The translations under genes were made by a program, and so were the position numbers. Below, one piece after another: positions 1 through 64,000 of a stretch of 64,000 nucleotides of DNA (positions within the stretch are counted from its first letter, which is position 1; each line of letters starts with the position of its first letter). Source of the stretch: Constantimarinum furrinae (GTDB lineage Bacteria; Bacteroidota; Bacteroidia; Flavobacteriales; Flavobacteriaceae); the NCBI RefSeq assembly GCF_014295415.1, contig NZ_CP052909.1, positions 1,302,001 to 1,366,000 of the forward strand, in the 5' to 3' direction. The notes beneath the pieces are model-generated. The model ran no database searches and was not told the origin of the DNA. It saw only the letters and a list, made by a program, of their open reading frames with translations.

Positions 1-1941
1 GGCTTAAAAGGCCTAAAGCCCCAAAAGCAATTGGAAATTCAACCTTACGGATTGGCACAGGTCGATACTTACGAAAAGGAGCCTGGAAATCCTTTTCGGG
101 ATGGAAGTGACAGTAGATTTACAGCCGGCCTGGATGCCAAGATCGGGATTACCAATGACCTTACTCTGGATGTCACTATTAACCCCGATTTTGGTCAGGT
201 AGATGCCGATCCCGGTGCTATAGCATTGGACGGTTTTGAGATCTTCTTTCAGGAAAGACGTCCCTTTTTCGTAGAGAATAAAAATATATTCGATTATAGT
301 TTTGCAGGTAATCAGGACAATCTTTTCTTCTCAAGAAGAATAGGACGAAGCCCCCAGGGTTCTGCATTCGGGCCTACAACAGCCTATGTGGATTCACCCG
401 ACAATTCAACAATTTTAGGAGCCGCTAAATTTAGCGGTAAGACAAAGGATGGATGGTCTGTAGGGGTACTTGAAAGTGTCACCGCAAAGGAGTATGCCGA
501 TGTCGTAGATGTCAATGGTGATGAAAGTGAAGTTCAGGTGGAACCGCTTACCAACTATCTGGTGGGAAGAGTCCAGAAAGACTTTAACGATAGAAACAGT
601 TTTATAGGAGGAATTTTCACGGCAACTAACCGGAGTTTAGAAGATAATCTCATGTTTTTACATGACAATGCGTATTCGGGTGGCCTGGATTTTAAACACA
701 ATTGGCAGGAACGAAAGTACTATGTGGAAGGCAGTGCCGTATTAAGTCAGGTAAATGGCTCTGAAGCAGCCATCACCAGAACACAGCGGTCGATCGTGCA
801 TTTATTTCAGCGTGAAGATGCTGGACATGTTTCGGTTGATGAAACCAAGACTTCATTAACCGGTACGGGAGGTCGCTTCGAAATTGGTAGAGGAGGTGGG
901 GGAAACTGGCAGTACAACCTGGGAGGAAACTGGCGTTCCCCGGAGTTGGAACTGAATGATCTCGGATTTTTAAGGCAAGCCGATGAGATTCGCCAATATG
1001 CAAATGTTCGGCGGTTCTGGAACAAACCTACCAGTTGGTTTAGACGTGCGAGACTTGGTTTTAATCAATTTTCAAGCTATGACTTTGAAGGTAATTTCAA
1101 CAGGATCCAATATGAAATTAATGGGAACGTAAATTATATCAATAATTGGTGGACCGATTTCGGGGCCGCCCATAAACCGCGCATTTTCGTAAATACCACA
1201 TTAAGGGGCGGCCCCAGATGGCGATACTCCGACGAGAATTTTTGGTATTTGTTTTCAGGAACCGATGAACGGAAGAAATTAAGTATGGTTGTAGGTTATG
1301 TTAATTCCAGAGCGAGCCAGGATAACTTTTCTTTGGATCGTTATGAGATCAGCTTCAGATATCAACCCCTCAATGCACTCAGTCTTTCGTTATTAGCCGA
1401 ATACGAACAAAACCCAAGTAAGACCCAATATGTGAGTCAGCAAAACTTCAACGGCACGACGCGCTATATCATGGGGGCCATCGATCAAGAGACCCTGTCA
1501 ACCACACTTCGGATTAATTATACCATTAATCCCAATCTTTCGGTACAGTATTATGGTCAGCCCTTTATTTTCAGAGGACGATTTTCAGATTTCAATTATG
1601 TAAACAATCCTATAGCCGAAGATCTGAACGAGCGGGTTACCCTTTATGGAGCCAATCAGATCGCCTTGGACGGCAACACTTATCATGTAGATGAGGATCT
1701 TGACGGGATAACCGATTATTCCTTCGGAAAACCGGATTTGGCTTTTGTTCAGTATCGTTCAAATTTGGTAGTACGCTGGGAATATATTCCCGGCTCTGAA
1801 ATCTTTTTAGTCTGGTCGCAGGGGATTACCGGACTAGGGGAAGCTTCCAATGATTTTGATACTATAATCGACAATCAGTTGTTAAGTGAGAGACCGCAAA
1901 ATACATTTTTGATCAAGGCGACATATCGTTTCGTATTGTAA
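1..1941 (+). CDS. DUF5916-family outer-membrane beta-barrel protein (5' end outside window)
   Basis: The frame is open from base 1, so the true start lies upstream and only about 646 C-terminal residues are visible. The stretch around TLDVTINPDFGQVDAD followed by FFQERRPFFVENKNIF is the hallmark of the DUF5916 family, large Bacteroidetes proteins with an N-terminal CBM9-like domain (here off-window) and a C-terminal outer-membrane barrel. The visible part is rich in alternating aromatic and polar strands and ends in ATYRFVL, a typical barrel C-terminus. The function of the family is not established; peptide or sugar handling at the cell surface is a guess. A short stem-loop with a T-run follows the stop codon. 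Confidence 0.85.
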   Translation, partial: GLKGLKPQKQLEIQPYGLAQVDTYEKEPGNPFRDGSDSRFTAGLDAKIGITNDLTLDVTINPDFGQVDADPGAIALDGFEIFFQERRPFFVENKNIFDYSFAGNQDNLFFSRRIGRSPQGSAFGPTTAYVDSPDNSTILGAAKFSGKTKDGWSVGVLESVTAKEYADVVDVNGDESEVQVEPLTNYLVGRVQKDFNDRNSFIGGIFTATNRSLEDNLMFLHDNAYSGGLDFKHNWQERKYYVEGSAVLSQVNGSEAAITRTQRSIVHLFQREDAGHVSVDETKTSLTGTGGRFEIGRGGGGNWQYNLGGNWRSPELELNDLGFLRQADEIRQYANVRRFWNKPTSWFRRARLGFNQFSSYDFEGNFNRIQYEINGNVNYINNWWTDFGAAHKPRIFVNTTLRGGPRWRYSDENFWYLFSGTDERKKLSMVVGYVNSRASQDNFSLDRYEISFRYQPLNALSLSLLAEYEQNPSKTQYVSQQNFNGTTRYIMGAIDQETLSTTLRINYTINPNLSVQYYGQPFIFRGRFSDFNYVNNPIAEDLNERVTLYGANQIALDGNTYHVDEDLDGITDYSFGKPDLAFVQYRSNLVVRWEYIPGSEIFLVWSQGITGLGEASNDFDTIIDNQLLSERPQNTFLIKATYRFVL

Positions 1942-1953
1942 GGAAACATTAAC

Positions 1954-1978
1954 AAATTGCTGGCAATTTTTTGTTTTT
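1954..1978 (+). terminator. Intrinsic terminator after the DUF5916 gene
   Basis: Arms AAATTG and CAATTT with loop CTGG are followed by a run of T residues. It starts 13 bp after the stop codon at 1941. Confidence 0.6.
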
Positions 1979-2018
1979 AATTCTGTTGTTTTGTCACCTT
2001 AATTAAAAATAAAAAAAA

Positions 2019-2549
2019 ATGAAAAGGATTTTATTATTGCTGATAGTAGCTGTTGCTGTTACTGCCTGCTCAAAGAACGATGACGATTCCGGTAACAACG
2101 GAAGTGTTTCTGTAGAAGGGAACTGGAAATTAACTTCGTTTACTACTGAAAACGAGTATGATCTTAACGGTGACGAGACTGCATCCAACGACGTAATGGC
2201 TGAAACGGAATGCTACCAAAATGAAACCATCGTGTTTAACGGAAATGCATCCGGAACTGCTAATTCAACTTCTTATGCAGATATTACGCTGGAACTTGTT
2301 GCAGGAACAACCAACGAATACGAGTATTCTGTAACCTGTGTAGAGGAAGATGATGCTACGCAATTCGCATGGGTGCAAACAGGTGATACGGTTACTCTAA
2401 CATTTGCCGGGTTTTCTTATATCGGAACCAAGGTAGACGACCAGATCACGATTGTCCTTGAAGAAGGTCTTGCCTTTGAAGTTGAGGATGGAAATGGAGG
2501 CACCGTTTTGGTTACTGAAGACATTACTTTTGTGTATACCAAGCAGTAA
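2019..2549 (+). CDS. Lipocalin-like lipoprotein
   Basis: A 176-residue protein with a hydrophobic signal peptide and lipobox (VTAC, Cys about residue 17), then a charged DDD-rich linker and a small beta-rich domain beginning EGNWKLTSF. The GxW pattern right after the linker is characteristic of Bacteroidetes lipocalin-like (DUF4923/DUF5004-type) surface lipoproteins. It probably sits in the outer membrane and binds a small hydrophobic ligand, but no ligand can be deduced. It stands alone between two terminators. The start is the only ATG giving a complete signal peptide, and an A-rich tract precedes it, as is common for highly translated Bacteroidetes genes. Confidence 0.75.
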   Translation: MKRILLLLIVAVAVTACSKNDDDSGNNGSVSVEGNWKLTSFTTENEYDLNGDETASNDVMAETECYQNETIVFNGNASGTANSTSYADITLELVAGTTNEYEYSVTCVEEDDATQFAWVQTGDTVTLTFAGFSYIGTKVDDQITIVLEEGLAFEVEDGNGGTVLVTEDITFVYTKQ

Positions 2550-2572
2550 ATCAGAAGTTTTTGAATAAATAG

Positions 2573-2600
2573 AAAAGCTCCCTTTCGGGGGCTTTTTTTA
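2573..2600 (+). terminator. Intrinsic terminator between convergent lipoprotein and polA genes
   Basis: Stem AAAAGCTCCC / GGGGGCTTTT (one T-G wobble) with loop TTTC, followed by seven T on the plus strand. The A-run at its left gives a weaker T-run on the minus strand, so it may act for both genes. It overlaps the end of polA. Confidence 0.8.
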
Positions 2601-5480
2601 ATGGGCCTCCAGCCAGTTTTCACCTTCTCCTATTTCAACATCCAGTGGGACAGCTAGTTTGTAGGCATTTTCCATTTCAGTTTTAATGAGGGGGCGAAGT
2701 TTGTCCAGCTCTGGTTTATACGCATCAAATACGAGTTCATCATGTACTTGAAGAAGCATCTTGCTCTTAAAGTTTTCTTCGGAAAGTCTCTTGTGAATAT
2801 TGATCATCGCGATCTTAATAATGTCTGCTGCACTTCCCTGAATAGGGGCATTTACTGCGTTTCGTTCGGCGGCACCCCGCACCACACCGTTACGAGAATT
2901 TATGTCCTTTAAATATCGTCGTCTGCCCAAAACCGTTTGTACATAACCATGATCCCTGGCAAAATCGACCTGCCGGCTCATATATTTCCGGAGTTTGGGA
3001 TAGGTTTCGTAATAGGTGTCGATAAGATCTTTGGCTTCACTTCTCGACAGGTCGGTTTGATTGCTTAATCCAAATGCTGAAACCCCGTAAATAATTCCGA
3101 AGTTCACGGTTTTAGCATTCCCTCTTTGTTCTCGGGTGACTTCGCTAATGGGAATACCAAATACTTTAGCAGCGGTTGAAGCGTGAATATCTTCTCCGTT
3201 CTTAAATGCGTCGATCATAGTTTCTTCCTCACTAAGTGCGGCGATGATACGGAGTTCTATTTGTGAATAATCTGCTGCCAACAGCACATGATCCTTATCT
3301 CGGGGGATAAAGGCTTTTCGCACTTCCCTGCCTCTTTCGGTCCGTATGGGGATATTCTGTAAGTTAGGATTATTACTGCTTAAGCGGCCGGTAGCTGCAA
3401 CTGTTTGCATATAATCGGTATGCACCCGGTTAGTGGAGGGCTCAACCTGAGTAGGTAAGGCATCCACATAGGTGCTTTTTAGTTTTGTGAGTCCGCGATA
3501 CTCCAACACATCCCGTATAATACTGTGATCTTTGGCAAGATAGGAGAGCACGTCCTCGGCCGTAGAATACTGTCCGGTTTTTGTTTTTTTCGGTTTATCG
3601 ACCAGTTTCATTTTGTCGAAGAGAATGTCTCCCAATTGTTTTGGTGAGGCGATGTTAAATTCTTCACCGGCAGATTCATATATGGCTGTTTCCAGTTTTT
3701 TTATGTCGTTTTCCAATTCTGAAGAGAGCTTTCTTAAGAAATCTTCATCCAGATTAATTCCTTCGAGTTCCATATCGGCCAGGACACGGAGCAACGGAAT
3801 TTCAATATCATCGAATAGGGTTTGTGTATTGGCTTCGCCCAATTCATTCTGAAAGTGTTCTTTTAACTGAAGCGTAATATCGGCATCTTCAACGGCATAC
3901 TCGGTTTGTTGTTCTATGGGAACCTCTCGCATCGATTTCTGATTCTTTCCCTTTTTCCCGATCAATTCGGTAATTGAAACCGGGGTATAATTGAGATAAG
4001 TTTCTGAAAGGACATCCATATTGTGACGCATATCGGGATTGATAAGATAATGTGCCAGCATCGTATCAAACAGTTTCCCTTTAACGGTCACATTGTATTT
4101 GGCGAGTACTTTGATGTCGTATTTTAAATTCTGACCGATCTTTTCAATATTCTCGTCTTCGAAAAAGGGGCGAAGCGTTTCAATAAGCGATTGTGCTTCT
4201 TCCCGGTTTTCAGGAAAAGGAACATAAAACCCCTTGGTCGCTTCCCAGGAAAAAGCGATTCCTACGAGCTCTGCTGTTATGGGGTTCAATCCTGTAGTTT
4301 CTGTATCAAAGCACACGGATTTTTGTTTCATTAAATTCTGAAGAAACAGTTTGGTACCCATTCCCGGTTGTACCGTCTGATAAAAATGCTCAGTCTCGTT
4401 AATGGTATTTCTCGAGCTGAAACTTTTTGCAGTCTCTGAAGCCTCGCCATCACCTCCAAATAATGTAAATTGTCCGCTGCCTGCTTGTTTTCCTTCATTT
4501 GCAGAAGAAGAAACAGATACTGAGGATTTAGAATTTGAGGCCGTATCTTCCGCTTTAGGCTTATCTCCATGAGAAGTCCCGTTAGAAGCCATTCCTTCAG
4601 CAGTAAAGGTTTTAAGAAAATTATCTTTCAACCTTCTGAATTCGAGGTCCTCGAAAATTTCGGTGACTCCGGCGATATCGGGTTCGCTCATTTCAAAATC
4701 TTCCTCGTGAAACTCAACAGGAACATCGAGCATGATCCTTGCCAATTCTTTTGATAGCAAGCCAAGCTCCTTTGCAGCCTCGACTTTTTCCTTCATTTTG
4801 CCTTTTAACTCATGAGTGTTGGCCAACAGACCTTCCATACTGCCGTAAGCAGCAATAAACTTTTTAGCGGTTTTCTCTCCAACCCCCGGTAGACCCGGGA
4901 TATTGTCACTGCTGTCTCCCATCATTCCCAGAAAATCTATCACCTGTTTGGGATCATCCACTTCAAACTTAGCTTTTACCTCAGGGATCCCCCAGGTTTC
5001 GTATCCGCCGCCGAATACAGGGCGGTACATAAAAATATTTTCAGAAACCAATTGTGCAAAGTCCTTATCAGGGGTAACCATATAGGTTTTGTATCCTTGT
5101 TTTTCGGCTTTTTTTGCCAAAGTTCCTATAACGTCATCGGCTTCAAACCCTTCTTTCACCATAATGGGAACATGCATGGCTTCTAGTATTTTGCAGATAT
5201 AGGGTATAGCCAAACTTATAGCTTCGGGGGTTGCATCCCGGTTTGCCTTGTACTCGGCATACATTTCGTTTCGCGATTCACTTCCGCCTTTATCGAAACA
5301 CACCGCCAAATGATCCGGCCGTTCACGTTTAATTACGTCGAGTAAGGAGTTCATAAAACCCATAATAGCCGAAGTATCAAGGCCTTTAGAATTAATTCGC
5401 GGATTTTTTATAAAAGCGTAATATCCACGAAAAATAAGAGCATAGGCATCAACAAGGAAAAGGCGTTTTTGATCGGACAT
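2598..5480 (-). CDS. polA: DNA polymerase I
   Basis: A 960-residue family A DNA polymerase used in Okazaki-fragment processing and repair. The N-terminal 5'-3' exonuclease (FEN-like) domain covers about residues 1-290 (FLVDAYALIFRGYYAF, TPDKDFAQLV, GDSSDNIPG). A Ser-rich linker (295-360) leads to a 3'-5' proofreading domain with Exo I DTETTG (Asp392), Exo II around NLKYDIKVL and Exo III YAVEDADI, so proofreading looks intact. The polymerase domain carries DYSQIELRI (motif A), RGNAKTVNFGIIYG (O-helix, motif B) and VHDELVFD (motif C). It is a single-gene unit convergent with the lipoprotein gene and has its own -7 box upstream. Confidence 0.98.
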   Translation of the reverse strand: MSDQKRLFLVDAYALIFRGYYAFIKNPRINSKGLDTSAIMGFMNSLLDVIKRERPDHLAVCFDKGGSESRNEMYAEYKANRDATPEAISLAIPYICKILEAMHVPIMVKEGFEADDVIGTLAKKAEKQGYKTYMVTPDKDFAQLVSENIFMYRPVFGGGYETWGIPEVKAKFEVDDPKQVIDFLGMMGDSSDNIPGLPGVGEKTAKKFIAAYGSMEGLLANTHELKGKMKEKVEAAKELGLLSKELARIMLDVPVEFHEEDFEMSEPDIAGVTEIFEDLEFRRLKDNFLKTFTAEGMASNGTSHGDKPKAEDTASNSKSSVSVSSSANEGKQAGSGQFTLFGGDGEASETAKSFSSRNTINETEHFYQTVQPGMGTKLFLQNLMKQKSVCFDTETTGLNPITAELVGIAFSWEATKGFYVPFPENREEAQSLIETLRPFFEDENIEKIGQNLKYDIKVLAKYNVTVKGKLFDTMLAHYLINPDMRHNMDVLSETYLNYTPVSITELIGKKGKNQKSMREVPIEQQTEYAVEDADITLQLKEHFQNELGEANTQTLFDDIEIPLLRVLADMELEGINLDEDFLRKLSSELENDIKKLETAIYESAGEEFNIASPKQLGDILFDKMKLVDKPKKTKTGQYSTAEDVLSYLAKDHSIIRDVLEYRGLTKLKSTYVDALPTQVEPSTNRVHTDYMQTVAATGRLSSNNPNLQNIPIRTERGREVRKAFIPRDKDHVLLAADYSQIELRIIAALSEEETMIDAFKNGEDIHASTAAKVFGIPISEVTREQRGNAKTVNFGIIYGVSAFGLSNQTDLSRSEAKDLIDTYYETYPKLRKYMSRQVDFARDHGYVQTVLGRRRYLKDINSRNGVVRGAAERNAVNAPIQGSAADIIKIAMINIHKRLSEENFKSKMLLQVHDELVFDAYKPELDKLRPLIKTEMENAYKLAVPLDVEIGEGENWLEAH

Positions 5481-5501
5481 GTGTAGTAAAAGTTATTCCT
5501 T

Positions 5502-5509
5502 CAAATGTA
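5502..5509 (-). promoter_or_regulatory. -7 box of the polA promoter
   Basis: The minus strand reads TACATTTG, a perfect match to the Bacteroidetes TAnnTTTG element, 21 bp upstream of the polA ATG. No clear -33 TTG was found at the usual distance. Confidence 0.55.
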
Positions 5510-5560
5510 AAAAGAACGCTTTAGAAAACAGCTTTTTCAAGAATAAAAATCCGCCGCTAG

Positions 5561-5580
5561 CAAAAGTGACTTTTTTCACT
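5561..5580 (-). terminator. Possible weak terminator downstream of fibre gene 1
   Basis: On the minus strand AGTGA and TCACT form a 5-bp stem followed by TTTTG, about 30 bp after the stop codon of the fibre gene ending at 5611. The stem is short, so the call is tentative. Confidence 0.35.
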
Positions 5581-5610
5581 AAGATATAATTGTATTATCA
5601 AGGACAACTA

Positions 5611-7410
5611 TTATTTTATTTCTTGAACTTCAAAAAAAGTGTAAACATTTGAACTTGATACAAGGTAATTAGCCGGGCTTGCGATAGCAACGATTTCTAT
5701 ATATTCGCCGGCGTTAAGCTCAACAACACCATCAATAGTTTTATGTTGAGCATTCGCACTCACCGAAAAATTATCTCTTTGATATAATGCACCATTCTTG
5801 TAAATAGTTGCGTACAACGACCCTGCAGGCTCTGGATAGTTGTTAGCTCCTAATGCACAGTTTACTCGATAATATCCATCTCTCGGAGCTACAAATCTGT
5901 TATTGGTTGTGTCAAAATCTGAATTGGTGTCAAATACAGTAGTGTCGAACATAATTTTTGTTGCCCCATTTGGTAATAATTGAGATGAGTTTAGGATTAT
6001 TCTCACTATAGATGTTGTGGTTTCTTCAGTCGGGGAGGTCCAGAAAGTAACCCCAGCTCCATTGGTAGTTAGCACTTGACTTGCTGTGCCATCTGTTGTT
6101 GGCAATGTGTAAGCATCGTTAATATTAATCCTACCATCTTTGTATATAGTAAGCGCATTACTTCTGGCGACAGCGCTTGTACCATTGCCAATGGAGAAAA
6201 TTTTATCAGAGGCATTAAATGAATTTGGATTAACCGGAGTTGATAAATTATTATAGACTCCAACTGCGAGCTCGCTGTATGATCTTGCTTCAACCGAACG
6301 CCCAAATGAGATTGCATAAACACCGGAAGCTGTGGAGGTTCCAAAGGCGGTTGAGTTTGCGCCAGAAGCAGTTGAACCAGAGCCAAAAGCAGTTGAGGTA
6401 GTACCTGAAGCAGTTGAGGAGGTGCCAAAAGCTGTTGCTGTATCTCCGGATGCTATGCTAAAGCTTCCAAACGCAGTTGAATAACTAGCAGTTGCGTCGG
6501 TTCGATTGCCAAACGCGGTGGCATAATTCCCTGTTGCTTCACTTATTGAGCCAAAGGCGGTAGCGTAATCTCCCGAAGCGATTGCGTTGATTCCAAAAGC
6601 AGTTGACCTTAGGCCAGAAGCTTCGGTGCCATCTCCAAAAGCAGTAGAATTTACACCAGAGGCATCAGCACCGTCACCAAAAGCCGTAGCATAATCGGCA
6701 GTTGCTAAAGAGCCATATCCAAAAGCTGTAGCATAATTTCCTGATGCTGTATTTCCATATCCAAATGCGGTTGATGCATTTGTTCCTGACGCTGTATTAT
6801 TACTACCTAAACTAGTTCCGCCGAAACTAGAGGCAACATTATTTAACCCAATTGCGGTTGAATAGTCGCCGATGGAAGTATCATCCCATTGTGTTGATGT
6901 TGTACGACCAGCTCGGAATGCAGATTTTCTTGGATAAAAGAACATTTTTGTCCCTGCTCCGGACAATGATAATATTGCGCCTACGCCATAGGTTCCTGTA
7001 TTTTGAAAACCATCCATACCTTCTATAAGTACAGCACCAGCATCGGCGGTAATGACCCGTCCTGCACCTGCGCCACCTTCGTCATAGGCTTGGTTTAAGG
7101 TATTTTGAGTGTCTACTGCCCCACCTACTGAAATCCAAGTAGTCGTGGTATTGTTCCAATAATAAAATCCCTTTGTTGGCGAGCCATTTCCGGTTGCAAA
7201 AACCATCATTCCGTCTTGTGATTCAGTGGGGGGTGGTGATGGGAAATCATCAATTCTTGGTATTAAAATACCATCCTCATTAGAAGGTGTTGCCGCATTT
7301 GTGGCGGTAATATCAAGTGTGGCTTGAGGTTCTGTATTACCAATACCTACTTGAGCGATACCTAAACGAATACACCCCATACAAATAGAAAAAAATAGAA
7401 TAGCCTTCAT
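5611..7410 (-). CDS. Secreted fibre protein 1: YadA-head-like repeats plus C-terminal C1q-like domain
   Basis: About 599 residues. A signal peptide (MKAILFFSICMGCIRLGIAQ) precedes the VGIGNTEPQATLDI start module and LIPRIDDFP, shared by all fibre proteins here. About residues 185-385 hold a dozen 14-residue repeats of the form [SA]TAFGxxxxASGxx, resembling the left-handed beta-roll of trimeric autotransporter heads such as YadA. The last 130 residues (from about 470) look like a C1q/TNF-type jelly roll (NRFVAPRDGYYRVNC, ending FFEVQEIK). There is no membrane anchor, autotransporter barrel or obvious type IX sorting domain, so the attachment route is unknown. It is the last gene of the HK-RR-fibre unit, with a paired LytTR-type site upstream. 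Another ATG lies two codons earlier (7416); I prefer 7410 because paralogues begin MK. Adhesion is an inference. Confidence 0.8.
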   Translation of the reverse strand: MKAILFFSICMGCIRLGIAQVGIGNTEPQATLDITATNAATPSNEDGILIPRIDDFPSPPPTESQDGMMVFATGNGSPTKGFYYWNNTTTTWISVGGAVDTQNTLNQAYDEGGAGAGRVITADAGAVLIEGMDGFQNTGTYGVGAILSLSGAGTKMFFYPRKSAFRAGRTTSTQWDDTSIGDYSTAIGLNNVASSFGGTSLGSNNTASGTNASTAFGYGNTASGNYATAFGYGSLATADYATAFGDGADASGVNSTAFGDGTEASGLRSTAFGINAIASGDYATAFGSISEATGNYATAFGNRTDATASYSTAFGSFSIASGDTATAFGTSSTASGTTSTAFGSGSTASGANSTAFGTSTASGVYAISFGRSVEARSYSELAVGVYNNLSTPVNPNSFNASDKIFSIGNGTSAVARSNALTIYKDGRININDAYTLPTTDGTASQVLTTNGAGVTFWTSPTEETTTSIVRIILNSSQLLPNGATKIMFDTTVFDTNSDFDTTNNRFVAPRDGYYRVNCALGANNYPEPAGSLYATIYKNGALYQRDNFSVSANAQHKTIDGVVELNAGEYIEIVAIASPANYLVSSSNVYTFFEVQEIK

Positions 7411-7516
7411 ATACATTTCTTTTTAAGCTACCGTAGCGAAGTAGGTTAAGTTTTATTCATTCTAAAAAAGGTGATTTGTAGTGCCTTTTAAGAACATTTG
7501 GGAAGCTAATAGGATA

Positions 7517-7524
7517 AAAATATA
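7517..7524 (-). promoter_or_regulatory. Candidate -7 box of fibre gene 1
   Basis: The minus strand reads TATATTTT (TAnnTTTG with one mismatch), 26 bp downstream of the paired LytTR-type sites. No -33 TTG is seen, as expected for an activator-dependent promoter. Confidence 0.45.
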
Positions 7525-7550
7525 CTAAGAGCGTCAGGCTGTAAATTCTA

Positions 7551-7580
7551 TTTAGTGAAGAGTGTGTTTTTTTTAGTGAA
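7551..7580 (-). promoter_or_regulatory. Paired LytTR-type operator upstream of fibre gene 1
   Basis: Two identical plus-strand copies of TTTAGTGAA at 7551-7559 and 7572-7580 start exactly 21 bp apart (9 + 12 bp). LytTR regulators are known to bind two roughly 9-bp direct repeats two helical turns apart. The pair lies between the response-regulator stop codon and the fibre start. Confidence 0.7.
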
Positions 7581-7596
7581 TGACTTTTGTGAAAAT

Positions 7597-8310
7597 TTAA
7601 AGAGAATTCAGTTTTGTAAGTACAGCTACTTTATGTGAAGTACTCAATGGAATTTCTTCTTTATTAATATAAATACTTGAAGTACTTACCGAATCAATTT
7701 TTTTAAGGTTTACCCAATACGATCGATGTGTTTGCACAAAATTGTTAAGATTGAGTAATTCCGATGTTTTTTTTAGGGTATGTGGCACCAAGTATTTTTC
7801 TGAAGCCGTAATCACATAACAATAATTGTCGAATGCCTTTAAATACTTAATACTTGCTTGATTAATTTTATGGATTCGACCTTTCGATTTAAGTAAGATA
7901 AAATCTTCATTGGTTAGCGAAAAATTATGCCAGGCCAATTCAATATTAGAGCGTAAGCCCGCTTCAGTAAAAGGTTTTACTATGAATCCTAACGGTTGTG
8001 TTTCTTTAACTCGTGTAATGGTGTGTGGATCTGTTTGGGAGGTAAGATAGAGGTAAGGAATGTTTCTTTCGTCCAATTGTTTAGCAAGATCTATCCCATC
8101 TTTTACCCCTTCAAGATGTATATCCAATAAAACTAAATTGGGAAGGCTTTTGTCAATAGCAATCAGTGCTTCTTCATACTCATCACTATTGCCAATTACA
8201 TTAAAACCTTGATTAATTAAGGTAGTGGTAATAGTCGCAACAATTAAAGGTTCGTCTTCTACGAGGTAGATATTAAGTGATTTCAAATAAGATAATTTAT
8301 TGTTCAACAT
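7597..8310 (-). CDS. Response regulator, REC-LytTR (copy A)
   Basis: About 237 residues as drawn. The receiver domain has the acidic pocket VEDEP near the N-terminus and the phosphoacceptor Asp63 in LVLLDIHLEG. The LytTR DNA-binding domain follows from about residue 135 (KYLKAFDNYCYVIT, FVQTHRSYWVN). It is closely related to the copy B regulator at 21038-21724; the stretch LGFIVKPFTEAGLRSNIELA is identical in both. The kinase gene lies upstream and fibre gene 1 downstream. The ATG at 8310 touches a likely -7 box; a TTG at 8284-8286 would give 229 residues, match copy B (228) in length and remove the conflict, so the true start may be 8286. Confidence 0.93.
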   Translation of the reverse strand: MLNNKLSYLKSLNIYLVEDEPLIVATITTTLINQGFNVIGNSDEYEEALIAIDKSLPNLVLLDIHLEGVKDGIDLAKQLDERNIPYLYLTSQTDPHTITRVKETQPLGFIVKPFTEAGLRSNIELAWHNFSLTNEDFILLKSKGRIHKINQASIKYLKAFDNYCYVITASEKYLVPHTLKKTSELLNLNNFVQTHRSYWVNLKKIDSVSTSSIYINKEEIPLSTSHKVAVLTKLNSL

Positions 8311-8318
8311 TGAAATTA
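8311..8318 (-). promoter_or_regulatory. Candidate -7 box of response regulator A
   Basis: The minus strand reads TAATTTCA, nearly the same as TATTTTCA found at the same 29-bp distance from the paired sites of response regulator B. It matches TAnnTTTG only partly, and the evidence rests on the copy A/copy B similarity. Confidence 0.35.
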
Positions 8319-8347
8319 CTCGAAGGAATTATGAAGCGTATTAAAGA

Positions 8348-8377
8348 TTTAGTGAATGTAGCTATTTATTTAGTAAA
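8348..8377 (-). promoter_or_regulatory. Paired LytTR-type operator upstream of response regulator A
   Basis: TTTAGTGAA at 8348-8356 and TTTAGTAAA at 8369-8377 start 21 bp apart on the plus strand, in the space between the kinase stop codon and the regulator start. This suggests autoregulation. Confidence 0.7.
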
Positions 8378-8492
8378 TGGAAGCACTGGAAATAAAGAGA
8401 CATGACAAAAGGCTTTAGTTTCGTGGTTCTAGTATCAGAGCTGTTTTGATTCTAATTTCTCAAAGCTCTACCTCTAATTAATTAATAAAGCA

Positions 8493-10283
8493 TCAAAGCT
8501 CATTAAAACGGCGCATGTCTAAAATGGCTATTGTGCCAGTTGATGGAGCTGATTGATAACTGAGTGTCGCTTTTAATTTCTTTGCTAACGATTTTATTAA
8601 TTGAATTCCAAATGAGCTCTCCTTAATTTCGGTAGGAATCCCCACCCCATTATCTTCCACTTGCAATTGTAATGTTTCCCCTATTCTTTTAAGTCGGATA
8701 AGCATCCTGCTTTCTTCGTTAACAGGCTTAAAAGCATGTTTTAATACATTGGTGATCAATTCGTTTAAAATTAGACCCAATGGAGTTATAGTTTCAACGT
8801 CTAGAACCAATGGCTCAACGTCCAAGTTGTAAATAAAAGCATTTCCTTCAAATTGATGACTCTCAAAAATGTCATTGGTAAGATCTGTAAAATATTCTTT
8901 TGTGTTAATTCCTACCAGTTGATCTTTACTATACAATTTTTGATGAATTAATACCATAGAACGCACTCTGTTTTGAGCTTCTTTCATCGCTAATTTTGCT
9001 TTGTTGTCTTCTATGTTTTCAGATTGTAAATAGAGCAGTGAGGACACGATCTGAAAACTATTCTTTACACGATGATGGGTTTCTCTTAAAAGCACATTTT
9101 TTTCATCAACAGTGGCTTCCAATAGCTTCTTTTGTTTCGCTAATTGCTTATTTTTCTTTTGATTTTTAAATAGAAAAAATCCAACTAAAGCAGCTACCAA
9201 TAAACCCGCTAAGGCAAGTAATAAATAAAGTTTCTTTTCATGCGCTGCTTTTTCAGTTTCTAAAGAAAGCACTCTAAGTTGTGCGTCTTTTTTTTCGGTT
9301 TCATACTTTGTTAGTGCTTCGGCCATGTTATGATCTTGCGTTGCCGCTAAAACAGAATCTTTTAACTTTTGTGACTCCATAACAATTTCATAGGCATCCT
9401 TATACTCTTTTTTTTCAGAATAATAGACTGCCAAGGCATTGTAAGACTCAATAAGTTGCTCAACATGATTTATCCTTTTGGCAATAGCGACTCCTCTTTT
9501 TAGTAATGGGAGGGCCTGAGAAAATTGGTTTTGATTAGTATAGGCTATTCCCATTCCAGTATAGGAAACTGCATGTAATAGTGGGATTTGATTTTCAGAA
9601 ACATATAGTTTTGAACGTGAATAAGAAGAAAGTGCTCCAGAGAAATCTTTATTAAAAATTTTTGAATTCCCTTGGTTCATATAGGAAATCCCGGCATTTA
9701 GCGAGTCGCCATTTTTAAGATAAAAACTAATTGCTTTTTCAAGCATTTCATCGGCTTCCAGATACATGCTATGATTCATGTACAAAATAGATAAGTTGTT
9801 ATTTACATTGGCAACCCATCTTTCGTCTTCTATAGATGATGCAATGTCTCGCGATAGTAGGTAGTATTTCTCAGCATTTTTGAAATCATCCGTTTTTATA
9901 AAGCAAGAGGCAAGATTATTATACAATTGGGCAAGTTCAGAGGATGGGATGGATGCATCCAACGTTCGTAAAGACTCTAAATAATAAGAAATAGCTTCAT
10001 TATAATCTTCTGTAACATAGCTAGCCATTCCTTTGAGATTTAAAGACTTGGCATAATATTCTTGAACATCAATAAGCTTTGAAATTGAATCGTATACCCT
10101 GGCATATTCAATAAGGTTTTGAGGGCTTGATCGCCATTCTAGATCAACAATTTCATCAAGAAAATTAAGTTTTTCAATATCTGAAGAAATCTTGTCCAAT
10201 CGAACCATAACGTCATTAGTCTGAGATAAAGAAATGAAGGATGCCAAGATTAAGCATAGACAAGAAAAGATGGGCTTTGCCAT
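8493..10283 (-). CDS. TPR-containing sensor histidine kinase, HisKA_2 type (copy A)
   Basis: 596 residues. An N-terminal signal peptide (about 1-20) is followed by tandem tetratricopeptide-like helices (about 55-320), which should therefore be periplasmic. One transmembrane helix (about 351-372) and a basic coiled linker lead to a HisKA_2 dimerisation domain with ETHHRVKNSFQIVSSLL (phospho-His at 403 or 404) and a HATPase with N-box LNELITNVLKHAF and G-box VEDNGVGIP. It should phosphorylate the LytTR regulator encoded just downstream. The signal is unknown; TPR sensors usually read a protein partner. It is paralogous to the kinase at 21817-23754, with near-identical kinase cores and more diverged TPR regions. 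It has its own paired LytTR-type site upstream. Confidence 0.92.
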   Translation of the reverse strand: MAKPIFSCLCLILASFISLSQTNDVMVRLDKISSDIEKLNFLDEIVDLEWRSSPQNLIEYARVYDSISKLIDVQEYYAKSLNLKGMASYVTEDYNEAISYYLESLRTLDASIPSSELAQLYNNLASCFIKTDDFKNAEKYYLLSRDIASSIEDERWVANVNNNLSILYMNHSMYLEADEMLEKAISFYLKNGDSLNAGISYMNQGNSKIFNKDFSGALSSYSRSKLYVSENQIPLLHAVSYTGMGIAYTNQNQFSQALPLLKRGVAIAKRINHVEQLIESYNALAVYYSEKKEYKDAYEIVMESQKLKDSVLAATQDHNMAEALTKYETEKKDAQLRVLSLETEKAAHEKKLYLLLALAGLLVAALVGFFLFKNQKKNKQLAKQKKLLEATVDEKNVLLRETHHRVKNSFQIVSSLLYLQSENIEDNKAKLAMKEAQNRVRSMVLIHQKLYSKDQLVGINTKEYFTDLTNDIFESHQFEGNAFIYNLDVEPLVLDVETITPLGLILNELITNVLKHAFKPVNEESRMLIRLKRIGETLQLQVEDNGVGIPTEIKESSFGIQLIKSLAKKLKATLSYQSAPSTGTIAILDMRRFNEL

Positions 10284-10315
10284 TTTAATCTGGTTGAAAT
10301 GTTAAGTGCTATTAC

Positions 10316-10323
10316 AAAACTTA
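10316..10323 (-). promoter_or_regulatory. Candidate -7 box of sensor kinase A
   Basis: The minus strand reads TAAGTTTT (TAnnTTTG with one mismatch), 27 bp from the paired LytTR-type sites. No -33 TTG is seen. Confidence 0.4.
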
Positions 10324-10350
10324 TTAAATATAGGTTTTAAACTAAAAGTT

Positions 10351-10380
10351 TTGAGTGAATGAGCTATTTTTTTTAGTGAG
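10351..10380 (-). promoter_or_regulatory. Paired LytTR-type operator upstream of sensor kinase A
   Basis: TTGAGTGAA at 10351-10359 and TTTAGTGAG at 10372-10380 start 21 bp apart on the plus strand. Each differs from TTTAGTGAA by one base. Confidence 0.65.
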
Positions 10381-10403
10381 TTTAAATTTTTTATATAAAA
10401 AAA

Positions 10404-10427
10404 AGACCGTTTCTAAAAAAACGGTCC
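10404..10427 (-). terminator. Intrinsic terminator of the cytochrome gene
   Basis: Perfect 8-bp stem (GACCGTTT at 10405-10412, AAACGGTC at 10419-10426). On the minus strand it is followed by nine T. It lies about 30 bp after the cytochrome stop codon and upstream of the kinase operator, which insulates the two units. Confidence 0.8.
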
Positions 10428-10456
10428 TGAATGTACTGTGAAAAAAACGTATGTCG

Positions 10457-11056
10457 CTATTGAATCTGATCGGGAGGAATATAAGCGGGAACGACATTTT
10501 CAATGGGATCGATGGACATAAGATATTTATAAATTGCTTTTAAGTCGTCCTCTTTAAGCTCGGCAAAGGATTGCCAGGGCATGGGAGGCATTATTGGCCG
10601 GGTACCCTCCATTCCTTTATACTTTCCTTCGGTCATTGCTTTTTTAAATTGCGCGAAACTCCATTTTCCAATTCCCGTATCATCGGGCGTTAGATTGGCC
10701 CCAAAACTAACCCCCCAGGGTCCAACTGCCGCAGTGAGGTCACTGTGAAAAAGAATCCAGCCACCGGGTGTTATTTGGGATTTGTCTATGGGCGGAAGCT
10801 TTGCATCTGCCGGATGACCCATTAACCATCGGTCCAAGTCGGAAACGGGACCATTTTCGGTCATTTTCTTAGGCGTGTGACAATGATCACAGCCTATTGC
10901 CTTCACGAGGTATTCACCTTTGTCGATCCACTGTGCTTCAGTAAGACCCTTTTTTGAAGGTTCCTTTTTCGGTGAATAATCCTCTTTTTTGTCTTGACAG
11001 CCCATCATTCCTATGATGGCTATCATCATAACTGTTTTAAATATTAATGGTTTCAT
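10457..11056 (-). CDS. Mono-haem c-type cytochrome lipoprotein
   Basis: 199 residues. A short signal peptide ends in a lipobox (MMGCQDK), then a charged linker and a single haem-binding CxxCH (GCDHCH, about residues 55-60). The Met-rich segment PIMPPMPW near residue 155 probably supplies the sixth iron ligand. The C-terminal helix LKAIYKYLMSI is typical of cytochrome c folds. It should act as an envelope-anchored electron carrier, but its partner is not visible. It is followed by a strong terminator and lies just downstream of fibre gene 2 (23 bp), so it may be read through from that promoter. If so, it would belong to the same regulon. Confidence 0.85.
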   Translation of the reverse strand: MKPLIFKTVMMIAIIGMMGCQDKKEDYSPKKEPSKKGLTEAQWIDKGEYLVKAIGCDHCHTPKKMTENGPVSDLDRWLMGHPADAKLPPIDKSQITPGGWILFHSDLTAAVGPWGVSFGANLTPDDTGIGKWSFAQFKKAMTEGKYKGMEGTRPIMPPMPWQSFAELKEDDLKAIYKYLMSIDPIENVVPAYIPPDQIQ

Positions 11057-11079
11057 AAAAAATATTTAGTATATGAAAG

Positions 11080-13782
11080 TTAACGAATTTGTTCCACTTC
11101 AAACCAAGTTTCTACACTATTTTGATCGACCAAAAACCCTGAAATGGAGCTATTTGCAAAAATTTCTACGTACTGTGAAGCAGCCAGAGCGACTACCACA
11201 TTAATGTCTCTGTGAACCACCCCATTTCCTTGATGTGCATACAACGATTGTTTAACCAAACTTCCGTTTACATAAATACCAATACCAAAATCGGTTACAG
11301 ATGTGGAGGTACCTATGCTGTGCCAACTCGCACTAATGCGATAATATCCGGCAGAGGGAGCTACGAAGCGATTAGTCGTGGTATTAAAATTACTTTGAGC
11401 ATCGAAAACAATAGTGTTGAATGGTAATTTTTCATACCCGGTTCCGCCATGACTATAAAAGCTACTTAGATTAGCTTGTGACAGCCCAAACGAAGAAATA
11501 TCGGGAGAAGGATCTGCCCATCGGGCATTTCCGTTGGCATCACTTCGCAATACTCTTCCTGCAGCTTCGGTCCCATCGGTATATTGAAAATTGTCGTCTA
11601 CTCTAAGATTATCGCCCACATACACATTCCCGGATCCATTGCCAGCCGTACCATTTCCAAAATATCCTGCCCAATTGTTGGTGCCACCGGTTGCAGAGGC
11701 ATATAAACCGTAGTTGTTGGTGCCGTTTCCGGTGACTCTGGCTTCCACGGCTGTATTGGTGGTACTATTGGCAGAATTTATGCCGGATACTGCAAAAGAA
11801 GATGCTGAGGTTCCAGAGGTATTCACAAGAAAGGATCCGCCGTAGACATCTCCGGATAAATTGTTGGACGCAGTCACCAAAATACCGGAAGAGGCCCCGA
11901 TGGAAGAATTTCCAGTATAGTCAATATTTACACCTCTATAGTCACTTCCGGAATATTCGATATCCAGTGTGTAGTTAGGGTTGGTGTTGCCTATACCTAC
12001 ATTTCCTGAAACACCGGAATATTGGTCATTGCCCGAAATCGTCCAATCTGAATCTGTAGAGTCCAACGAAGAAAGATCTACGGTGCGGGGAGGAACACCG
12101 TCGTTCTCTATTTCCAATGTTAAAATATTGGTGCCATTGTTAAAATTAAATGTGTCAATGGTTTGCTCATCGGTATCGGTAAATACGTTTGAAGCATTTG
12201 TCCAGGATGCATTTCCGTTTATATCTGAACTAAGCACCCGGTTCGCCCCTTCATTTCCATCGCTGTATTGGAAGCTCCCCACCAGATCCAGGGTTGCTGA
12301 AGGATTGGTTTCCCCAATTCCGACATTTCCGTCCTCGTCAATTCGCATATGTTCAACCAATTGCAAGGATGAATTGCCCGTATAGAACGCCAGCTGTCCG
12401 TAATAACTAGAAGACAGGGTACCTAACGCCTCTATTTTAGCTACTCCTTCACCAAAACTCTGTAAACGGTTTCCGAATATGATCTGACCAATGGTACTGT
12501 TGGTGTTATTTTGTTTTCCCAGAATTTCTAAAGAGGCATAATCGTTATTGCTTGCGGAGTTATAAGCTTCAAGAGTAAGCGTTCTGCTGGCTCCCGGAAA
12601 ATAGACCGGGTCATTCGTGCCAATTCCCACATTCCCTTCATCGTTTACATAAAAACCTACTTCTCCCAATCCGTTTTTAACTTCCAAACCGGAAGTTGCC
12701 GATGAAGTCCCGTCGCCTTCGATACTTAATTTACTGGAAGGATTGGTATCACCTATTCCTACATTTCCTGTAACCGAAGAATATTGGTCATTACCGTTAA
12801 GTGTCCAGTCTGTATCATCGAAAATTGAGGATGGATCGGTAAAGGATAGTTGCCCCGAACCATCGGTGCTAAGTACTTGATTGGACGAACCATCGGTAAC
12901 CGGAAAGGAGTATCCCGTGGTCGAGGGATTTCCCATATGTATCAGACCATTAACCCGCAATAAATTATGTACATAAACATTACCGCTTCCGGCGTTTCCA
13001 TTGCCAAAATAACCTGCCCAATTGGTACTGGATCCTCCATAAGCGTAGGCTTCCAGTCCAATATTGTTAACACCTCCTGTGGTTGCCGAAAAGCTTCCTC
13101 CTGTATTGTTATTTCCGTTGGAAGCTATACCAACGACCCCTGCATTATCAGATCCTGAGCCTGCTGTCTGTCCTGCCACACCAATATTGACCGTAGCATT
13201 GGCGTTATTGACACCATTTACTGCCGTAGATAAAAAACTGTTTCCCGAATTGTTTAGACCAAAATATCCCCCATAAATATAACTGCCCGCATTGGTGCCA
13301 CTTCCTAATACTCTTAAGGCTGCCGCATTGGTATCGGTTCCGGAATAACTGTATTCCAGTTGTGCTCCCTGAAGGTTAGAGCCAGTGTATTGCATCTGAA
13401 ATTTCGCGGCATTTGGAGTGGTTCCAATACCTACATTTCCGGTATTTCCTGAGATAAGATGTTGCCCAGAGCTTGTCCAGTCGGTATCTGAAACCCCAAC
13501 AGCGATCCAGCTGGTGCTGTTTTGATCCCAATAGTAAAATCCTTTAGCCGGTGTTCCGTTCCCTGTTGCAAAAATTAACATCCCATCTTGAGCCGAAGCA
13601 GGGTTCGTGCCGGGGAAATTATCAATGCGCGGAATCAATATTCCATCGGTGTTAGAAGGTGATGCAATACTACTCGATGTAATATCCAAAGAGGCATTGG
13701 GAGAAACTGTTCCAATTCCCACTTGCGAAAAGCTCATTTGGTAAGAAAGGGTAAGACCTAAAAAGAACGCTATATATTTCAT
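11080..13782 (-). CDS. Secreted fibre protein 2 with C-terminal C1q-like domain
   Basis: 900 residues, the longest fibre here. A signal peptide ends in MSFSQ and is followed by the shared module VGIGTVSPNASLDI and LIPRIDNFPGTNPASAQDGM. The body is built from repeated modules such as GNVGIGTxxP, WTxSGNDQYSxVxGNVGIG and NWAGYFGNGNAGSGNVYV, which look like phage tail-fibre/trimeric-stalk repeats. The last 130 residues form a C1q-like jelly roll (NRFVAPSAGYYRISASW ... VETWFEVEQIR). No anchor is visible. It has no adjacent kinase/regulator pair, but its promoter carries the same paired LytTR-type sites as copy A, so it is probably a third target of the same regulator. Confidence 0.8.
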   Translation of the reverse strand: MKYIAFFLGLTLSYQMSFSQVGIGTVSPNASLDITSSSIASPSNTDGILIPRIDNFPGTNPASAQDGMLIFATGNGTPAKGFYYWDQNSTSWIAVGVSDTDWTSSGQHLISGNTGNVGIGTTPNAAKFQMQYTGSNLQGAQLEYSYSGTDTNAAALRVLGSGTNAGSYIYGGYFGLNNSGNSFLSTAVNGVNNANATVNIGVAGQTAGSGSDNAGVVGIASNGNNNTGGSFSATTGGVNNIGLEAYAYGGSSTNWAGYFGNGNAGSGNVYVHNLLRVNGLIHMGNPSTTGYSFPVTDGSSNQVLSTDGSGQLSFTDPSSIFDDTDWTLNGNDQYSSVTGNVGIGDTNPSSKLSIEGDGTSSATSGLEVKNGLGEVGFYVNDEGNVGIGTNDPVYFPGASRTLTLEAYNSASNNDYASLEILGKQNNTNSTIGQIIFGNRLQSFGEGVAKIEALGTLSSSYYGQLAFYTGNSSLQLVEHMRIDEDGNVGIGETNPSATLDLVGSFQYSDGNEGANRVLSSDINGNASWTNASNVFTDTDEQTIDTFNFNNGTNILTLEIENDGVPPRTVDLSSLDSTDSDWTISGNDQYSGVSGNVGIGNTNPNYTLDIEYSGSDYRGVNIDYTGNSSIGASSGILVTASNNLSGDVYGGSFLVNTSGTSASSFAVSGINSANSTTNTAVEARVTGNGTNNYGLYASATGGTNNWAGYFGNGTAGNGSGNVYVGDNLRVDDNFQYTDGTEAAGRVLRSDANGNARWADPSPDISSFGLSQANLSSFYSHGGTGYEKLPFNTIVFDAQSNFNTTTNRFVAPSAGYYRISASWHSIGTSTSVTDFGIGIYVNGSLVKQSLYAHQGNGVVHRDINVVVALAASQYVEIFANSSISGFLVDQNSVETWFEVEQIR

Positions 13783-13858
13783 CGTGAATAATTTAATAGT
13801 GTTGCCACAGCGGACTTCAGGTAGAATCGGGACAAAAAAAGGAGACGCTTTGCTTTTT

Positions 13859-13866
13859 CAAATGTA
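13859..13866 (-). promoter_or_regulatory. -7 box of fibre gene 2
   Basis: The minus strand reads TACATTTG, a perfect TAnnTTTG match, 28 bp from the paired LytTR-type sites. No -33 TTG occurs at the usual distance, which fits an activator-dependent promoter. Confidence 0.6.
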
Positions 13867-13894
13867 GCGAGACACATAGAAGTTGTTAATATTT

Positions 13895-13924
13895 TTTAGT
13901 GAAACGGGGATTTTTTTTAGTGAA
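13895..13924 (-). promoter_or_regulatory. Paired LytTR-type operator upstream of fibre gene 2
   Basis: Two perfect TTTAGTGAA copies at 13895-13903 and 13916-13924 start 21 bp apart on the plus strand. The 292-bp gap also holds the divergent promoter of the isoaspartyl peptidase gene, which I could not place precisely. Confidence 0.72.
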
Positions 13925-14074
13925 ATTTAAAATTCCTCGATCAATTAATTTCTTAGATTTATATAAAGGACTTCAGTAGAGAATGGCTTCAATTATTTTA
14001 ATAATCACACTTTTTAGTTTGTTATCGAAGTGATTTAAAAGGCAATTCGTATTTTTCGGCTCTAATATTTTAAG

Positions 14075-15007
14075 ATGACCAAATTCTCAATTGCCATTCA
14101 CGGTGGGGCGGGAACCCTTGTTAAAGGTTTAATGACCCAAGAGTTAGAAACTCAGTATAAGGAAGCACTTCGAAACGCACTAGACGCCGGCTATGCTGTC
14201 TTAAATGGAGGGGGTACATCACTGGATGCTGTTGAAACTTCAGTAATGTTGTTAGAAGACAGCCCGCTGTTTAATGCGGGTAAGGGAGCTGTTTTTACAG
14301 CCGATGGAACCCACGAGATGGATGCTGCGATCATGGAGGGTAAAAACCTAAACGCCGGGGCCGTAACATTGATCACCGGCATTAAAAATCCGGTACGCCT
14401 TGCACGGGATGTAATGGAAAAAAGCGATCATGTATTTTTAGCTGGTGACGGAGCAATGCGCTTTGCAAAAGTTAATGGATATACCCTCGAAAATGAAGAC
14501 TACTTTTATGATGAAGTCCGATATCAACAATGGCAGGGAATTAAGGATAGCAAGACTTTTCAACTAGACCACAGCGTAAAAAAGGATGGGAAATTTGGGA
14601 CTGTGGGGGCAGTGGCCTGTGATGTACACGGCAATATTGCTGCGGCTACTTCTACCGGAGGAATGACCAATAAACGATGGGGGCGCGTTGGAGACAGCCC
14701 AATGATAGGCGCCGGGAACTATGCCAACAATAGAACCTGCGCCGTTAGTTGTACCGGTAGCGGTGAATATTTTATACGAGGAGTAGTTGCCTACGACGTT
14801 TCCTGTTTAATGGAGTATAAAGGAATGACATTGCAGGAAGCGGCTTCTGAAGTGATTCAAAACCGAGTATTAAAAATTGGAGGCGACGGCGGACTCATAG
14901 CCGTTGATGCCAATGCCAATATAGCCATGCCATTTAATACCGAAGGCATGTACCGGGCATTTGCCACTTCCGAAGGAAAAAGAGGACTTGGAATCTATAA
15001 GGATTGA
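14075..15007 (+). CDS. iaaA: Isoaspartyl peptidase / L-asparaginase (Ntn-hydrolase)
   Basis: 310 residues of the plant-type asparaginase family. The enzyme is made as a precursor and cuts itself before the catalytic Thr, here Thr176 in KFGTVGAVACD. The N-terminal IHGGAGT and the substrate-binding TSTGGMTNKRWGRVGDSP are intact. It hydrolyses beta-aspartyl dipeptides and asparagine. There is no signal peptide, so it is cytoplasmic. The next two genes encode cyanophycinase and cyanophycin synthetase. Together they suggest that its main substrate is beta-Asp-Arg released from cyanophycin, yielding Asp and Arg. Its 3' end overlaps the convergent cyanophycinase gene by 13 bp. Confidence 0.93.
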   Translation: MTKFSIAIHGGAGTLVKGLMTQELETQYKEALRNALDAGYAVLNGGGTSLDAVETSVMLLEDSPLFNAGKGAVFTADGTHEMDAAIMEGKNLNAGAVTLITGIKNPVRLARDVMEKSDHVFLAGDGAMRFAKVNGYTLENEDYFYDEVRYQQWQGIKDSKTFQLDHSVKKDGKFGTVGAVACDVHGNIAAATSTGGMTNKRWGRVGDSPMIGAGNYANNRTCAVSCTGSGEYFIRGVVAYDVSCLMEYKGMTLQEAASEVIQNRVLKIGGDGGLIAVDANANIAMPFNTEGMYRAFATSEGKRGLGIYKD

Positions 15008-15867
15008 GGCTCAACAACCGGAATTCCCAAAGGTGATACCTTAAGTTTATTCTTTTTAATATTGAAACGATCCCCATTGGCCAAGATATGAGTCTTTAAA
15101 TTATTTAGTGACATTGGAGATCCAACAGCAACACTATCTTGATTGTTGTGCTTGAGTTTTCGAGGGTCGAATAATATGACCATGCCGCTTCCTATCACTT
15201 CCACCATATTGCAGTTCTTAATTACAAGTCCTGTATCTTCGGCCAGTCCAATTCCTATAAGTTTTGGAAATTTGGCGACAGCTTCCGCAAGTCGGCCAAA
15301 GCGTCCACGCCTTATAAAATGCGAATCGATGATAAGGTTTGGAATAAAACTCATTCCTTCTCCCATACCTACGGCACCTTTTATAAACGATTCTTTACTG
15401 CTTCCGCCCGTGATCATTTCTTTAGACATGCACATGGCACCGGCGCTGGTTCCGGCGATCACAAAGGATTCATTTTTATAACGTTCCATCATGATCTTAT
15501 GTAAGGTCGTACCGCCAATTTTTCGAGTAATATTAGATTGGTTTCCTCCAGAAAACATTACACAATCCGCCTTTTTCATGAGTTCGATAAATTCGGGATC
15601 TTCAGACTGTTTACGCTTGCGTATATCCAGGACATGAAGGTTTGTGCATCCGAGTTTCTGAAATGCCTGTATATAATTTTGGCCTACCTCTTCGGGAATA
15701 CTCGATGCCGTTGGGATGATAAGGATCGTAGCATCTTTTCCACCACTTTCTTTTACCACTCTTGCGAGGATGCCATCTTCGATAAATTCCAGATGATAGA
15801 TCTCACTGGTCTCTATTCCTTTGTCTTCATTTCCACCAATTGGGATCAAGGTTCCTTTTATGTCCAT
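14995..15867 (-). CDS. cphB: Cyanophycinase (peptidase S51)
   Basis: 290 residues. The serine nucleophile lies in the elbow GTSAGAMCMSKEM, and the preceding FSGGNQSNITR strand-loop is typical of S51 cyanophycinases. The N-terminal GTLIPIGGNEDKG also matches the family. The enzyme cuts cyanophycin, the poly-Asp backbone with Arg side chains, into beta-Asp-Arg dipeptides. No signal peptide is seen, so it should act on intracellular granules. It is convergent with the isoaspartyl peptidase gene and divergent from cyanophycin synthetase, so breakdown and synthesis can be controlled separately. Confidence 0.95.
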   Translation of the reverse strand: MDIKGTLIPIGGNEDKGIETSEIYHLEFIEDGILARVVKESGGKDATILIIPTASSIPEEVGQNYIQAFQKLGCTNLHVLDIRKRKQSEDPEFIELMKKADCVMFSGGNQSNITRKIGGTTLHKIMMERYKNESFVIAGTSAGAMCMSKEMITGGSSKESFIKGAVGMGEGMSFIPNLIIDSHFIRRGRFGRLAEAVAKFPKLIGIGLAEDTGLVIKNCNMVEVIGSGMVILFDPRKLKHNNQDSVAVGSPMSLNNLKTHILANGDRFNIKKNKLKVSPLGIPVVEPQSL

Positions 15868-15884
15868 AGGTATTTTATTGGGAG

Positions 15885-15892
15885 CAAAAATA
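15885..15892 (-). promoter_or_regulatory. -7 box of cphB
   Basis: The minus strand reads TATTTTTG, a perfect TAnnTTTG match, about 18 bp upstream of the cphB ATG. The gap is shared with the divergent cphA promoter; AT-rich TATATTTA matches at 15917 and 15936 may serve cphA. Confidence 0.5.
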
Positions 15893-15960
15893 GGAGTTTT
15901 GTTCTAAAAAAAATTATATATTTATGATCTTTCGATATATTTAAACTAAAGCCAATCAAC

Positions 15961-18597
15961 ATGAGGATTAGAGAAATAAATGCAATGCGCGGGCCTAATT
16001 ACTGGTCGGTACGCCGACATAAGTTAATAGTAATGGTCCTCGACCTCGAAGAGATGGAAGATTTCCCATCTAATAAAGTTGATGGATTTAGTGATCGTCT
16101 CAAGCAAATGTTTCCTACCATGTTTTCTCACCGCTGTTCAGTTGGAGAGCCCGGGGGTTTTTTTCAACGGGTTGATGAAGGTACCTGGATGGGTCATATA
16201 ATTGAACATATAGCGCTGGAGATCCAAACGCTGGCAGGTATGGATACGGGCTTCGGAAGGACCCGAGATTATGGGGAACACGGGGTTTATAATGTGGTGT
16301 TCAGTTATATCGAAGAAACTGTTGGACGTTTTGCTGCTGAAGCTTCAGTACGCATTTGTGAAGCCTTGATCGCCGGAGAAGAATACGATCTGGAATCGGA
16401 TATTCAAACCATGCGTGAATTGAGAGAGGCCGAACGTTTAGGACCCAGCACAGGTTCGATAGTTGAAGAAGCAGCCAGTAGGGGCATTCCATGGATACGA
16501 TTAAACAAATATTCTCTATGTCAGTTAGGTTATGGCGCCAATCAGAAAAGAATACAGGCCACCGTAACCAGTGAGACCAGCAGTATTGGAGTAGAACTTG
16601 CCTGTGATAAGGAAGATACAAAATACCTGCTCGAGCAGGCCGAAGTAGAAGTGCCCAGAGGGGATATTATTTCGAAGGAAAGTAGTTTGGAAGAAGCTTG
16701 TCGTTATGTAGGCTTTCCATTGGTAATTAAACCTATAGACGGTAATCACGGCAGAGGAATTACGGTTGACATTCAAAATTACGACGAAGCATTAGTTGCT
16801 TTTAATGCGGCAAAAGAAGTTTCTCGTCGTGTGATCGTTGAAAAATTTGTTACCGGAGAAGACTATAGATTACTGGTGATAAATAACGTACTCGTTGCCG
16901 CAGCAAAAAGAACCCCTGCTCATGTTATTGGAGACGGAAGATCTACTGTGGAAGAGTTGGTCAATAAGGTTAATGAAGATCCCAGAAGAGGGTATGGGCA
17001 TGAGAATGTGCTTACCATGATAACTATTAATGATCTTACTAAGACCATTATAAAAGATGCCGGATATACGGTAGATTCTGTGTTGCCGGAAGGTGAGCGC
17101 CTTATCTTAAAGGATACAGCCAACTTAAGCACGGGAGGTACTGCCGAAGATGTAACGGATATTGTTCATCCGGCCAATGTTTCCATGGCAGAGCGTATTT
17201 CAAAGATTATCGATCTCGATATTTGCGGCATCGATATTATGACAGACGATATTAGCAAACCACTTTCTGAAACCGGAGGAGCCGTCCTTGAAGTAAATGC
17301 GGGACCAGGATTTAGAATGCATCTGGCACCCACAACCGGGCTGCCCAGAAATGTAGCGGCACCTGTAGTCGACAAACTCTTTCCTCAGAAAGGGGATACC
17401 GGAAGAATACCTATTGTAGCTATCACAGGTACTAATGGAAAAACTACAACAAGTAGACTAATTGCCCATATGGCTAAAATGAAGGGCTATCGGGTTGGAT
17501 ATACAACCAGTGATGGAGTTTATATTCAAAACCGGTTGCTAATGAAGGGAGATTGTACGGGTCCAGCGAGTGCCGAGTTTGTTCTGAAGGATCCAACAGT
17601 AAATTTTGCTGTACTCGAATGTGCCCGTGGAGGGTTACTTCGCGCCGGACTCGGATTTGGAAATTGCGATGTGGCTGTGGTGACCAATGTTGCGGCAGAT
17701 CATTTAGGTTTGAAAGGTATTCACACTATAGAACAATTGGCAAAAGTAAAAGGTGTTGTTCCCGAAACAGTACTCCCGGACGGATATGCAATACTCAATG
17801 CAGACGATGACCTTGTTTACGATATGCGCCGTGGTATAAATTGCAATCTGGCGCTTTTTTCAATGGATGAGAACAATCCGAGAATACAGGCATTACAGCG
17901 TATTGGTGGAATCACAGCCGTTTATGAAAACGGTTATGTAACTATCTGTAAGGGCTCCTGGAAGATGCGAATTATGAAAGCCGAGAACATCCCGCTTACC
18001 TATGGAGGAAAGGCAGAATTTATGATCCAGAATGTATTGGCTGCTGTGATTGCTGCAAATGTACGTGGTATTAGCATAGAGGATATGAAAGCGGGTCTGG
18101 AGACATTTATTCCTTCAGCCTCACAAACCCCAGGTCGTCTAAATTTGTTCGAGTTTGATAATTTCAAGATCTTACTGGACTATGCTCATAACCCGGCAGG
18201 GATGCGTGCCCTTCAGAAATTTTCTGATAAATTGGAATGTACGGTAAAAGTAGGGATCATTGCGGGAATTGGTGATCGAAGAATTGAGGATAATAACGAA
18301 ATGGGAGCTATCGCCGCCGAAATGTTCGATGAGATCATTATTCGTCAGGATAAGCGATTACGTGGTAAGACAGAAGAGGAACTAATTAATATGCTACATG
18401 ATGGAATTAAAAGTAAAGATCCAAACAAAAAGACTACGATCATTCCTTCCGAAAGAGAAGCGATCACTTATGCAGTAAACAATGCTCAAAAAGGATCTCT
18501 TATTATATTATGTAGTGATGTAATTCCAGATGCCTTGGATCTGGTTACGAGATTTAAAGAACAAGAAGCGAACGGAGAAAAGGTGTTTGCTGATTAA
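15961..18597 (+). CDS. cphA: Cyanophycin synthetase
   Basis: 878 residues, the usual length for CphA. The N-terminal domain (about 1-160) is followed by an ATP-grasp domain (about 215-475; FPLVIKPIDGNHGRGITVDI, EVNAGPGFRMHL), which adds Asp to the backbone. A Mur-ligase-like domain follows, with P-loop AITGTNGKTTTSRL at about residues 486-499 and later LDYAHNPAGM, which adds Arg to each Asp side chain. All expected ATP-binding motifs are present. The product is a nitrogen-, carbon- and energy-storage polymer. With the two neighbouring hydrolases the complete make-and-recycle pathway is encoded within 4.5 kb. Confidence 0.97.
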   Translation: MRIREINAMRGPNYWSVRRHKLIVMVLDLEEMEDFPSNKVDGFSDRLKQMFPTMFSHRCSVGEPGGFFQRVDEGTWMGHIIEHIALEIQTLAGMDTGFGRTRDYGEHGVYNVVFSYIEETVGRFAAEASVRICEALIAGEEYDLESDIQTMRELREAERLGPSTGSIVEEAASRGIPWIRLNKYSLCQLGYGANQKRIQATVTSETSSIGVELACDKEDTKYLLEQAEVEVPRGDIISKESSLEEACRYVGFPLVIKPIDGNHGRGITVDIQNYDEALVAFNAAKEVSRRVIVEKFVTGEDYRLLVINNVLVAAAKRTPAHVIGDGRSTVEELVNKVNEDPRRGYGHENVLTMITINDLTKTIIKDAGYTVDSVLPEGERLILKDTANLSTGGTAEDVTDIVHPANVSMAERISKIIDLDICGIDIMTDDISKPLSETGGAVLEVNAGPGFRMHLAPTTGLPRNVAAPVVDKLFPQKGDTGRIPIVAITGTNGKTTTSRLIAHMAKMKGYRVGYTTSDGVYIQNRLLMKGDCTGPASAEFVLKDPTVNFAVLECARGGLLRAGLGFGNCDVAVVTNVAADHLGLKGIHTIEQLAKVKGVVPETVLPDGYAILNADDDLVYDMRRGINCNLALFSMDENNPRIQALQRIGGITAVYENGYVTICKGSWKMRIMKAENIPLTYGGKAEFMIQNVLAAVIAANVRGISIEDMKAGLETFIPSASQTPGRLNLFEFDNFKILLDYAHNPAGMRALQKFSDKLECTVKVGIIAGIGDRRIEDNNEMGAIAAEMFDEIIIRQDKRLRGKTEEELINMLHDGIKSKDPNKKTTIIPSEREAITYAVNNAQKGSLIILCSDVIPDALDLVTRFKEQEANGEKVFAD

Positions 18598-18650
18598 TCC
18601 ATTTATTCCGATTCTGGTCTTATTTGAAGGATCAGGTTTCAGGAAAATTT

Positions 18651-20807
18651 CTATTCAACTTGGGTTATTTCAAATTGAAAGTAGGGCTCTTGCCCAACTA
18701 CATTAATGGTAACTGTCCCGAAGGGGGAGCTATTGTGTGCATAGATTTCAACCGTATCTGAAGCATTCAGAGACAACAAACTTTCTACGTATATTGATCT
18801 TTCCGCGTTGGTTCCGTTGCTGGCTATACTATAAGGGGAGCCGTTTACATAGATCGCTATTTTGTTCACCACAGAACTGGTAACTCTCATCCTGGCATTT
18901 ACTTGATAATAACCGGCGGTCGTGGCTGTAAAAGCATTTGTGGAGGTGTCAAACTCGTTATTACTATCAAAGGATTCTATATCGAAGGGAAGTTTTTGCC
19001 AGGTCGATAATGGTATCGACTGATTACTGCTTAAAGTTACCCGAACCCTCGATAATGAGCCGGAGCCACTACCATTTTCCCAGCTTAAAGTACCGGAACC
19101 GTTCGTCGTTAAAACCTGGCCGTTAGAACCGTCAGATGTCGGGAAAGTATAGGCTTCATTAAAAGTTACGGCACCAGTATTAAAGACTTCAAGTGCATTG
19201 GATCTAGCGCTAGCTGAGGTTCCGTTTCCTACTACAAACGATCTGTTTGTTCCTGATTTGTTGTAGGAGCCAACCGCCATTTCATTTGTGCCGGTAGCAA
19301 GTGTACCGTTGCCCATTGCCGTCGAGCCATAACCGGAAGCAACAGAGACCAAACCTGATGCAAAACTGTAACTTCCACTGGCGATAGTTCCGGCATTCAC
19401 TGCAAAGGATCGATCGCCAATATTCGAATCATCCCAGGCTGTAGAATTAAATATTCCACCACTTCCTACGCTTCCTGCCCTAAAAGCTGCTTTATCCGGA
19501 TAAAAGAACATTCGATTTCCTGCGCCACTTACACCCAATGTGCGACCGGCATTAAAAGCTCCCGTAACAATAAGGCCATCCAACCCTGCAATAGTGACCG
19601 CGCCGTTGTCTGCCGTTATGGTTTTACCTGCCCCGGAGCCACCTTCATCATAAGCGGAGTCGAGCGTATTTTGAGTATCGCCATCTCCGGTGATTGTTTG
19701 AAAAGTTATATTTCCCGAACCATCAGTAGTCATTACTTGACCATTTGTTCCATCTAAAGTGGGGAAAGAATAACCGGTTGTGGCCGGATTTCCAATTTGA
19801 AACTCGCTATTAGTGCGTAAAATATTCGTGTCAAACTCACCATAAATAAGGGCATTATTCGCATCGGCATTAGAACTTTCAATATAAAGTTTGTTACTTC
19901 CTGTTTCATTAAAACCGGCATTCGACCCAATAAATATATTAGAACTTCCGGTACTATTACCTCTTCCCGCACGATAACCTACGGCCACATTGTCGGATCC
20001 GGTAGAATTTAAGGTAAGGGATTCCAGACCGTGAGCTGTATTCCTGGCACCGGAAGAATTCGAATACAGCGATCTGTATCCACTCGCTGTATTACTTCCC
20101 GCCGTGTTAAAAAACAATGCCTGAACACCATTGGCCGTATTATATCCTCCAGAGATATTATTGTTTAACGCTCCATGCCCGGTTGCTGTATTATTGATTC
20201 CGGCTGTATTTGAAAATAAGGCATGATATCCCAATCCCGTATTGCTATTACCACCAAGGTTGGCTCTTAGTGCACTTAAACCCACCGCGGTGTTTTCAGA
20301 CCCGGTTGTATTTGTTTCCAGCGCTAAATAGCCTACAGCGGTGTTGGACTGTCCTGTGCTGTTATTTTCTAAAGCTTCAAAACCCACTCCAACATTTCTG
20401 TTATCACTGCTGTCATCGGCTGCTCCTGCGTTTATTCCCAAAAACACCGAAGAACCATTTTGAGTTCCATCACTATCGCTTTTTCCGTCGGAAAGATCAT
20501 CCAATTTCTGAGCTCCTGTTCCCCCAACAGATTTCCAAGACGATGTTCCCTGGTCCCAGTAATAAAATCCTTCGGAAGGAGTTCCCAAACCGGTCACAAA
20601 GACCATCATCCCATCCTGTGAAGCTGTGGGATCTGTTGCCGGGAAGTTATCTATTCGCGGAATTAAAATTCCATCGGTGTTAGCGGGAGTACTTACATTT
20701 CCGGAAGAAATATCCAGAGTAGCTTGGGGATTTGTATTATTAATCCCTACCTGAGCGTGAACTGCGAAGCCTAAAAATAAAATTGATAGTATAACGGACC
20801 TTTTCAT
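18651..20807 (-). CDS. Secreted fibre protein 3 (copy B) with C1q-like C-terminus
   Basis: About 718 residues from the ATG at 20807; a GTG eight codons earlier (20831) would extend the signal peptide unnaturally. A signal peptide (MKRSVILSILFLGFAVHAQ) and VGINNTNPQATLDI module are followed by roughly 24-residue repeats (NTAVGYLALETNTTGSE type, about residues 135-300). A segment FFYPDKAAFRAG shared with fibre 1 (FFYPRKSAFRAG) leads into YadA-like SFASGLVSVASGYGSTAMG repeats. The C-terminal C1q-like domain contains NAFTATTAGYYQVNARM and ends FQFEITQVE. It is the last gene of the copy B unit. Unlike fibres 1 and 2 it has no clear paired LytTR-type site; a plain -7 box is present. Confidence 0.8.
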   Translation of the reverse strand: MKRSVILSILFLGFAVHAQVGINNTNPQATLDISSGNVSTPANTDGILIPRIDNFPATDPTASQDGMMVFVTGLGTPSEGFYYWDQGTSSWKSVGGTGAQKLDDLSDGKSDSDGTQNGSSVFLGINAGAADDSSDNRNVGVGFEALENNSTGQSNTAVGYLALETNTTGSENTAVGLSALRANLGGNSNTGLGYHALFSNTAGINNTATGHGALNNNISGGYNTANGVQALFFNTAGSNTASGYRSLYSNSSGARNTAHGLESLTLNSTGSDNVAVGYRAGRGNSTGSSNIFIGSNAGFNETGSNKLYIESSNADANNALIYGEFDTNILRTNSEFQIGNPATTGYSFPTLDGTNGQVMTTDGSGNITFQTITGDGDTQNTLDSAYDEGGSGAGKTITADNGAVTIAGLDGLIVTGAFNAGRTLGVSGAGNRMFFYPDKAAFRAGSVGSGGIFNSTAWDDSNIGDRSFAVNAGTIASGSYSFASGLVSVASGYGSTAMGNGTLATGTNEMAVGSYNKSGTNRSFVVGNGTSASARSNALEVFNTGAVTFNEAYTFPTSDGSNGQVLTTNGSGTLSWENGSGSGSLSRVRVTLSSNQSIPLSTWQKLPFDIESFDSNNEFDTSTNAFTATTAGYYQVNARMRVTSSVVNKIAIYVNGSPYSIASNGTNAERSIYVESLLSLNASDTVEIYAHNSSPFGTVTINVVGQEPYFQFEITQVE

Positions 20808-20875
20808 AGTTGTTGTTTTTACAAAATCCACAACTAAGTAGGAAAGTTCAATTGTGGTAGAAGAATTGGAGACTT

Positions 20876-20883
20876 CAAATTTA
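20876..20883 (-). promoter_or_regulatory. -7 box of fibre gene 3
   Basis: The minus strand reads TAAATTTG, a perfect TAnnTTTG match. No TTTAGTGAA pair lies 26-29 bp upstream; only a single imperfect TTTAGAAAA occurs at 20923. Confidence 0.45.
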
Positions 20884-21037
20884 AGAAGGCGGTAAAGTTG
20901 AAACCTCTATGAATTCATACATTTTAGAAAATCCATGATTTCTTAGGCGTTATTATAAGCCTTAAAGTTGCCAGGGGGATCGAAGAAAAATAGGGGTAAA
21001 CAGAATGGTCTTTACTAGTAAGAGTAATAAATTAGGC

Positions 21038-21724
21038 TTAGGATCGTAGTTTAAGTTTTATGTCCTCTTTATGAGAGGCGGTTAAGGGGACGGTATGTCC
21101 TGACACCACCAAACTGTCAATGGTCATCTTTGACACCTTACGAAGATTAACTATAAACGACCTGTGCGTTTTTGCAAAATGTACCGGATTTAAGCTTTCA
21201 GAAGTAAATTTCAGTGTTTTAGGAACCAAGAAGCTATGTGCTTCAGTAATTACATAGCAATAGTTGTCAAAAGCTTTCAGATATAGGATGTCTTCTTGAT
21301 TTAATTTATAGGTCTCTCCTTCCGATTTAATTATTAAAAATTCATCTTTGGTGAGTGAAAAATTGTGCCATGCCAATTCTATATTACTACGTAAGCCCGC
21401 TTCAGTAAAAGGTTTTACAATAAATCCCAATGGCTTCGTTTCTTTTACTCTGCTTATGGTAGAAGGATCTGTTTGAGAAGTGAGATACAAATAGGGAATA
21501 TACCTTTTGTCTAAAGCTGTGGCCAAGTCGATACCGTCCTTTTCCCCTTCCAACTGTATATCCACTAAAACAAGATCCGGCTTGGATGTTGAAATTTCAG
21601 TTAGTGCTTCCTCATATGTTTCTACATCACCAATCACATAAAATCCCTGTTTTTTTAGCGCAGTTTCAATAGTTGCGGCGATTAGCGGTTCGTCTTCTAC
21701 AATTAAAATGCTTAGTTTTTGCAT
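21038..21724 (-). CDS. Response regulator, REC-LytTR (copy B)
   Basis: 228 residues. The receiver domain (LIVEDEPLIA; phosphoacceptor Asp55 in LVLVDIQLEG) and the C-terminal LytTR domain (LYLKAFDNYCYVIT, FAKTHRSFIVN) align without gaps to copy A at 7597-8310. The two regulators share almost the whole receiver output face and the start of the DNA-binding domain, so they may recognise the same operators. The kinase partner is encoded 92 bp upstream. The upstream gap carries a paired TTTAGTGAA-type site, suggesting autoregulation or cross-regulation by copy A. Confidence 0.94.
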   Translation of the reverse strand: MQKLSILIVEDEPLIAATIETALKKQGFYVIGDVETYEEALTEISTSKPDLVLVDIQLEGEKDGIDLATALDKRYIPYLYLTSQTDPSTISRVKETKPLGFIVKPFTEAGLRSNIELAWHNFSLTKDEFLIIKSEGETYKLNQEDILYLKAFDNYCYVITEAHSFLVPKTLKFTSESLNPVHFAKTHRSFIVNLRKVSKMTIDSLVVSGHTVPLTASHKEDIKLKLRS

Positions 21725-21739
21725 GGAAAATAATATTTC

Positions 21740-21747
21740 TGAAAATA
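21740..21747 (-). promoter_or_regulatory. Candidate -7 box of response regulator B
   Basis: The minus strand reads TATTTTCA, 29 bp from the paired operator, matching the copy A element TAATTTCA at the same distance. It matches TAnnTTTG only partly. Confidence 0.35.
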
Positions 21748-21776
21748 CTTAAAATAGGATTTTGGATGTGCTAATT

Positions 21777-21806
21777 TTTAGTGAATGCTCCTAATTATTA
21801 AGTGAA
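21777..21806 (-). promoter_or_regulatory. Paired LytTR-type operator upstream of response regulator B
   Basis: TTTAGTGAA at 21777-21785 and TTAAGTGAA at 21798-21806 start 21 bp apart on the plus strand. Confidence 0.68.
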
Positions 21807-21816
21807 CCGTTACGTC

Positions 21817-23754
21817 TTATAAAACTTTGAACCGAGATATGCTTAAGGTTGCTACAGTTCCATGGGGAACACTTTGTGAAAAATTCAGTGTTGCCTTTAA
21901 CTTTTTAGCTAACGCTCTCATCAGTTTAATTCCGAATGAACTTTCGCGTATTTTTTCCGGCATGCCTTTTCCGTTATCACTTACCTTTAATATCAAGTGG
22001 TCGCCTTCTCTTCCAAAATCAATATGCATTTTTTGAGAAGTCTTGGTTTCCACAAATGCGTGTTTTAGGACATTGGTTATGAGCTCGTTTAAAATTAAAC
22101 CTACCGGTGTTATTGTTTCTATGTCGAGTACCATAGGTTGTACGTTTAATTCATAGCTCATCTCATTCTTTCGCGAATGATGACTTTCGAAAATGTCTTT
22201 AGTGAGATCGCTGAAGTATTCTTTGGTATCTATGCCAACCAATTGATCCTTATTATACAGTTTTTGGTGAATCAATACCATAGATCGTACTCTGTTTTGG
22301 GCTTCACGAATTGCCAATTGTGCCTCTTGGTCCTCAATGTTTTCAGATTGGAGATACAAGAGGGAAGAGACGATCTGAAAACTGTTCTTTACTCTGTGGT
22401 GCGTTTCCTTAAGTAAAACATTTTTTTCATCTAGAGTGGATTCCAATAGTTTCTTTTGTTGTGCCAGCAGTTTGTTCTTTTTCCTGTTCCTAACAAAATA
22501 AAAAGTTAGAATGGATAGTACAACAGCAATAGAACCAAGAATGAGGTATAGTAATTTTTGAGCTGCCGCTTGTTTATCGAGTTCTCTGTCTTTACGTTCT
22601 GTATCGTACCTTACCTCATAATCTGCTATTCGAGATAACATTTCGCTCGTACGAATACTATCTTCCATAACCTTCTGATTTTTTAATGCCTCATACGCTT
22701 TTTTATAATCTCCGGCAGCTTCGTATAGCTTGGTAAGCAAGGCTTTTTCGCGGGAATGACCAATGAGATAATTTACTTTTTCCAGTCTTTCAATCGTTCT
22801 TTCCATTATTGGAATGGCCTCTTCCGGGGTGCCACGATCGATCATGGCTTGCGCCAACACAGAGGCTGAGGTTGAATATGCATTGTAATTATTTAAACTG
22901 TCACTGGCTGCGATCACCTTTTTGAGATGCGAAATACCTTCAGGCGTATTGGCTTCCAAAAGAACCGATTCTACCGGGAAGTGATAATCTGGGGTCTTTA
23001 ATTCTTTTGCCTTATAATATTCTATCAGCATTTCGGCGTAATGCGCCTGCTTAACGTGATCCTTCACTTCATTAAAATGATCGGTAATTAAATAAAGAAG
23101 AAAACCACGCGCATGATGTTCGGGATATTTGGACATTTCAACCCACGCTTTTTCGTAGTACATGCTTTTTAAGTCCGAATTTCCTAGGATGTATTGAATA
23201 TCTCCTTTTCGCTGATAGACTTGCCATAACATTGGACCTAAGTCCTCTAGATTTTCTAAGGCTATTTTTTCAGCTTCATTGACATAAAAAGTTGCTGAAT
23301 CTACAACCGTTGTATTGACATAATGACTCGAAATTAAATGGTAGAAGTCATGTATCATTACATGGTTATTTAATTCCTTGGCCCATTTAAGCCCTTGAAA
23401 TCTTATTTCTTTGGATCTCTCGATCAAGCCATTATTGACCAAATTGGGACCGTAACTTAGGTAGGCATACATTCTTAGCTCTTTTTCCGAAGCATATTCA
23501 GTATCCAAATAGTGATAAAGAGGCAGTGCCGCTTTAGGTTGCATCCTCGACATTTTTTGCGTAAGCTTTCCTATCTCCATCTTCTTCGCATCAGATTTCA
23601 TGCTTTTAGATACCGCAACGATGCTATCGATGTATGTTTCTGAAATTTCTTGAGCAGAAAAGTGGGTAGGATTGAAACACCAAAGGAAGAGCAACAGTAT
23701 TAGCCGTAGCTTCCATGTATTAACACATATGGAAGTGCCTTTAATGTATTTCAC
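21817..23754 (-). CDS. TPR-containing sensor histidine kinase, HisKA_2 type (copy B)
   Basis: 645 residues from a GTG start, the only start giving a signal peptide (hydrophobic about residues 16-34). A helical TPR-like region (about 45-375) precedes one transmembrane helix (about 401-421) and a basic linker. HisKA_2 follows with ETHHRVKNSFQIVSSLL (His452/453) and HATPase boxes LNELITNVLKHAF and VSDNGKGMP. The kinase core is nearly identical to copy A (NVLLxETHHRVKNSFQIVSS), while the TPR sensor half is only weakly similar. The two copies therefore probably sense different partners while feeding similar regulators. Only a degenerate version of the paired operator is seen upstream (23794 and 23815). 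Confidence 0.92.
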   Translation of the reverse strand: MKYIKGTSICVNTWKLRLILLLFLWCFNPTHFSAQEISETYIDSIVAVSKSMKSDAKKMEIGKLTQKMSRMQPKAALPLYHYLDTEYASEKELRMYAYLSYGPNLVNNGLIERSKEIRFQGLKWAKELNNHVMIHDFYHLISSHYVNTTVVDSATFYVNEAEKIALENLEDLGPMLWQVYQRKGDIQYILGNSDLKSMYYEKAWVEMSKYPEHHARGFLLYLITDHFNEVKDHVKQAHYAEMLIEYYKAKELKTPDYHFPVESVLLEANTPEGISHLKKVIAASDSLNNYNAYSTSASVLAQAMIDRGTPEEAIPIMERTIERLEKVNYLIGHSREKALLTKLYEAAGDYKKAYEALKNQKVMEDSIRTSEMLSRIADYEVRYDTERKDRELDKQAAAQKLLYLILGSIAVVLSILTFYFVRNRKKNKLLAQQKKLLESTLDEKNVLLKETHHRVKNSFQIVSSLLYLQSENIEDQEAQLAIREAQNRVRSMVLIHQKLYNKDQLVGIDTKEYFSDLTKDIFESHHSRKNEMSYELNVQPMVLDIETITPVGLILNELITNVLKHAFVETKTSQKMHIDFGREGDHLILKVSDNGKGMPEKIRESSFGIKLMRALAKKLKATLNFSQSVPHGTVATLSISRFKVL

Positions 23755-23844
23755 GGGCGTAACAATTTAATCGGTTACTGCAAGATACATTATTTCAGAA
23801 AAATAGTAACGATGGTTAGAAAAGACAGGATTTTGGTTAAAAAG

Positions 23845-23872
23845 AAAAGCCATCACAGTTGTGATGACTTTT
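23845..23872 (-). terminator. Intrinsic terminator of the glycan operon
   Basis: Stem CATCACA (23851-23857) / TGTGATG (23860-23866), extended by AAAAG/CTTTT on the flanks. On the minus strand the T-rich TTTTCTTTTT follows. It lies about 110 bp after the MFS transporter stop codon. A separate 15-bp dyad TCAGCCAGTGGCTGA sits at 23891-23905 between them. Confidence 0.65.
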
Positions 23873-23984
23873 CGCCCCAAATTTGATCGGTCAGCCAGTG
23901 GCTGAACAACCTACTTATGTCATGTAAAATTACAAAATTTATCCTTTGGTTGACAGGTTTAGGAAATAATTAACTGATTTTGTA

Positions 23985-25304
23985 TTAATTAGCTGGACTT
24001 AAGGCACTTATTTTTCGTTTTTTTATTCCAAAAATAAGGATGTATCCATAGCATGCGATCATTAATAATAAAGCAACTTTAAACCCTACATTATCGGTTA
24101 AAAATCCGTACAGCGGTGGAATAACAGCTCCACCAACGATAGCCATGCACAGCAATCCTGAAGCCTGAGGTTTTAGATCGCCAAGACCCTCTAGCGTAAG
24201 TGCAAAAATAGTGGGAAACATAATCGAATTGAACAACCCAACTGCCAGAATCGACCACATGGCCATCATTCCTCCTGAATTCATTGAAATAAGCAAGAGT
24301 AAGGCTGCCGAAATCGCAAAAATACCCAATACTTTAGGTGGCGACATGACTCTGGTGAGATAAGACCCTATAAAGCGGCCAACCATCGCACCGCTCCAGT
24401 AAAAAACCACAAATGCACCAACAATGGCTTTGCTGTCCATAGTTGAAAGCTCATTGTTTAATATCCTTTCAGCCATAATTTTCATGGTTTCATTTTCAGA
24501 TATGACAGTAGCGAGGTTCATATCGAGAAAGTAATTTACAAGATAGCTGCCGATAGCGACTTCAGCCCCCACATATAGAAAAATCCCGATGACGCCCATC
24601 AATACTGTTTTATTCTTTAAAAGTTTAAAGTAACCGCCTTTCGGACTTTCCTGCATAAGCTTCGGAAGTTTTATAAAGACAAAGAGGAGCGCCAGAATTC
24701 CAATAAAAGCGGCGATCCACAAGAACGGTTGCTGGACCGCTCCGGCCTCAGACAAATAATAATTTCGTGTTTCAGCTTCAGTGAGAACCGAGATCTCTTC
24801 CGAAGACTTAATGCTATCACTTAAAAGGAACATAGCCCCAATTACAGGAGCGATAGCCGTTCCGAGGGAATTAAACGCCTGCGAAAGATTCAGCCTGCTG
24901 GAGGCTCCTGCTTCACTCCCCAATACCGAAACATAAGGATTTGCTGCTACCTGAAGAATGGTTATTCCGGCTGCCAATGTAAAATAGCCCATTAAAAAAA
25001 CCGGAAAGGATCGCGCTGAAGCGGCCGGGTAAAACAACAAGCAGCCCAAGGCCATAGTGATTAGCCCTAGAACAATACCTTTTTGATAACCGATGCGTGA
25101 CAACAAAAAACCGGCAGGTACCGAAAATACAGCATAGGCAGCAAAAAAAGCAAATTGCACCAAACCTGCCTGAAAATAAGACAACTCAAAAACATCTTTC
25201 AGCCTTGGAATTAAACTATCAACTAAAACCGTAATAAACCCCCAGAGAAAAAAGAGGATAGTGATCACAACAAATGCCGAACGAAAATTTTTGGTTGAAG
25301 TCAT
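23985..25304 (-). CDS. Sugar MFS transporter (FucP-like)
   Basis: 439 residues with about 12 predicted membrane helices. The N-terminal FFLWGFITVLVDSLIPRLKD and AGFLLSRIGYQKGIVLGL motifs are typical of the fucose/glucose-galactose/N-acetylglucosamine proton symporters of the FucP family. It is the last gene of a three-gene operon after GH92 mannosidase and glycosylasparaginase, 4 bp from the latter. It should bring a sugar released from glycoprotein glycans through the inner membrane; mannose or N-acetylglucosamine is most likely, but the sequence alone does not decide. Confidence 0.88.
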   Translation of the reverse strand: MTSTKNFRSAFVVITILFFLWGFITVLVDSLIPRLKDVFELSYFQAGLVQFAFFAAYAVFSVPAGFLLSRIGYQKGIVLGLITMALGCLLFYPAASARSFPVFLMGYFTLAAGITILQVAANPYVSVLGSEAGASSRLNLSQAFNSLGTAIAPVIGAMFLLSDSIKSSEEISVLTEAETRNYYLSEAGAVQQPFLWIAAFIGILALLFVFIKLPKLMQESPKGGYFKLLKNKTVLMGVIGIFLYVGAEVAIGSYLVNYFLDMNLATVISENETMKIMAERILNNELSTMDSKAIVGAFVVFYWSGAMVGRFIGSYLTRVMSPPKVLGIFAISAALLLLISMNSGGMMAMWSILAVGLFNSIMFPTIFALTLEGLGDLKPQASGLLCMAIVGGAVIPPLYGFLTDNVGFKVALLLMIACYGYILIFGIKKRKISALSPAN

Positions 25305-25308
25305 GGAT

Positions 25309-26307
25309 TTAGCCTTTATTGTAGAAATCTGAAGGAATATTGGTGTTTTTTCCGTTTTTGTAAGTGGTTACAGAAAAGCCTTCGTGAATCCCGTAAAATC
25401 CGGTTTCACCTTTTTTATTGACCGCGATATAACCTACCTGAAAATCCTTGTAGTTTGGAGATTTCTTAATGATTCGTGCTATGGCTTCTTCGCAGGCTTG
25501 TTGAGGTGTCTTTCCCTGTCGCATCAATTCTACGATGAGAAAACTCCCAACGGTCTTTAACACTTCTTCTCCCAGGCCGGTCGCTGTGGCACCACCCACT
25601 TCATTATCGATAAAAAGACCAGAACCAATTATAGCCGAATCGCCCACACGTCCGGCCATTTTATAGGCGAGCCCGCTGGTGGTACATCCTCCCGAAATAT
25701 CCCCATTTTTGTCAATGGCCAACATGCCTATGGTATCGTGATTTTCAATATTGATAATGGGTTTGTATTCTGAAGTCTTTTTCCATTCTTCCCAGGCTTT
25801 CTTTGAAGTTTCTGTGAGGAGATCGGTGCGTTTAAAACCCAAGGAAACCGCAAATTCCTCAGCTCCCGTACCGGCAAGGATCACGTGGGGTGTATCTTCC
25901 ATGACCTTACGGGCGACAGAGATAGGGTGAATGATATGCTGCATGCAAACCACCGCGCCATAATTTCCTTCCTTATTCATTATACAGGCATCGAGCGTGA
26001 CACGTCCGTCTCTATCCGGGAGACCACCAATTCCTACCGACTGACCTTCGGCATTGGCCTCTTCAACCATACAGCCTTGTTCGACAGCATCCAGAGCCGA
26101 TTTACCTTCCTGAATGACTTCCCAGGCTTTAGCAGTGGATTCGGGGACATTCCAGGTGGCGATGACTAATGGGATATTCGATGTGGCGCCGGGAATCATC
26201 GCATTGTTTTCTTCTGAAGGTTCCTCCTTACATCCAATTAAAGCTGTTGTGGCTACAACTCCCAATCCGGTGAGTGATGCGCTCTGAATAAATTTTCTCC
26301 GTTTCAT
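25309..26307 (-). CDS. N4-(beta-N-acetylglucosaminyl)-L-asparaginase (glycosylasparaginase)
   Basis: 332 residues. The N-terminus has RRKFIQSASLTG, a twin-arginine-like signal, and a Cys in ALIGCKEE that could be a lipobox, so it is an envelope protein. The catalytic Thr192 follows Asp in NHDTIGMLAIDKNG, the self-cleavage site of the glycosylasparaginase branch of Ntn-hydrolases. The substrate loop GRVGDSAIIGSG is intact. The enzyme splits the GlcNAc-Asn bond of N-glycosylated asparagine. It follows the GH92 mannosidase by 13 bp and precedes a sugar transporter. The family assignment differs from the cytoplasmic isoaspartyl peptidase at 14075 by the HDTIG motif and the export signal. Confidence 0.9.
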   Translation of the reverse strand: MKRRKFIQSASLTGLGVVATTALIGCKEEPSEENNAMIPGATSNIPLVIATWNVPESTAKAWEVIQEGKSALDAVEQGCMVEEANAEGQSVGIGGLPDRDGRVTLDACIMNKEGNYGAVVCMQHIIHPISVARKVMEDTPHVILAGTGAEEFAVSLGFKRTDLLTETSKKAWEEWKKTSEYKPIINIENHDTIGMLAIDKNGDISGGCTTSGLAYKMAGRVGDSAIIGSGLFIDNEVGGATATGLGEEVLKTVGSFLIVELMRQGKTPQQACEEAIARIIKKSPNYKDFQVGYIAVNKKGETGFYGIHEGFSVTTYKNGKNTNIPSDFYNKG

Positions 26308-26320
26308 GCTTTTTGGTTAG

Positions 26321-29251
26321 TTATTTTATTTCAATTTCGTCCACGAATATCCAGGCTTTCCCATTAAAAGGAGCTCCCAGATGCCATTGGGGAAGGTCGC
26401 CCAGATTTTTGGCGACTATTTTTATATATCGACCACTGTTTCCATTCAAATCAAAGGAGAGGGTTTTTATCTCGGTTTCTTCCGAAGGTACTTCTGAAGG
26501 AATCTGTTGTGAGGGTAAACTCCTTGTAAAAGTTTTAGGATCGTCCGAAACATAACACGCTACTTGGGTGGGATAAAAGATCCAGCTCCGCTGATCCTGT
26601 AAAAAATTGACGCTAATGGTCTCAATGGGTTTTACACTTCCCAGATCCACGATGGCAATAAGATCGGTATCCTGATATCCTTGCCAGGCTCCTGTTCGAA
26701 AATCTCGGGCACCTCGAATCCCATCGATAAGTGCGTTTGTACCCCCGGCATTATATTGATTGGCATAGGCTGTTTCCAGCCGAATGCTCAGGTTGGGGTC
26801 GATCTTATAGAATTTGGTAGTAAGTGTACTGCTTACAATTCCGTTATTCTCGGCATAAGTTTTCAGTACACTTTCTTCTGAAAGAGGGATGGGTTGAGTG
26901 TATTTTCTGAATACCGAATCGTTAATACTGTAATAAATTTCTGCTTCATCTGAAGCAACCTCGAGGACCACCTCGGTCGAGTTCTTAAAAGCAACTTCTC
27001 CCATCGCTATAAACGGCGCGGGAGTGATCAAAGCGTCTTCTATGGATGTCTTCGGAATATTGGCATCTTCGGTACCCCAGTTGGAAGGAGTGCTGGTCAT
27101 TTCAAAGACCAGTGCTCCGCCATTTATTATTTCATCATGCTTTAAATAGCTTCTCTCCAATGGTTCTCCGTTGAGCGTAGCAGTTTTTATATACTTGTTT
27201 TGCGCCGAGATTCTTAAGGCTTCAATAGTAAATTGTTTGCCCGATTCCAGATTAATGGTAGCCTTTTCATAGAGGGGGGTTCCAATAATATACTGGTTGC
27301 TTCCGGGTGTCACCGGATAGAATCCCAATGAACTTAAAACATACCAGGCGCTCATCTGTCCGCAGTCTTCATTGCCGCTAATCCCGTCCGGACTGTTCGT
27401 ATATAATTCGGTAAGGATCTTGTGTACTTTGTCCTGAGTAATATAGGGTTTGTTTACGAAATTATATAAGTAGGCCATATGATGACTGGGTTCATTACCA
27501 TGGGCGTATTGTCCTATGAGTCCGGTAATATCTGCCTGATCCCTTCCCGAAGTTTCCGTTTTAGCCGTGAACAGATCATCTAGGTGCTTTTTAAAAGCTT
27601 CTTTGCCTCCCATTAATTTAATAAGACCCGAAATATCTTGCGGCACATATAGGCTATATTGCCATGCATTGGCTTCGGTATAATTAAAATTTACTTCATA
27701 GGGATCGAAAGGAGAAAACCAAGTGTTTCTAAACCGCCCCTGCATAAAGTTGGATTCGGGGTTAAAAATATTCTTATAGTTTTGAGCCCTTTCAGTAAAA
27801 ACCACATAATCCTTTTCCTTATTCATGGCTTTGGCCATTTGTGCGATAGTCCAGTCGTCATAAGCATATTCCAGAGTTTTAGAGGTCGACTCGCTTTCTT
27901 CTTCCACAGGGATATAACCAAATTTCTTATAGGCTTTCAGGCCAAGTTTATCTTGCATGGCACTGTGTTTCATAGCCGTGAAGGCCTTTTCGGCATCATA
28001 ACCTCTTATCCCTTTTAAATACGCATCGGCGATGACGGGAACGGCGTGATATCCAATCATGCATCCTGTATAATTGGCCGAAAGGTCCCAGATGGGCATT
28101 ATGCCGCCTTCATCGTATTTAGCTAGGAAGGTATTGATAAAATCATTGGTTCTTTCCTGTTCAATAATTGTATACAACGGATGAGCAGCTCGGTAGGTAT
28201 CCCAAAGGGAAAAAACGGTGTAATAATCAAAATCTGTAGTTTGATGTATCTCAAGATCCATTCCTCTGTACTTTCCGTCGACATCCTGATACAGATTAGG
28301 AGCGAGCATGCTATGATATAAGGAGGTATAAAATATGGTTTTGTAGTCATCTGAAGGACTTTCAATCACGATCTTTTCAAGTTGTTCCTCCCAGGCTATT
28401 TCCGCTTCGTTCTTTATTTGCTCAAATGATTTAGTGCCAATCTCGGTTTCGAGATTGAGTTTTGCGCCTTCCACACTAACTGCCGAAATTCCTACCGAAA
28501 TATATACGGGTTCATTTTCGGGGTTGTCAAATTCCAATCCCGCCATTCTGTTACGGCGATCGGGTGATCGATGAAAAAATGTAGGTTGTTTCGTAGGATG
28601 TGAAAATTTTAAGTAAAAGAAAAGTCGTTGGTCTTCGGCCCATGCTTTAGAGTGCCGAAAACCTGAAAATTCGGTATCGTTTATTTTTTTGATGTCGAAA
28701 TCCAGCAACTTATCGCGGTGCTCCAAATCGATGATAAGATGTTGATCCTTAGAAGAAGGATAGCTGTATTTGTGCATTCCGGCCCGCTTGGTGACGGTTA
28801 ATTCAACTTCAATATCCACACTATCGAGACGAACTCTGTAATAACCCGGCGATGCCGTCTCATTTTCATGAGAAAAGTGTGCCCTGTAACCTTTTTTACC
28901 ATCAGCCCCGTTGTGGAATATTTGAGAATTTGTGGGCATGAGGAGGACATCACCATAGTCGCTCACGCCTGTGCCACTGAGATGCGTATGTGAAAATCCG
29001 TAGATGTAATTATCACTGTAATGATAACCGCTACAGCCGTCCCAGCCTTCAAGACGGGTGTCGGGGCTCAGCTGCATCATACCGAAGGGCATGCTTGCAC
29101 CCGGATAAGTATGACCGTGGCCTCCGGTACCTATAAACGGATTTACATATTCTATAAGAGCTCTATCTTTAATGGCCGGTTCAGGTTCAGGAATATGGTA
29201 ACAGGCGGAAAACAGTATGAACGATAGCAGTAGGAAAAAGTAGTTACGCAT
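26321..29251 (-). CDS. GH92 alpha-mannosidase lipoprotein with C-terminal carbohydrate-binding modules
   Basis: 976 residues. The signal peptide ends in a lipobox (LFSACYH), so it is a surface or periplasmic lipoprotein. GH92 signatures begin at once (VNPFIGTGGHGHTYPGAS, FGMMQLSPDTR) and continue with GYIPVEEESESTSKTLEYAY, the catalytic-acid region, and PVTPGSNQYIIGTPLYEKA. From about residue 740 a chitobiase-C-like module (AEIYYSINDSVFRKYTQ) and a discoidin/F5-8C-like module (about 825-976) follow, both typical sugar-binding accessories. GH92 enzymes are calcium-dependent exo-alpha-mannosidases acting on high-mannose N-glycans. It is the first gene of the operon with glycosylasparaginase and transporter. 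Confidence 0.95.
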   Translation of the reverse strand: MRNYFFLLLSFILFSACYHIPEPEPAIKDRALIEYVNPFIGTGGHGHTYPGASMPFGMMQLSPDTRLEGWDGCSGYHYSDNYIYGFSHTHLSGTGVSDYGDVLLMPTNSQIFHNGADGKKGYRAHFSHENETASPGYYRVRLDSVDIEVELTVTKRAGMHKYSYPSSKDQHLIIDLEHRDKLLDFDIKKINDTEFSGFRHSKAWAEDQRLFFYLKFSHPTKQPTFFHRSPDRRNRMAGLEFDNPENEPVYISVGISAVSVEGAKLNLETEIGTKSFEQIKNEAEIAWEEQLEKIVIESPSDDYKTIFYTSLYHSMLAPNLYQDVDGKYRGMDLEIHQTTDFDYYTVFSLWDTYRAAHPLYTIIEQERTNDFINTFLAKYDEGGIMPIWDLSANYTGCMIGYHAVPVIADAYLKGIRGYDAEKAFTAMKHSAMQDKLGLKAYKKFGYIPVEEESESTSKTLEYAYDDWTIAQMAKAMNKEKDYVVFTERAQNYKNIFNPESNFMQGRFRNTWFSPFDPYEVNFNYTEANAWQYSLYVPQDISGLIKLMGGKEAFKKHLDDLFTAKTETSGRDQADITGLIGQYAHGNEPSHHMAYLYNFVNKPYITQDKVHKILTELYTNSPDGISGNEDCGQMSAWYVLSSLGFYPVTPGSNQYIIGTPLYEKATINLESGKQFTIEALRISAQNKYIKTATLNGEPLERSYLKHDEIINGGALVFEMTSTPSNWGTEDANIPKTSIEDALITPAPFIAMGEVAFKNSTEVVLEVASDEAEIYYSINDSVFRKYTQPIPLSEESVLKTYAENNGIVSSTLTTKFYKIDPNLSIRLETAYANQYNAGGTNALIDGIRGARDFRTGAWQGYQDTDLIAIVDLGSVKPIETISVNFLQDQRSWIFYPTQVACYVSDDPKTFTRSLPSQQIPSEVPSEETEIKTLSFDLNGNSGRYIKIVAKNLGDLPQWHLGAPFNGKAWIFVDEIEIK

Positions 29252-29303
29252 GTAGATTTTGTATGCTGAAAGATACTAAAAACAGTTAAAAAAAAGTAAA
29301 TAG

Positions 29304-29335
29304 GTTTTGGCAGGTATTAAAACATAGTATCTTTA
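29304..29335 (+). promoter_or_regulatory. Promoter of the metallophosphoesterase gene
   Basis: TTTTG at 29304-29308, then 19 bp, then TATCTTTA at 29328-29335. Spacing and sequence fit the Bacteroidetes TTTG/TAnnTTTG promoter with one mismatch. The ATG follows 20 bp later. Confidence 0.6.
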
Positions 29336-29354
29336 AAAATTCTGATAACGTACC

Positions 29355-30581
29355 ATGCGCTGGATCATTTTTATTGTCATTTATATTTTAATCGACCTTT
29401 ATGCTTTTCAGGCCATACGAACGCTCACCCGAAACCCCTGGATAAACGGAGCATATATTTTCTTTTCTCTAGCAGTTCTAGCGGCCCTAATTTATCAGCT
29501 TAACTTTTCAGGTTCACCGCGACTAATGGCACCGGGAAGCATGTATATATTTGGTTTTTTTCTGGCCTTTCTCGTTCCTAAAATTATACTTGTGGTATTT
29601 ATGTTTGGAGAGGACATTATTCGTCTGTTTGTTGGATTGTTCTCTAAAGTTGGGGGAGGCGACGAAGGATTTTATATGCCGTCCCGGAGAAAATTTTTAA
29701 GCACATTGGCGCTTGGCATTGCAGCAATTCCCTTTGCCTCTTTACTTTATGGAATGTACAGAGGGAAATATAATTACAAGGTTCTCAAATACGCTTTAGA
29801 GTTTGACGATCTCCCTGAAGCTTTCGACGGGTACACCATTACTCAGCTTAGTGACATTCACAGTGGAAGTTTCGACAACCACAAAATGGTAAAATATGCG
29901 GTGAATTTAGTTAATGAGCAACACAGCGATGTCATTTTGTTTACGGGAGATCTTGTTAATAATGTTGCTGAAGAAATGTTGGACTGGAAGGATCTTTTTG
30001 GCTCTTTAAAGGCGAAGGACGGGGTCTTTTCGGTGTTGGGAAATCACGATTACGGGGATTATGTTGCATGGAACAGCACATCTGAAAAGGAGGAAAATCT
30101 TGAACGACTGAAAGAATTACAAAAGAGAATGGGATGGGAACTCCTGTTAAACGAACATAGATTCATTGAAAGGAATGGAGAAAAGATTGCATTAATTGGT
30201 GTGGAGAATTGGGGAGAAGGTGGGTTTAAAAAAGCCGGAGACCTCAACAAGGCCTGTGCAGGTCTGTCCAAAGGTGATTTTAAGATTCTTATGAGTCATG
30301 ATCCTTCGCACTGGAAAGCCCAAGTTAAGGAAGATGAACGCCATTTTCAGCTTACATTGAGCGGACATACGCACGGTATGCAATTTGGGATAGAGATTCC
30401 GGGTTGGTTTAAATGGAGTCCTGTAAAGTACCGGTACGAAAATTGGGCCGGTATTTATAAGGAATTTGGAAGATACATTAATGTAAACCGAGGATTCGGA
30501 TATTTGGGTTATCCCGGTCGTGTAGGAATATGGCCCGAAATTACCGTGATCCGACTTAAAAAAAGTGCTAATACCGCTTAA
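29355..30581 (+). CDS. Membrane-anchored metallophosphoesterase
   Basis: 408 residues. Three or four N-terminal membrane helices (about 1-130) precede a calcineurin-like phosphoesterase domain with the full set of metal-binding motifs: QLSDIHSG (about 166), GDLVNN (about 197), LGNHDYGD (about 227) and SGHTHGMQFG (about 337). This is the YkuE/LpxH-like layout. The substrate is unknown; cell-envelope phospholipid or UDP-diacylglucosamine intermediates are possible. A thioredoxin-fold gene follows 54 bp downstream with its own -7 box. Confidence 0.88.
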   Translation: MRWIIFIVIYILIDLYAFQAIRTLTRNPWINGAYIFFSLAVLAALIYQLNFSGSPRLMAPGSMYIFGFFLAFLVPKIILVVFMFGEDIIRLFVGLFSKVGGGDEGFYMPSRRKFLSTLALGIAAIPFASLLYGMYRGKYNYKVLKYALEFDDLPEAFDGYTITQLSDIHSGSFDNHKMVKYAVNLVNEQHSDVILFTGDLVNNVAEEMLDWKDLFGSLKAKDGVFSVLGNHDYGDYVAWNSTSEKEENLERLKELQKRMGWELLLNEHRFIERNGEKIALIGVENWGEGGFKKAGDLNKACAGLSKGDFKILMSHDPSHWKAQVKEDERHFQLTLSGHTHGMQFGIEIPGWFKWSPVKYRYENWAGIYKEFGRYINVNRGFGYLGYPGRVGIWPEITVIRLKKSANTA

Positions 30582-30595
30582 TTTGCGGGAAATGC

Positions 30596-30603
30596 TATAT
30601 TTG
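30596..30603 (+). promoter_or_regulatory. -7 box upstream of the thioredoxin-like gene
   Basis: TATATTTG, a perfect TAnnTTTG match, 32 bp before the ATG at 30636. Confidence 0.5.
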
Positions 30604-30635
30604 TAGTACAATTGTTCAGATAACACCTTAGACCT

Positions 30636-30932
30636 ATGTCAAAATTTGGAGAATTAATTGAAACCCGGGTACCCGTTCTACTCGATTTTTATGCAGAGTG
30701 GGACGAAGCCTGTAAAGACATGCATGCTGTATTACGAGATGTTGCGGCAGCTTTGGGCGATAAGGCCAGAGTGATTAAAATTGATGTCGAAAAAAATAAA
30801 GAGCTGGCCGATGCGCTCCGGGTTAAAGGACTCCCAACATTGATGATCTACAAGAATGGTGAAATGAAATGGCGTCAGAGCGGTGAACAGGATGCCAATA
30901 CCCTAATTGGTCTGGTAAAAGAATACGTTTAG
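30636..30932 (+). CDS. Thioredoxin-fold protein with incomplete active site
   Basis: 98 residues with the complete thioredoxin fold. The active site, normally WCGPC, reads W22-D-E-A-C26, so the first, nucleophilic cysteine is replaced by Asp. The cis-proline loop (GLPTLMIYKNG, about residue 76) is intact. It lacks a signal peptide and should be cytoplasmic. A dithiol oxidoreductase role is unlikely; a binding, chaperone or monothiol role is an inference. It is a single-gene unit after the metallophosphoesterase. Confidence 0.88.
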   Translation: MSKFGELIETRVPVLLDFYAEWDEACKDMHAVLRDVAAALGDKARVIKIDVEKNKELADALRVKGLPTLMIYKNGEMKWRQSGEQDANTLIGLVKEYV

Positions 30933-31124
30933 TCTATTTTCATCCAACTTATCTATCTTTTTCTTTTGAGAAATTAAGACTATTTCTATGCCTCTGATTT
31001 TCAGTATGGTGTAACACTAAGATCTTATTTAATGAAAATTTCTTTCTGATTTTCTTTCATTTTCTTTACATTCATCGTTTAATTGCGTATATTTTAGACA
31101 AAATGCATAGACATATGCTATTTT

Positions 31125-31152
31125 CTAAGTTAATCTAACAAACCTAACTTAG
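31125..31152 (+). repeat. Inverted repeat upstream of fibre gene 4
   Basis: Perfect 8-bp arms CTAAGTTA (31125-31132) and TAACTTAG (31145-31152), 12 bp apart, ending 32 bp before the ATG. It may be an operator or a leader hairpin. The rest of the 252-bp gap holds only pyrimidine-rich TTTCTTTC runs (31040-31068). Confidence 0.45.
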
Positions 31153-31184
31153 TATAACCTCAAAAATCTGATGGAGAACACATT

Positions 31185-32612
31185 ATGTTTACTAAATTAT
31201 CCCTGTTTACCGCATGCCTCTGTTGTATTACATTACATCAGCTAACAGCACAAGTTGGAATAGGAACAACCACGCCTGACCCCTCTGCTGTATTAGACAT
31301 TTCCTCCACGAGTCAGGGGATGTTAGCACCTCGGATGACCACTGCCGAAAGAGTGGCTATATCAAATCCTTCGGAAGGTCTGCTGGTTTTTGATGTCACT
31401 GAAGATGCCTTTTATTATTACAATACTACATCGACTTCCTGGGTTAAGATCTTTGGAGGTGCATCAGACCGTTCAAATTTTGTGCTGGTACAAAGTGAGG
31501 CTGACTTTCCTTCACCATCGGGGGGAGTGATCACACTGGACGAGAATACTTATTATGAAATTAATGGTCTTATCACCTTAACCAATTCCATCGACCTTAA
31601 CAACGCCTATATTTCCGGCTTGGATTCCGGAGAAGATATTTTGTCTTCGGCAGGAACGATCTTTGCCGGTACTTCCGGTGGAAGTATTCGGAATATTACC
31701 ATCACCGGTGGAGGTACAGCTTTCAATATTACGGGAGGAAATTCACTATTGCTGCAGAACACTATAATTGATGGAATGAGCAGTGTTGGTACTATAAGCG
31801 GTGTGGGCGTATACTTTTCCAACATCGTTCAATATATTAATAATACCGACGGAATTACCTATAATGATATAGGAAATCTGTTACTCAGTAATCAGGGGTG
31901 GTTTGGAAATAATTCCGGGACGTACGAGCGCTATACTGGTTCATTCGCACTCATAGAAAAGGTTAGTGGTTTTTCAACTGTTGCTGCCTCCGTAACCGGA
32001 GTTGATGTTAGTGGTAACCCAACAGTAGGTAATGGTGTCATCATTGGAACTGTGTTTTCGGGTGCAGGAACGTATGTAGAAAAGTACACTACAGGTTCAT
32101 ATCCGGGATATAATTTTACAACAGCTTGGACAATCAACTGTCCCGGAATACCTAAAGAATTTGACGATGATGCTTCAGGTAATTTTTATTATGACGGTAG
32201 TTTAACCAGTGGATTTTCTCAATCGATAACCAATAACACGGCTGTTGAAATACAAGGTTCGGGAAGTTTCAGTACAACCAATTTGTTTCGATTTAGCGGT
32301 GGAGGAGGAGGAAACCAATTAACATATGAAGGCTCCAAATCAAGAGATTTTCAGATAAACGCCTCATTATCTGTAAACGTAAACGGTGCTGCCGGAAACT
32401 ACTACGCTTTTGTGATCGCTAAAAATGGCACTGTGGTCACCCAGTCAAACGCTGTGGTTTATATAGCGAGTGATAGTCAGATTCAAAACGTCTCGTTGAA
32501 TACAGTGGTTTCCATGGATACTTCCGACTATATAGAGTTATATGTACAGCGACTAACCGGTACCGGCACCGATACCCTATCAGTTTTCTCGGAGAATTTA
32601 AGCATAAAGTAA
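31185..32612 (+). CDS. Secreted fibre-type protein 4 (beta-helix type)
   Basis: 475 residues. A signal peptide ends in LTAQ; the start module VGIGTTTPDPSAVLDISS and GMLAPRMTTAERVAI are shared with the other fibre proteins, in the second variant of the module (MLAPRMTT rather than LIPRID). The middle (about 110-330) is rich in short strands with GGSIRNITITGGG and LLLQNTIIDG, suggesting a right-handed parallel beta-helix. The last 110 residues (YEGSKSRDFQINASLSVNV to FSENLSIK) look like a jelly roll related in shape to C1q domains. It is a tandem paralogue of the next gene. No LytTR-type paired site was found. Function unknown; a surface fibre or phage-tail-like shaft is a guess. Confidence 0.75.
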   Translation: MFTKLSLFTACLCCITLHQLTAQVGIGTTTPDPSAVLDISSTSQGMLAPRMTTAERVAISNPSEGLLVFDVTEDAFYYYNTTSTSWVKIFGGASDRSNFVLVQSEADFPSPSGGVITLDENTYYEINGLITLTNSIDLNNAYISGLDSGEDILSSAGTIFAGTSGGSIRNITITGGGTAFNITGGNSLLLQNTIIDGMSSVGTISGVGVYFSNIVQYINNTDGITYNDIGNLLLSNQGWFGNNSGTYERYTGSFALIEKVSGFSTVAASVTGVDVSGNPTVGNGVIIGTVFSGAGTYVEKYTTGSYPGYNFTTAWTINCPGIPKEFDDDASGNFYYDGSLTSGFSQSITNNTAVEIQGSGSFSTTNLFRFSGGGGGNQLTYEGSKSRDFQINASLSVNVNGAAGNYYAFVIAKNGTVVTQSNAVVYIASDSQIQNVSLNTVVSMDTSDYIELYVQRLTGTGTDTLSVFSENLSIK

Positions 32613-32786
32613 ACTCGAGGTTTACCTTAAATGTGAACTAGATTAGTACCTTAAGCCAAGAGATTATTTTCCCCTAGAAGGGGATATAAATGACTGTAGA
32701 TCTTAAGGACAATTATTTAACAAAAGTTTTTACAAACGTAATTTTCAGTAATGTACATTCGCACAATTTTTACACCCAATAATTAA

Positions 32787-34238
32787 ATGAAAATATCAAA
32801 ATCCTACTTATACAATGCCATGGCTCTGTTTTTGATCGTGGCTCTTTCGAGTAGTTCTTTGATCAACGCTCAAGTTGGAATTGGAACTACATCACCCGAC
32901 CCCACTTCTATTCTGGATATCTCTTCAACTACGCAAGGAATGTTGGCACCAAGAATGACGACAACGCAACGTTCGGCTATATCTACACCGGCTAATGGTT
33001 TATTGGTTTTTGACACGGATTTAAAAGCTTTTTATTATTACGACACTACCACGACTTCATGGATAAAGATTAATTCTTCGGCAGAAAAAAGGGATAATTA
33101 TAAATTGATCAAATCGGCTTCCGACTTATCTGCTGAACTTACTGCCGGTGGAGGTTCGAAATATTTACTTACCTCAAATACATTGTACGAGATCAATGGA
33201 ACCATAACAATATCATTCCCCATTGAATTGAATAATGCTTACATCACCGGGAGAGATACCAATGAAGATAAGCTGGTACGAGCGGGCGGAGTTCTTTTTA
33301 CAGGCACAACCGGAGGAAGTATTCGAGGAGTTTCACTAACGGCATCAGGAGCAGGAGGGACGGTTTTTAGTATTTCGGGTTCCAGTGCACAAAATCTAAT
33401 TTTCAGAGATAGTTTTGTGATCGGTTCTAATTCCGTAGGAAGTATTAGTGGCATGGGACTGGTATTTATAAGTATTGTTCAGTATGTAGGAAATACTTCA
33501 GGAATTACCTTTACTAATATTAACAGATTACTGCTTAGCAATGAAGGTTGGGATAGCAGTAACGCAGGAACTTTTGAAACCTTTACAGGTAGCTTCGACC
33601 TCATTCAAAAAGTAGGAGGATTTAGCAATGTAACAGCGGGTAAAACAGGGATGAGAGTAACTGGAATCACAGGTATTACCGGAGATGCGATTCTCAAGGA
33701 AGTAGTATTTTATGGAGGAGGAACGTACATAGCCGGAACATCGCCATACACTGGATATAATTTTACAAAAAGCTGGGTAGTAAATTCTCCCGGAATTCCT
33801 GTGGAGATGGATGATGTTGCTTCAGGGAATATTTATATGACAACCCCTGCAACCACTACTTTTACAGCCAGCGGTGCTGCAGGAAGAAAAAAGATAAGCG
33901 GGACCACCTCTTCGACGGAGATGTTCAGGACCTCTTCTGCTGTAAGCAATCGGATCGTTTATGAAGGTTCCAAGACGCGGAAGTTTAACATTCAGGCTTC
34001 CTTCACGGTCGATGCGGTCAATAATAACAAGTTCTTTACCTTTTTTATCGCAAAGAATGGTGTTGTTTTAGCGCCCACTTCCATTTCAACAAAAGTAATT
34101 GGTGGCGGTGACGAACGCGCCTTGTCGTTCACAGGAACCACCACTCTGGCGCCTAATGATTTTATTGAGGTGTGGGCTCAAAATGATACAGATACTTCGG
34201 GACTAATAGTCCCTTTCTTGAATCTCTTAATCTATTAA
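32787..34238 (+). CDS. Secreted fibre-type protein 5 (beta-helix type)
   Basis: 483 residues, same layout as fibre 4: signal peptide ending LINAQ, VGIGTTSPDPTSILDISS, GMLAPRMTTTQRSAI, a beta-helix-like middle (GGSIRGVSLTASGAGG, QNLIFRDSFVIGSNSVGSIS) and a C-terminal jelly-roll-like domain (YEGSKTRKFNIQASFTVDAV). It lies 174 bp after fibre 4, with no terminator recognised, so the two may share a transcript. The pair most likely arose by tandem duplication. No membrane anchor or sorting domain is visible. Function unknown. Confidence 0.75.
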   Translation: MKISKSYLYNAMALFLIVALSSSSLINAQVGIGTTSPDPTSILDISSTTQGMLAPRMTTTQRSAISTPANGLLVFDTDLKAFYYYDTTTTSWIKINSSAEKRDNYKLIKSASDLSAELTAGGGSKYLLTSNTLYEINGTITISFPIELNNAYITGRDTNEDKLVRAGGVLFTGTTGGSIRGVSLTASGAGGTVFSISGSSAQNLIFRDSFVIGSNSVGSISGMGLVFISIVQYVGNTSGITFTNINRLLLSNEGWDSSNAGTFETFTGSFDLIQKVGGFSNVTAGKTGMRVTGITGITGDAILKEVVFYGGGTYIAGTSPYTGYNFTKSWVVNSPGIPVEMDDVASGNIYMTTPATTTFTASGAAGRKKISGTTSSTEMFRTSSAVSNRIVYEGSKTRKFNIQASFTVDAVNNNKFFTFFIAKNGVVLAPTSISTKVIGGGDERALSFTGTTTLAPNDFIEVWAQNDTDTSGLIVPFLNLLIY

Positions 34239-34255
34239 TGTCATTGTATTGTTTC

Positions 34256-34924
34256 CTAAAGCCCTTTGGAAACAAGATGATTTTTATTTAAAAAGTCTAA
34301 AACCTTCGGTAGCACGTATCGAAGGTTTTTTTCTGACTTTACACTATCGTGAAATACTACAATGCTTCCAGGACGTATGTTTTTTATGACATTCTGAAGG
34401 CATTTTTCTTCGGAAAGTTTTGCGTTAAAATCGCCGCTTAATACACTCCACATTATAATATGATAGCCCTTTTTCTGAAGGATTCGCGATTGCTTTCCCG
34501 TTAATTTTCCATAAGGAGGTCTGAATAATTTTTTCGTCGTCGTTTTTTGACTTTCCGACTGCTCACGTCTTCCTTCAGATAAAGCTTCTATTTCAGCCTC
34601 TGCCATTAATACATCTGTTAAATATTTCGAGGACTCCGTTTGCCACCCATTGAGGTGATGAAAAGTATGATTTCCTATGGTATGCCCTTCTACGATAATA
34701 CGTTTAAGGAGAGCGGGATGTTTTTGTATGTTATTACCTATGCAAAAAAAAGTGGCTTGGGCGTGATATGCTCTAAGAAGCTCTAGGACCCAGGGCGTCA
34801 CTTCGGGGATGGGACCGTCGTCGAAGGTAAGATATACATTTTTGGTCTCTTTGGGAACTGCCCAAACTCTTTTCGGAAACATCCGGTGTAACAGCTTGGG
34901 CGATTTTACCAATAAGGAATTCAT
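34256..34924 (-). CDS. Polysaccharide deacetylase (NodB homology, CE4)
   Basis: 222 residues. The NodB domain covers nearly the whole protein: motif 1 LTFDDGP (about 30), motif 2 HTIGNHTFHH, motif 3 RPPYGK and motif 5 VFHDS. All metal ligands and catalytic residues are present. It has no clear signal peptide, so it is cytoplasmic or weakly membrane-associated. It removes acetyl groups from an amino-sugar polymer or related substrate. It lies 9 bp after the DUF2723 gene and is probably co-transcribed. A second, different deacetylase is encoded in the pigment cluster at 49959. Confidence 0.9.
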   Translation of the reverse strand: MNSLLVKSPKLLHRMFPKRVWAVPKETKNVYLTFDDGPIPEVTPWVLELLRAYHAQATFFCIGNNIQKHPALLKRIIVEGHTIGNHTFHHLNGWQTESSKYLTDVLMAEAEIEALSEGRREQSESQKTTTKKLFRPPYGKLTGKQSRILQKKGYHIIMWSVLSGDFNAKLSEEKCLQNVIKNIRPGSIVVFHDSVKSEKNLRYVLPKVLDFLNKNHLVSKGL

Positions 34925-34933
34925 TTATGGCAA

Positions 34934-37900
34934 TCAGTTTTCTACTTCCACCCCATCCAGAAGAGCTGAATCCATGGGCATTTCAAGGGAATCTTCAATT
35001 GGCAGCTCATTTTCCATATCGATTCCTTCATTCTCATTATAAAAATGACGGAAAAGTTTCAAATAATCATTGAATTTGGTGGCTTCCGCTTTTGCAAATT
35101 CTTCAGTATCATAAACAATTAGGATATCGATTAACCCACGGTAGCGTTCCATATTACTGATAATCTCTTCAGCTAAACCATATTGACGTTTGATCTTCAT
35201 TCCGCTGAAGTAGATAAGATTTTCTTGATACTTTTTCGACACATCTTTATAAATGGCACGTGCTTTTTCGGGCTTGTCCAATTCAAAGTAACCTAAGATA
35301 TAAGGCTCGAGCAGGGTATAGAACTCGAAGTATTTTACCGGCATTTTTTCCATGGCTAAATCGAGTACTTTCTCGGCTTTTTCATTTTTGCCCTCATTCA
35401 TCAAGGTTTCGGCAAGACGGGCTAGATTACTGCGATATGTAATTCCGTTCTTTCGGGTTTCTACATCGTGATAGATATCCGGGCTTCCGCTGTTACCCCA
35501 ATCCCAGCTCATGACGATATCGTACATTTTATCAGAATCTATCCGTCCCATATCAAAGGGATTTTTCTTATCTACCGGGGTCCTAATAGGAACCAATTTG
35601 TATACCACACCTTCCAGCTGAAGATAATCCTTCATCCACAGGTAATCGTCATCCCCAAAGCTTCCGCCGCTAAAATAAATTGGTCGTTCCCAGTTGTTAT
35701 TTGCAACAACATCCAGCATCATCATTCGGTTCTTGTAAAGAATATCGTCCTTCACGTTTATATCGATATACGGTACGATCTTGTCTGCATCTTCCTGCTT
35801 TACGATTCCATTTCGAAGCACTGCTTCTTTGTCTACCGGAATTCGAATAACCTTGGAAGGAAACGTATTTGCAAACTGCCCGCTTTGCAGTTCTACGGTC
35901 GTAGCCGGACTGTCATTGGCTACCCAGTTCATCCATGTTTTTATGTCTATGGTATCCTGTTTGGTTTGCTGAAAGAACAAGAAATCCCGTGATCCCACTT
36001 TGTATTTATCATGTGTGAGTTGTGACGGAATAGGGTCACTGCTAAACGCCTTCTTTTTCATATCATCTATATACCAATCTGTTTGGAACAGGCTCGTATT
36101 TACAATCCGCACATCCTGTCTGTAACCTTCAATATTCTGGGCATACCACAACGCAAAGGTGTCATTATCTCCTATGGTAAACAAAATAGCATTTTCATCA
36201 CAGGAATCCAGATACATTTTGCCCATAGAGCGAGCGGTATATTTTCCGGATCTGTCATGATCATCCCAGTTCTGAGTAGCCAGCAGCACCGGTGCCGCGA
36301 GGGTGGTGATTCCAATAACTAATGGGATCGCTAACTTTGGTTTTATATATTCTTTGGCGAGTTCGTACAGCGCGTATACACCAAAACCAATCCAAATTGC
36401 AAATACATAAAATGATCCCACCAAGGCATAGTCTCTTTCTCTGGGTTCGAAAGGTCGCTCGTTTAGATATACCTTTAGTGCCAAACCTGTAAACAGGAAG
36501 AATACCAGCAGTACCCAGAAGTTCTTGGAATCGTTCTTAAAATGCAACACCAGCCCTAAGATACCCAGTATTAAAGGAAGGAAATAGTAGGTATTTCGGG
36601 CTTTATTTTCTTTAATATCCGTTGGTAAGTTTTCCTGTGATCCAAGGCGCCATTCGTCAACAAAATTTATCCCGCTTATCCAGTTACCGTGAAGGTCATC
36701 CAATTGTCCCTGTACATCATCCTGTCTTCCGCTAAAATTCCACATAAAATATCGCCAATACATATAGCCAAACTGGTATTGAAACATAAATTTTATGTTT
36801 TCGAAAAAGGATGGTTTTTCGATATCCAGGTAATCCCTGAAGTTTTTTAGAAAGGAATCATATTCTTCACTATCAACCATTCCTTCTGCAAATGCCTGCT
36901 TAAATTTTGAGACCTCCTCTACTAATCGGGCTTCACCTCGGAACTCTCTTTTTACTTCAAAATTGAGTCCGTTGGTGAATTCCAGATAGTTGGCATTGTG
37001 TTCAGGGCTCCACATTCGCGGGAGAAAGGCTTTGTGAGCATCGTCTGTATTTTGACCAGCATTTTTATAGTTGTTTACAATGACATATTTGCCGGCATTT
37101 TCATCTTTTTCATATTTGGGTTTATCATCCTTATAGGGATTGTCCCTGTCGAGACCGGCGTAGGCTTCAGTAAATAATGGTCCGTAAAAAAGGTGGGTTT
37201 CGGGATATTGTTCTCTGTTGTAGTATGCAAGAAGTTCTCTTGCGTTATTAGGATTGTTCTCGTTTATAACAGTACCTGCATTGGCTCGTATGGGCAACAT
37301 TAACCAACTTGAGAAGCCAATAAAGATAAACAGGATACAAAGCAATAAGGTATTTAGCTTAACGTAATGCTTCTTCCGCGTATGACGTAACCCCCAATAG
37401 AAAAGAAATATAAACAGTAATCCGGCGATGACAGTTCCTGAATTAAAGGGGAGTCCGATGGAATTAACGAAAAACAATTCCGAAGCACTAAAGAACTTTA
37501 GTGTCATAGGTAAGAGCAGCTTAAAGATAAACAGCAGTATGGAAACATTGATCACTAGTGCAACTATAAAATTACGTACGGTAATCGTTTTATAATGTTT
37601 AAAGAAATATAGGAATCCAATGGCTGGAATAGTTAGTAATCCCATGAAGTGAATTCCGAATGAAAGCCCAATTAGAAATGCAATTAATATGACCCACCTG
37701 TTTCCGCGCGGAGTGAGCATTTCACGTTCCCAACGAAGTCCGCAATAGAATAAAGCCGACATCCACAATGCTGCAGCGGCATAAACTTCGGCTTCTACTG
37801 CATTATACCAGAAACTGTCTGTAAATGTAAAAGCGAGTGAACCTACGGCTGCGCTTCCCAAAATTGCTATCGCATTATTTTTGTTGATCTCCGTATTCTT

Positions 37901-38224
37901 GGAAACCAGGTTGGTTAGCAAAATGGTAAGGGACCAGAACATAAACAGTATGGTGAAGGCACTGGCAAAAACCGACATTAAATTGATGGTAAGTGCTATA
38001 CTGGAAGCTTCCATAGCAAAAATAGAGAAAAATGCACCCAAAAGCTGATACAGAGGCGCTCCCGGAGGGTGCCCTACTTCGAGATTACTGGCGGTGGTTA
38101 TGTATTCCCCGGCATCCCAGAAACTCGCGGTAGGTTCGACAGTTAGCCAATAGGTGAGTAAAGCTACGGCGAAGACAAACCATCCAAGAATATTATTCCA
38201 TTTTTGATACTGAAAAGACCCCAT
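34934..38224 (-). CDS. DUF2723 membrane protein, GT-C/PMT-like glycosyltransferase
   Basis: 1096 residues. The N-terminal half has about a dozen membrane helices and the DUF2723 signature YWLTVEPTASFWDAGEYIT with an acidic residue in the first periplasmic loop, then HPPGAPLYQLLGAFF. This is the layout of protein O-mannosyltransferase-like GT-C enzymes that use lipid-linked sugars. The C-terminal half is soluble, with helical-repeat-like segments (about 950-1060). In Bacteroidetes the family is widespread and a role in protein or envelope O-glycosylation is suspected but not shown here. Polysaccharide deacetylase follows directly. Confidence 0.88.
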   Translation of the reverse strand: MGSFQYQKWNNILGWFVFAVALLTYWLTVEPTASFWDAGEYITTASNLEVGHPPGAPLYQLLGAFFSIFAMEASSIALTINLMSVFASAFTILFMFWSLTILLTNLVSKNTEINKNNAIAILGSAAVGSLAFTFTDSFWYNAVEAEVYAAAALWMSALFYCGLRWEREMLTPRGNRWVILIAFLIGLSFGIHFMGLLTIPAIGFLYFFKHYKTITVRNFIVALVINVSILLFIFKLLLPMTLKFFSASELFFVNSIGLPFNSGTVIAGLLFIFLFYWGLRHTRKKHYVKLNTLLLCILFIFIGFSSWLMLPIRANAGTVINENNPNNARELLAYYNREQYPETHLFYGPLFTEAYAGLDRDNPYKDDKPKYEKDENAGKYVIVNNYKNAGQNTDDAHKAFLPRMWSPEHNANYLEFTNGLNFEVKREFRGEARLVEEVSKFKQAFAEGMVDSEEYDSFLKNFRDYLDIEKPSFFENIKFMFQYQFGYMYWRYFMWNFSGRQDDVQGQLDDLHGNWISGINFVDEWRLGSQENLPTDIKENKARNTYYFLPLILGILGLVLHFKNDSKNFWVLLVFFLFTGLALKVYLNERPFEPRERDYALVGSFYVFAIWIGFGVYALYELAKEYIKPKLAIPLVIGITTLAAPVLLATQNWDDHDRSGKYTARSMGKMYLDSCDENAILFTIGDNDTFALWYAQNIEGYRQDVRIVNTSLFQTDWYIDDMKKKAFSSDPIPSQLTHDKYKVGSRDFLFFQQTKQDTIDIKTWMNWVANDSPATTVELQSGQFANTFPSKVIRIPVDKEAVLRNGIVKQEDADKIVPYIDINVKDDILYKNRMMMLDVVANNNWERPIYFSGGSFGDDDYLWMKDYLQLEGVVYKLVPIRTPVDKKNPFDMGRIDSDKMYDIVMSWDWGNSGSPDIYHDVETRKNGITYRSNLARLAETLMNEGKNEKAEKVLDLAMEKMPVKYFEFYTLLEPYILGYFELDKPEKARAIYKDVSKKYQENLIYFSGMKIKRQYGLAEEIISNMERYRGLIDILIVYDTEEFAKAEATKFNDYLKLFRHFYNENEGIDMENELPIEDSLEMPMDSALLDGVEVEN

Positions 38225-38355
38225 TGATGTGTAATTATTGGTTGATGCGAATTTAGTAATAATATAAATAGCCGCAAGGCATAAACTATGCTAACGCAAT
38301 TTGGTTAATAGTTATTACAATGGCTTATGGTTTGTGCATTTTTTGCAAAAAAATG

Positions 38356-38386
38356 TTTGTTGGAGTGAAACTTTGTATTAAATTTG
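38356..38386 (+). promoter_or_regulatory. Promoter of tRNA-Gln
   Basis: TTTG at 38356-38359, then 19 bp, then TAAATTTG at 38379-38386: a perfect Bacteroidetes -33/-7 pair. It lies 62 bp upstream of the tRNA. Confidence 0.75.
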
Positions 38387-38417
38387 CCCCCTCCTACGCA
38401 CCACGTTGTAGTGATAG

Positions 38418-38434
38418 GGAGGGCGAAGCCCTCC
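38418..38434 (+). repeat. Hairpin in the tRNA-Gln 5' leader
   Basis: Perfect 7-bp stem GGAGGGC / GCCCTCC with loop GAA, 14 bp before the mature tRNA and without a T-run. It may guide 5' processing. The rest of the 224-bp gap upstream of the tRNA, apart from the promoter, shows nothing I can name. Confidence 0.5.
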
Positions 38435-38448
38435 TGAAATATGGAAAT

Positions 38449-38520
38449 TGGCCTATGGTGTAACTGGCAACACGTCTGGTTTTGGTCCAGAAGAGTCTAG
38501 GTTCGAGCCCTAGTAGGCCA
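38449..38520 (+). tRNA. tRNA-Gln (anticodon TTG)
   Basis: A 72-nt cloverleaf: acceptor stem TGGCCTA/TAGGCCA, D-arm, anticodon stem TCTGG/CCAGA with loop TTTTGGT (anticodon TTG reading CAA), and T-arm CTAGG-TTCGAGC-CCTAG. The CCA end is not part of a separate tail; the acceptor ends in GCCA. It is a single-gene transcription unit with its own promoter and terminator. Confidence 0.95.
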
Positions 38521-38523
38521 ACG

Positions 38524-38557
38524 AAACCCAACCGAACGGTTGGGTTTTCTTTTTTTT
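38524..38557 (+). terminator. Intrinsic terminator of tRNA-Gln
   Basis: Perfect 11-bp stem AAACCCAACCG / CGGTTGGGTTT with loop AA, followed by a T-rich tract of about 12 bases, directly after the tRNA. Confidence 0.9.
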
Positions 38558-38578
38558 AAAAAGGTTGCCTCGGCAACC
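38556..38578 (-). terminator. Minus-strand terminator below the repeat array
   Basis: Stem GGTTGCC (38563-38569) / GGCAACC (38572-38578) is followed on the minus strand by TTTTT. It could end transcripts of the halogenase-like gene after they cross the repeat array. Confidence 0.6.
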
Positions 38579-38604
38579 GTTGGCCTACGATTAGGTAGGT
38601 GGTT

Positions 38605-38648
38605 GTTCTGGCAAAGTTGTAATTTTTATAATACAACTTTGCCAGAAC
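38605..38648. repeat. Perfect 17-bp inverted repeat at the edge of the tandem array
   Basis: GTTCTGGCAAAGTTGTA (38605-38621) and its exact reverse complement (38632-38648) flank a 10-bp AT-rich spacer. The right arm runs into the first tandem repeat unit (shared AGAAC). No T-run follows on either strand, so it is not a terminator. It could form a cruciform or be a pair of mobile-element ends. Confidence 0.7.
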
Positions 38649-39071
38649 TTTCCGTCCCCCATTTTTCCAACTGTGGTGGTTGGGTTTCAGAACTTTCCGT
38701 CCCCCATTTTTCCAACTGTGGTGGTTGGGTTTCAGAACTTTCCGTCCCCCATTTTTCCAACTGTGGTGGTTGGGTTTCAGAACTTTCCGTCCCCCATTTT
38801 TCCAACTGTGGTGGTTGGGTTTCAGAACTTTCCGTCCCCCATTTTTCCAACTGTGGTGGTTGGGTTTCAGAACTTTCCGTCCCCCATTTTTCCAGCTGTA
38901 GTGGTTGGGTTTCAGAACTTTCCGTCCCCCATTTTTCCAACTGCGGTGGTTGGGTTTCAGAACTTTCCGTCCCCCATTTTTCCAACTGTGGTGGTTGGGT
39001 TTCAGAACTTTCCGTCCCCCATTTTTCCAACTGTGGTGGTTGGGTTTCAGAACGCTCTGTCCCGATCTTTT
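38644..39071. repeat. Nine-copy 45-bp tandem repeat array
   Basis: Units start at 38644 and every 45 bp to 39004; nine full units end at 39048, and a decayed tenth runs to about 39071. Units are almost identical; the sixth (38869) and seventh (38914) carry the only substitutions seen. Each unit has a small stem CCAAC/GTTGG around TGTGGTG, and the change in unit six keeps it pairable (G-T). Because 45 is a multiple of 3, several frames on both strands stay open, but no coding evidence exists. There are no spacers, so it is not CRISPR. The bases from 39072 to 39125 show nothing further. Confidence 0.9.
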
Positions 39072-39125
39072 ATAAGGCTCTAATGGATCGTATATTTAGA
39101 ACAGTGAATCGAGGCTATTTGGAAA

Positions 39126-40382
39126 TCAAGCGTCATGCGAATTGCGGCCTTCTACTTCCATATCGATCACTCTGGCCACAGTTTTTACCAGTCGGTGATG
39201 ATTCTTTACAAAAGGATTACTCTTATCCCACACATAACCGGCCAGTACGCCACATATCTGTTCCTTGATCTTTGGATTTTCAGGACGATGGAAAAATATT
39301 TTCTGAAGATTCCCGGTATACCACTCTTTAACATAGGTAGAAAATACTTCAACACCTTCCTTTAAATGGTTAGAATACTCGGTTTCCCAATCTACATGCT
39401 CTCCCTTTAGTTGACGTGCGGCCATTTTAGCCGAGCGCAGGGCGGCTTCAGTTGCAAAAGCGACTCCTGAAGAAAACACCGGATCGAGAAATTCGGCACT
39501 ATTGCCGGTAAGGGCATACCCTTTCCCGTACAATTGTGACACCGATTTTGAATAGTTCTTTATTTCTACCGGCTCAAATTCATATTCAAGTCCGTTGAAT
39601 CTATCAAAATAATGATTAGAAAGTTCCATCATTTTGGTAAGTCTTTCTGAGGCGGATCCCTTATAGGATTCCAAAAAAGTTGTGGGACCCACAAAACCAA
39701 TGCTTGTTATTCCGTTTGAAAAAGGAATCACCCATAGCCAGACTTCATCGGTGACCACGTCAAAAGTAATGATGGTTCCTTCTTCTCCCTTGGGTCTTCT
39801 GCTTTCATTCACGTGTGTAAACAGGGAAGAGTGCTGTGGCAGTGTTGAGGGCTTGTCCAGGCCAAGTAACCTGGGTAATACTCTTCCGTAACCGCTGGAA
39901 TCAATTATAAATTTTGCATGTATACTGGACAACACCCCTTCGTTATCCCGTATGGTAGTAACCGAATTTCCATTTTCTGAAAAATCCACGGCCACAACTT
40001 CCAGCTCAAACGCAAGATCAACCCCACGTTCCACTAAGCTCATCGCCATAGTATTATCAAAATCGGCACGTGGAACCTGCCAGGTCCAATTCCAGCCCTC
40101 ACCGTGTTTTTTGCTGAAATCGAAATTACATACCACGCCATTTTTCATAAAGCGGGCACCCCGCTTTATTTCATAGCCTTGCTTTTTTAAAACATCCAAT
40201 AAACCGGCTTCCTCAAAATGAGACATCGAACTGGGCAGCAGACTTTCTCCAATCACAAATCTCGGGAAGCTGTTTTTTTCTACCAGTTTTACATTATATC
40301 CGGCATTGTACAAATAAGATGCAGCAACACAGCCCGAAGGACCTGCACCAATGATCAAAACATCTACTCTAGATTCTTTCAT
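39126..40382 (-). CDS. FAD-dependent oxidoreductase of the flavin halogenase family
   Basis: 418 residues. FAD-binding GAGPSG (about 12-17) and GESLLPSS are at the N-terminus. WLWVIP (about 215-220) matches the WxWxIP motif of flavin-dependent halogenases, and a second FAD motif ALTGNSAEFLDPVFSSGVA is near residue 290. Such genes accompany aryl-polyene/flexirubin clusters, where the product may be chlorinated or hydroxylated. It is divergent from the pigment operon and starts 109 bp away, with a palindrome between. Its 3' side faces the 45-bp repeat array. Halogenase versus hydroxylase or saturase activity cannot be settled here. Confidence 0.85.
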   Translation of the reverse strand: MKESRVDVLIIGAGPSGCVAASYLYNAGYNVKLVEKNSFPRFVIGESLLPSSMSHFEEAGLLDVLKKQGYEIKRGARFMKNGVVCNFDFSKKHGEGWNWTWQVPRADFDNTMAMSLVERGVDLAFELEVVAVDFSENGNSVTTIRDNEGVLSSIHAKFIIDSSGYGRVLPRLLGLDKPSTLPQHSSLFTHVNESRRPKGEEGTIITFDVVTDEVWLWVIPFSNGITSIGFVGPTTFLESYKGSASERLTKMMELSNHYFDRFNGLEYEFEPVEIKNYSKSVSQLYGKGYALTGNSAEFLDPVFSSGVAFATEAALRSAKMAARQLKGEHVDWETEYSNHLKEGVEVFSTYVKEWYTGNLQKIFFHRPENPKIKEQICGVLAGYVWDKSNPFVKNHHRLVKTVARVIDMEVEGRNSHDA

Positions 40383-40415
40383 TTCTGCATCCAGTTTTAG
40401 AACTTAGAATTATTA

Positions 40416-40423
40416 TACATTTG
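40416..40423 (+). promoter_or_regulatory. -7 box of the pigment operon
   Basis: TACATTTG, a perfect TAnnTTTG match, 68 bp before the first gene of the operon. Confidence 0.6.
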
Positions 40424-40431
40424 CAGTCCAA

Positions 40432-40456
40432 AATAACTACTTTAGTTTAAGTTATT
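40432..40456. promoter_or_regulatory. Palindrome between halogenase-like gene and pigment operon
   Basis: AATAACT (40432-40438) and AGTTATT (40450-40456) with an 11-bp spacer, just after the -7 box. The position in a divergent control region suggests an operator for both units; the regulator is unknown. Confidence 0.4.
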
Positions 40457-40491
40457 CTATAGTATTTTATAAAAAGTGAGAGACTCTGAAC

Positions 40492-42018
40492 ATGATCACA
40501 ATTAATGGCGGATTAAAAATAGAAGATTTTTATAGGGTAGTCCTTAAGGGCGAATCTGTTGCTATTAGTGAAAACGCTTTGAACCGAGTCGAGGAGAGCT
40601 TCAATTTTTTGCGGGAATTTTCAAAGAATAAGGTCATTTATGGTGTAAACACCGGTTTTGGACCTATGGCTCAATACAAAATTGAGGCTACACAGCAAAT
40701 CCAACTCCAGTATAACTTAATTCGTAGTCATTCCTCGGGAAGTGGGAACATCCTTCCTGTAGACTGTGTGAAAGCAGCAATGTTAGCCCGCTTAAATACT
40801 TTGTGTTTAGGAAAATCGGGGGTGCATCCTTCAGTCATCCAGTTAATGGTCACACTCATCAATAAAAACATTACTCCCATCATCTATGAGCATGGTGGGG
40901 TTGGAGCCAGTGGTGATCTGGTGCAATTGGCACATCTTGCCTTGGTTCTTATCGGTGAAGGCGAAGTAATTTACAAGGGTGAACGCCAAACTACTCAAGA
41001 GGTTTTTCAGAAGGAAAATATAAAGCCCATACAGGTTGAATTACGTGAAGGTATCGCACTTATGAACGGTACCTCGGTGATGACTGGGATTGGAATACTA
41101 AATACCATCAAAACCCGAAATCTCTTACATCGAATGGTGTCCGGTTCGTCCGCCATCAACGAGATCGTAAAGGCCTATGACGATCATTTGTCCCTCGAAC
41201 TTAATATGTCTAAAAAACATACGGGTCAGCGACAAATTGCCCAACTCATGCGCGAACATCTTACAGACAGTGGCCTCACAAGAAAGCGTGAGCATCACCT
41301 CTATAATGGAATATCTGACGATGACGTTATTGAAGAAAAAGTTCAGGAATATTATTCCCTGCGTTGCGTTCCGCAGATTCTTGGTCCGGTCCTGGATACA
41401 CTCACCAATGTTGAAAAGATCCTTATTGAAGAAGTAAATTCGGCAAATGACAACCCCATTGTGGATGTGGAGACTCACCAGGTGTATCACGGTGGAAATT
41501 TCCATGGGGATTATGTTTCCCTAGAAATGGACAAACTTAAGATCGTCGTTACAAAAATGAGCATGCTGGCCGAAAGACAGCTTAACTATTTGCTAAATTC
41601 AAAACTGAATGACATCCTTCCACCCTTTGTAAATATGGGACAACTCGGACTTAATTTCGGGATGCAGGGGATTCAGTTTACCGCTACCTCCACCACAGCC
41701 GAAAACCAGATGCTGTCTAACCCAATGTATGTTCACAGTATACCCAACAATAATGACAATCAAGATATAGTGAGTATGGGTGCCAATGCGGCATTGATCA
41801 CTAAAAAAGTGATAGAAAATACGTTTGAAATCGTAGCAATTGAAATGATTACCATTGTTCAGGCCATTGATTTCCTGGAAGCCAGAGACCAAGTATCTTC
41901 AAAGACGCGTAAATTGTACGATGAGATTCGCACGCTTGTGCCGGTTCTTAAGGAAGATATGGTTATGTATCCCTTTATTCAGAAGGTAACCGAACTACTC
42001 TCTGAATCGGAATTATAA
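40492..42018 (+). CDS. Tyrosine ammonia-lyase (MIO enzyme)
   Basis: 508 residues of the aromatic amino-acid ammonia-lyase family. The MIO cofactor forms from Ala139-Ser140-Gly141 in HGGVGASGDLVQ; the catalytic Tyr is in VIYGVNTGFG (about 50). The selectivity loop reads IRSHSSG, with Ser79-His80 as in histidine lyases. However, the protein closely resembles, from memory, the F. johnsoniae tyrosine ammonia-lyase, which has the same loop and makes 4-coumarate. As first gene of the pigment operon it would supply the aryl starter unit. Histidine activity is the main alternative; the cluster context argues against it. Confidence 0.9.
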   Translation: MITINGGLKIEDFYRVVLKGESVAISENALNRVEESFNFLREFSKNKVIYGVNTGFGPMAQYKIEATQQIQLQYNLIRSHSSGSGNILPVDCVKAAMLARLNTLCLGKSGVHPSVIQLMVTLINKNITPIIYEHGGVGASGDLVQLAHLALVLIGEGEVIYKGERQTTQEVFQKENIKPIQVELREGIALMNGTSVMTGIGILNTIKTRNLLHRMVSGSSAINEIVKAYDDHLSLELNMSKKHTGQRQIAQLMREHLTDSGLTRKREHHLYNGISDDDVIEEKVQEYYSLRCVPQILGPVLDTLTNVEKILIEEVNSANDNPIVDVETHQVYHGGNFHGDYVSLEMDKLKIVVTKMSMLAERQLNYLLNSKLNDILPPFVNMGQLGLNFGMQGIQFTATSTTAENQMLSNPMYVHSIPNNNDNQDIVSMGANAALITKKVIENTFEIVAIEMITIVQAIDFLEARDQVSSKTRKLYDEIRTLVPVLKEDMVMYPFIQKVTELLSESEL

Positions 42019-42023
42019 TAAAT

Positions 42024-42761
42024 TTGAGTATGAAATATGCTTTAGTCACAGGAGGATCACGCGGAATTGGTCGCGCCATTAGTCTGCAACTCGCCCAGGA
42101 TCTGGGATATCATATTCTAATCAATTATCACTCAAACAAGGATGCGGCATTGGAAACCCTTAAGCAATTGGAGAATACAGGAAATAAAGGGACGCTCTTA
42201 GCCTTCGATGTTTCCAACTACGATGAGGTACAAACGGCCTTATCTCAATTTCAGAAGGAAAATGAAAATGCAGTAATTGAGGTGATCGTAAACAATGCGG
42301 GAATCGTAAAAGATGACCTTTTTATGTGGATGAAGCCGGAGGATTGGCATAACGTGATCAAGACCAGTGTAAATGGTTTTTATAATGTTACAAGTCTACT
42401 AACTGAAAAACTGATCCTGAATCGATACGGACGGATCATAAATATTGTCTCTCTATCCGGTTTAAAAGGTACGTCGGGTCAAACGAATTATTCGGCTGCC
42501 AAGGGGGCCGTCATTGCAGCAACGCGATCGCTGGCTCAGGAACTAGCCAAAAAGAAAATTACCGTTAATGCTGTGGCTCCCGGTTTTATTGCTACCGATA
42601 TGACCAGTGAGCTGGATGAAAAGGAGTTGAAAAAACTGGTGCCCATGCAACGATTCGGGAAATCTGAAGAAGTAGCACATGTGGTATCATTTCTGGCTTC
42701 TGAAAAAGCATCCTACATTACCGGTGAGGTAATTAATGTGAACGGAGGAATCTACTCTTAA
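42024..42761 (+). CDS. 3-ketoacyl-ACP reductase (FabG/ApeQ-like)
   Basis: 245 residues, short-chain dehydrogenase/reductase fold. Cofactor motif TGGSRGIGRAI (about 9-19), NNAG (about 91) and catalytic YSAAK (about 156), with Ser upstream, are complete; the C-terminal GEVINVNGG is FabG-like. It would reduce the beta-keto group after each chain extension in polyene assembly. It starts 5 bp after the lyase stop codon, so the two are co-transcribed. Confidence 0.92.
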   Translation: MSMKYALVTGGSRGIGRAISLQLAQDLGYHILINYHSNKDAALETLKQLENTGNKGTLLAFDVSNYDEVQTALSQFQKENENAVIEVIVNNAGIVKDDLFMWMKPEDWHNVIKTSVNGFYNVTSLLTEKLILNRYGRIINIVSLSGLKGTSGQTNYSAAKGAVIAATRSLAQELAKKKITVNAVAPGFIATDMTSELDEKELKKLVPMQRFGKSEEVAHVVSFLASEKASYITGEVINVNGGIYS

Positions 42762-42791
42762 GCATACTTCGGTAAAACAAAATAATTGGGC

Positions 42792-42827
42792 TATTTTTGC
42801 GGAGTACCCTCGAAACTCTGAAGGGTA
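42792..42827 (+). promoter_or_regulatory. Internal promoter and leader hairpin in the pigment operon
   Basis: TATTTTTG (42792-42799), a perfect -7 match, lies in the only sizeable gap of the operon (98 bp). TACCCT (42805-42810) and AGGGTA (42822-42827) form a 6-bp leader stem. The genes from 42860 on may have their own promoter. Confidence 0.45.
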
Positions 42828-42859
42828 TGGATTTGTAATTTAATATCCGAAAAGAAGCA

Positions 42860-43756
42860 ATGGCAGCAGAATGGGATGGGAAATCCAGAGGAACCGTACT
42901 CGGATTCAAAATTTTTATATTCTTTATAAAGCATTTTGGCGTTAATGCCGCCTATGCTCTTATGCATCTGCCTATTCCGTATTTCTATGTTTTTTCGAGA
43001 AAGAATGTACGGGGATTATTTTATTATTTTCGAAGACGATTAAAATATTCCCGATTTAAGACTTTTATAAGTGTCTATAAAACCTATTATGTCTTCGGAC
43101 AAACACTTATCGATAAAATAGCGATCTCTTCAGGCTTGCGAAATAAATATACTTACGAGTTCGACGGAGAAGAAAAACTGAAGGAAGTTCTCGATATGGG
43201 TAAAGGCGGAATTCTCATTAGCGCTCATATGGGAAATTTCGAACTGGCACAGTATTTTTTTAAAGACAGAGTAACCAAAAAAGCCATAAGCATTGTCATC
43301 ACCGACCAGGATCACAAGGAGATCAAAGAATACCTCGATCAGTTTTTAAAGAAGGACAGAGCACATTTTATAATCATTCAAGACGATATGTCTCATATTT
43401 TTGAAATTAATGCTGCCCTCGCTCAAAATCGAATTATTTGTATCGCCGGCGATCGTTATCTGAATGTCAATAAATGTATGGAAGCCGAATTATTAGGAGC
43501 CACGGCAAAATTCCCAATGGGACCATTCCATATGGCGACCCGCTTACAAACTCCGGTATTGTTTGTTTATGTGCTTAGGGAACCGAAAAAACACTATCAT
43601 TTGTATGCCCGAAGAATAGAGATAGACAGTAATGATCCGCAGGTTTTACTAAATACATTTACAAATCATCTGGAACGGGTTGTTAGAAAATATCCTTTGC
43701 AATGGTTTAATTTTTATGATTTTTGGGATGATAAACAAAATCGCAGATCGGCATGA
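42860..43756 (+). CDS. LpxL/HtrB-like acyltransferase
   Basis: 298 residues. The catalytic HxxxxE motif is HMGNFE (about 121-126), and an N-terminal hydrophobic segment (about 15-50) anchors the enzyme to the membrane. The family moves acyl chains from ACP to lipid A precursors. In aryl-polyene clusters a member is thought to attach the finished polyene, or a fatty acid, to a lipid carrier. The ATG is preceded by an A-rich tract. The stop codon overlaps the next start by 4 bp. Confidence 0.88.
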   Translation: MAAEWDGKSRGTVLGFKIFIFFIKHFGVNAAYALMHLPIPYFYVFSRKNVRGLFYYFRRRLKYSRFKTFISVYKTYYVFGQTLIDKIAISSGLRNKYTYEFDGEEKLKEVLDMGKGGILISAHMGNFELAQYFFKDRVTKKAISIVITDQDHKEIKEYLDQFLKKDRAHFIIIQDDMSHIFEINAALAQNRIICIAGDRYLNVNKCMEAELLGATAKFPMGPFHMATRLQTPVLFVYVLREPKKHYHLYARRIEIDSNDPQVLLNTFTNHLERVVRKYPLQWFNFYDFWDDKQNRRSA

Positions 43757-44190
43757 AACTTCCGGAACTTCCCTTAAATGATGCATTGATGATCGAAGGA
43801 TTAATTCCGCATCGATGGCCAATGGTATTGCTCGATACAATTCTGTCTTTCGACTCTCATAACATTTGTACCGGATATACCATTCCAAAAGACAGTATTT
43901 TTCTGAAGAATGGATCGTTTACCGAAGCCGGTATACTCGAACATATGGCTCAGTCTGCTGCAGCTTATATGGGCTATTCGGCATTTGCCTTAAATGAAAA
44001 TCCTTACATTGGATTTATTGGAGCCATAAAAAAAGCGACGATCATTAGACTTCCAAAGGTTTCAGAACGAATTGAAACGGAAGTGGAAATTCTTTATAAT
44101 GCAATGGGGATGCTGATGATAAAATGTGAAACTTGTCTTCAGGAAGAAATCATAGCATCCTCAGAAATGAAAACCGTACTTCAACCATGA
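43753..44190 (+). CDS. Hotdog-fold 3-hydroxyacyl-ACP dehydratase (ApeP-like)
   Basis: 145 residues. The FabA/FabZ-like start LIPHRWPMVLLDTIL, with the catalytic His in PHRWPM, and the helix TEAGILEHMAQSAAAYMGY are typical of the ApeP-type dehydratase of aryl-polyene clusters. In known systems ApeP pairs with a smaller partner, ApeI; a match for that partner is encoded at 51352. Together they would remove water after ketoreduction. Overlaps the preceding gene by 4 bp. Confidence 0.88.
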   Translation: MKLPELPLNDALMIEGLIPHRWPMVLLDTILSFDSHNICTGYTIPKDSIFLKNGSFTEAGILEHMAQSAAAYMGYSAFALNENPYIGFIGAIKKATIIRLPKVSERIETEVEILYNAMGMLMIKCETCLQEEIIASSEMKTVLQP

Positions 44191-44194
44191 ATTT

Positions 44195-44632
44195 ATGAGC
44201 AAATCGACTTCCCATAATAGTAAGCTGAAGAATACTCATGAGATCCGGGTACGATTTAATGAAACCGATCCTCTGGGAATCGTTTGGCATGGCTATTATA
44301 TTCAATACTTCGAGGAAGGCCGCGAAGCTTTTGGGCGGGAACACGGGATATCCTATCTGGATATTAAAGCCGAAGGGTATGTATGTCCGATCGTAAGAAC
44401 CACCATGGAACACAAACTACCCTTACGTTACGGTGATGTGGCGACTATCGAAACTGTGTTTATCCCTTCGGAAGCGGCAAAAATGATCTTTCGGTATAAT
44501 ATTTTTAATGAAAACAAAGAACTAGTTTGTCATGGCGAAACTATTCAGGTTTTTACAACATCCGGAAATATGGAGTTGGCATTGCTCAATCCCGCTTTTT
44601 ACAAACGATGGAAACATAAAATGGGTCTGTAA
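44195..44632 (+). CDS. Acyl-CoA/ACP thioesterase, 4HBT (YbgC-like)
   Basis: 145 residues, single hotdog domain. The catalytic region FNETDPLGIVWHGYYIQYFE matches 4-hydroxybenzoyl-CoA thioesterases, with Asp at the active-site position. It may release the finished polyene from ACP or edit stalled chains. It ends directly at the start of the next gene (stop and ATG adjacent). Confidence 0.92.
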   Translation: MSKSTSHNSKLKNTHEIRVRFNETDPLGIVWHGYYIQYFEEGREAFGREHGISYLDIKAEGYVCPIVRTTMEHKLPLRYGDVATIETVFIPSEAAKMIFRYNIFNENKELVCHGETIQVFTTSGNMELALLNPAFYKRWKHKMGL

Positions 44633-45775
44633 ATGAAAAAAGCATACCTGTCATATAATAGTATTATTTCCAATCTGGGCTTCGACAGTAAGGAGGTGGT
44701 TGAAAAGATAAAAAATGAGGTTTCGGGAATACATATTGAAAATGATCCTCAGCTTTTTAATGAACCATGCTATGCTTCTGTTATCCCTTCTGAAAAACTG
44801 CATCTGGAATTTCAAAAATTGAGTTCTGATAACGGTTACAGCCGACTCGAAAAAATGTTGCTGCTTGCATTGTCACAAGTGATCTCCAGCTCTAAAATTT
44901 CACTGAATTCTAGAGTAGGATTGATTCTGTCTACCACCAAAGGAAATATTGACAGTCTGGAGAATGATAGTGAATCGAAGAGTGCTTATTTATCGCAGTT
45001 GTCTTCAGTTTTAAAGATTTTTTTCGGGTTTAATACAGAACCATTAGTACTTTCCAATGCCTGTGTTTCAGGATTACTCGGAATAGTGACTGCCAAACGA
45101 TTCATCGAGCAGGGTAGGTATGATCATGTATTTGTGGTGGGTGGAGATATTATTTCCGAATTTGTGCTTTCGGGTTTTAATTCCTTTCAGGCGATGAGTA
45201 AATTTCCCTGCAAACCATACAGCAAGCACAGAGATGGTATAACATTGGGAGAAGTTGCTGCCTGCGTATTGGTTACTTCAGAAAGAGAAAACCTCCCGAA
45301 TGAAGCAGTGCAAATCCTTGGGGAGGGCTCACGCAATGATGCCAATCATATTTCCGGACCCTCGAGAACCGGAGAAGGTTTAGTCCGATCGGTGCAATCG
45401 GCCATGAGCGAAGCAAATCTAACCGAAAAAGATATCGACTATATTTCGGCTCACGGAACGGCAACGGCATTTAATGACGAAATGGAAGCCATAGCTTTCA
45501 ACCGTTTGGAGATGGAGCATATTCCTTTAAACAGTTTTAAGGGATATTTTGGGCATACTTTGGGTGCTTCAGGTCTGGTCGAAACTATAGTAGGGATGCA
45601 CTCCCTTCAGCAAAACACCTGTTTTGCATCTCTGGGATTTGATGAGATCGGACTCTCAAAGCCACTGAATATCATAGAAAAAACAACACCCAAGCCGTTA
45701 ACCGTATTCTTGAAGACATCATCGGGTTTTGGAGGATGTAACACCGCAGCGATCTTTCAGAAAGTAACGCAATGA
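44633..45775 (+). CDS. Beta-ketoacyl-ACP synthase (catalytic, first copy)
   Basis: 380 residues, slightly short for the FabF family. The catalytic triad is complete: Cys144 in LSNACVSGLLG, His in ISAHGTATAFNDE (about 272) and His in FGHTLGASG (about 306). The N-terminal 20 residues lack the common V(V/A)ITGMG start and read YLSYNSIISNLG. It could carry out starter loading or an early extension step. It lies between thioesterase and methyltransferase in the same operon. Confidence 0.9.
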   Translation: MKKAYLSYNSIISNLGFDSKEVVEKIKNEVSGIHIENDPQLFNEPCYASVIPSEKLHLEFQKLSSDNGYSRLEKMLLLALSQVISSSKISLNSRVGLILSTTKGNIDSLENDSESKSAYLSQLSSVLKIFFGFNTEPLVLSNACVSGLLGIVTAKRFIEQGRYDHVFVVGGDIISEFVLSGFNSFQAMSKFPCKPYSKHRDGITLGEVAACVLVTSERENLPNEAVQILGEGSRNDANHISGPSRTGEGLVRSVQSAMSEANLTEKDIDYISAHGTATAFNDEMEAIAFNRLEMEHIPLNSFKGYFGHTLGASGLVETIVGMHSLQQNTCFASLGFDEIGLSKPLNIIEKTTPKPLTVFLKTSSGFGGCNTAAIFQKVTQ

Positions 45776-45811
45776 AACCAAACCATACAGAAATTAAATA
45801 GCAAAAGCGAT

Positions 45812-46876
45812 ATGATAAAAAAACCTAAAAGAGCCATCGACGCATTACAGGAAGCACAGACTATTGCTTTTGCTCCATTTGTATTTCAAACAGCCGTTTC
45901 ACTGAAAAGACTTGGAGTCTTCAACTATATTTTTGAGAACCGGGAGAAGGGCGGCGTGGGGATTGATGAAATTGCATCCCAATTATCAATTAGTGAATAC
46001 GGAATTGGGGTATTGCTGGAGATGGCTGAAAGCTCGGGTCTTGTGACCCAAAATGAAGCCTATAAATACGAACTCACAAAAACCGGATATTTTTTAAATT
46101 ATGATAAAACCGTAAACGTCAATTTAAATTTTACTCATGATGTCTGCTATAAAGGACTGTTTCACTTGGAGGACGCTATCAAAACGGGAACACCGTCCGG
46201 CTTAAAGGAGTTGGGCGACTGGAAGACGATTTACGACGGACTCTCACAGCTACCGGAACAGGTTCAGCGTTCTTGGTTCGATTTCGATCATCACTATTCA
46301 GACGATATTTTTACCGAAGCGCTCGACAAGGTTCTTGCTTCTAAACCAAAATTGTTGTTCGATATAGGTGGAAATACCGGGAAATTCGCTATTTGCTGCT
46401 GTAAGAGAGACCCCGACATTCATATCAAGATCATCGATCTGCCCGGGCAATTGAATAAGGCCCTTCAGAATGCAAAAAAGCATGGAATGGAAACCCGCAT
46501 TTCGGGACAGGAGATCAATTGGCTTGATAGTGATCCGCAGATTCCTGCTGGGGCTGATACGATATGGATGAGTCAGTTTTTGGATTGTTTTTCTGAAGAA
46601 GAGATCTTAAAAATTTTGAGAAGCTGTGTGGCGTCCATGGATCACAACACCGAATTATATATTACCGAAACTTTTACCGACCGACAGAAGTTCGACAATG
46701 CAAAATTTGTATTGGAAGCGACATCGATCTATTTTACGGCCTTGGCAAATGGAAACAGTAAAATGTACCCTTCAACGGTGATGATCGATCTGGTTGAAAA
46801 AGCCGGGCTTTCGCTTGTAGAAGATGTACCGTTGGGTGAATTTCATACAATTTTAGTGTGTAAAAAGAAAGACTAA
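45812..46876 (+). CDS. SAM-dependent O-methyltransferase
   Basis: 354 residues. An N-terminal winged-helix dimerisation domain (about 15-100; VGIDEIASQLSISEYGIGVL) is followed by a Rossmann methyltransferase domain with the SAM motif LLFDIGGNTGKFA (about 183-195) and SQFLDCFSEEEI, as in plant- and polyketide-type O-methyltransferases. It probably methylates the phenolic hydroxyl of the aryl head or a ring position. It starts 36 bp after the ketosynthase. Confidence 0.88.
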   Translation: MIKKPKRAIDALQEAQTIAFAPFVFQTAVSLKRLGVFNYIFENREKGGVGIDEIASQLSISEYGIGVLLEMAESSGLVTQNEAYKYELTKTGYFLNYDKTVNVNLNFTHDVCYKGLFHLEDAIKTGTPSGLKELGDWKTIYDGLSQLPEQVQRSWFDFDHHYSDDIFTEALDKVLASKPKLLFDIGGNTGKFAICCCKRDPDIHIKIIDLPGQLNKALQNAKKHGMETRISGQEINWLDSDPQIPAGADTIWMSQFLDCFSEEEILKILRSCVASMDHNTELYITETFTDRQKFDNAKFVLEATSIYFTALANGNSKMYPSTVMIDLVEKAGLSLVEDVPLGEFHTILVCKKKD

Positions 46877-46879
46877 TTC

Positions 46880-47488
46880 GTGAAACATAAATTTCACATA
46901 ACACATTTTTGCCATATAAAAAACGAGACTTTGTACCTAAATGGTGCAGAGATATTTTATAGCGAGCAATCAAATTTTGCGCTATTTGCCAAAGATGCTT
47001 ATAATGAACTCGGAATAAAATATGCTCGTTTCTTCAAGATGGACAACCTAAGTAAACTCGCATTTCTCGGTGCGGAGCTCATCCTGAAGAGAACGGATAC
47101 CACTTCTGAAGATATTGCCATGATATTTGCAAATCGGGCTTCCAGTCTGGATACCGATCGAAAACACCAACAGAGTATTTCAAATAAAGAGCATTACTTC
47201 CCCAGTCCGTCGGTGTTTGTCTATACCCTTCCCAACATTTGCATAGGTGAGATATGTATACGGCATAAGCAATTTTCCGAGAATAGTTTTTTTATATTTG
47301 ACAGCTTTAATGCTCAACCGTTATTCGATCAGGTGAACAGCCTTCTGGAGATGAAAAAAGCCTCGAAAGCACTGTGTGGCTGGGTTGAATTTGATAATGA
47401 GAATTATGAGGCATTTTTGTATCTCGTTGAAAAAACAGGAGATCGGCCGCATACAATAGATGAAATAAACAGATTATATACCACCTAA
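46880..47488 (+). CDS. Ketosynthase-like partial-domain protein (no active site seen)
   Basis: 202 residues from a GTG start 3 bp after the methyltransferase. The middle (IFANRASSLDTDRKHQQSI, FPSPSVFVYTLPNICIGEI) resembles the N-terminal ketosynthase-like family (Ketoacyl-synt_2) found beside ACPs in aryl-polyene clusters. It lacks the catalytic Cys-His-His set of true ketosynthases. A structural or chain-length role is plausible; I cannot assign a reaction. The stop codon overlaps the ACP start by one base. Confidence 0.65.
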   Translation: MKHKFHITHFCHIKNETLYLNGAEIFYSEQSNFALFAKDAYNELGIKYARFFKMDNLSKLAFLGAELILKRTDTTSEDIAMIFANRASSLDTDRKHQQSISNKEHYFPSPSVFVYTLPNICIGEICIRHKQFSENSFFIFDSFNAQPLFDQVNSLLEMKKASKALCGWVEFDNENYEAFLYLVEKTGDRPHTIDEINRLYTT

Positions 47489-47745
47489 TGACTGAATTAA
47501 AACAAGAACTGAAGGAAAATATTATTGAACTGTTGAACCTTGAAGACATTGCAGTAGATGAAATTGCCGATGACGACGCTTTATTTGGAGACGGTCTGGG
47601 GTTGGATTCCATAGACGCTCTGGAATTGATCGTAATGTTGGATAAGGATTACGGAATAAAATTAACCGACCCCAAAGAAGGAAAAGAGATCTTTCAGTCA
47701 ATTACGGTTTTAGCAAATTACATTGCCAAGCACAGGACAAAATAG
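47488..47745 (+). CDS. Acyl carrier protein
   Basis: 85 residues, acidic. The phosphopantetheine attachment site is Ser41 in GLGLDSIDALELI. It carries the growing aryl-polyene chain. It is the only ACP visible in the cluster. It overlaps the preceding gene by one base and the following ketosynthase by 23 bp, which points to tight translational coupling. Confidence 0.95.
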   Translation: MTELKQELKENIIELLNLEDIAVDEIADDDALFGDGLGLDSIDALELIVMLDKDYGIKLTDPKEGKEIFQSITVLANYIAKHRTK

Positions 47746-48943
47746 AGAGACCCGGGCTGTTGCCATTACCGGAATGGGGATCATTTCGGCTATAGGCAAT
47801 ACCGTGGCAGAGAATTTAAGTGGTCTGCGTTCCTCCGCTTCCGGAATTGGAAATTTAGAACATATTACTACCAGCCATGCTTCCGAAATTAAGGTGGGTG
47901 AAGTAAAAATGACCAATGCGGAACTTGCTTCTATGTTACACCTTACAGAAGAACATAACTATACCCGAACCGCACTTTTAGGCGCGATCGCCGCCAAAGA
48001 AGCACTCCATAACAGTGGTGCCGATCTTAAAGACACATTAAGAACCGGCCTAATCTCTTCCACCACTGTGGGTGGAATGGATATGACCGAAAAATATTTT
48101 AAGGAATTCACCTCCCGCCCCGGAACCAGAAAATATATTAACAGTCATCTTGCCGGAGACAGTACGCAGAAAATAGCCGCCCAATTGGGCATCACCGGAT
48201 TTGTAACCACCGTTAGTACGGCCTGTTCTTCTGCTGCAAATGCCATCATGCTGGGTACCCGATTAATTAAAGCCGGAAAATTAGACAGGGTGGTAGTTGG
48301 GGGAACCGATGCGCTGTCAAAATTTACCATAAATGGATTTAAATCGCTTATGATCTTGAGCGACGAGGCTTGTGCACCCTTTGATGCCCACCGAAAAGGG
48401 TTAAACCTGGGGGAAGGAGCAGCATATTTAATACTGGAATCTGAAGCCGTAGCTAAACGTGAGAAACGATATATTATGGCATGGGTTAGGGGCTATGGCA
48501 ATGCAAATGATGCTTTCCATCAAACTGCATCGTCGCCAACGGGAGATGGAGCTTATATGGCAATGAAAGAGGCCTTGAAGACAGCAAATCTCAATGCCGC
48601 CGATATTGACTACATCAATGCCCACGGCACCGCAACTATGAACAACGATCTGTCGGAAAGTGAAGCATTAATACGAATATTTGGAGATCACCTTCCCTCT
48701 TTCAGCAGCACAAAATCGTTTACAGGGCATACGTTGGCAGCCGCAGGGGCTGTCGAAGCAGTATTTTCAGTGTTGGCACTTCAGGAACAAACCGTATTCC
48801 CGAATTTGAATTTTTCCACGGCGATCGCCAAGACGCAACTGATACCCGAAACCCGTATTCAGAAAAAGAAAATACGTAATATACTGTCCAATTCCTTCGG
48901 CTTTGGAGGCAATTGTACGTCACTTATCTTCGGTACATTATGA
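47723..48943 (+). CDS. Beta-ketoacyl-ACP synthase II-like (ApeO-like)
   Basis: 406 residues from a TTG start inside the ACP gene; no ATG or GTG gives the complete first strand (AVAITGMGIISAIG). The catalytic set is complete: Cys168 in VSTACSSAANA, His in NAHGTATMNNDL (about 296) and His in TGHTLAAAG (about 333). It is likely the extending ketosynthase. The next gene, overlapping by 4 bp, encodes a Cys-less partner, as in KS/chain-length-factor pairs. Confidence 0.93.
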   Translation: MPSTGQNRETRAVAITGMGIISAIGNTVAENLSGLRSSASGIGNLEHITTSHASEIKVGEVKMTNAELASMLHLTEEHNYTRTALLGAIAAKEALHNSGADLKDTLRTGLISSTTVGGMDMTEKYFKEFTSRPGTRKYINSHLAGDSTQKIAAQLGITGFVTTVSTACSSAANAIMLGTRLIKAGKLDRVVVGGTDALSKFTINGFKSLMILSDEACAPFDAHRKGLNLGEGAAYLILESEAVAKREKRYIMAWVRGYGNANDAFHQTASSPTGDGAYMAMKEALKTANLNAADIDYINAHGTATMNNDLSESEALIRIFGDHLPSFSSTKSFTGHTLAAAGAVEAVFSVLALQEQTVFPNLNFSTAIAKTQLIPETRIQKKKIRNILSNSFGFGGNCTSLIFGTL

Positions 48944-49965
48944 AAAGATGCTTTATCCATAGCGCTGTTGCCATTTCTGCTCAGGACACTTTTTACACCG
49001 AAGATTTTCTGAATCATGCTCAAGGAGTTTCGTCCTCATTCGCAAATGCTATACATCCCGATTATAAAAAACTGATCTCCCCAGTTGCTGCCCGCAGAAT
49101 GGCCACCGGAGTAAAAATGGGCGTTGTTGCCGCCAAAGAAGCACTACGTGAGGCATGTATAACCGAACCAGAAGCAATACTACTTGGCACAGGTCTGGGA
49201 TGTATAGAAGACACCGAGAAATTTCTAAATACCATTATCTCTAACAACGAGGAATATATAAGTCCGTCGGCATTTATTGAATCCACACACAATACTGTTG
49301 GTGCGCGTATCGCCTTAGGTATGAATTGCAATTCTTATAACACGACCTATGTTCATGGGTCGGCTTCCTTTGAGTCTGCCCTTATTGATGCGCAACTAAT
49401 GGTATGTCTGGAAAATAAAAAGAATGTTTTGGTGGGAGGAGTTGACGAACTTGGCAAGGAATTTATTAATTATATGAGTATGCTCGAAGCTTCGGAAAAA
49501 CAAGGAATTACTGTTCCTTTTGGGGAAGGGGCGTCTTTTTTTATATTGTCTTCGGAAGACTCCGAAGAGGGTATAGAATTAATCGCTGTGGAGTTATATG
49601 AAGTGATACCTGAAGTAGCTATTGCAAAGAAGACTGAAGCGTTTTTAAATCGAAACGGTTTATCTTCTAACGACGTTGATGCATTTATTTCGGGCCACAA
49701 TGGAGACGCTTTTGACCGATATTACCAAACCCTTGCGAATTCTCTTTTTGCCGAAGTACCTCAGCTATCGTATAAGCATTTGAGCGGGGAACATTATACC
49801 GCATCCGGATTTGGATTTTGGGCGGGATATAGAATTCTGAAGGAACAGCACATCCCTCAGGCACTTATTGGGAGTAAAGCTCCTGAACGACCCGTTAAAA
49901 CGATATTGTTGTACAATCAGATTAAGGGAAGGAGTCATAGTTTTATTCTACTTTCCCAATGCTAA
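48940..49965 (+). CDS. Ketosynthase chain-length-factor-like protein (no catalytic Cys)
   Basis: 341 residues from the ATG at 48940, which overlaps the preceding stop (ATGA). The position of the nucleophile, ACSS in the partner, reads HGSA (around Gly140 in TYVHGSASFESAL), so the catalytic Cys is absent. Later conserved segments are also altered (SGHNGDAFD, HYTASGFGFWAG). This is the pattern of chain-length factors (KS-beta, ApeC), which dimerise with an active ketosynthase and set polyene length. A more upstream in-frame start exists but would run into the neighbouring gene. Confidence 0.85.
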   Translation: MKRCFIHSAVAISAQDTFYTEDFLNHAQGVSSSFANAIHPDYKKLISPVAARRMATGVKMGVVAAKEALREACITEPEAILLGTGLGCIEDTEKFLNTIISNNEEYISPSAFIESTHNTVGARIALGMNCNSYNTTYVHGSASFESALIDAQLMVCLENKKNVLVGGVDELGKEFINYMSMLEASEKQGITVPFGEGASFFILSSEDSEEGIELIAVELYEVIPEVAIAKKTEAFLNRNGLSSNDVDAFISGHNGDAFDRYYQTLANSLFAEVPQLSYKHLSGEHYTASGFGFWAGYRILKEQHIPQALIGSKAPERPVKTILLYNQIKGRSHSFILLSQC

Positions 49966-50723
49966 AATTTAAAAATATATCTGTCCTTTTCCTGCTTTTC
50001 CTTGCTGTAATGGTCTGGATAGGGATGGCAAATGATTTGCCCATATGGGTTTATTTTATTCCGGTCTTAATTTGGTTATGGATCGTAATGATAGGATCCT
50101 TTAGTTTGAGCTGGAATTTTCACCTTAAAGCTTTTACGGGCCTGAAGCGGTACTCCAAAATGGAAGTTGCCATCACTTTCGATGACGGTCCGCACGGTCA
50201 ATACACTCCCGAAGTGCTTGAGCTCTTAAAAAAATATGATGCCAAGGCCACATTTTTCCTCATTGGGAAGCAGGTACAAAAACACCCCGAACTGGTAAAA
50301 AAAATGAGTACTTCAGGGTATGCAATAGGAAATCATTCTTTTTCACATACACCCGCGATTAGCTTTAGCAGTACGAAGACCTGGATGTCAGAAATAGAAC
50401 AAACCGATAGCATCATAGAAAAAATAACCGGTTCTCAACCTGCTATTTTTCGTCCTCCTTATGGGGTCACCACGCCACATCTGGCCAAAGCGATTAAACG
50501 AACAGGACATAAGGTAATAGGGTGGAATGTACGATCTTATGATACTGCCATAAACGATGCTGAACTTATAAAAAAGCGGGTGATCAACCGTGTAAAGCCG
50601 GGCAGTATTATCCTTTTTCATGATACCCAGGCAAACACTGTAGAGGTTTTGGAACATTTGTTGCTATTTTTGCAACAAAACCGATATAAAACGGTTTTGA
50701 TAAAGGACTTTTTGAATGAATAA
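49959..50723 (+). CDS. Membrane-anchored polysaccharide deacetylase-like protein
   Basis: 254 residues. Two N-terminal membrane segments (about 7-50) precede a NodB domain: ITFDDGPHG (about 71), YAIGNHSFSHTP, RPPYGV and LFHDTQ. All metal and catalytic motifs are present. Such genes recur in Bacteroidetes aryl-polyene/flexirubin clusters; the substrate is unknown and may be a lipid-linked amino-sugar. It overlaps both neighbours by 7-8 bp. Confidence 0.88.
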   Translation: MLKFKNISVLFLLFLAVMVWIGMANDLPIWVYFIPVLIWLWIVMIGSFSLSWNFHLKAFTGLKRYSKMEVAITFDDGPHGQYTPEVLELLKKYDAKATFFLIGKQVQKHPELVKKMSTSGYAIGNHSFSHTPAISFSSTKTWMSEIEQTDSIIEKITGSQPAIFRPPYGVTTPHLAKAIKRTGHKVIGWNVRSYDTAINDAELIKKRVINRVKPGSIILFHDTQANTVEVLEHLLLFLQQNRYKTVLIKDFLNE

Positions 50724-51348
50724 AACGATTAAAATATTCTCGCTCATTCTTCTCTTCACACTTACTCAAATCACTCTGGGGCAGGAACTAACCACTTCAC
50801 AACAGAACGAGTTGAAATCGAAGGTGAAGCTGGCAGCACAAAACACCAAAACTATTGTGAGTGACTTCGAACAGGTGAAGCATATGGAAGTTATGGAAAG
50901 CGACATTCCGTCCAATGGGAAATTAGTTTTTAAAAGTCCAAATCTTATTCGGTGGGAATATGTGACTCCCTACAAAAGTACTGTGGTTTTTAAAGAGGAT
51001 AAGCTGTTTGTGAGTCAGGATGGTAAAAAGGATGCTTACGATCTCAGTTCAAATAAAATGTTCCGTTCACTTAATTCACTTATCGTAGGAAGTCTGAACG
51101 GTGATATGTTCGACAATTCGAAATTTGAGATCACCTATTTTACCGATGCGGTTGGTTATAGGGTAGTGTTTGTTCCAAAGGAAAAGAAAATACTGAAGTT
51201 TATTGGCTCTTTTCAGCTGAAATTCGATAAAGAAAAAGGAGAAGTTCTGGAAGTAAAGCTGAATGAACCCAACGGCGATTATACTCGAATCACCTTTCAG
51301 AATAAAAAACTGAACTCGGCCGTTTCCGAACAAGAATTTAAACTTTAG
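50716..51348 (+). CDS. LolA-like periplasmic carrier protein
   Basis: 210 residues with a signal peptide ending LGQE. The LolA/LolB half-barrel is recognisable from IVSDFEQVKHMEVMES, SNGKLVFKSPNLIRWEY and LKVxLNEPNGDYT. In aryl-polyene clusters a LolA-like protein is thought to carry the lipid-bound pigment across the periplasm to the outer membrane. It works with the MMPL exporter encoded at 52950. Confidence 0.9.
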   Translation: MNKTIKIFSLILLFTLTQITLGQELTTSQQNELKSKVKLAAQNTKTIVSDFEQVKHMEVMESDIPSNGKLVFKSPNLIRWEYVTPYKSTVVFKEDKLFVSQDGKKDAYDLSSNKMFRSLNSLIVGSLNGDMFDNSKFEITYFTDAVGYRVVFVPKEKKILKFIGSFQLKFDKEKGEVLEVKLNEPNGDYTRITFQNKKLNSAVSEQEFKL

Positions 51349-51351
51349 CTT

Positions 51352-51723
51352 ATGTCCTTTCAGAATTTTTATCGGGTTCTTGAGGAGAAAAATACTGTAG
51401 ACAATGCCATGGTGTATACCATTCAATTAAATAAAGCACATGATATTTTCAGGGGACACTTTCCGGGAAAACCCGTAACTCCGGGTGTCGCTATGCTTCA
51501 GATTATTAAAGATCTTACCGAAGGTCACACGGGCAAATCGCTTTTTATGCAGGAAGTGAAGGATGTAAAATTTCTTTCGGTTGTCGACCCTATGATCGAG
51601 CCGATGCTGCTATTTTCACTTCGGATGGTTCGGGAAGCCAATATAATAACAGTTAAAAACAATACTTCCACACCGGATGCGACCCCAGTATTAAAATGTA
51701 ATGTTACTTTTGTAGAAGAATAA
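51352..51723 (+). CDS. Small hotdog dehydratase (ApeI-like)
   Basis: 123 residues. The signature FRGHFPGKPVTPGVAMLQII contains the catalytic His of FabA/FabZ-type hotdogs. It is the expected partner of the larger ApeP-like dehydratase at 43753. In known aryl-polyene systems the two act as one complex. It follows the LolA-like gene by 3 bp. Confidence 0.88.
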   Translation: MSFQNFYRVLEEKNTVDNAMVYTIQLNKAHDIFRGHFPGKPVTPGVAMLQIIKDLTEGHTGKSLFMQEVKDVKFLSVVDPMIEPMLLFSLRMVREANIITVKNNTSTPDATPVLKCNVTFVEE

Positions 51724-51757
51724 CCAATATTATGATTCGCGGGAGAAGCTAAGGTGT

Positions 51758-52957
51758 ATGGAACTACCGGACATTACAATGAACATGAAACAGCTTAAAT
51801 GCTGTGTGGTCATTCCTACCTATAACAACAACAAAACGCTTAAAAAAGTGTTGGATGGGGTGCTGGAGTATACTTCAGATATTGTACTTGTCAATGATGG
51901 CTCTACCGACAATACCCTTCATATCCTTGAGAAGTATCCGCAAATAGAACAAATCCATATTCCGAAGAACAAAGGCAAGGGGAATGCACTCAAACTCGGA
52001 TTTAAATACGCAGTAGGGCTTGGTTATGATTATGCAATAACTCTCGATAGCGACGGGCAGCATTTTCCCTCAGATATTCCCGTATTTATTGAGGAGCTAG
52101 TTAAATCTGACAATAAGAATATGTTGCTTATTGGAGACCGAAACATGAATGAAGCCGATGTTCTCGCTCGTAGCCGTAAGGGAAACCGGGTATCCACGTA
52201 TTGGGTGAAGGCGGTAACAGGTCTCGACCTCAAGGATTCTCAATCGGGGTTTAGGTTATATCCAATAAAGGCTTTAGACAAAATTCGATTTTTCAGAAAT
52301 ACCAAAAAATTTGAGTTTGAAGTTGAGGTAATTGTAAAAGCGCATTGGTCTGATATCGAAGTGAAGAACGTTCCTATCAATATCCTATACGATCAAAGTG
52401 AGCGGGTGTCACATTTCAGACCGTTTATGGACATTGCGCGGATCGTCGTCCTAATCATTTGGTTCTTATTGGTAAAGCTTTTTTATATCATTCCGCGGAA
52501 TTTTATTCGCCGACTAAAAAAAAAAGGCATAAAGCGATTTTTTCTTGAAGACTTTTTGAGAAATGGCGATTCCCCCAGAAAAAAGGCACTCTCAATTGCG
52601 CTCGGGGTATTTATCGGCCTATCACCGCTTTGGGGTTTTCACACCATTATTGTGATTTTTCTTGCGATCCTGTTGAAATTGAACAAAGTAATCGCTTTCG
52701 CTTTTTCGAATATTAGCTTGCCGCCGTTTATCCCGTTTGTGCTGTTGTTGAGTCTTCAGACAGGAAATCTCGTTTTGGGGCAGGATACTTATGTCGCCAA
52801 AGAGGATCTTATTGCAGATTTTGATCTTCTTAGTCATTTGGAAGCTTATCTCATTGGTAGTATAACTTTGTCGGTGACTGCAGCTGTGGTTTCGGGAGTT
52901 ATCGGATATCTGGTGCTGAGTGTTCTTCAGCCTAAAAAGATAATAGCAAATGGATAG
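51758..52957 (+). CDS. GT2 glycosyltransferase fused to DUF2062 membrane domain
   Basis: 399 residues. The N-terminal GT-A domain (about 8-230) has VVIPTYNNNKTLK, LVNDGSTDNT and TLDSDGQH, the DxD-like metal site. The C-terminal DUF2062 domain (about 265-395; ALSIALGVFIGLSPLWGFHT) has three or four membrane helices. It could transfer a sugar to the polyene or its lipid anchor at the membrane. An alternative ATG nine codons later is possible. It overlaps the exporter gene by 8 bp. Confidence 0.9.
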   Translation: MELPDITMNMKQLKCCVVIPTYNNNKTLKKVLDGVLEYTSDIVLVNDGSTDNTLHILEKYPQIEQIHIPKNKGKGNALKLGFKYAVGLGYDYAITLDSDGQHFPSDIPVFIEELVKSDNKNMLLIGDRNMNEADVLARSRKGNRVSTYWVKAVTGLDLKDSQSGFRLYPIKALDKIRFFRNTKKFEFEVEVIVKAHWSDIEVKNVPINILYDQSERVSHFRPFMDIARIVVLIIWFLLVKLFYIIPRNFIRRLKKKGIKRFFLEDFLRNGDSPRKKALSIALGVFIGLSPLWGFHTIIVIFLAILLKLNKVIAFAFSNISLPPFIPFVLLLSLQTGNLVLGQDTYVAKEDLIADFDLLSHLEAYLIGSITLSVTAAVVSGVIGYLVLSVLQPKKIIANG

Positions 52958-55391
52958 GGTATTTATATCATTTCACAATTACTTCAGGAAGCGAAGATTG
53001 TTATTTTTCGCAGGACTGTTTGCTGTTTTTATGATCTTACTTTGGGGAGCCTCTAAAGTTGAATTTGATGAGGATATTTCAAAATTAATTCCTTCTTCGG
53101 CACAAAATGAAAAATTACAACAGATCATCGAATCGGCTGCATTTAGTGATCGAATTATCATCCATCTCCAACGAACTTCTGAAGGATCTGTTCAGGACCT
53201 AACTAATTATGCTGAAAAACTTCTCGATTCATTAAGAAATAACTCGGGCGACCTTATTGCTAAGATCCAAGGAGAAGTAGCCGAAGAAAATATGCTGGAA
53301 ACTCTTGATTTCATTTTTCAAAATATCCCGCAGTTTCTAAGCAAATATGATTTCGACCGGCTATCACGGAAACTTAACCAAGACAGCATTGAGAATCTGG
53401 TTGCAACAAATTATAAGACCCTTGTATCTCCGTCGGGTATAATCGCCAAGAAGACTATTGTTCGCGATCCGCTGGGTCTTTCCCCTACAGGTCTGAAAAA
53501 ACTCAAAAAGTTGGGCTCCGGGGATATTTTTGACGTAAGGAACGGATTTTTGGTGAGTAAGGACGAACGGCATTTGTTGTTGTTTGTGAGTCCGAAGTAC
53601 AAATCAAGCGAAACCGAAAAAAACGAGGCGTTGGTAGATATGTTGTTTACGATCCGTAATAATCTTCAAGCAGCATATCAAGATAGGGTCAGCACCCAAT
53701 ATTATGGGGGAGCCATAATTGGGGTTGAAAATGCGAGACAAATAAAAAAGGATATACAATACACCGTGGGGATAGCACTTTTAATCCTTATCCTCCTTTT
53801 CATCTTTTTTTACCGAAAATTAGTCCTTCCTATCATTCTTTTCACGCCCACGCTAGTCGGGGGTCTATTAGCAGTATTTTGTCTGTCTGTGTTAAGAACC
53901 GAAATTTCCGCAATTTCATTAGGAATAGGCTCGGTACTCATAGGTGTAACACTGGATTATTCTTTACATATTCTTACTCACATCAGGAATCACGAATCGG
54001 TGACTCGTGTCCTGGTACAGGTTTCCCGACCCATTGTAATGAGTAGCCTAACGACAGCGCTAGCATTTTTATGTTTGCTATTTGTAGATTCAAGGGCGCT
54101 TCAGGATCTTGGGATATTTGCTGCGATAAGTGTACTTGGAGCGGCCATAGTCGCACTACTGTTTATTCCCTTAACTTACAGAGTTCATAACAAGGAGGCA
54201 GTAAAACGGACTTTTATCGATCGTTTGGCCGCTTATCATTTTCATAAGAATAAAGCGCTTACAGCTGCCTTAATTTTACTTATCGTATCGAGTGTCTTTA
54301 CCTATACAATGGTTGGTTTCAATAAGGATATTGCACAATTAAATTATACCTCTGAAGAGATCCGGCAGGCAGAAATTGGTCTGGATGAACTGCTTAATAC
54401 AAGCTCTAAATCTGTGTATGTGGTGGCGCACGGAGGGGATCTCCAACAGGCATTGGAAGCCAATGACAGCGTTTTCAAAATCCTTCAGCTGCTAGATAGG
54501 CAAAACGAAATTCTCAGCTTTAATTCGGTGGGTGCCTTAGTCGCTTCAGAAGTTCAACAACGGGATAGGATTTCAGCATGGGAGAAATTCTGGACACCCC
54601 TGCGTAAAGAACAAATCAAAAATGATCTCATAAAGAGTGGCGCGGCCTATGGGTTTAAACCGACGACCCATAATGAATTCTATCAATTACTTGATGCCGA
54701 TTTTACCCCTGTTTCTCTCGACGACTATAAGGCACTCGGACTAATCGATATAGATGATTTTATTAGAATCGATTCTGAAATGAGTACCGTAACTTCCCTT
54801 GTAAAAGTTTCAGAAGAAAACCTTCCGAAGGTGAAGAGTCACTTCATCGATATAGATCATGCCACGCTTATTGACCGAGTAGAAATTAATGAAACGCTGT
54901 TGGGCAGTCTTCAGCATGATTTTAACCGATTGCTCCTCTATTGCTCCATACTGATTGTCTTCCTGTTGCTGCTGTACTTTCGGAACTGGAAGCTATGGCT
55001 GGTTACAGCTATACCTATTGGAATGACCTGGCTCGTCACTGTTGGGCTTATGGGATTGTTACAAATCGATTTTAATGTTTTTAATGTCATCATTTGCTCC
55101 TTTATATTTGGATTGGGAGTGGATTACAGTATTTTTATTACCAATGGTCTAATTCTTGAACACAAAACACAACTACCGGCATTAGCTACTCATAAGACTT
55201 CAATTTTGCTTTCGGTGATCACAACTATACTTGGTGTTGGTGTGCTAATATTTGCAAAACATCCGGCATTGTATTCTATTTCAATAGTCACAGTAATTGG
55301 GATAATTTCCGCACTGTTAATTGCGCTTACTTTGCAACCCATATTGTTTAATCTTCTTATTTTTAATTCTGAAAAGAAAACACCACTATAA
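52950..55391 (+). CDS. MMPL/RND-type exporter
   Basis: 813 residues. Two similar halves each have one helix, a large periplasmic loop and five or six more helices, giving about 12 in total. SLGIGSVLIGVTLDYSLHIL and FGLGVDYSIFITNG carry the conserved Asp of the proton path. Members of this group occur in aryl-polyene and hopanoid loci and are thought to lift lipid-linked products out of the inner membrane. It works with the LolA-like protein upstream. Confidence 0.93.
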   Translation: MDRVFISFHNYFRKRRLLFFAGLFAVFMILLWGASKVEFDEDISKLIPSSAQNEKLQQIIESAAFSDRIIIHLQRTSEGSVQDLTNYAEKLLDSLRNNSGDLIAKIQGEVAEENMLETLDFIFQNIPQFLSKYDFDRLSRKLNQDSIENLVATNYKTLVSPSGIIAKKTIVRDPLGLSPTGLKKLKKLGSGDIFDVRNGFLVSKDERHLLLFVSPKYKSSETEKNEALVDMLFTIRNNLQAAYQDRVSTQYYGGAIIGVENARQIKKDIQYTVGIALLILILLFIFFYRKLVLPIILFTPTLVGGLLAVFCLSVLRTEISAISLGIGSVLIGVTLDYSLHILTHIRNHESVTRVLVQVSRPIVMSSLTTALAFLCLLFVDSRALQDLGIFAAISVLGAAIVALLFIPLTYRVHNKEAVKRTFIDRLAAYHFHKNKALTAALILLIVSSVFTYTMVGFNKDIAQLNYTSEEIRQAEIGLDELLNTSSKSVYVVAHGGDLQQALEANDSVFKILQLLDRQNEILSFNSVGALVASEVQQRDRISAWEKFWTPLRKEQIKNDLIKSGAAYGFKPTTHNEFYQLLDADFTPVSLDDYKALGLIDIDDFIRIDSEMSTVTSLVKVSEENLPKVKSHFIDIDHATLIDRVEINETLLGSLQHDFNRLLLYCSILIVFLLLLYFRNWKLWLVTAIPIGMTWLVTVGLMGLLQIDFNVFNVIICSFIFGLGVDYSIFITNGLILEHKTQLPALATHKTSILLSVITTILGVGVLIFAKHPALYSISIVTVIGIISALLIALTLQPILFNLLIFNSEKKTPL

Positions 55392-55395
55392 CGCT

Positions 55396-56280
55396 ATGGG
55401 AAAAATAAGAACGGTGCCTATACCCAGAGTGAAGCGTATTTCCAAAAAGGAATTCACGGAAACTTACTACAAACCGCAACGTCCTGTGATCATTGAAGAT
55501 CTCACGAAGGATTGGCCTGCTTATACAAAGTGGAATCTGAATTATATACAGGAACATGCCGGAGACCAGATTGTGCCTCTGTACAATAATGAGCCCACAA
55601 AAGGGCACACCAAGTCGGTCGTACCCGCCAAGAAAATAAAATTGTACGATTATATCGAGATCCTTAAATCGGGCCCTACCGATCTAAGGATGTTCTTTTA
55701 TAATCTGCTAAAGAAAATGCCCGAGCTAGAAAAGGATTTCAGTTATCCCGAGATCGGACTTAAATTCTTTAAAAAATTACCGGTGATGTTCTTTGGTGGA
55801 GAAGGCTCTAAAGTGCTGGCACATTATGATATGGATATGGCAGATCTGGTACATTTTCACTTTCACGGGGACAAAAGTGTTACATTATTTGCACCCGATC
55901 AGGCAAAATACTTGTATAAAGTTCCCTTTACGGTGCATAATCTGGAGACCATAGATATGGAAAATCCCGATTTCGAAAAATATCCGGCACTTCAAAATGT
56001 AGTGGGATTGTCGGCCCAAATGAAACACGGGGACGCTCTATATATGCCTAGCGGATACTGGCATTACATCACCTACCTCAACGCAGGATTTTCAATTACG
56101 CTTAGGGCTTTTCCGAGGAAACCAAAAGCGCTGGCCAAATTATTCTACAACTTATTGTTTATGCGAAATATTGAAAACGGCATGCGCTATCTTCTTGGTC
56201 AGAAATGGGTCGATTACAAGGAAAACAGTGTGCTTGCCAAAGTAAACAAGAGGTATAAGCAGCGCCCTCAACATGATTAA
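55396..56280 (+). CDS. Cupin-like (JmjC-type) protein
   Basis: 294 residues from the ATG at 55396, 4 bp after the exporter; the frame is open further upstream but only inside that gene. The fold starts with FTETYYKPQRPVIIEDLTKDWPA, typical of cupin_8/JmjC proteins. An HxD pair in LAHYDMDMADLVHFHFHG and the later His in SGYWHYITYL could bind iron. The family comprises 2-oxoglutarate-dependent hydroxylases. Hydroxylation of the polyene or of a protein partner is possible but unproven. Confidence 0.8.
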   Translation: MGKIRTVPIPRVKRISKKEFTETYYKPQRPVIIEDLTKDWPAYTKWNLNYIQEHAGDQIVPLYNNEPTKGHTKSVVPAKKIKLYDYIEILKSGPTDLRMFFYNLLKKMPELEKDFSYPEIGLKFFKKLPVMFFGGEGSKVLAHYDMDMADLVHFHFHGDKSVTLFAPDQAKYLYKVPFTVHNLETIDMENPDFEKYPALQNVVGLSAQMKHGDALYMPSGYWHYITYLNAGFSITLRAFPRKPKALAKLFYNLLFMRNIENGMRYLLGQKWVDYKENSVLAKVNKRYKQRPQHD

Positions 56281-57949
56281 AAAGGGAGCGACATACCTGT
56301 TAATGCTATTGTCGGTTTTGTCGATGTCTTCCTGTGGAATCAAGGCTTCACTCAATGATAGACCGAATCTTAGTTCATACAATATTAATATTCCTGAAAG
56401 AACTGTGATAAACGATTCTACCTTTTCTATCGGGAATAATTTTCTGCTTAAAAATCGATTCGGGCTGTGGGAAATGTATGTGGAAGGGGATCCTTTGGAA
56501 CTCGGACTCATTTCCGGAAGTCTGAGCAGAGAATTGGTTCTCAAGCAGGAAAGGGTGTTTATGGAAAAGATCTATGATTTGGTTCCTTCTCAAGGCCGAC
56601 GTAATTTTCTTCGGAAGTTCTTATCTTGGTACAACCGTAAAATGTACCTACATATAAAAGAGGAGTTCAAAGCAGAGATCTACGGAATAAGCCGATTTTC
56701 TTCTTCCGAATATAATGAACTTGCAACACCGTATTTAAGGTCCTTATATCTGCACGGAGCTCATGATATAGGCCATGCGCTTCAGGATCTCATGTTGGTG
56801 GGTTGTTCCTCCTTTGCAGTGTGGGGTGAAAAAACACCCGATGGTAATTTACTTATTGGCCGAAATTTCGATTTCTATGCAGGAGATGAATTTGCCGAGG
56901 AAAAGATCATTGCGTTTGTGAATCCTTCGGAAGGCCATAACTTCATGTCGGTAAGCTGGGGTGGAATGATAGGTGTAGTCTCCGGGATGAACGACCAAGG
57001 GCTTACCGTCACTATAAACGCCGGAAAATCGAAAATTCCACTGGTGGCAAAAACTCCCATTTCCATCGTTACCCGTGAGATCTTACAATATGCTGCCACC
57101 ATAGAAGAAGCAGTGGCCATTGCTAAAGAACGCGAAGTTTTTGTTTCTGAAGCGATCTTTATAGGAAGCGCTAAAGACGGAAGAGCCGCACTTATTGAAA
57201 TGTCACCTACAGATTTTGGTGTTTATGAGGTTACGAACAGCGAGCAACTAATTTGTTCCAATCATTTTCAGTCTGACGTATTTAAAAACGATCGCAGGAA
57301 TATAAAACAGATCGAAGAAAGTCATTCGAAATACCGTTTTACACGGATGGAAGAGCTGTTGGCGGAAGATGAAAAAATTAGTCCCACCGAAGCCGTCGCC
57401 ATCCTACGAAATAAAAAAGGTGTGAACGATACGATACTGGGCTTTGGCAATGAAAAGGCGCTCAATCAGTTGTTGGCACATCATGGAATCGTCTTTCAAC
57501 CAGAAGATCTTCGGGTGTGGATATCATCAAATCCATATCAGTTGGGCGAATTTGTATCTTACGATCTTAACGAAGTCTTTAAGGATCGAGAAGGAAACCC
57601 TGCAAAAGAAAGTATGGCGATACTTCCGCTAACCATCGCGAAAGACCCTTTTGTAGATACGCCGGCATTTAAAAATTATGAAGATTACCGAATACTGGAA
57701 AGGCTGGTAGAAAATGCCATTGAAAGGGATAACGATCTCTTACCGTTCACGCTTTTAGCCTTACAACAGAAAAACCCTGACTATTGGAAAGCATATTATC
57801 TAACAGGAAAGTACTACAATGAAAAGGGATATTATGCGGCAGCGTTAAGAGCCTTTGAAACGGCCAATAAAAAGGTAATACCTACATTGCCTGATAAACA
57901 GGAAATAGAGCGTAATATTTATAAATTAAAACGAAAACTTAACCGATGA
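56273..57949 (+). CDS. C45-type Ntn-hydrolase/acyltransferase lipoprotein with TPR tail
   Basis: 558 residues. The signal peptide ends in lipobox MSSCG. The core (about 85-420) resembles the peptidase C45 / acyl-CoA:6-aminopenicillanate acyltransferase family: Cys178 in VGCSSFAVWGEKTPDGN would be the N-terminal nucleophile after self-cleavage, followed by LLIGRNFDF and GMIGVVSGMNDQGLTV. The C-terminal 100 residues are TPR-like (GKYYNEKGYYAAALRAFETA). It could form or cut an amide or ester bond on the outer face of the membrane, possibly in anchoring the pigment. It overlaps both neighbours by 4-8 bp. Confidence 0.82.
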   Translation: MIKKGATYLLMLLSVLSMSSCGIKASLNDRPNLSSYNINIPERTVINDSTFSIGNNFLLKNRFGLWEMYVEGDPLELGLISGSLSRELVLKQERVFMEKIYDLVPSQGRRNFLRKFLSWYNRKMYLHIKEEFKAEIYGISRFSSSEYNELATPYLRSLYLHGAHDIGHALQDLMLVGCSSFAVWGEKTPDGNLLIGRNFDFYAGDEFAEEKIIAFVNPSEGHNFMSVSWGGMIGVVSGMNDQGLTVTINAGKSKIPLVAKTPISIVTREILQYAATIEEAVAIAKEREVFVSEAIFIGSAKDGRAALIEMSPTDFGVYEVTNSEQLICSNHFQSDVFKNDRRNIKQIEESHSKYRFTRMEELLAEDEKISPTEAVAILRNKKGVNDTILGFGNEKALNQLLAHHGIVFQPEDLRVWISSNPYQLGEFVSYDLNEVFKDREGNPAKESMAILPLTIAKDPFVDTPAFKNYEDYRILERLVENAIERDNDLLPFTLLALQQKNPDYWKAYYLTGKYYNEKGYYAAALRAFETANKKVIPTLPDKQEIERNIYKLKRKLNR

Positions 57950-59235
57950 TCCCTGAAACTGAAAAGAAAAGCAGTGCCGATATAAAAAAGTTTCAGGAAG
58001 GAGCCCTGCAGGAGATGCTGCGGTACGTTCATAAAAATTCTCCATACTATAAGACGCTGTTTGATTCAAAAAACATTAAACCAGATGATGTCAATTCTCT
58101 GGAAGACTTGAAAAATATTCCGGTTACAACCAAGGAGCAATTGCAAAAAAGGAATGATGATTTTATTTGTGTTCCGAAGAAAAAAATTATCGATTATGTA
58201 ACAACCTCGGGCACTCTGGGAGAACCTGTGACTTTTGCCCTTACCGAAAATGATCTGGAACGACTGGCGTATAATGAGGCAATTTCTTTAGCTTGTTCGG
58301 GAATCACCGAAGAAGATGTGATTCAATTAATGACTACCATGGATCGACGTTTTATGGCAGGGCTTGCTTATTTTTTGGGTACACGAAAACTCGGCGCCGG
58401 AATTATTAGGGTGGGGTCCGGAGTGCCCGAATTACAGTGGGACTCAATACAAAAGTTCAGGCCTTCATATCTTATTACTGTACCCTCATTCTTGCTAAAA
58501 TTGATCGAGTATGCGATGCATCATAATATAGATTTAAACGCTTCAGGGATAAAGGGGGCCATTTGTATTGGAGAACCCATACGAGAGCAGGATTTTTCTT
58601 TGAATGCGCTGGGAAACAAGATCACGAACCATTGGAAGATCAAACTCTTTTCTACCTATGCTTCTACCGAAATGAGCACGGCTTTTAACGAATGTGAATA
58701 CCATATAGGGGGTCATCATCATCCCGAACTTATTATAGCCGAAATACTCGATGATAACAATGAGCCGGTTGAACAGGGTACTGTTGGCGAGTTGGTTATT
58801 ACAACACTTGGTGTGGAAGCAATGCCGCTGCTTCGCTTTAAGACGGGAGATATGGTGCAGGCGTATTACGAGCCCTGTCAATGCGGCCGACAAACCATGC
58901 GTTTGGGGCCTGTGGTTGGAAGGAAAAAGCAAATGATCAAGTATAAGGGCACCACCCTTTATCCTCCGGCTTTGTTTAATGTACTCAATCATTTTAATGA
59001 GATCGACAGTTATGTTTTTGAACTTTTTAAAAACGATATAGGCACCGATGAAATTCTGCTAAGGATTGCTGCCACTGATCCCTCGGAAGAACTTTTAACT
59101 GATATTAGGGACCATTTCAGAGCAAAATTAAGGGTGAACCCAAAGATTGAATTCTGTGATTTGAAGGAAATAGAAAAAGTGCGAAATGCGACGGCAAGTC
59201 GGAAGCCACGAAATATTATCGATAAAAGAACCTAG
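57946..59235 (+). CDS. Phenylacetate-CoA ligase-like adenylate-forming enzyme
   Basis: 429 residues. AMP-binding motifs TTSGTLGEPVTFALT (about 85), YASTEMS (about 238) and LRFKTGDM (about 295) place it with phenylacetate-CoA/coenzyme F390 ligases; CQCGR near residue 308 is also typical. It is the last gene of the operon. Because the ammonia-lyase makes 4-coumarate and no other activating enzyme is visible, the simplest role is activation of 4-coumarate, or of a related acid, as CoA or ACP thioester. That link is inferred from context only. Confidence 0.87.
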   Translation: MIPETEKKSSADIKKFQEGALQEMLRYVHKNSPYYKTLFDSKNIKPDDVNSLEDLKNIPVTTKEQLQKRNDDFICVPKKKIIDYVTTSGTLGEPVTFALTENDLERLAYNEAISLACSGITEEDVIQLMTTMDRRFMAGLAYFLGTRKLGAGIIRVGSGVPELQWDSIQKFRPSYLITVPSFLLKLIEYAMHHNIDLNASGIKGAICIGEPIREQDFSLNALGNKITNHWKIKLFSTYASTEMSTAFNECEYHIGGHHHPELIIAEILDDNNEPVEQGTVGELVITTLGVEAMPLLRFKTGDMVQAYYEPCQCGRQTMRLGPVVGRKKQMIKYKGTTLYPPALFNVLNHFNEIDSYVFELFKNDIGTDEILLRIAATDPSEELLTDIRDHFRAKLRVNPKIEFCDLKEIEKVRNATASRKPRNIIDKRT

Positions 59236-59240
59236 CCGGT

Positions 59241-59843
59241 CTATCTGTTTTTAATAGGAACACTTTCCGTCAATAAGCGCCAGGTATATTTGTTGCCACT
59301 TGATTTATCCAGATCGAAAACCGAATAATACCGTAACATATTATTGGGATTTTCAGGGTCAATTCTTATAGGACTAAGCGTGTCTGGCCGATTGCTCTTA
59401 TGGATGGCAAATCCATTTACCATTTGTTTCCACTCGTTGTTTCGGAGTATATAAACATAGTATTTATTGAAATTTGGATCCTTTAATCTGGAATTCACCA
59501 ACAATACATCTCGATCCAATTCCGGAAATCGCAGACTCGATAAGGTGGCACCGTAACTTCCAGGGATTTGGATATCGGGTAACAAGGTATTTTCGAATGA
59601 TACTGAAGTAATTGCCCGCCTCGTGTCTACATTCTTTACATAGGCGTAAAAAGGTACTTCTCCGCTTATAAAATTTGCCGAAACAGCGCCATCGGGAGTC
59701 ACGGGAGCAACGATGATCTCCTTTTGGTCAGGGGCTTCAGTTTTTTCGGGTGTATTGCCTATGATATCGCCTCCCGGTTTTCGAGGAGGTGTTCCACAAT
59801 TCAGAAAAAATAAAACAATAAAAACGCCTAACGTATATCTCAT
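59241..59843 (-). CDS. Lipoprotein of unknown function
   Basis: 200 residues. The signal peptide ends in lipobox LNCGTP, then a Pro-rich linker. The rest is beta-rich (GAVSANFISGEVPFYAYVKN, LLPDIQIPGSYGATL) with no family I can name. It is 5 bp from the convergent end of the pigment operon and shares one base with the upstream UspA gene, so it is co-transcribed with that gene. Weak similarity in layout to gliding- or cell-surface-associated lipoproteins is not enough for a call. Confidence 0.7.
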   Translation of the reverse strand: MRYTLGVFIVLFFLNCGTPPRKPGGDIIGNTPEKTEAPDQKEIIVAPVTPDGAVSANFISGEVPFYAYVKNVDTRRAITSVSFENTLLPDIQIPGSYGATLSSLRFPELDRDVLLVNSRLKDPNFNKYYVYILRNNEWKQMVNGFAIHKSNRPDTLSPIRIDPENPNNMLRYYSVFDLDKSSGNKYTWRLLTESVPIKNR

Positions 59844-60664
59844 CAGATCTTGAAAGTGATCACGGGCATGTTCGCATGGTTTACCATATCTTCACTAATA
59901 CTTCCATTAAAGAAATGTGATAATCCTTTTCGGCCATGCGTACTTATACCAATTAGTTGCACATGATTTTCCTTGGCAAAATTGAGAATTCCTTTTTCTA
60001 CTGAATTGTCATTGTAAATGTGTAGCGAATAATGCGTGGTATCAACTCCCTTGACAAAATTGGCCATAATTTTCTTTGCTTCGGAAGATGTTTTAAAGTC
60101 GTTAGGAGTATTTATGTACAATAAATGAAGCGTGGCATCTACATTTTGAGCGAAATTGAGTGCCTCTTGAAAGGGTTTTTTGCATTCTTCCGAAAAATCG
60201 GTGGCAAAGACAAAACTGTTGATCTCAAACTTGGGATGATCGTTTTTAATAACCAGTACCGGAATCTTAGAAGTGCGCACCACCTTTTCGGTATTACTTC
60301 CTATAAACATCTCTTTAAATCCGCTGGCTCCATGCGAGCCCATGATGATGAGGTCGATATTGTTGTCCTCTACGGCCTTGCTAATATCGTTGTAGATTTC
60401 ACTGTGCCCGATCGTTTCGTGAATTGTGGTATCACTTAAGTAGGGTTTTTTTCTTATTTCGCCAAAGCGTTTTTTTGCCAACTTTATAAAATACAAGGCT
60501 TCAGGAAGGCTTCCCGTATCGCCCGAATTGGCCAGGTGTAAAGGAACTTCCATTGAATGAAGGAGAAAAATTTCGCTGTTAAATTTCGCTGCCATCTGGG
60601 CCGCTATTTTTAAAGCATTTTCAGCTTGATCTGAAAAATCGGTAGGCACTAAAATTCGTTTCAT
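59843..60664 (-). CDS. Tandem universal stress protein
   Basis: 273 residues, two UspA domains. The first (about 1-145) starts ILVPTDFSDQAENALK and has the ATP motif MGSHGASGFKEMFIGSN; the second ends GISTHGRKGLSHFFNGS, the same Gly-rich loop. Both look able to bind nucleotide. It is cytoplasmic and probably induced by stress or growth arrest. It forms an operon with the lipoprotein downstream and is divergent from rimP. Confidence 0.93.
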   Translation of the reverse strand: MKRILVPTDFSDQAENALKIAAQMAAKFNSEIFLLHSMEVPLHLANSGDTGSLPEALYFIKLAKKRFGEIRKKPYLSDTTIHETIGHSEIYNDISKAVEDNNIDLIIMGSHGASGFKEMFIGSNTEKVVRTSKIPVLVIKNDHPKFEINSFVFATDFSEECKKPFQEALNFAQNVDATLHLLYINTPNDFKTSSEAKKIMANFVKGVDTTHYSLHIYNDNSVEKGILNFAKENHVQLIGISTHGRKGLSHFFNGSISEDMVNHANMPVITFKI

Positions 60665-60702
60665 ACGCTAGGGATTAGAAGTGATTAGTAACCATTAAAT
60701 TA

Positions 60703-60710
60703 CAAAAATA
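60703..60710 (-). promoter_or_regulatory. -7 box of the UspA gene
   Basis: The minus strand reads TATTTTTG, a perfect TAnnTTTG match, 38 bp upstream of the ATG. Confidence 0.5.
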
Positions 60711-60750
60711 AAACGGTTGTTCATTGTTTTTTTAATTTTAAAATTTATAC

Positions 60751-60758
60751 TATATTTG
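60751..60758 (+). promoter_or_regulatory. -7 box of the rimP-nusA-infB operon
   Basis: TATATTTG, a perfect TAnnTTTG match, preceded by an AT-rich tract. The leader to the rimP ATG is about 55-60 nt and contains a terminator-like hairpin. Confidence 0.6.
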
Positions 60759-60783
60759 CAGCGAATTTGATACGTAACTAGCC

Positions 60784-60809
60784 GAGGGGACAAAAAGTCC
60801 CCTCTTTTT
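60784..60809 (+). promoter_or_regulatory. Terminator-like hairpin (attenuator) in the rimP leader
   Basis: Perfect 8-bp stem GAGGGGAC / GTCCCCTC with loop AAAAA, followed by five T, 10 bp before the rimP ATG and about 26 bp after the -7 box. The neighbouring gene on the other side is transcribed away, so the hairpin cannot be its terminator. NusA, encoded in this operon, acts on such hairpins; in E. coli the related operon is autoregulated by NusA. Confidence 0.65.
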
Positions 60810-60819
60810 ATAGCTAAAA

Positions 60820-61287
60820 ATGATGTTGGATAAAGTAACAATGCTGCTTGAGCAGGCTCTGGAAAAGAATTCATCTTTGTTTCTTATTGATCTTGAGATC
60901 ACAGATAATAATCAGATTCGGGTGATCCTGGACGGAGATAATGGTGTTACCGTTGAAGATTGTATTGCAGTGAGCAGGGAAATTGAACACAATCTGGACA
61001 GGGAAGAAAACGATTTTTCTCTGGAAGTGATGTCTGCTGGTGTTTCAGAACCTTTGTCTTTTCCGAGACAATACAAAAAGAATTTAGGCAGAAAACTAAA
61101 AGTTAAAACCAGGAAAGGGGAGCAAATTGAAGGCGAGGTTACCGAGGCAACCGATGACAAGGTGACGCTTATTTGGAAAACCCGTGAACCCAAACCAATT
61201 GGTAAAGGAAAAGTAACGGTTCAAAAGGAAGCCGTACTTGACTATAGCGATATTGTTGAAGCAAAAGTGATGATAACATTTAATTAG
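60820..61287 (+). CDS. rimP: Ribosome maturation factor
   Basis: 155 residues. The N-terminal alpha/beta domain (LFLIDLEITDNNQIRVILDG, VTVEDCIAVSREIEHNLD) and C-terminal SH3-like domain (GRKLKVKTRKGEQIEGEVTE) match RimP, which helps 30S subunit assembly. The motif LEVMSAGVSEPL corresponds to the family's V.SPG..RPL region. A second ATG directly follows the first. It is the first gene of the conserved rimP-nusA-infB order, 6 bp from nusA. Confidence 0.95.
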   Translation: MMLDKVTMLLEQALEKNSSLFLIDLEITDNNQIRVILDGDNGVTVEDCIAVSREIEHNLDREENDFSLEVMSAGVSEPLSFPRQYKKNLGRKLKVKTRKGEQIEGEVTEATDDKVTLIWKTREPKPIGKGKVTVQKEAVLDYSDIVEAKVMITFN

Positions 61288-61293
61288 AATGAC

Positions 61294-62526
61294 ATGGAAA
61301 ATTTAGCGTTAATTGATTCTTTTTCGGAATTTAAGGACGATAAACTGATAGACAGAGTAACGCTTATGGCGATACTTGAAGACGTTTTTAGAAACGCCTT
61401 GAAGAAAAAATACGGGAGTGACGATAATTTCGATATTATCATCAACCCCGATAAAGGTGACCTCGAAATATGGAGGAATCGTGTTGTTGTTGCCGATGGG
61501 GAAGTTGAAGATGAGAATGAAGAGATCTCACTAAGTGCAGCCCGTAAGATCGAACCCGATTTTGAGATCGGCGAGGATGTTTCGGAAGAAGTAAAACTCA
61601 TCGACCTTGGAAGACGTTCTATTCTCGCCTTGCGCCAGAATCTTATCTCCAAGATCCACGAACACGACAACACCAATATTTATAAGCAGTTTAAAGAACT
61701 TGAAGGGGAGATCTATACGGCCGAAGTTCATCACATTCGCCATAGAGCTGTCATCCTGCTCGACGATGAAGGGAATGAGATCATTCTTCCGAAGGACAAA
61801 CAAATTCCTTCAGATTTCTTCAGAAAAGGAGATAACGTTCGCGGAATCATTGAAAGCGTTGAGCTGAAAGGGAATAAACCGGCTATTATTATGTCGAGAG
61901 CCAGCCCCGTCTTCCTTGAAAAATTATTCGAACAGGAGATCCCTGAAGTATTCGACGGACTTATAACCGTGAAGAAAGTTGTGCGTATCCCCGGAGAAAA
62001 AGCGAAAGTTGCTGTAGACTCTTACGACGATCGTATCGATCCGGTAGGAGCCTGTGTAGGAATGAAGGGTTCTCGTATTCATGGCATAGTTCGTGAATTA
62101 GGGAATGAGAATATCGATGTGATCAATTACACCAATAATTTGCAATTGTTCGTAACCCGTGCTCTAAGCCCTGCTCGAGTGACTTCCATTAAATTAAATG
62201 AGGAAACGAAACGAGCGGAGGTCATTTTAAAACCTGAAGAAGTAAGTAAGGCCATAGGACGTGGAGGACATAACATTCGACTCGCAGGACAACTTACCGG
62301 CTACGAGATCGACGTGCTTCGGGAAGGTGCGGAAGAGGATGTTGAACTTAGAGAATTCTCTGATGAAATTGAAGAATGGATCATCGCCGAATTCCATAAG
62401 ATCGGTCTGGATACCGCAAAAAGTGTTCTTGAACACGACATGGCAGATCTTGTAAAACGTATCGATCTGGAAGAGGAAACTATACAAGAGGTTATTAACA
62501 TATTGAGAGAAGAATTTGAAGAGTAG
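61294..62526 (+). CDS. nusA: Transcription termination/antitermination factor NusA
   Basis: 410 residues. The N-terminal RNA-polymerase-binding domain (about 1-125), an S1 domain (about 130-200; GEIYTAEVHHIRHRAVIL) and two KH domains (PVGACVGMKGSRIHGIVREL; AIGRGGHNIRLAGQLTGYEI) are in order. The C-terminal acidic repeats of E. coli NusA are missing, as is usual outside Proteobacteria; a short acidic tail ends the protein. It lies between rimP and infB. Confidence 0.97.
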   Translation: MENLALIDSFSEFKDDKLIDRVTLMAILEDVFRNALKKKYGSDDNFDIIINPDKGDLEIWRNRVVVADGEVEDENEEISLSAARKIEPDFEIGEDVSEEVKLIDLGRRSILALRQNLISKIHEHDNTNIYKQFKELEGEIYTAEVHHIRHRAVILLDDEGNEIILPKDKQIPSDFFRKGDNVRGIIESVELKGNKPAIIMSRASPVFLEKLFEQEIPEVFDGLITVKKVVRIPGEKAKVAVDSYDDRIDPVGACVGMKGSRIHGIVRELGNENIDVINYTNNLQLFVTRALSPARVTSIKLNEETKRAEVILKPEEVSKAIGRGGHNIRLAGQLTGYEIDVLREGAEEDVELREFSDEIEEWIIAEFHKIGLDTAKSVLEHDMADLVKRIDLEEETIQEVINILREEFEE

Positions 62527-62582
62527 TATAAAGATTAACTACTTTTATAGATATTTTTAGAGAATAACAGGAAAAAGCATTT

Positions 62583-64000
62583 ATGGCTGAAGTAAAAACA
62601 AAAAGGCTAAGTCAAGTATTACGGGAATTTAATATCTCGCTGGATCGTGCTGTGGAATATTTAAGTTCCAAAGGGCATGATGTCGACGCAAGTCCGAATA
62701 CCAAGATCACAGGAGATGAATACGAGATACTTTTTGAAGAATTTCAAACCGATAAGAGTAAAAAAGTTGCTTCCAAGGAGGTAGGAGAAGAGAAGAGAAA
62801 AGAAAAGGAAGAACTTCGTCTCGCCCGGGAAAAAGAGATCGAGGAGAAAGAAAAGAAAGAAGCCTCAAAGGTTGTTAAAGCTGAAGCTAAATTAAGTGGC
62901 CCTAAGCAAGTGGGGAAAATTGATCTCGAAAAAGGAAAGGACAAAAAAGAAGAAGCACCAAAGGTTGCCGAGGAAAAAACTCCTGTAAAAGAAAAAGATG
63001 CTCCTAAAGCCAAAAAAGAGGAAGCGCCTAAAGCGGTAGAGGAAAAAGTAGCAGAGAAAAAGGAAAAAGTTGCCGAAAAGGCTCCTGAAGCTGAAAAGAC
63101 TAAAGAGAAAGAAGTTGTAGCTGAACCCGAAATTGAAGAAACGGCAAAATCTTCTGTAGTTGAAACCAATTACAAAAAACTCGACGGGCCAAACTTTACC
63201 GGTAAAAAAATTGATCTTACTCAGTTTAAAAAGCCTGAAAAGAAAAAAGATAAGAAGGAAGATGATAAGAAGGAAAAGAAAGGTAGAAGACGCAGAATAA
63301 GCAAAGAACCTTCAAAAGGAGGTGGAAACCAGCGTGACCAGCGCGGAAGAAAAGGCAGAACTCATACTCCAAAGGAAGAGCCAAGCGAAGAAGAAGTACA
63401 AAAGCAGGTAAGAGAAACCCTGGAGAAACTACAAGGGAAATCTTCCAAGGGGAAAGGTGCAAAATACCGTAGAGAAAAAAGAGATAGCCACCGTCAGAAA
63501 ACGGAAGACGAGCAGGCACAACAGGAACTTGACAGCAAACTGCTTAAGGTAACCGAGTTTGTCACAGTAAGTGAGGTTGCTACCATGATGGATGTTCCCG
63601 TAACTCAGGTGATTTCTGCCTGTATGTCTCTTGGAATGATGGTGACCATGAATCAGCGGCTTGATGCTGAAACCCTTTCTATAGTTGCCGATGAATTTGG
63701 CTTTGAAGTTGAATTTATAACTACCGATATAGAAGAATCGATCCAGGTTGAAGAAGATGCACCCGAAGATCTGGAGCCTAGAGCGCCTATCGTTACCGTA
63801 ATGGGACACGTAGATCACGGTAAAACCTCTTTGCTGGATTATATTCGTGAAGAAAATGTGATCGCAGGAGAATCCGGAGGAATTACCCAGCATATTGGTG
63901 CCTACGGAGTGGAATTGGAAAACGGTCAAAAAATTGCATTTCTCGATACTCCGGGTCACGAAGCGTTTACCGCTATGCGTGCCAGAGGAGCTCAGGTTAC
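62583..64000 (+). CDS. infB: Translation initiation factor IF-2 (3' end outside window)
   Basis: The first 472 residues are visible and the frame is open to the window end. The N-terminal domain ([20 protein letters not shown]) is followed by a long Lys/Glu/Ala-rich linker (about 60-300) and a second IF2N-like segment ([20 protein letters not shown]). The GTPase domain begins with P-loop [11 protein letters not shown] (about 408) and G3 DTPGHEAF (about 460). It follows nusA by 56 bp without a terminator. The linker makes antisense frames look open; these are not genes. Confidence 0.97.

Follow-up and report, generated by a model that had tools for sequence, protein, structure and literature searches.

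Gene content of the cluster

The window analyzed here, a stretch of 64,000 nucleotides from Constantimarinum furrinae (Flavobacteriaceae; contig NZ_CP052909.1, positions 1,302,001 to 1,366,000 of the forward strand), carries a minus-strand cluster of fiber, response regulator, and sensor kinase genes (Table 1). Regulators A and B, which are 63% identical, both matched Pfam PF00072 and PF04397 above cut-off and thus consist of a receiver followed by a LytTR domain. The motif of the LytTR domain has been worded FhRhHRS (excerpt of PMC4227749); it reads FVQTHRS in A and FAKTHRS in B, with F and HRS kept and a third residue that is not R. Kinases A and B were 51% identical over 360 C-terminal residues, with no strong match N-terminal of that region, and inspection by eye revealed a common N-terminal block in fibers 1 to 3. 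The genome encodes eight LytTR genes in all. A PDB sequence search with regulator B gave matches, of which the 60 listed out of 173 all lay in the receiver domain or ended just past it; therefore, the matches listed are silent on DNA binding.

Regulator A probably starts at the TTG at 8286 rather than at the ATG at 8310, because the candidate -7 box described below touches this ATG and the corresponding TTG serves as the start in several relatives; the leader length of the relatives was a further basis for this prediction. On the same strand as fiber 2 and 23 bases after it, a cytochrome c gene was found (10457-11056), with a terminator-like hairpin (10403-10428) beyond its end. Since the gene lies close behind fiber 2 and before the hairpin, it may be cotranscribed with fiber 2. 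The region between fibers 2 and 3 (14075-18597) holds asparaginase-family (PF01112), S51 peptidase, and cyanophycin-synthetase-like genes, and looks like cyanophycin metabolism. Nothing but one tRNA was detected in the window when known RNA families were searched. A sigma-70 promoter and terminator scan of the window stayed at shuffle level (48 versus 50.0 and 15 versus 15.5, respectively), and was used solely for pointing at a hairpin.

Table 1. Genes, putative operator pairs, and predicted -7 boxes of the cluster (window positions)
Feature	Position	Strand	Remarks
Fiber 1	5611..7416	minus	601 aa; YadA head repeats
Candidate -7 box, fiber 1	7515..7522	minus	28 nt from site; alternative 7517-7524, 26 nt
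Operator pair, fiber 1	7551..7580	minus	0 mismatches; between regulator A end and fiber 1 start
Response regulator A	7597..8310	minus	receiver and LytTR domain
Candidate -7 box, regulator A	8311..8318	minus	TAATTTCA, 4/6 letters of TAnnTTTG; 29 nt from site; touches first ATG
Operator pair, regulator A	8348..8377	minus	1 mismatch; before regulator A
Sensor kinase A	8493..10283	minus	TPR repeats, HisKA_2, HATPase_c
Candidate -7 box, kinase A	10316..10323	minus	27 nt from site
Operator pair, kinase A	10351..10380	minus	2 mismatches; before kinase A
Fiber 2	11080..13782	minus	900 aa; weak C1q-like end, below Pfam cut-off
-7 box, fiber 2	13859..13866	minus	TACATTTG, full consensus; 28 nt from site
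Operator pair, fiber 2	13895..13924	minus	0 mismatches; before fiber 2
Fiber 3	18651..20831	minus	726 aa; downstream of regulator B; weak C1q-like end, below Pfam cut-off
Response regulator B	21038..21724	minus	receiver and LytTR domain
Candidate -7 box, regulator B	21740..21747	minus	TATTTTCA, 4/6 letters of TAnnTTTG; 29 nt from site
Operator pair, regulator B	21777..21806	minus	1 mismatch; between kinase B end and regulator B start
Sensor kinase B	21817..23754	minus	HisKA_2, HATPase_c

Five 21-bp-phased repeat pairs lie in one cluster of the genome

An earlier note on this DNA had claimed that two 9-mers starting 21 bp apart precede five genes of the cluster, and a pattern scan of the window confirmed all five pairs in place (Table 1). 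With TTTAGTGAA-N12-TTTAGTGAA as the pattern, the window gave five matches at up to 3 mismatches, compared with a mean of 0.18 and a maximum of 2 in 100 dinucleotide-preserving shuffles of the window. The same five pairs ranked top in a weight-matrix scan of the window that allowed start-to-start gaps of 8 to 39. As the target genes are on the minus strand, the functional site is TTCACTAAA-N12-TTCACTAAA. All five sites had the layout of a LytTR operator, with repeats of 9 nt that are 12 nt apart and 21 nt from start to start; the pairs bound by LytTR proteins mostly consist of 9-11-nt repeats with 11-13 nt between them (excerpt of PMC4847170).

The whole-genome scan that the note had proposed (2,987,299 bases, one contig) returned only these five sites at up to 2 mismatches, all inside this one cluster, and none for the reversed control pattern. 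At exactly 3 mismatches, 9 extra matches occurred in the genome, which we regard as background because the reversed control had 14 at up to 3 mismatches. Neither kinase B nor fiber 3 was preceded by a site of its own beyond chance; we infer that fiber 3 may be read from the site and promoter of regulator B.

The fibers, regulators, and kinases of the window form paralogous pairs or triples, as would be expected if the repeats were shared merely through duplication of fiber and regulator genes. Such an origin, or plain chance, is nevertheless hardly credible: the shuffles never reached five matches, the sequence between the repeats and in front of the box varies from site to site, and, as described below, regulators A and B are not sisters and the sites are conserved outside the window.

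Sites recur beside related regulators

A search was performed with both regulators, and the 80 best loci were scanned on both strands with the window consensus; Flavobacteriaceae, among them Altibacter, Psychroserpens, Winogradskyella, Algibacter, and Aequorivita, supplied the top ones. Forty-six further sites at up to 2 mismatches were found in 29 of these 80 loci, and all 46 were on the strand of the regulator, with 0 on the opposite strand. Ten of them lay before a regulator gene and 27 behind one, at a distance of no more than about 120 nt; the other 9 were before or between further genes of the cluster. The repeat spacing was equally constrained: in L023 to L065, 44 pairs at up to 2 mismatches had a spacing of 21, and other spacings from 15 to 30 gave at most 4.

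The regulators carrying these sites belonged largely to one lineage. In a tree of 42 regulators (40 from the best 80 loci, plus A and B), a clade of 30 was recovered (support 100/99), and a site was present in the locus for 28 of its members; L032 and L065, also in the clade, had no site in the locus. Regulator B grouped with L030 and L034 (100/96), but A with L023, L032, and L065 (95/88). A and B thus do not form a sister pair, which points to one operator used by two lineages. Outside the clade, a 2-mismatch site was located just 3′ of the regulator in L053, L074, and Marivirga (L071), and 3-mismatch sites occurred in Imperialibacter (L063) and a Cyclobacteriaceae MAG (L061); the locus scan gave nothing clear in several other distant relatives. 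Three half-sites in 21-bp phase were observed at L047:7695-7745 and L074:2922-2972, and also in L122 and L131; such triple arrays may bind more than two subunits.

Sites stand at a nearly fixed distance from a predicted -7 box

The 5 sites of the window and the 46 of the relatives gave a set of 51. An A-tract followed the first repeat, with A at position 11 in 49 of the 51 sites and at positions 12 and 13 in 42 each. The earlier note had also placed a candidate -7 box 26-29 nt from each pair, and this geometry was borne out in the window (Table 1) and in the larger set. A predicted TAnnTTTG-like box (at least 5/6 letters) started 28-29 bases downstream of 39 of the 51 sites, whereas neighboring offset pairs from 40 to 130, taken as a control, gave a mean of 1.6 and a maximum of 6. 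Nine of the other 12 sites belonged to the regulators' own promoters, including those of A and B. The looser form TA-N1/2-TT was seen at all 12 regulator sites and at 37 of the 39 others, a count without a control of its own.

By the numbering used for Flavobacterium johnsoniae, in which the T of the box is at -12 (excerpt of PMC6847099), the last base of the proximal repeat falls at about -41 or -42. Full TAnnTTTG was present in only 4 of 48 boxes and G at -10 in 21 of 48; these counts leave aside 3 of the 51 sites, which lack TAnnTT at offsets 27-29. In the F. johnsoniae promoter study, G at -10 was virtually absent (excerpt of PMC6847099). Such a small number of full-consensus boxes is as expected of promoters that need help. 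A TTG at -33, which the earlier note had found missing at the usual distance from the three boxes that it checked, was indeed absent at the exact spacing of 19 in all 51 sites. As evidence, however, this absence carries no weight and was dropped: at spacers of 17-23, TTG occurred in 7 of the 39 sites with a clear box versus 5.2 expected. At the position where transcription is expected to begin, the non-regulator targets of L025, L033, L035, L036, L038, L039, L044, L045, and L058 shared a GCTATTAAT-like stretch, which could be a start-site or leader element.

The position of the sites also bears on the direction of control. Activators usually sit upstream of the core promoter. The same operators and regulators could instead repress the five promoters, with release or displacement upon a signal; position is what tells the two directions apart here, and an AgrA site downstream of one promoter (bsaA) reportedly mediates repression (excerpt of PMC4227749). 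Repression is nonetheless unlikely, given that the sites stop short of the expected start by about 41-42 bases and lie upstream of the core promoter, and that the boxes are mostly off-consensus. Activation is the direction that we infer from site position.

Sites co-occur with one regulator clade across the family

Sixteen of 199 family genomes, including that of the window, encode a close regulator (E up to 1e-55). Twenty-five genomes contained a site at up to 1 mismatch, namely, 13 of those 16 and 12 of the 183 others (Fisher p 2.9e-11), and exact sites were present in 8 of the 16 and 0 of the 183 (Fisher p 2.4e-10). Without the window's own genome, these fractions were 12 of 15 and 7 of 15, respectively. 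Raw site numbers at up to 1 mismatch across the 199 genomes were not above those of the reversed pattern (35 versus 27 matches, in 25 versus 25 genomes), so the association with the regulator alone was used as evidence; the reversed pattern had matches in 2 of the 16 close-regulator genomes. Furthermore, a site was found within about 1.5 kb of 15 of 18 regulator genes in family genomes, A and B included, at up to 3 mismatches, and of 14 at up to 2; for the remaining 3, none lay in that range even at up to 3 mismatches. This genome set and the 80 loci overlap, as judged from recurring site sequences, and several species seem to be in both. Related genomes contributed many of the sites, which therefore do not count as independent. 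In G039 and G117, sites distant from the regulator gene (L142 and L144) preceded genes for secreted-looking proteins that have an NDEC motif close to the N terminus, and the regulons of these two genomes may reach beyond the cluster.

The co-occurrence also speaks to which protein binds. The sites might be bound by just one of A and B, or by another of the genome's LytTR proteins, with a neighboring pair that acts elsewhere. LytTR sites have a common layout, the genome offers eight such genes, and a site at up to 1 mismatch is found in genomes without a close regulator, among which are the sources of L122 and L131, where triple half-sites are accompanied by a box. Against this stands that the sites precede both the A and B genes, that exact sites are confined to genomes with this regulator clade (8 of 8), and that the six remaining LytTR proteins, compared by eye, are unlike A and B in the receiver and around the HRS motif. 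We therefore judge a different binder to be slightly less probable even than repression.

Varied, often surface-type proteins are encoded behind the sites

The motif had been described in the earlier note as defining a likely self-regulating fiber regulon. "Fiber" proved too narrow, since the downstream gene varies in relatives. Even in this genome, where the N terminus of fiber 2 matched 20 places, 8 of them with E < 1e-20, a site was present only at fibers 1 and 2, that is, at two of the eight strong fiber paralogs; several targets in relatives are not fibers. By eye, a fiber-type N terminus was recognized in the protein behind 17 of the 36 non-regulator sites of relatives.

We ran Pfam on 20 downstream proteins of our choice from these 36 sites. 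Matches above cut-off were obtained for endosialidase chaperone (L026 and L037), tail collar (L025, L035, and L039), YadA head (L037), C1q (L024), leucine-rich proteins with a T9SS sorting tail (L028 and L046), other T9SS-tailed proteins (L029 and L046), DUF285 (L048 and L071), and receptor-L (L040). Below cut-off were YadA head plus C1q (L030), beta-helix (L035 and L074), a T9SS tail in a fragment (L053), and an SMR-transporter-like small membrane protein (L042, Aequorivita). The downstream proteins of L023 and L044 had no Pfam match. Signal peptides and a secreted look were judged by eye.

An exact site with a -7 box but no sizeable same-strand gene downstream was observed at L033:10136-10270, L058:11498-11640, and L120:1300-1535 (minus strand), followed by a terminator-like hairpin after about 80 nt (L033 and L058) or about 170 nt (L120). 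These are candidates for regulated short RNAs, unless the hairpin belongs to a convergent gene.

The variety of genes behind the repeats among relatives would also fit recombination or exchange points between surface-protein genes in place of operators. This is very improbable, however, as the repeats are also found in front of kinase A and the regulator genes, and their distance to the promoter box is fixed, which exchange alone does not require.

Discussion

The sequence data make it likely that the TTCACTAAA-N12-TTCACTAAA pairs serve as operators for a single clade of LytTR response regulators, to which A and B belong, and that these regulators activate the linked genes with positive feedback. 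The LytTR reading of the earlier note is supported by repeat length, spacing, position relative to the core promoter, the sites before regulator genes, and the co-occurrence with one LytTR clade. A layout suited to self-regulation is present at the sequence level before A and B and before 10 regulators in relatives. Mechanistically, kinases A and B would phosphorylate their neighboring regulators, and both A and B would bind these sites, with two LytTR domains, separated by two helical turns, on the same face of the DNA (about -70 to -62 and -49 to -41). The bound regulators would help RNA polymerase onto weak core promoters. The active regulators would thus increase expression of their own genes, of kinase A, and of the surface fibers linked to them, closing a positive feedback loop, and two sensors may share one operator.

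AgrA of Staphylococcus aureus is likewise a LytTR response regulator, but its targets and its kinase type differ from those here. An AgrA dimer occupies a pair of direct repeats upstream of its target promoters, among them that of its own operon (excerpt of PMC4227749); the proximal repeat is centered at about -60 for AgrA but, by our own reckoning, at about -45 here. Closer in layout are the LytTR Regulatory Systems HdrRM and BrsRM of Streptococcus mutans, with two 9-bp direct repeats, in most cases separated by 12 bp, that lie directly upstream of the core promoter and before the regulator's own operon; LytTR systems can self-activate through such repeats, which give positive feedback in S. 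mutans (excerpt of PMC6193735). S. mutans repeats such as ACCACTTAT have CACT and one A in common with TTCACTAAA (excerpt of PMC6193735). As far as that excerpt goes, the S. mutans partner is an inhibitory membrane protein, the repeats stand 4-11 bp upstream of a -35 hexamer, and bacteriocins are among the targets, whereas here the neighbors are HisKA_2 histidine kinases, the repeats stand 28-29 nt upstream of a Bacteroidota -7 box, and surface fibers are among the targets. YpdB of Escherichia coli is again a LytTR response regulator with a direct repeat pair and a very small target set, but differs in its repeat (GGCATTTCAT), its LytS-type kinase, and its single target yhjX, with no surface fibers (excerpt of PMC4847170).

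Among open-licence PMC papers, searched mostly by title and the start of the abstract, we found none that described a LytTR operator or regulon in Flavobacteriaceae and none that combined LytTR, Flavobacteriaceae, and a binding site; the literature matches listed for the bare 9-mer look unrelated. One predicted LytTR repeat of Bacteroides thetaiotaomicron is in print (table in PMC6193735, excerpt).

A broader idea, which we put forward tentatively and with somewhat less than even confidence, is that of a portable flavobacterial surface-protein switch. Kinase, LytTR regulator, and fixed-geometry promoter would stay constant, and the gene behind them would be exchanged among unrelated, mostly secreted-looking proteins, such as fibers, leucine-rich or other T9SS-tailed proteins, beta-helices, and collar proteins, and in some genomes perhaps for short RNAs. 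Two coexisting, diverged kinase-regulator pairs, such as those of this cluster, would read the same operator and so bring two signals onto one surface program.

A motif at a fixed distance from the box, kept over several genera, allows candidate targets to be listed genome by genome and opens the regulation of surface fibers, on which little work has been done, to testing. The findings also point to a constant switch behind which different surface genes are put, and to a single operator on which two kinase-regulator pairs may converge.
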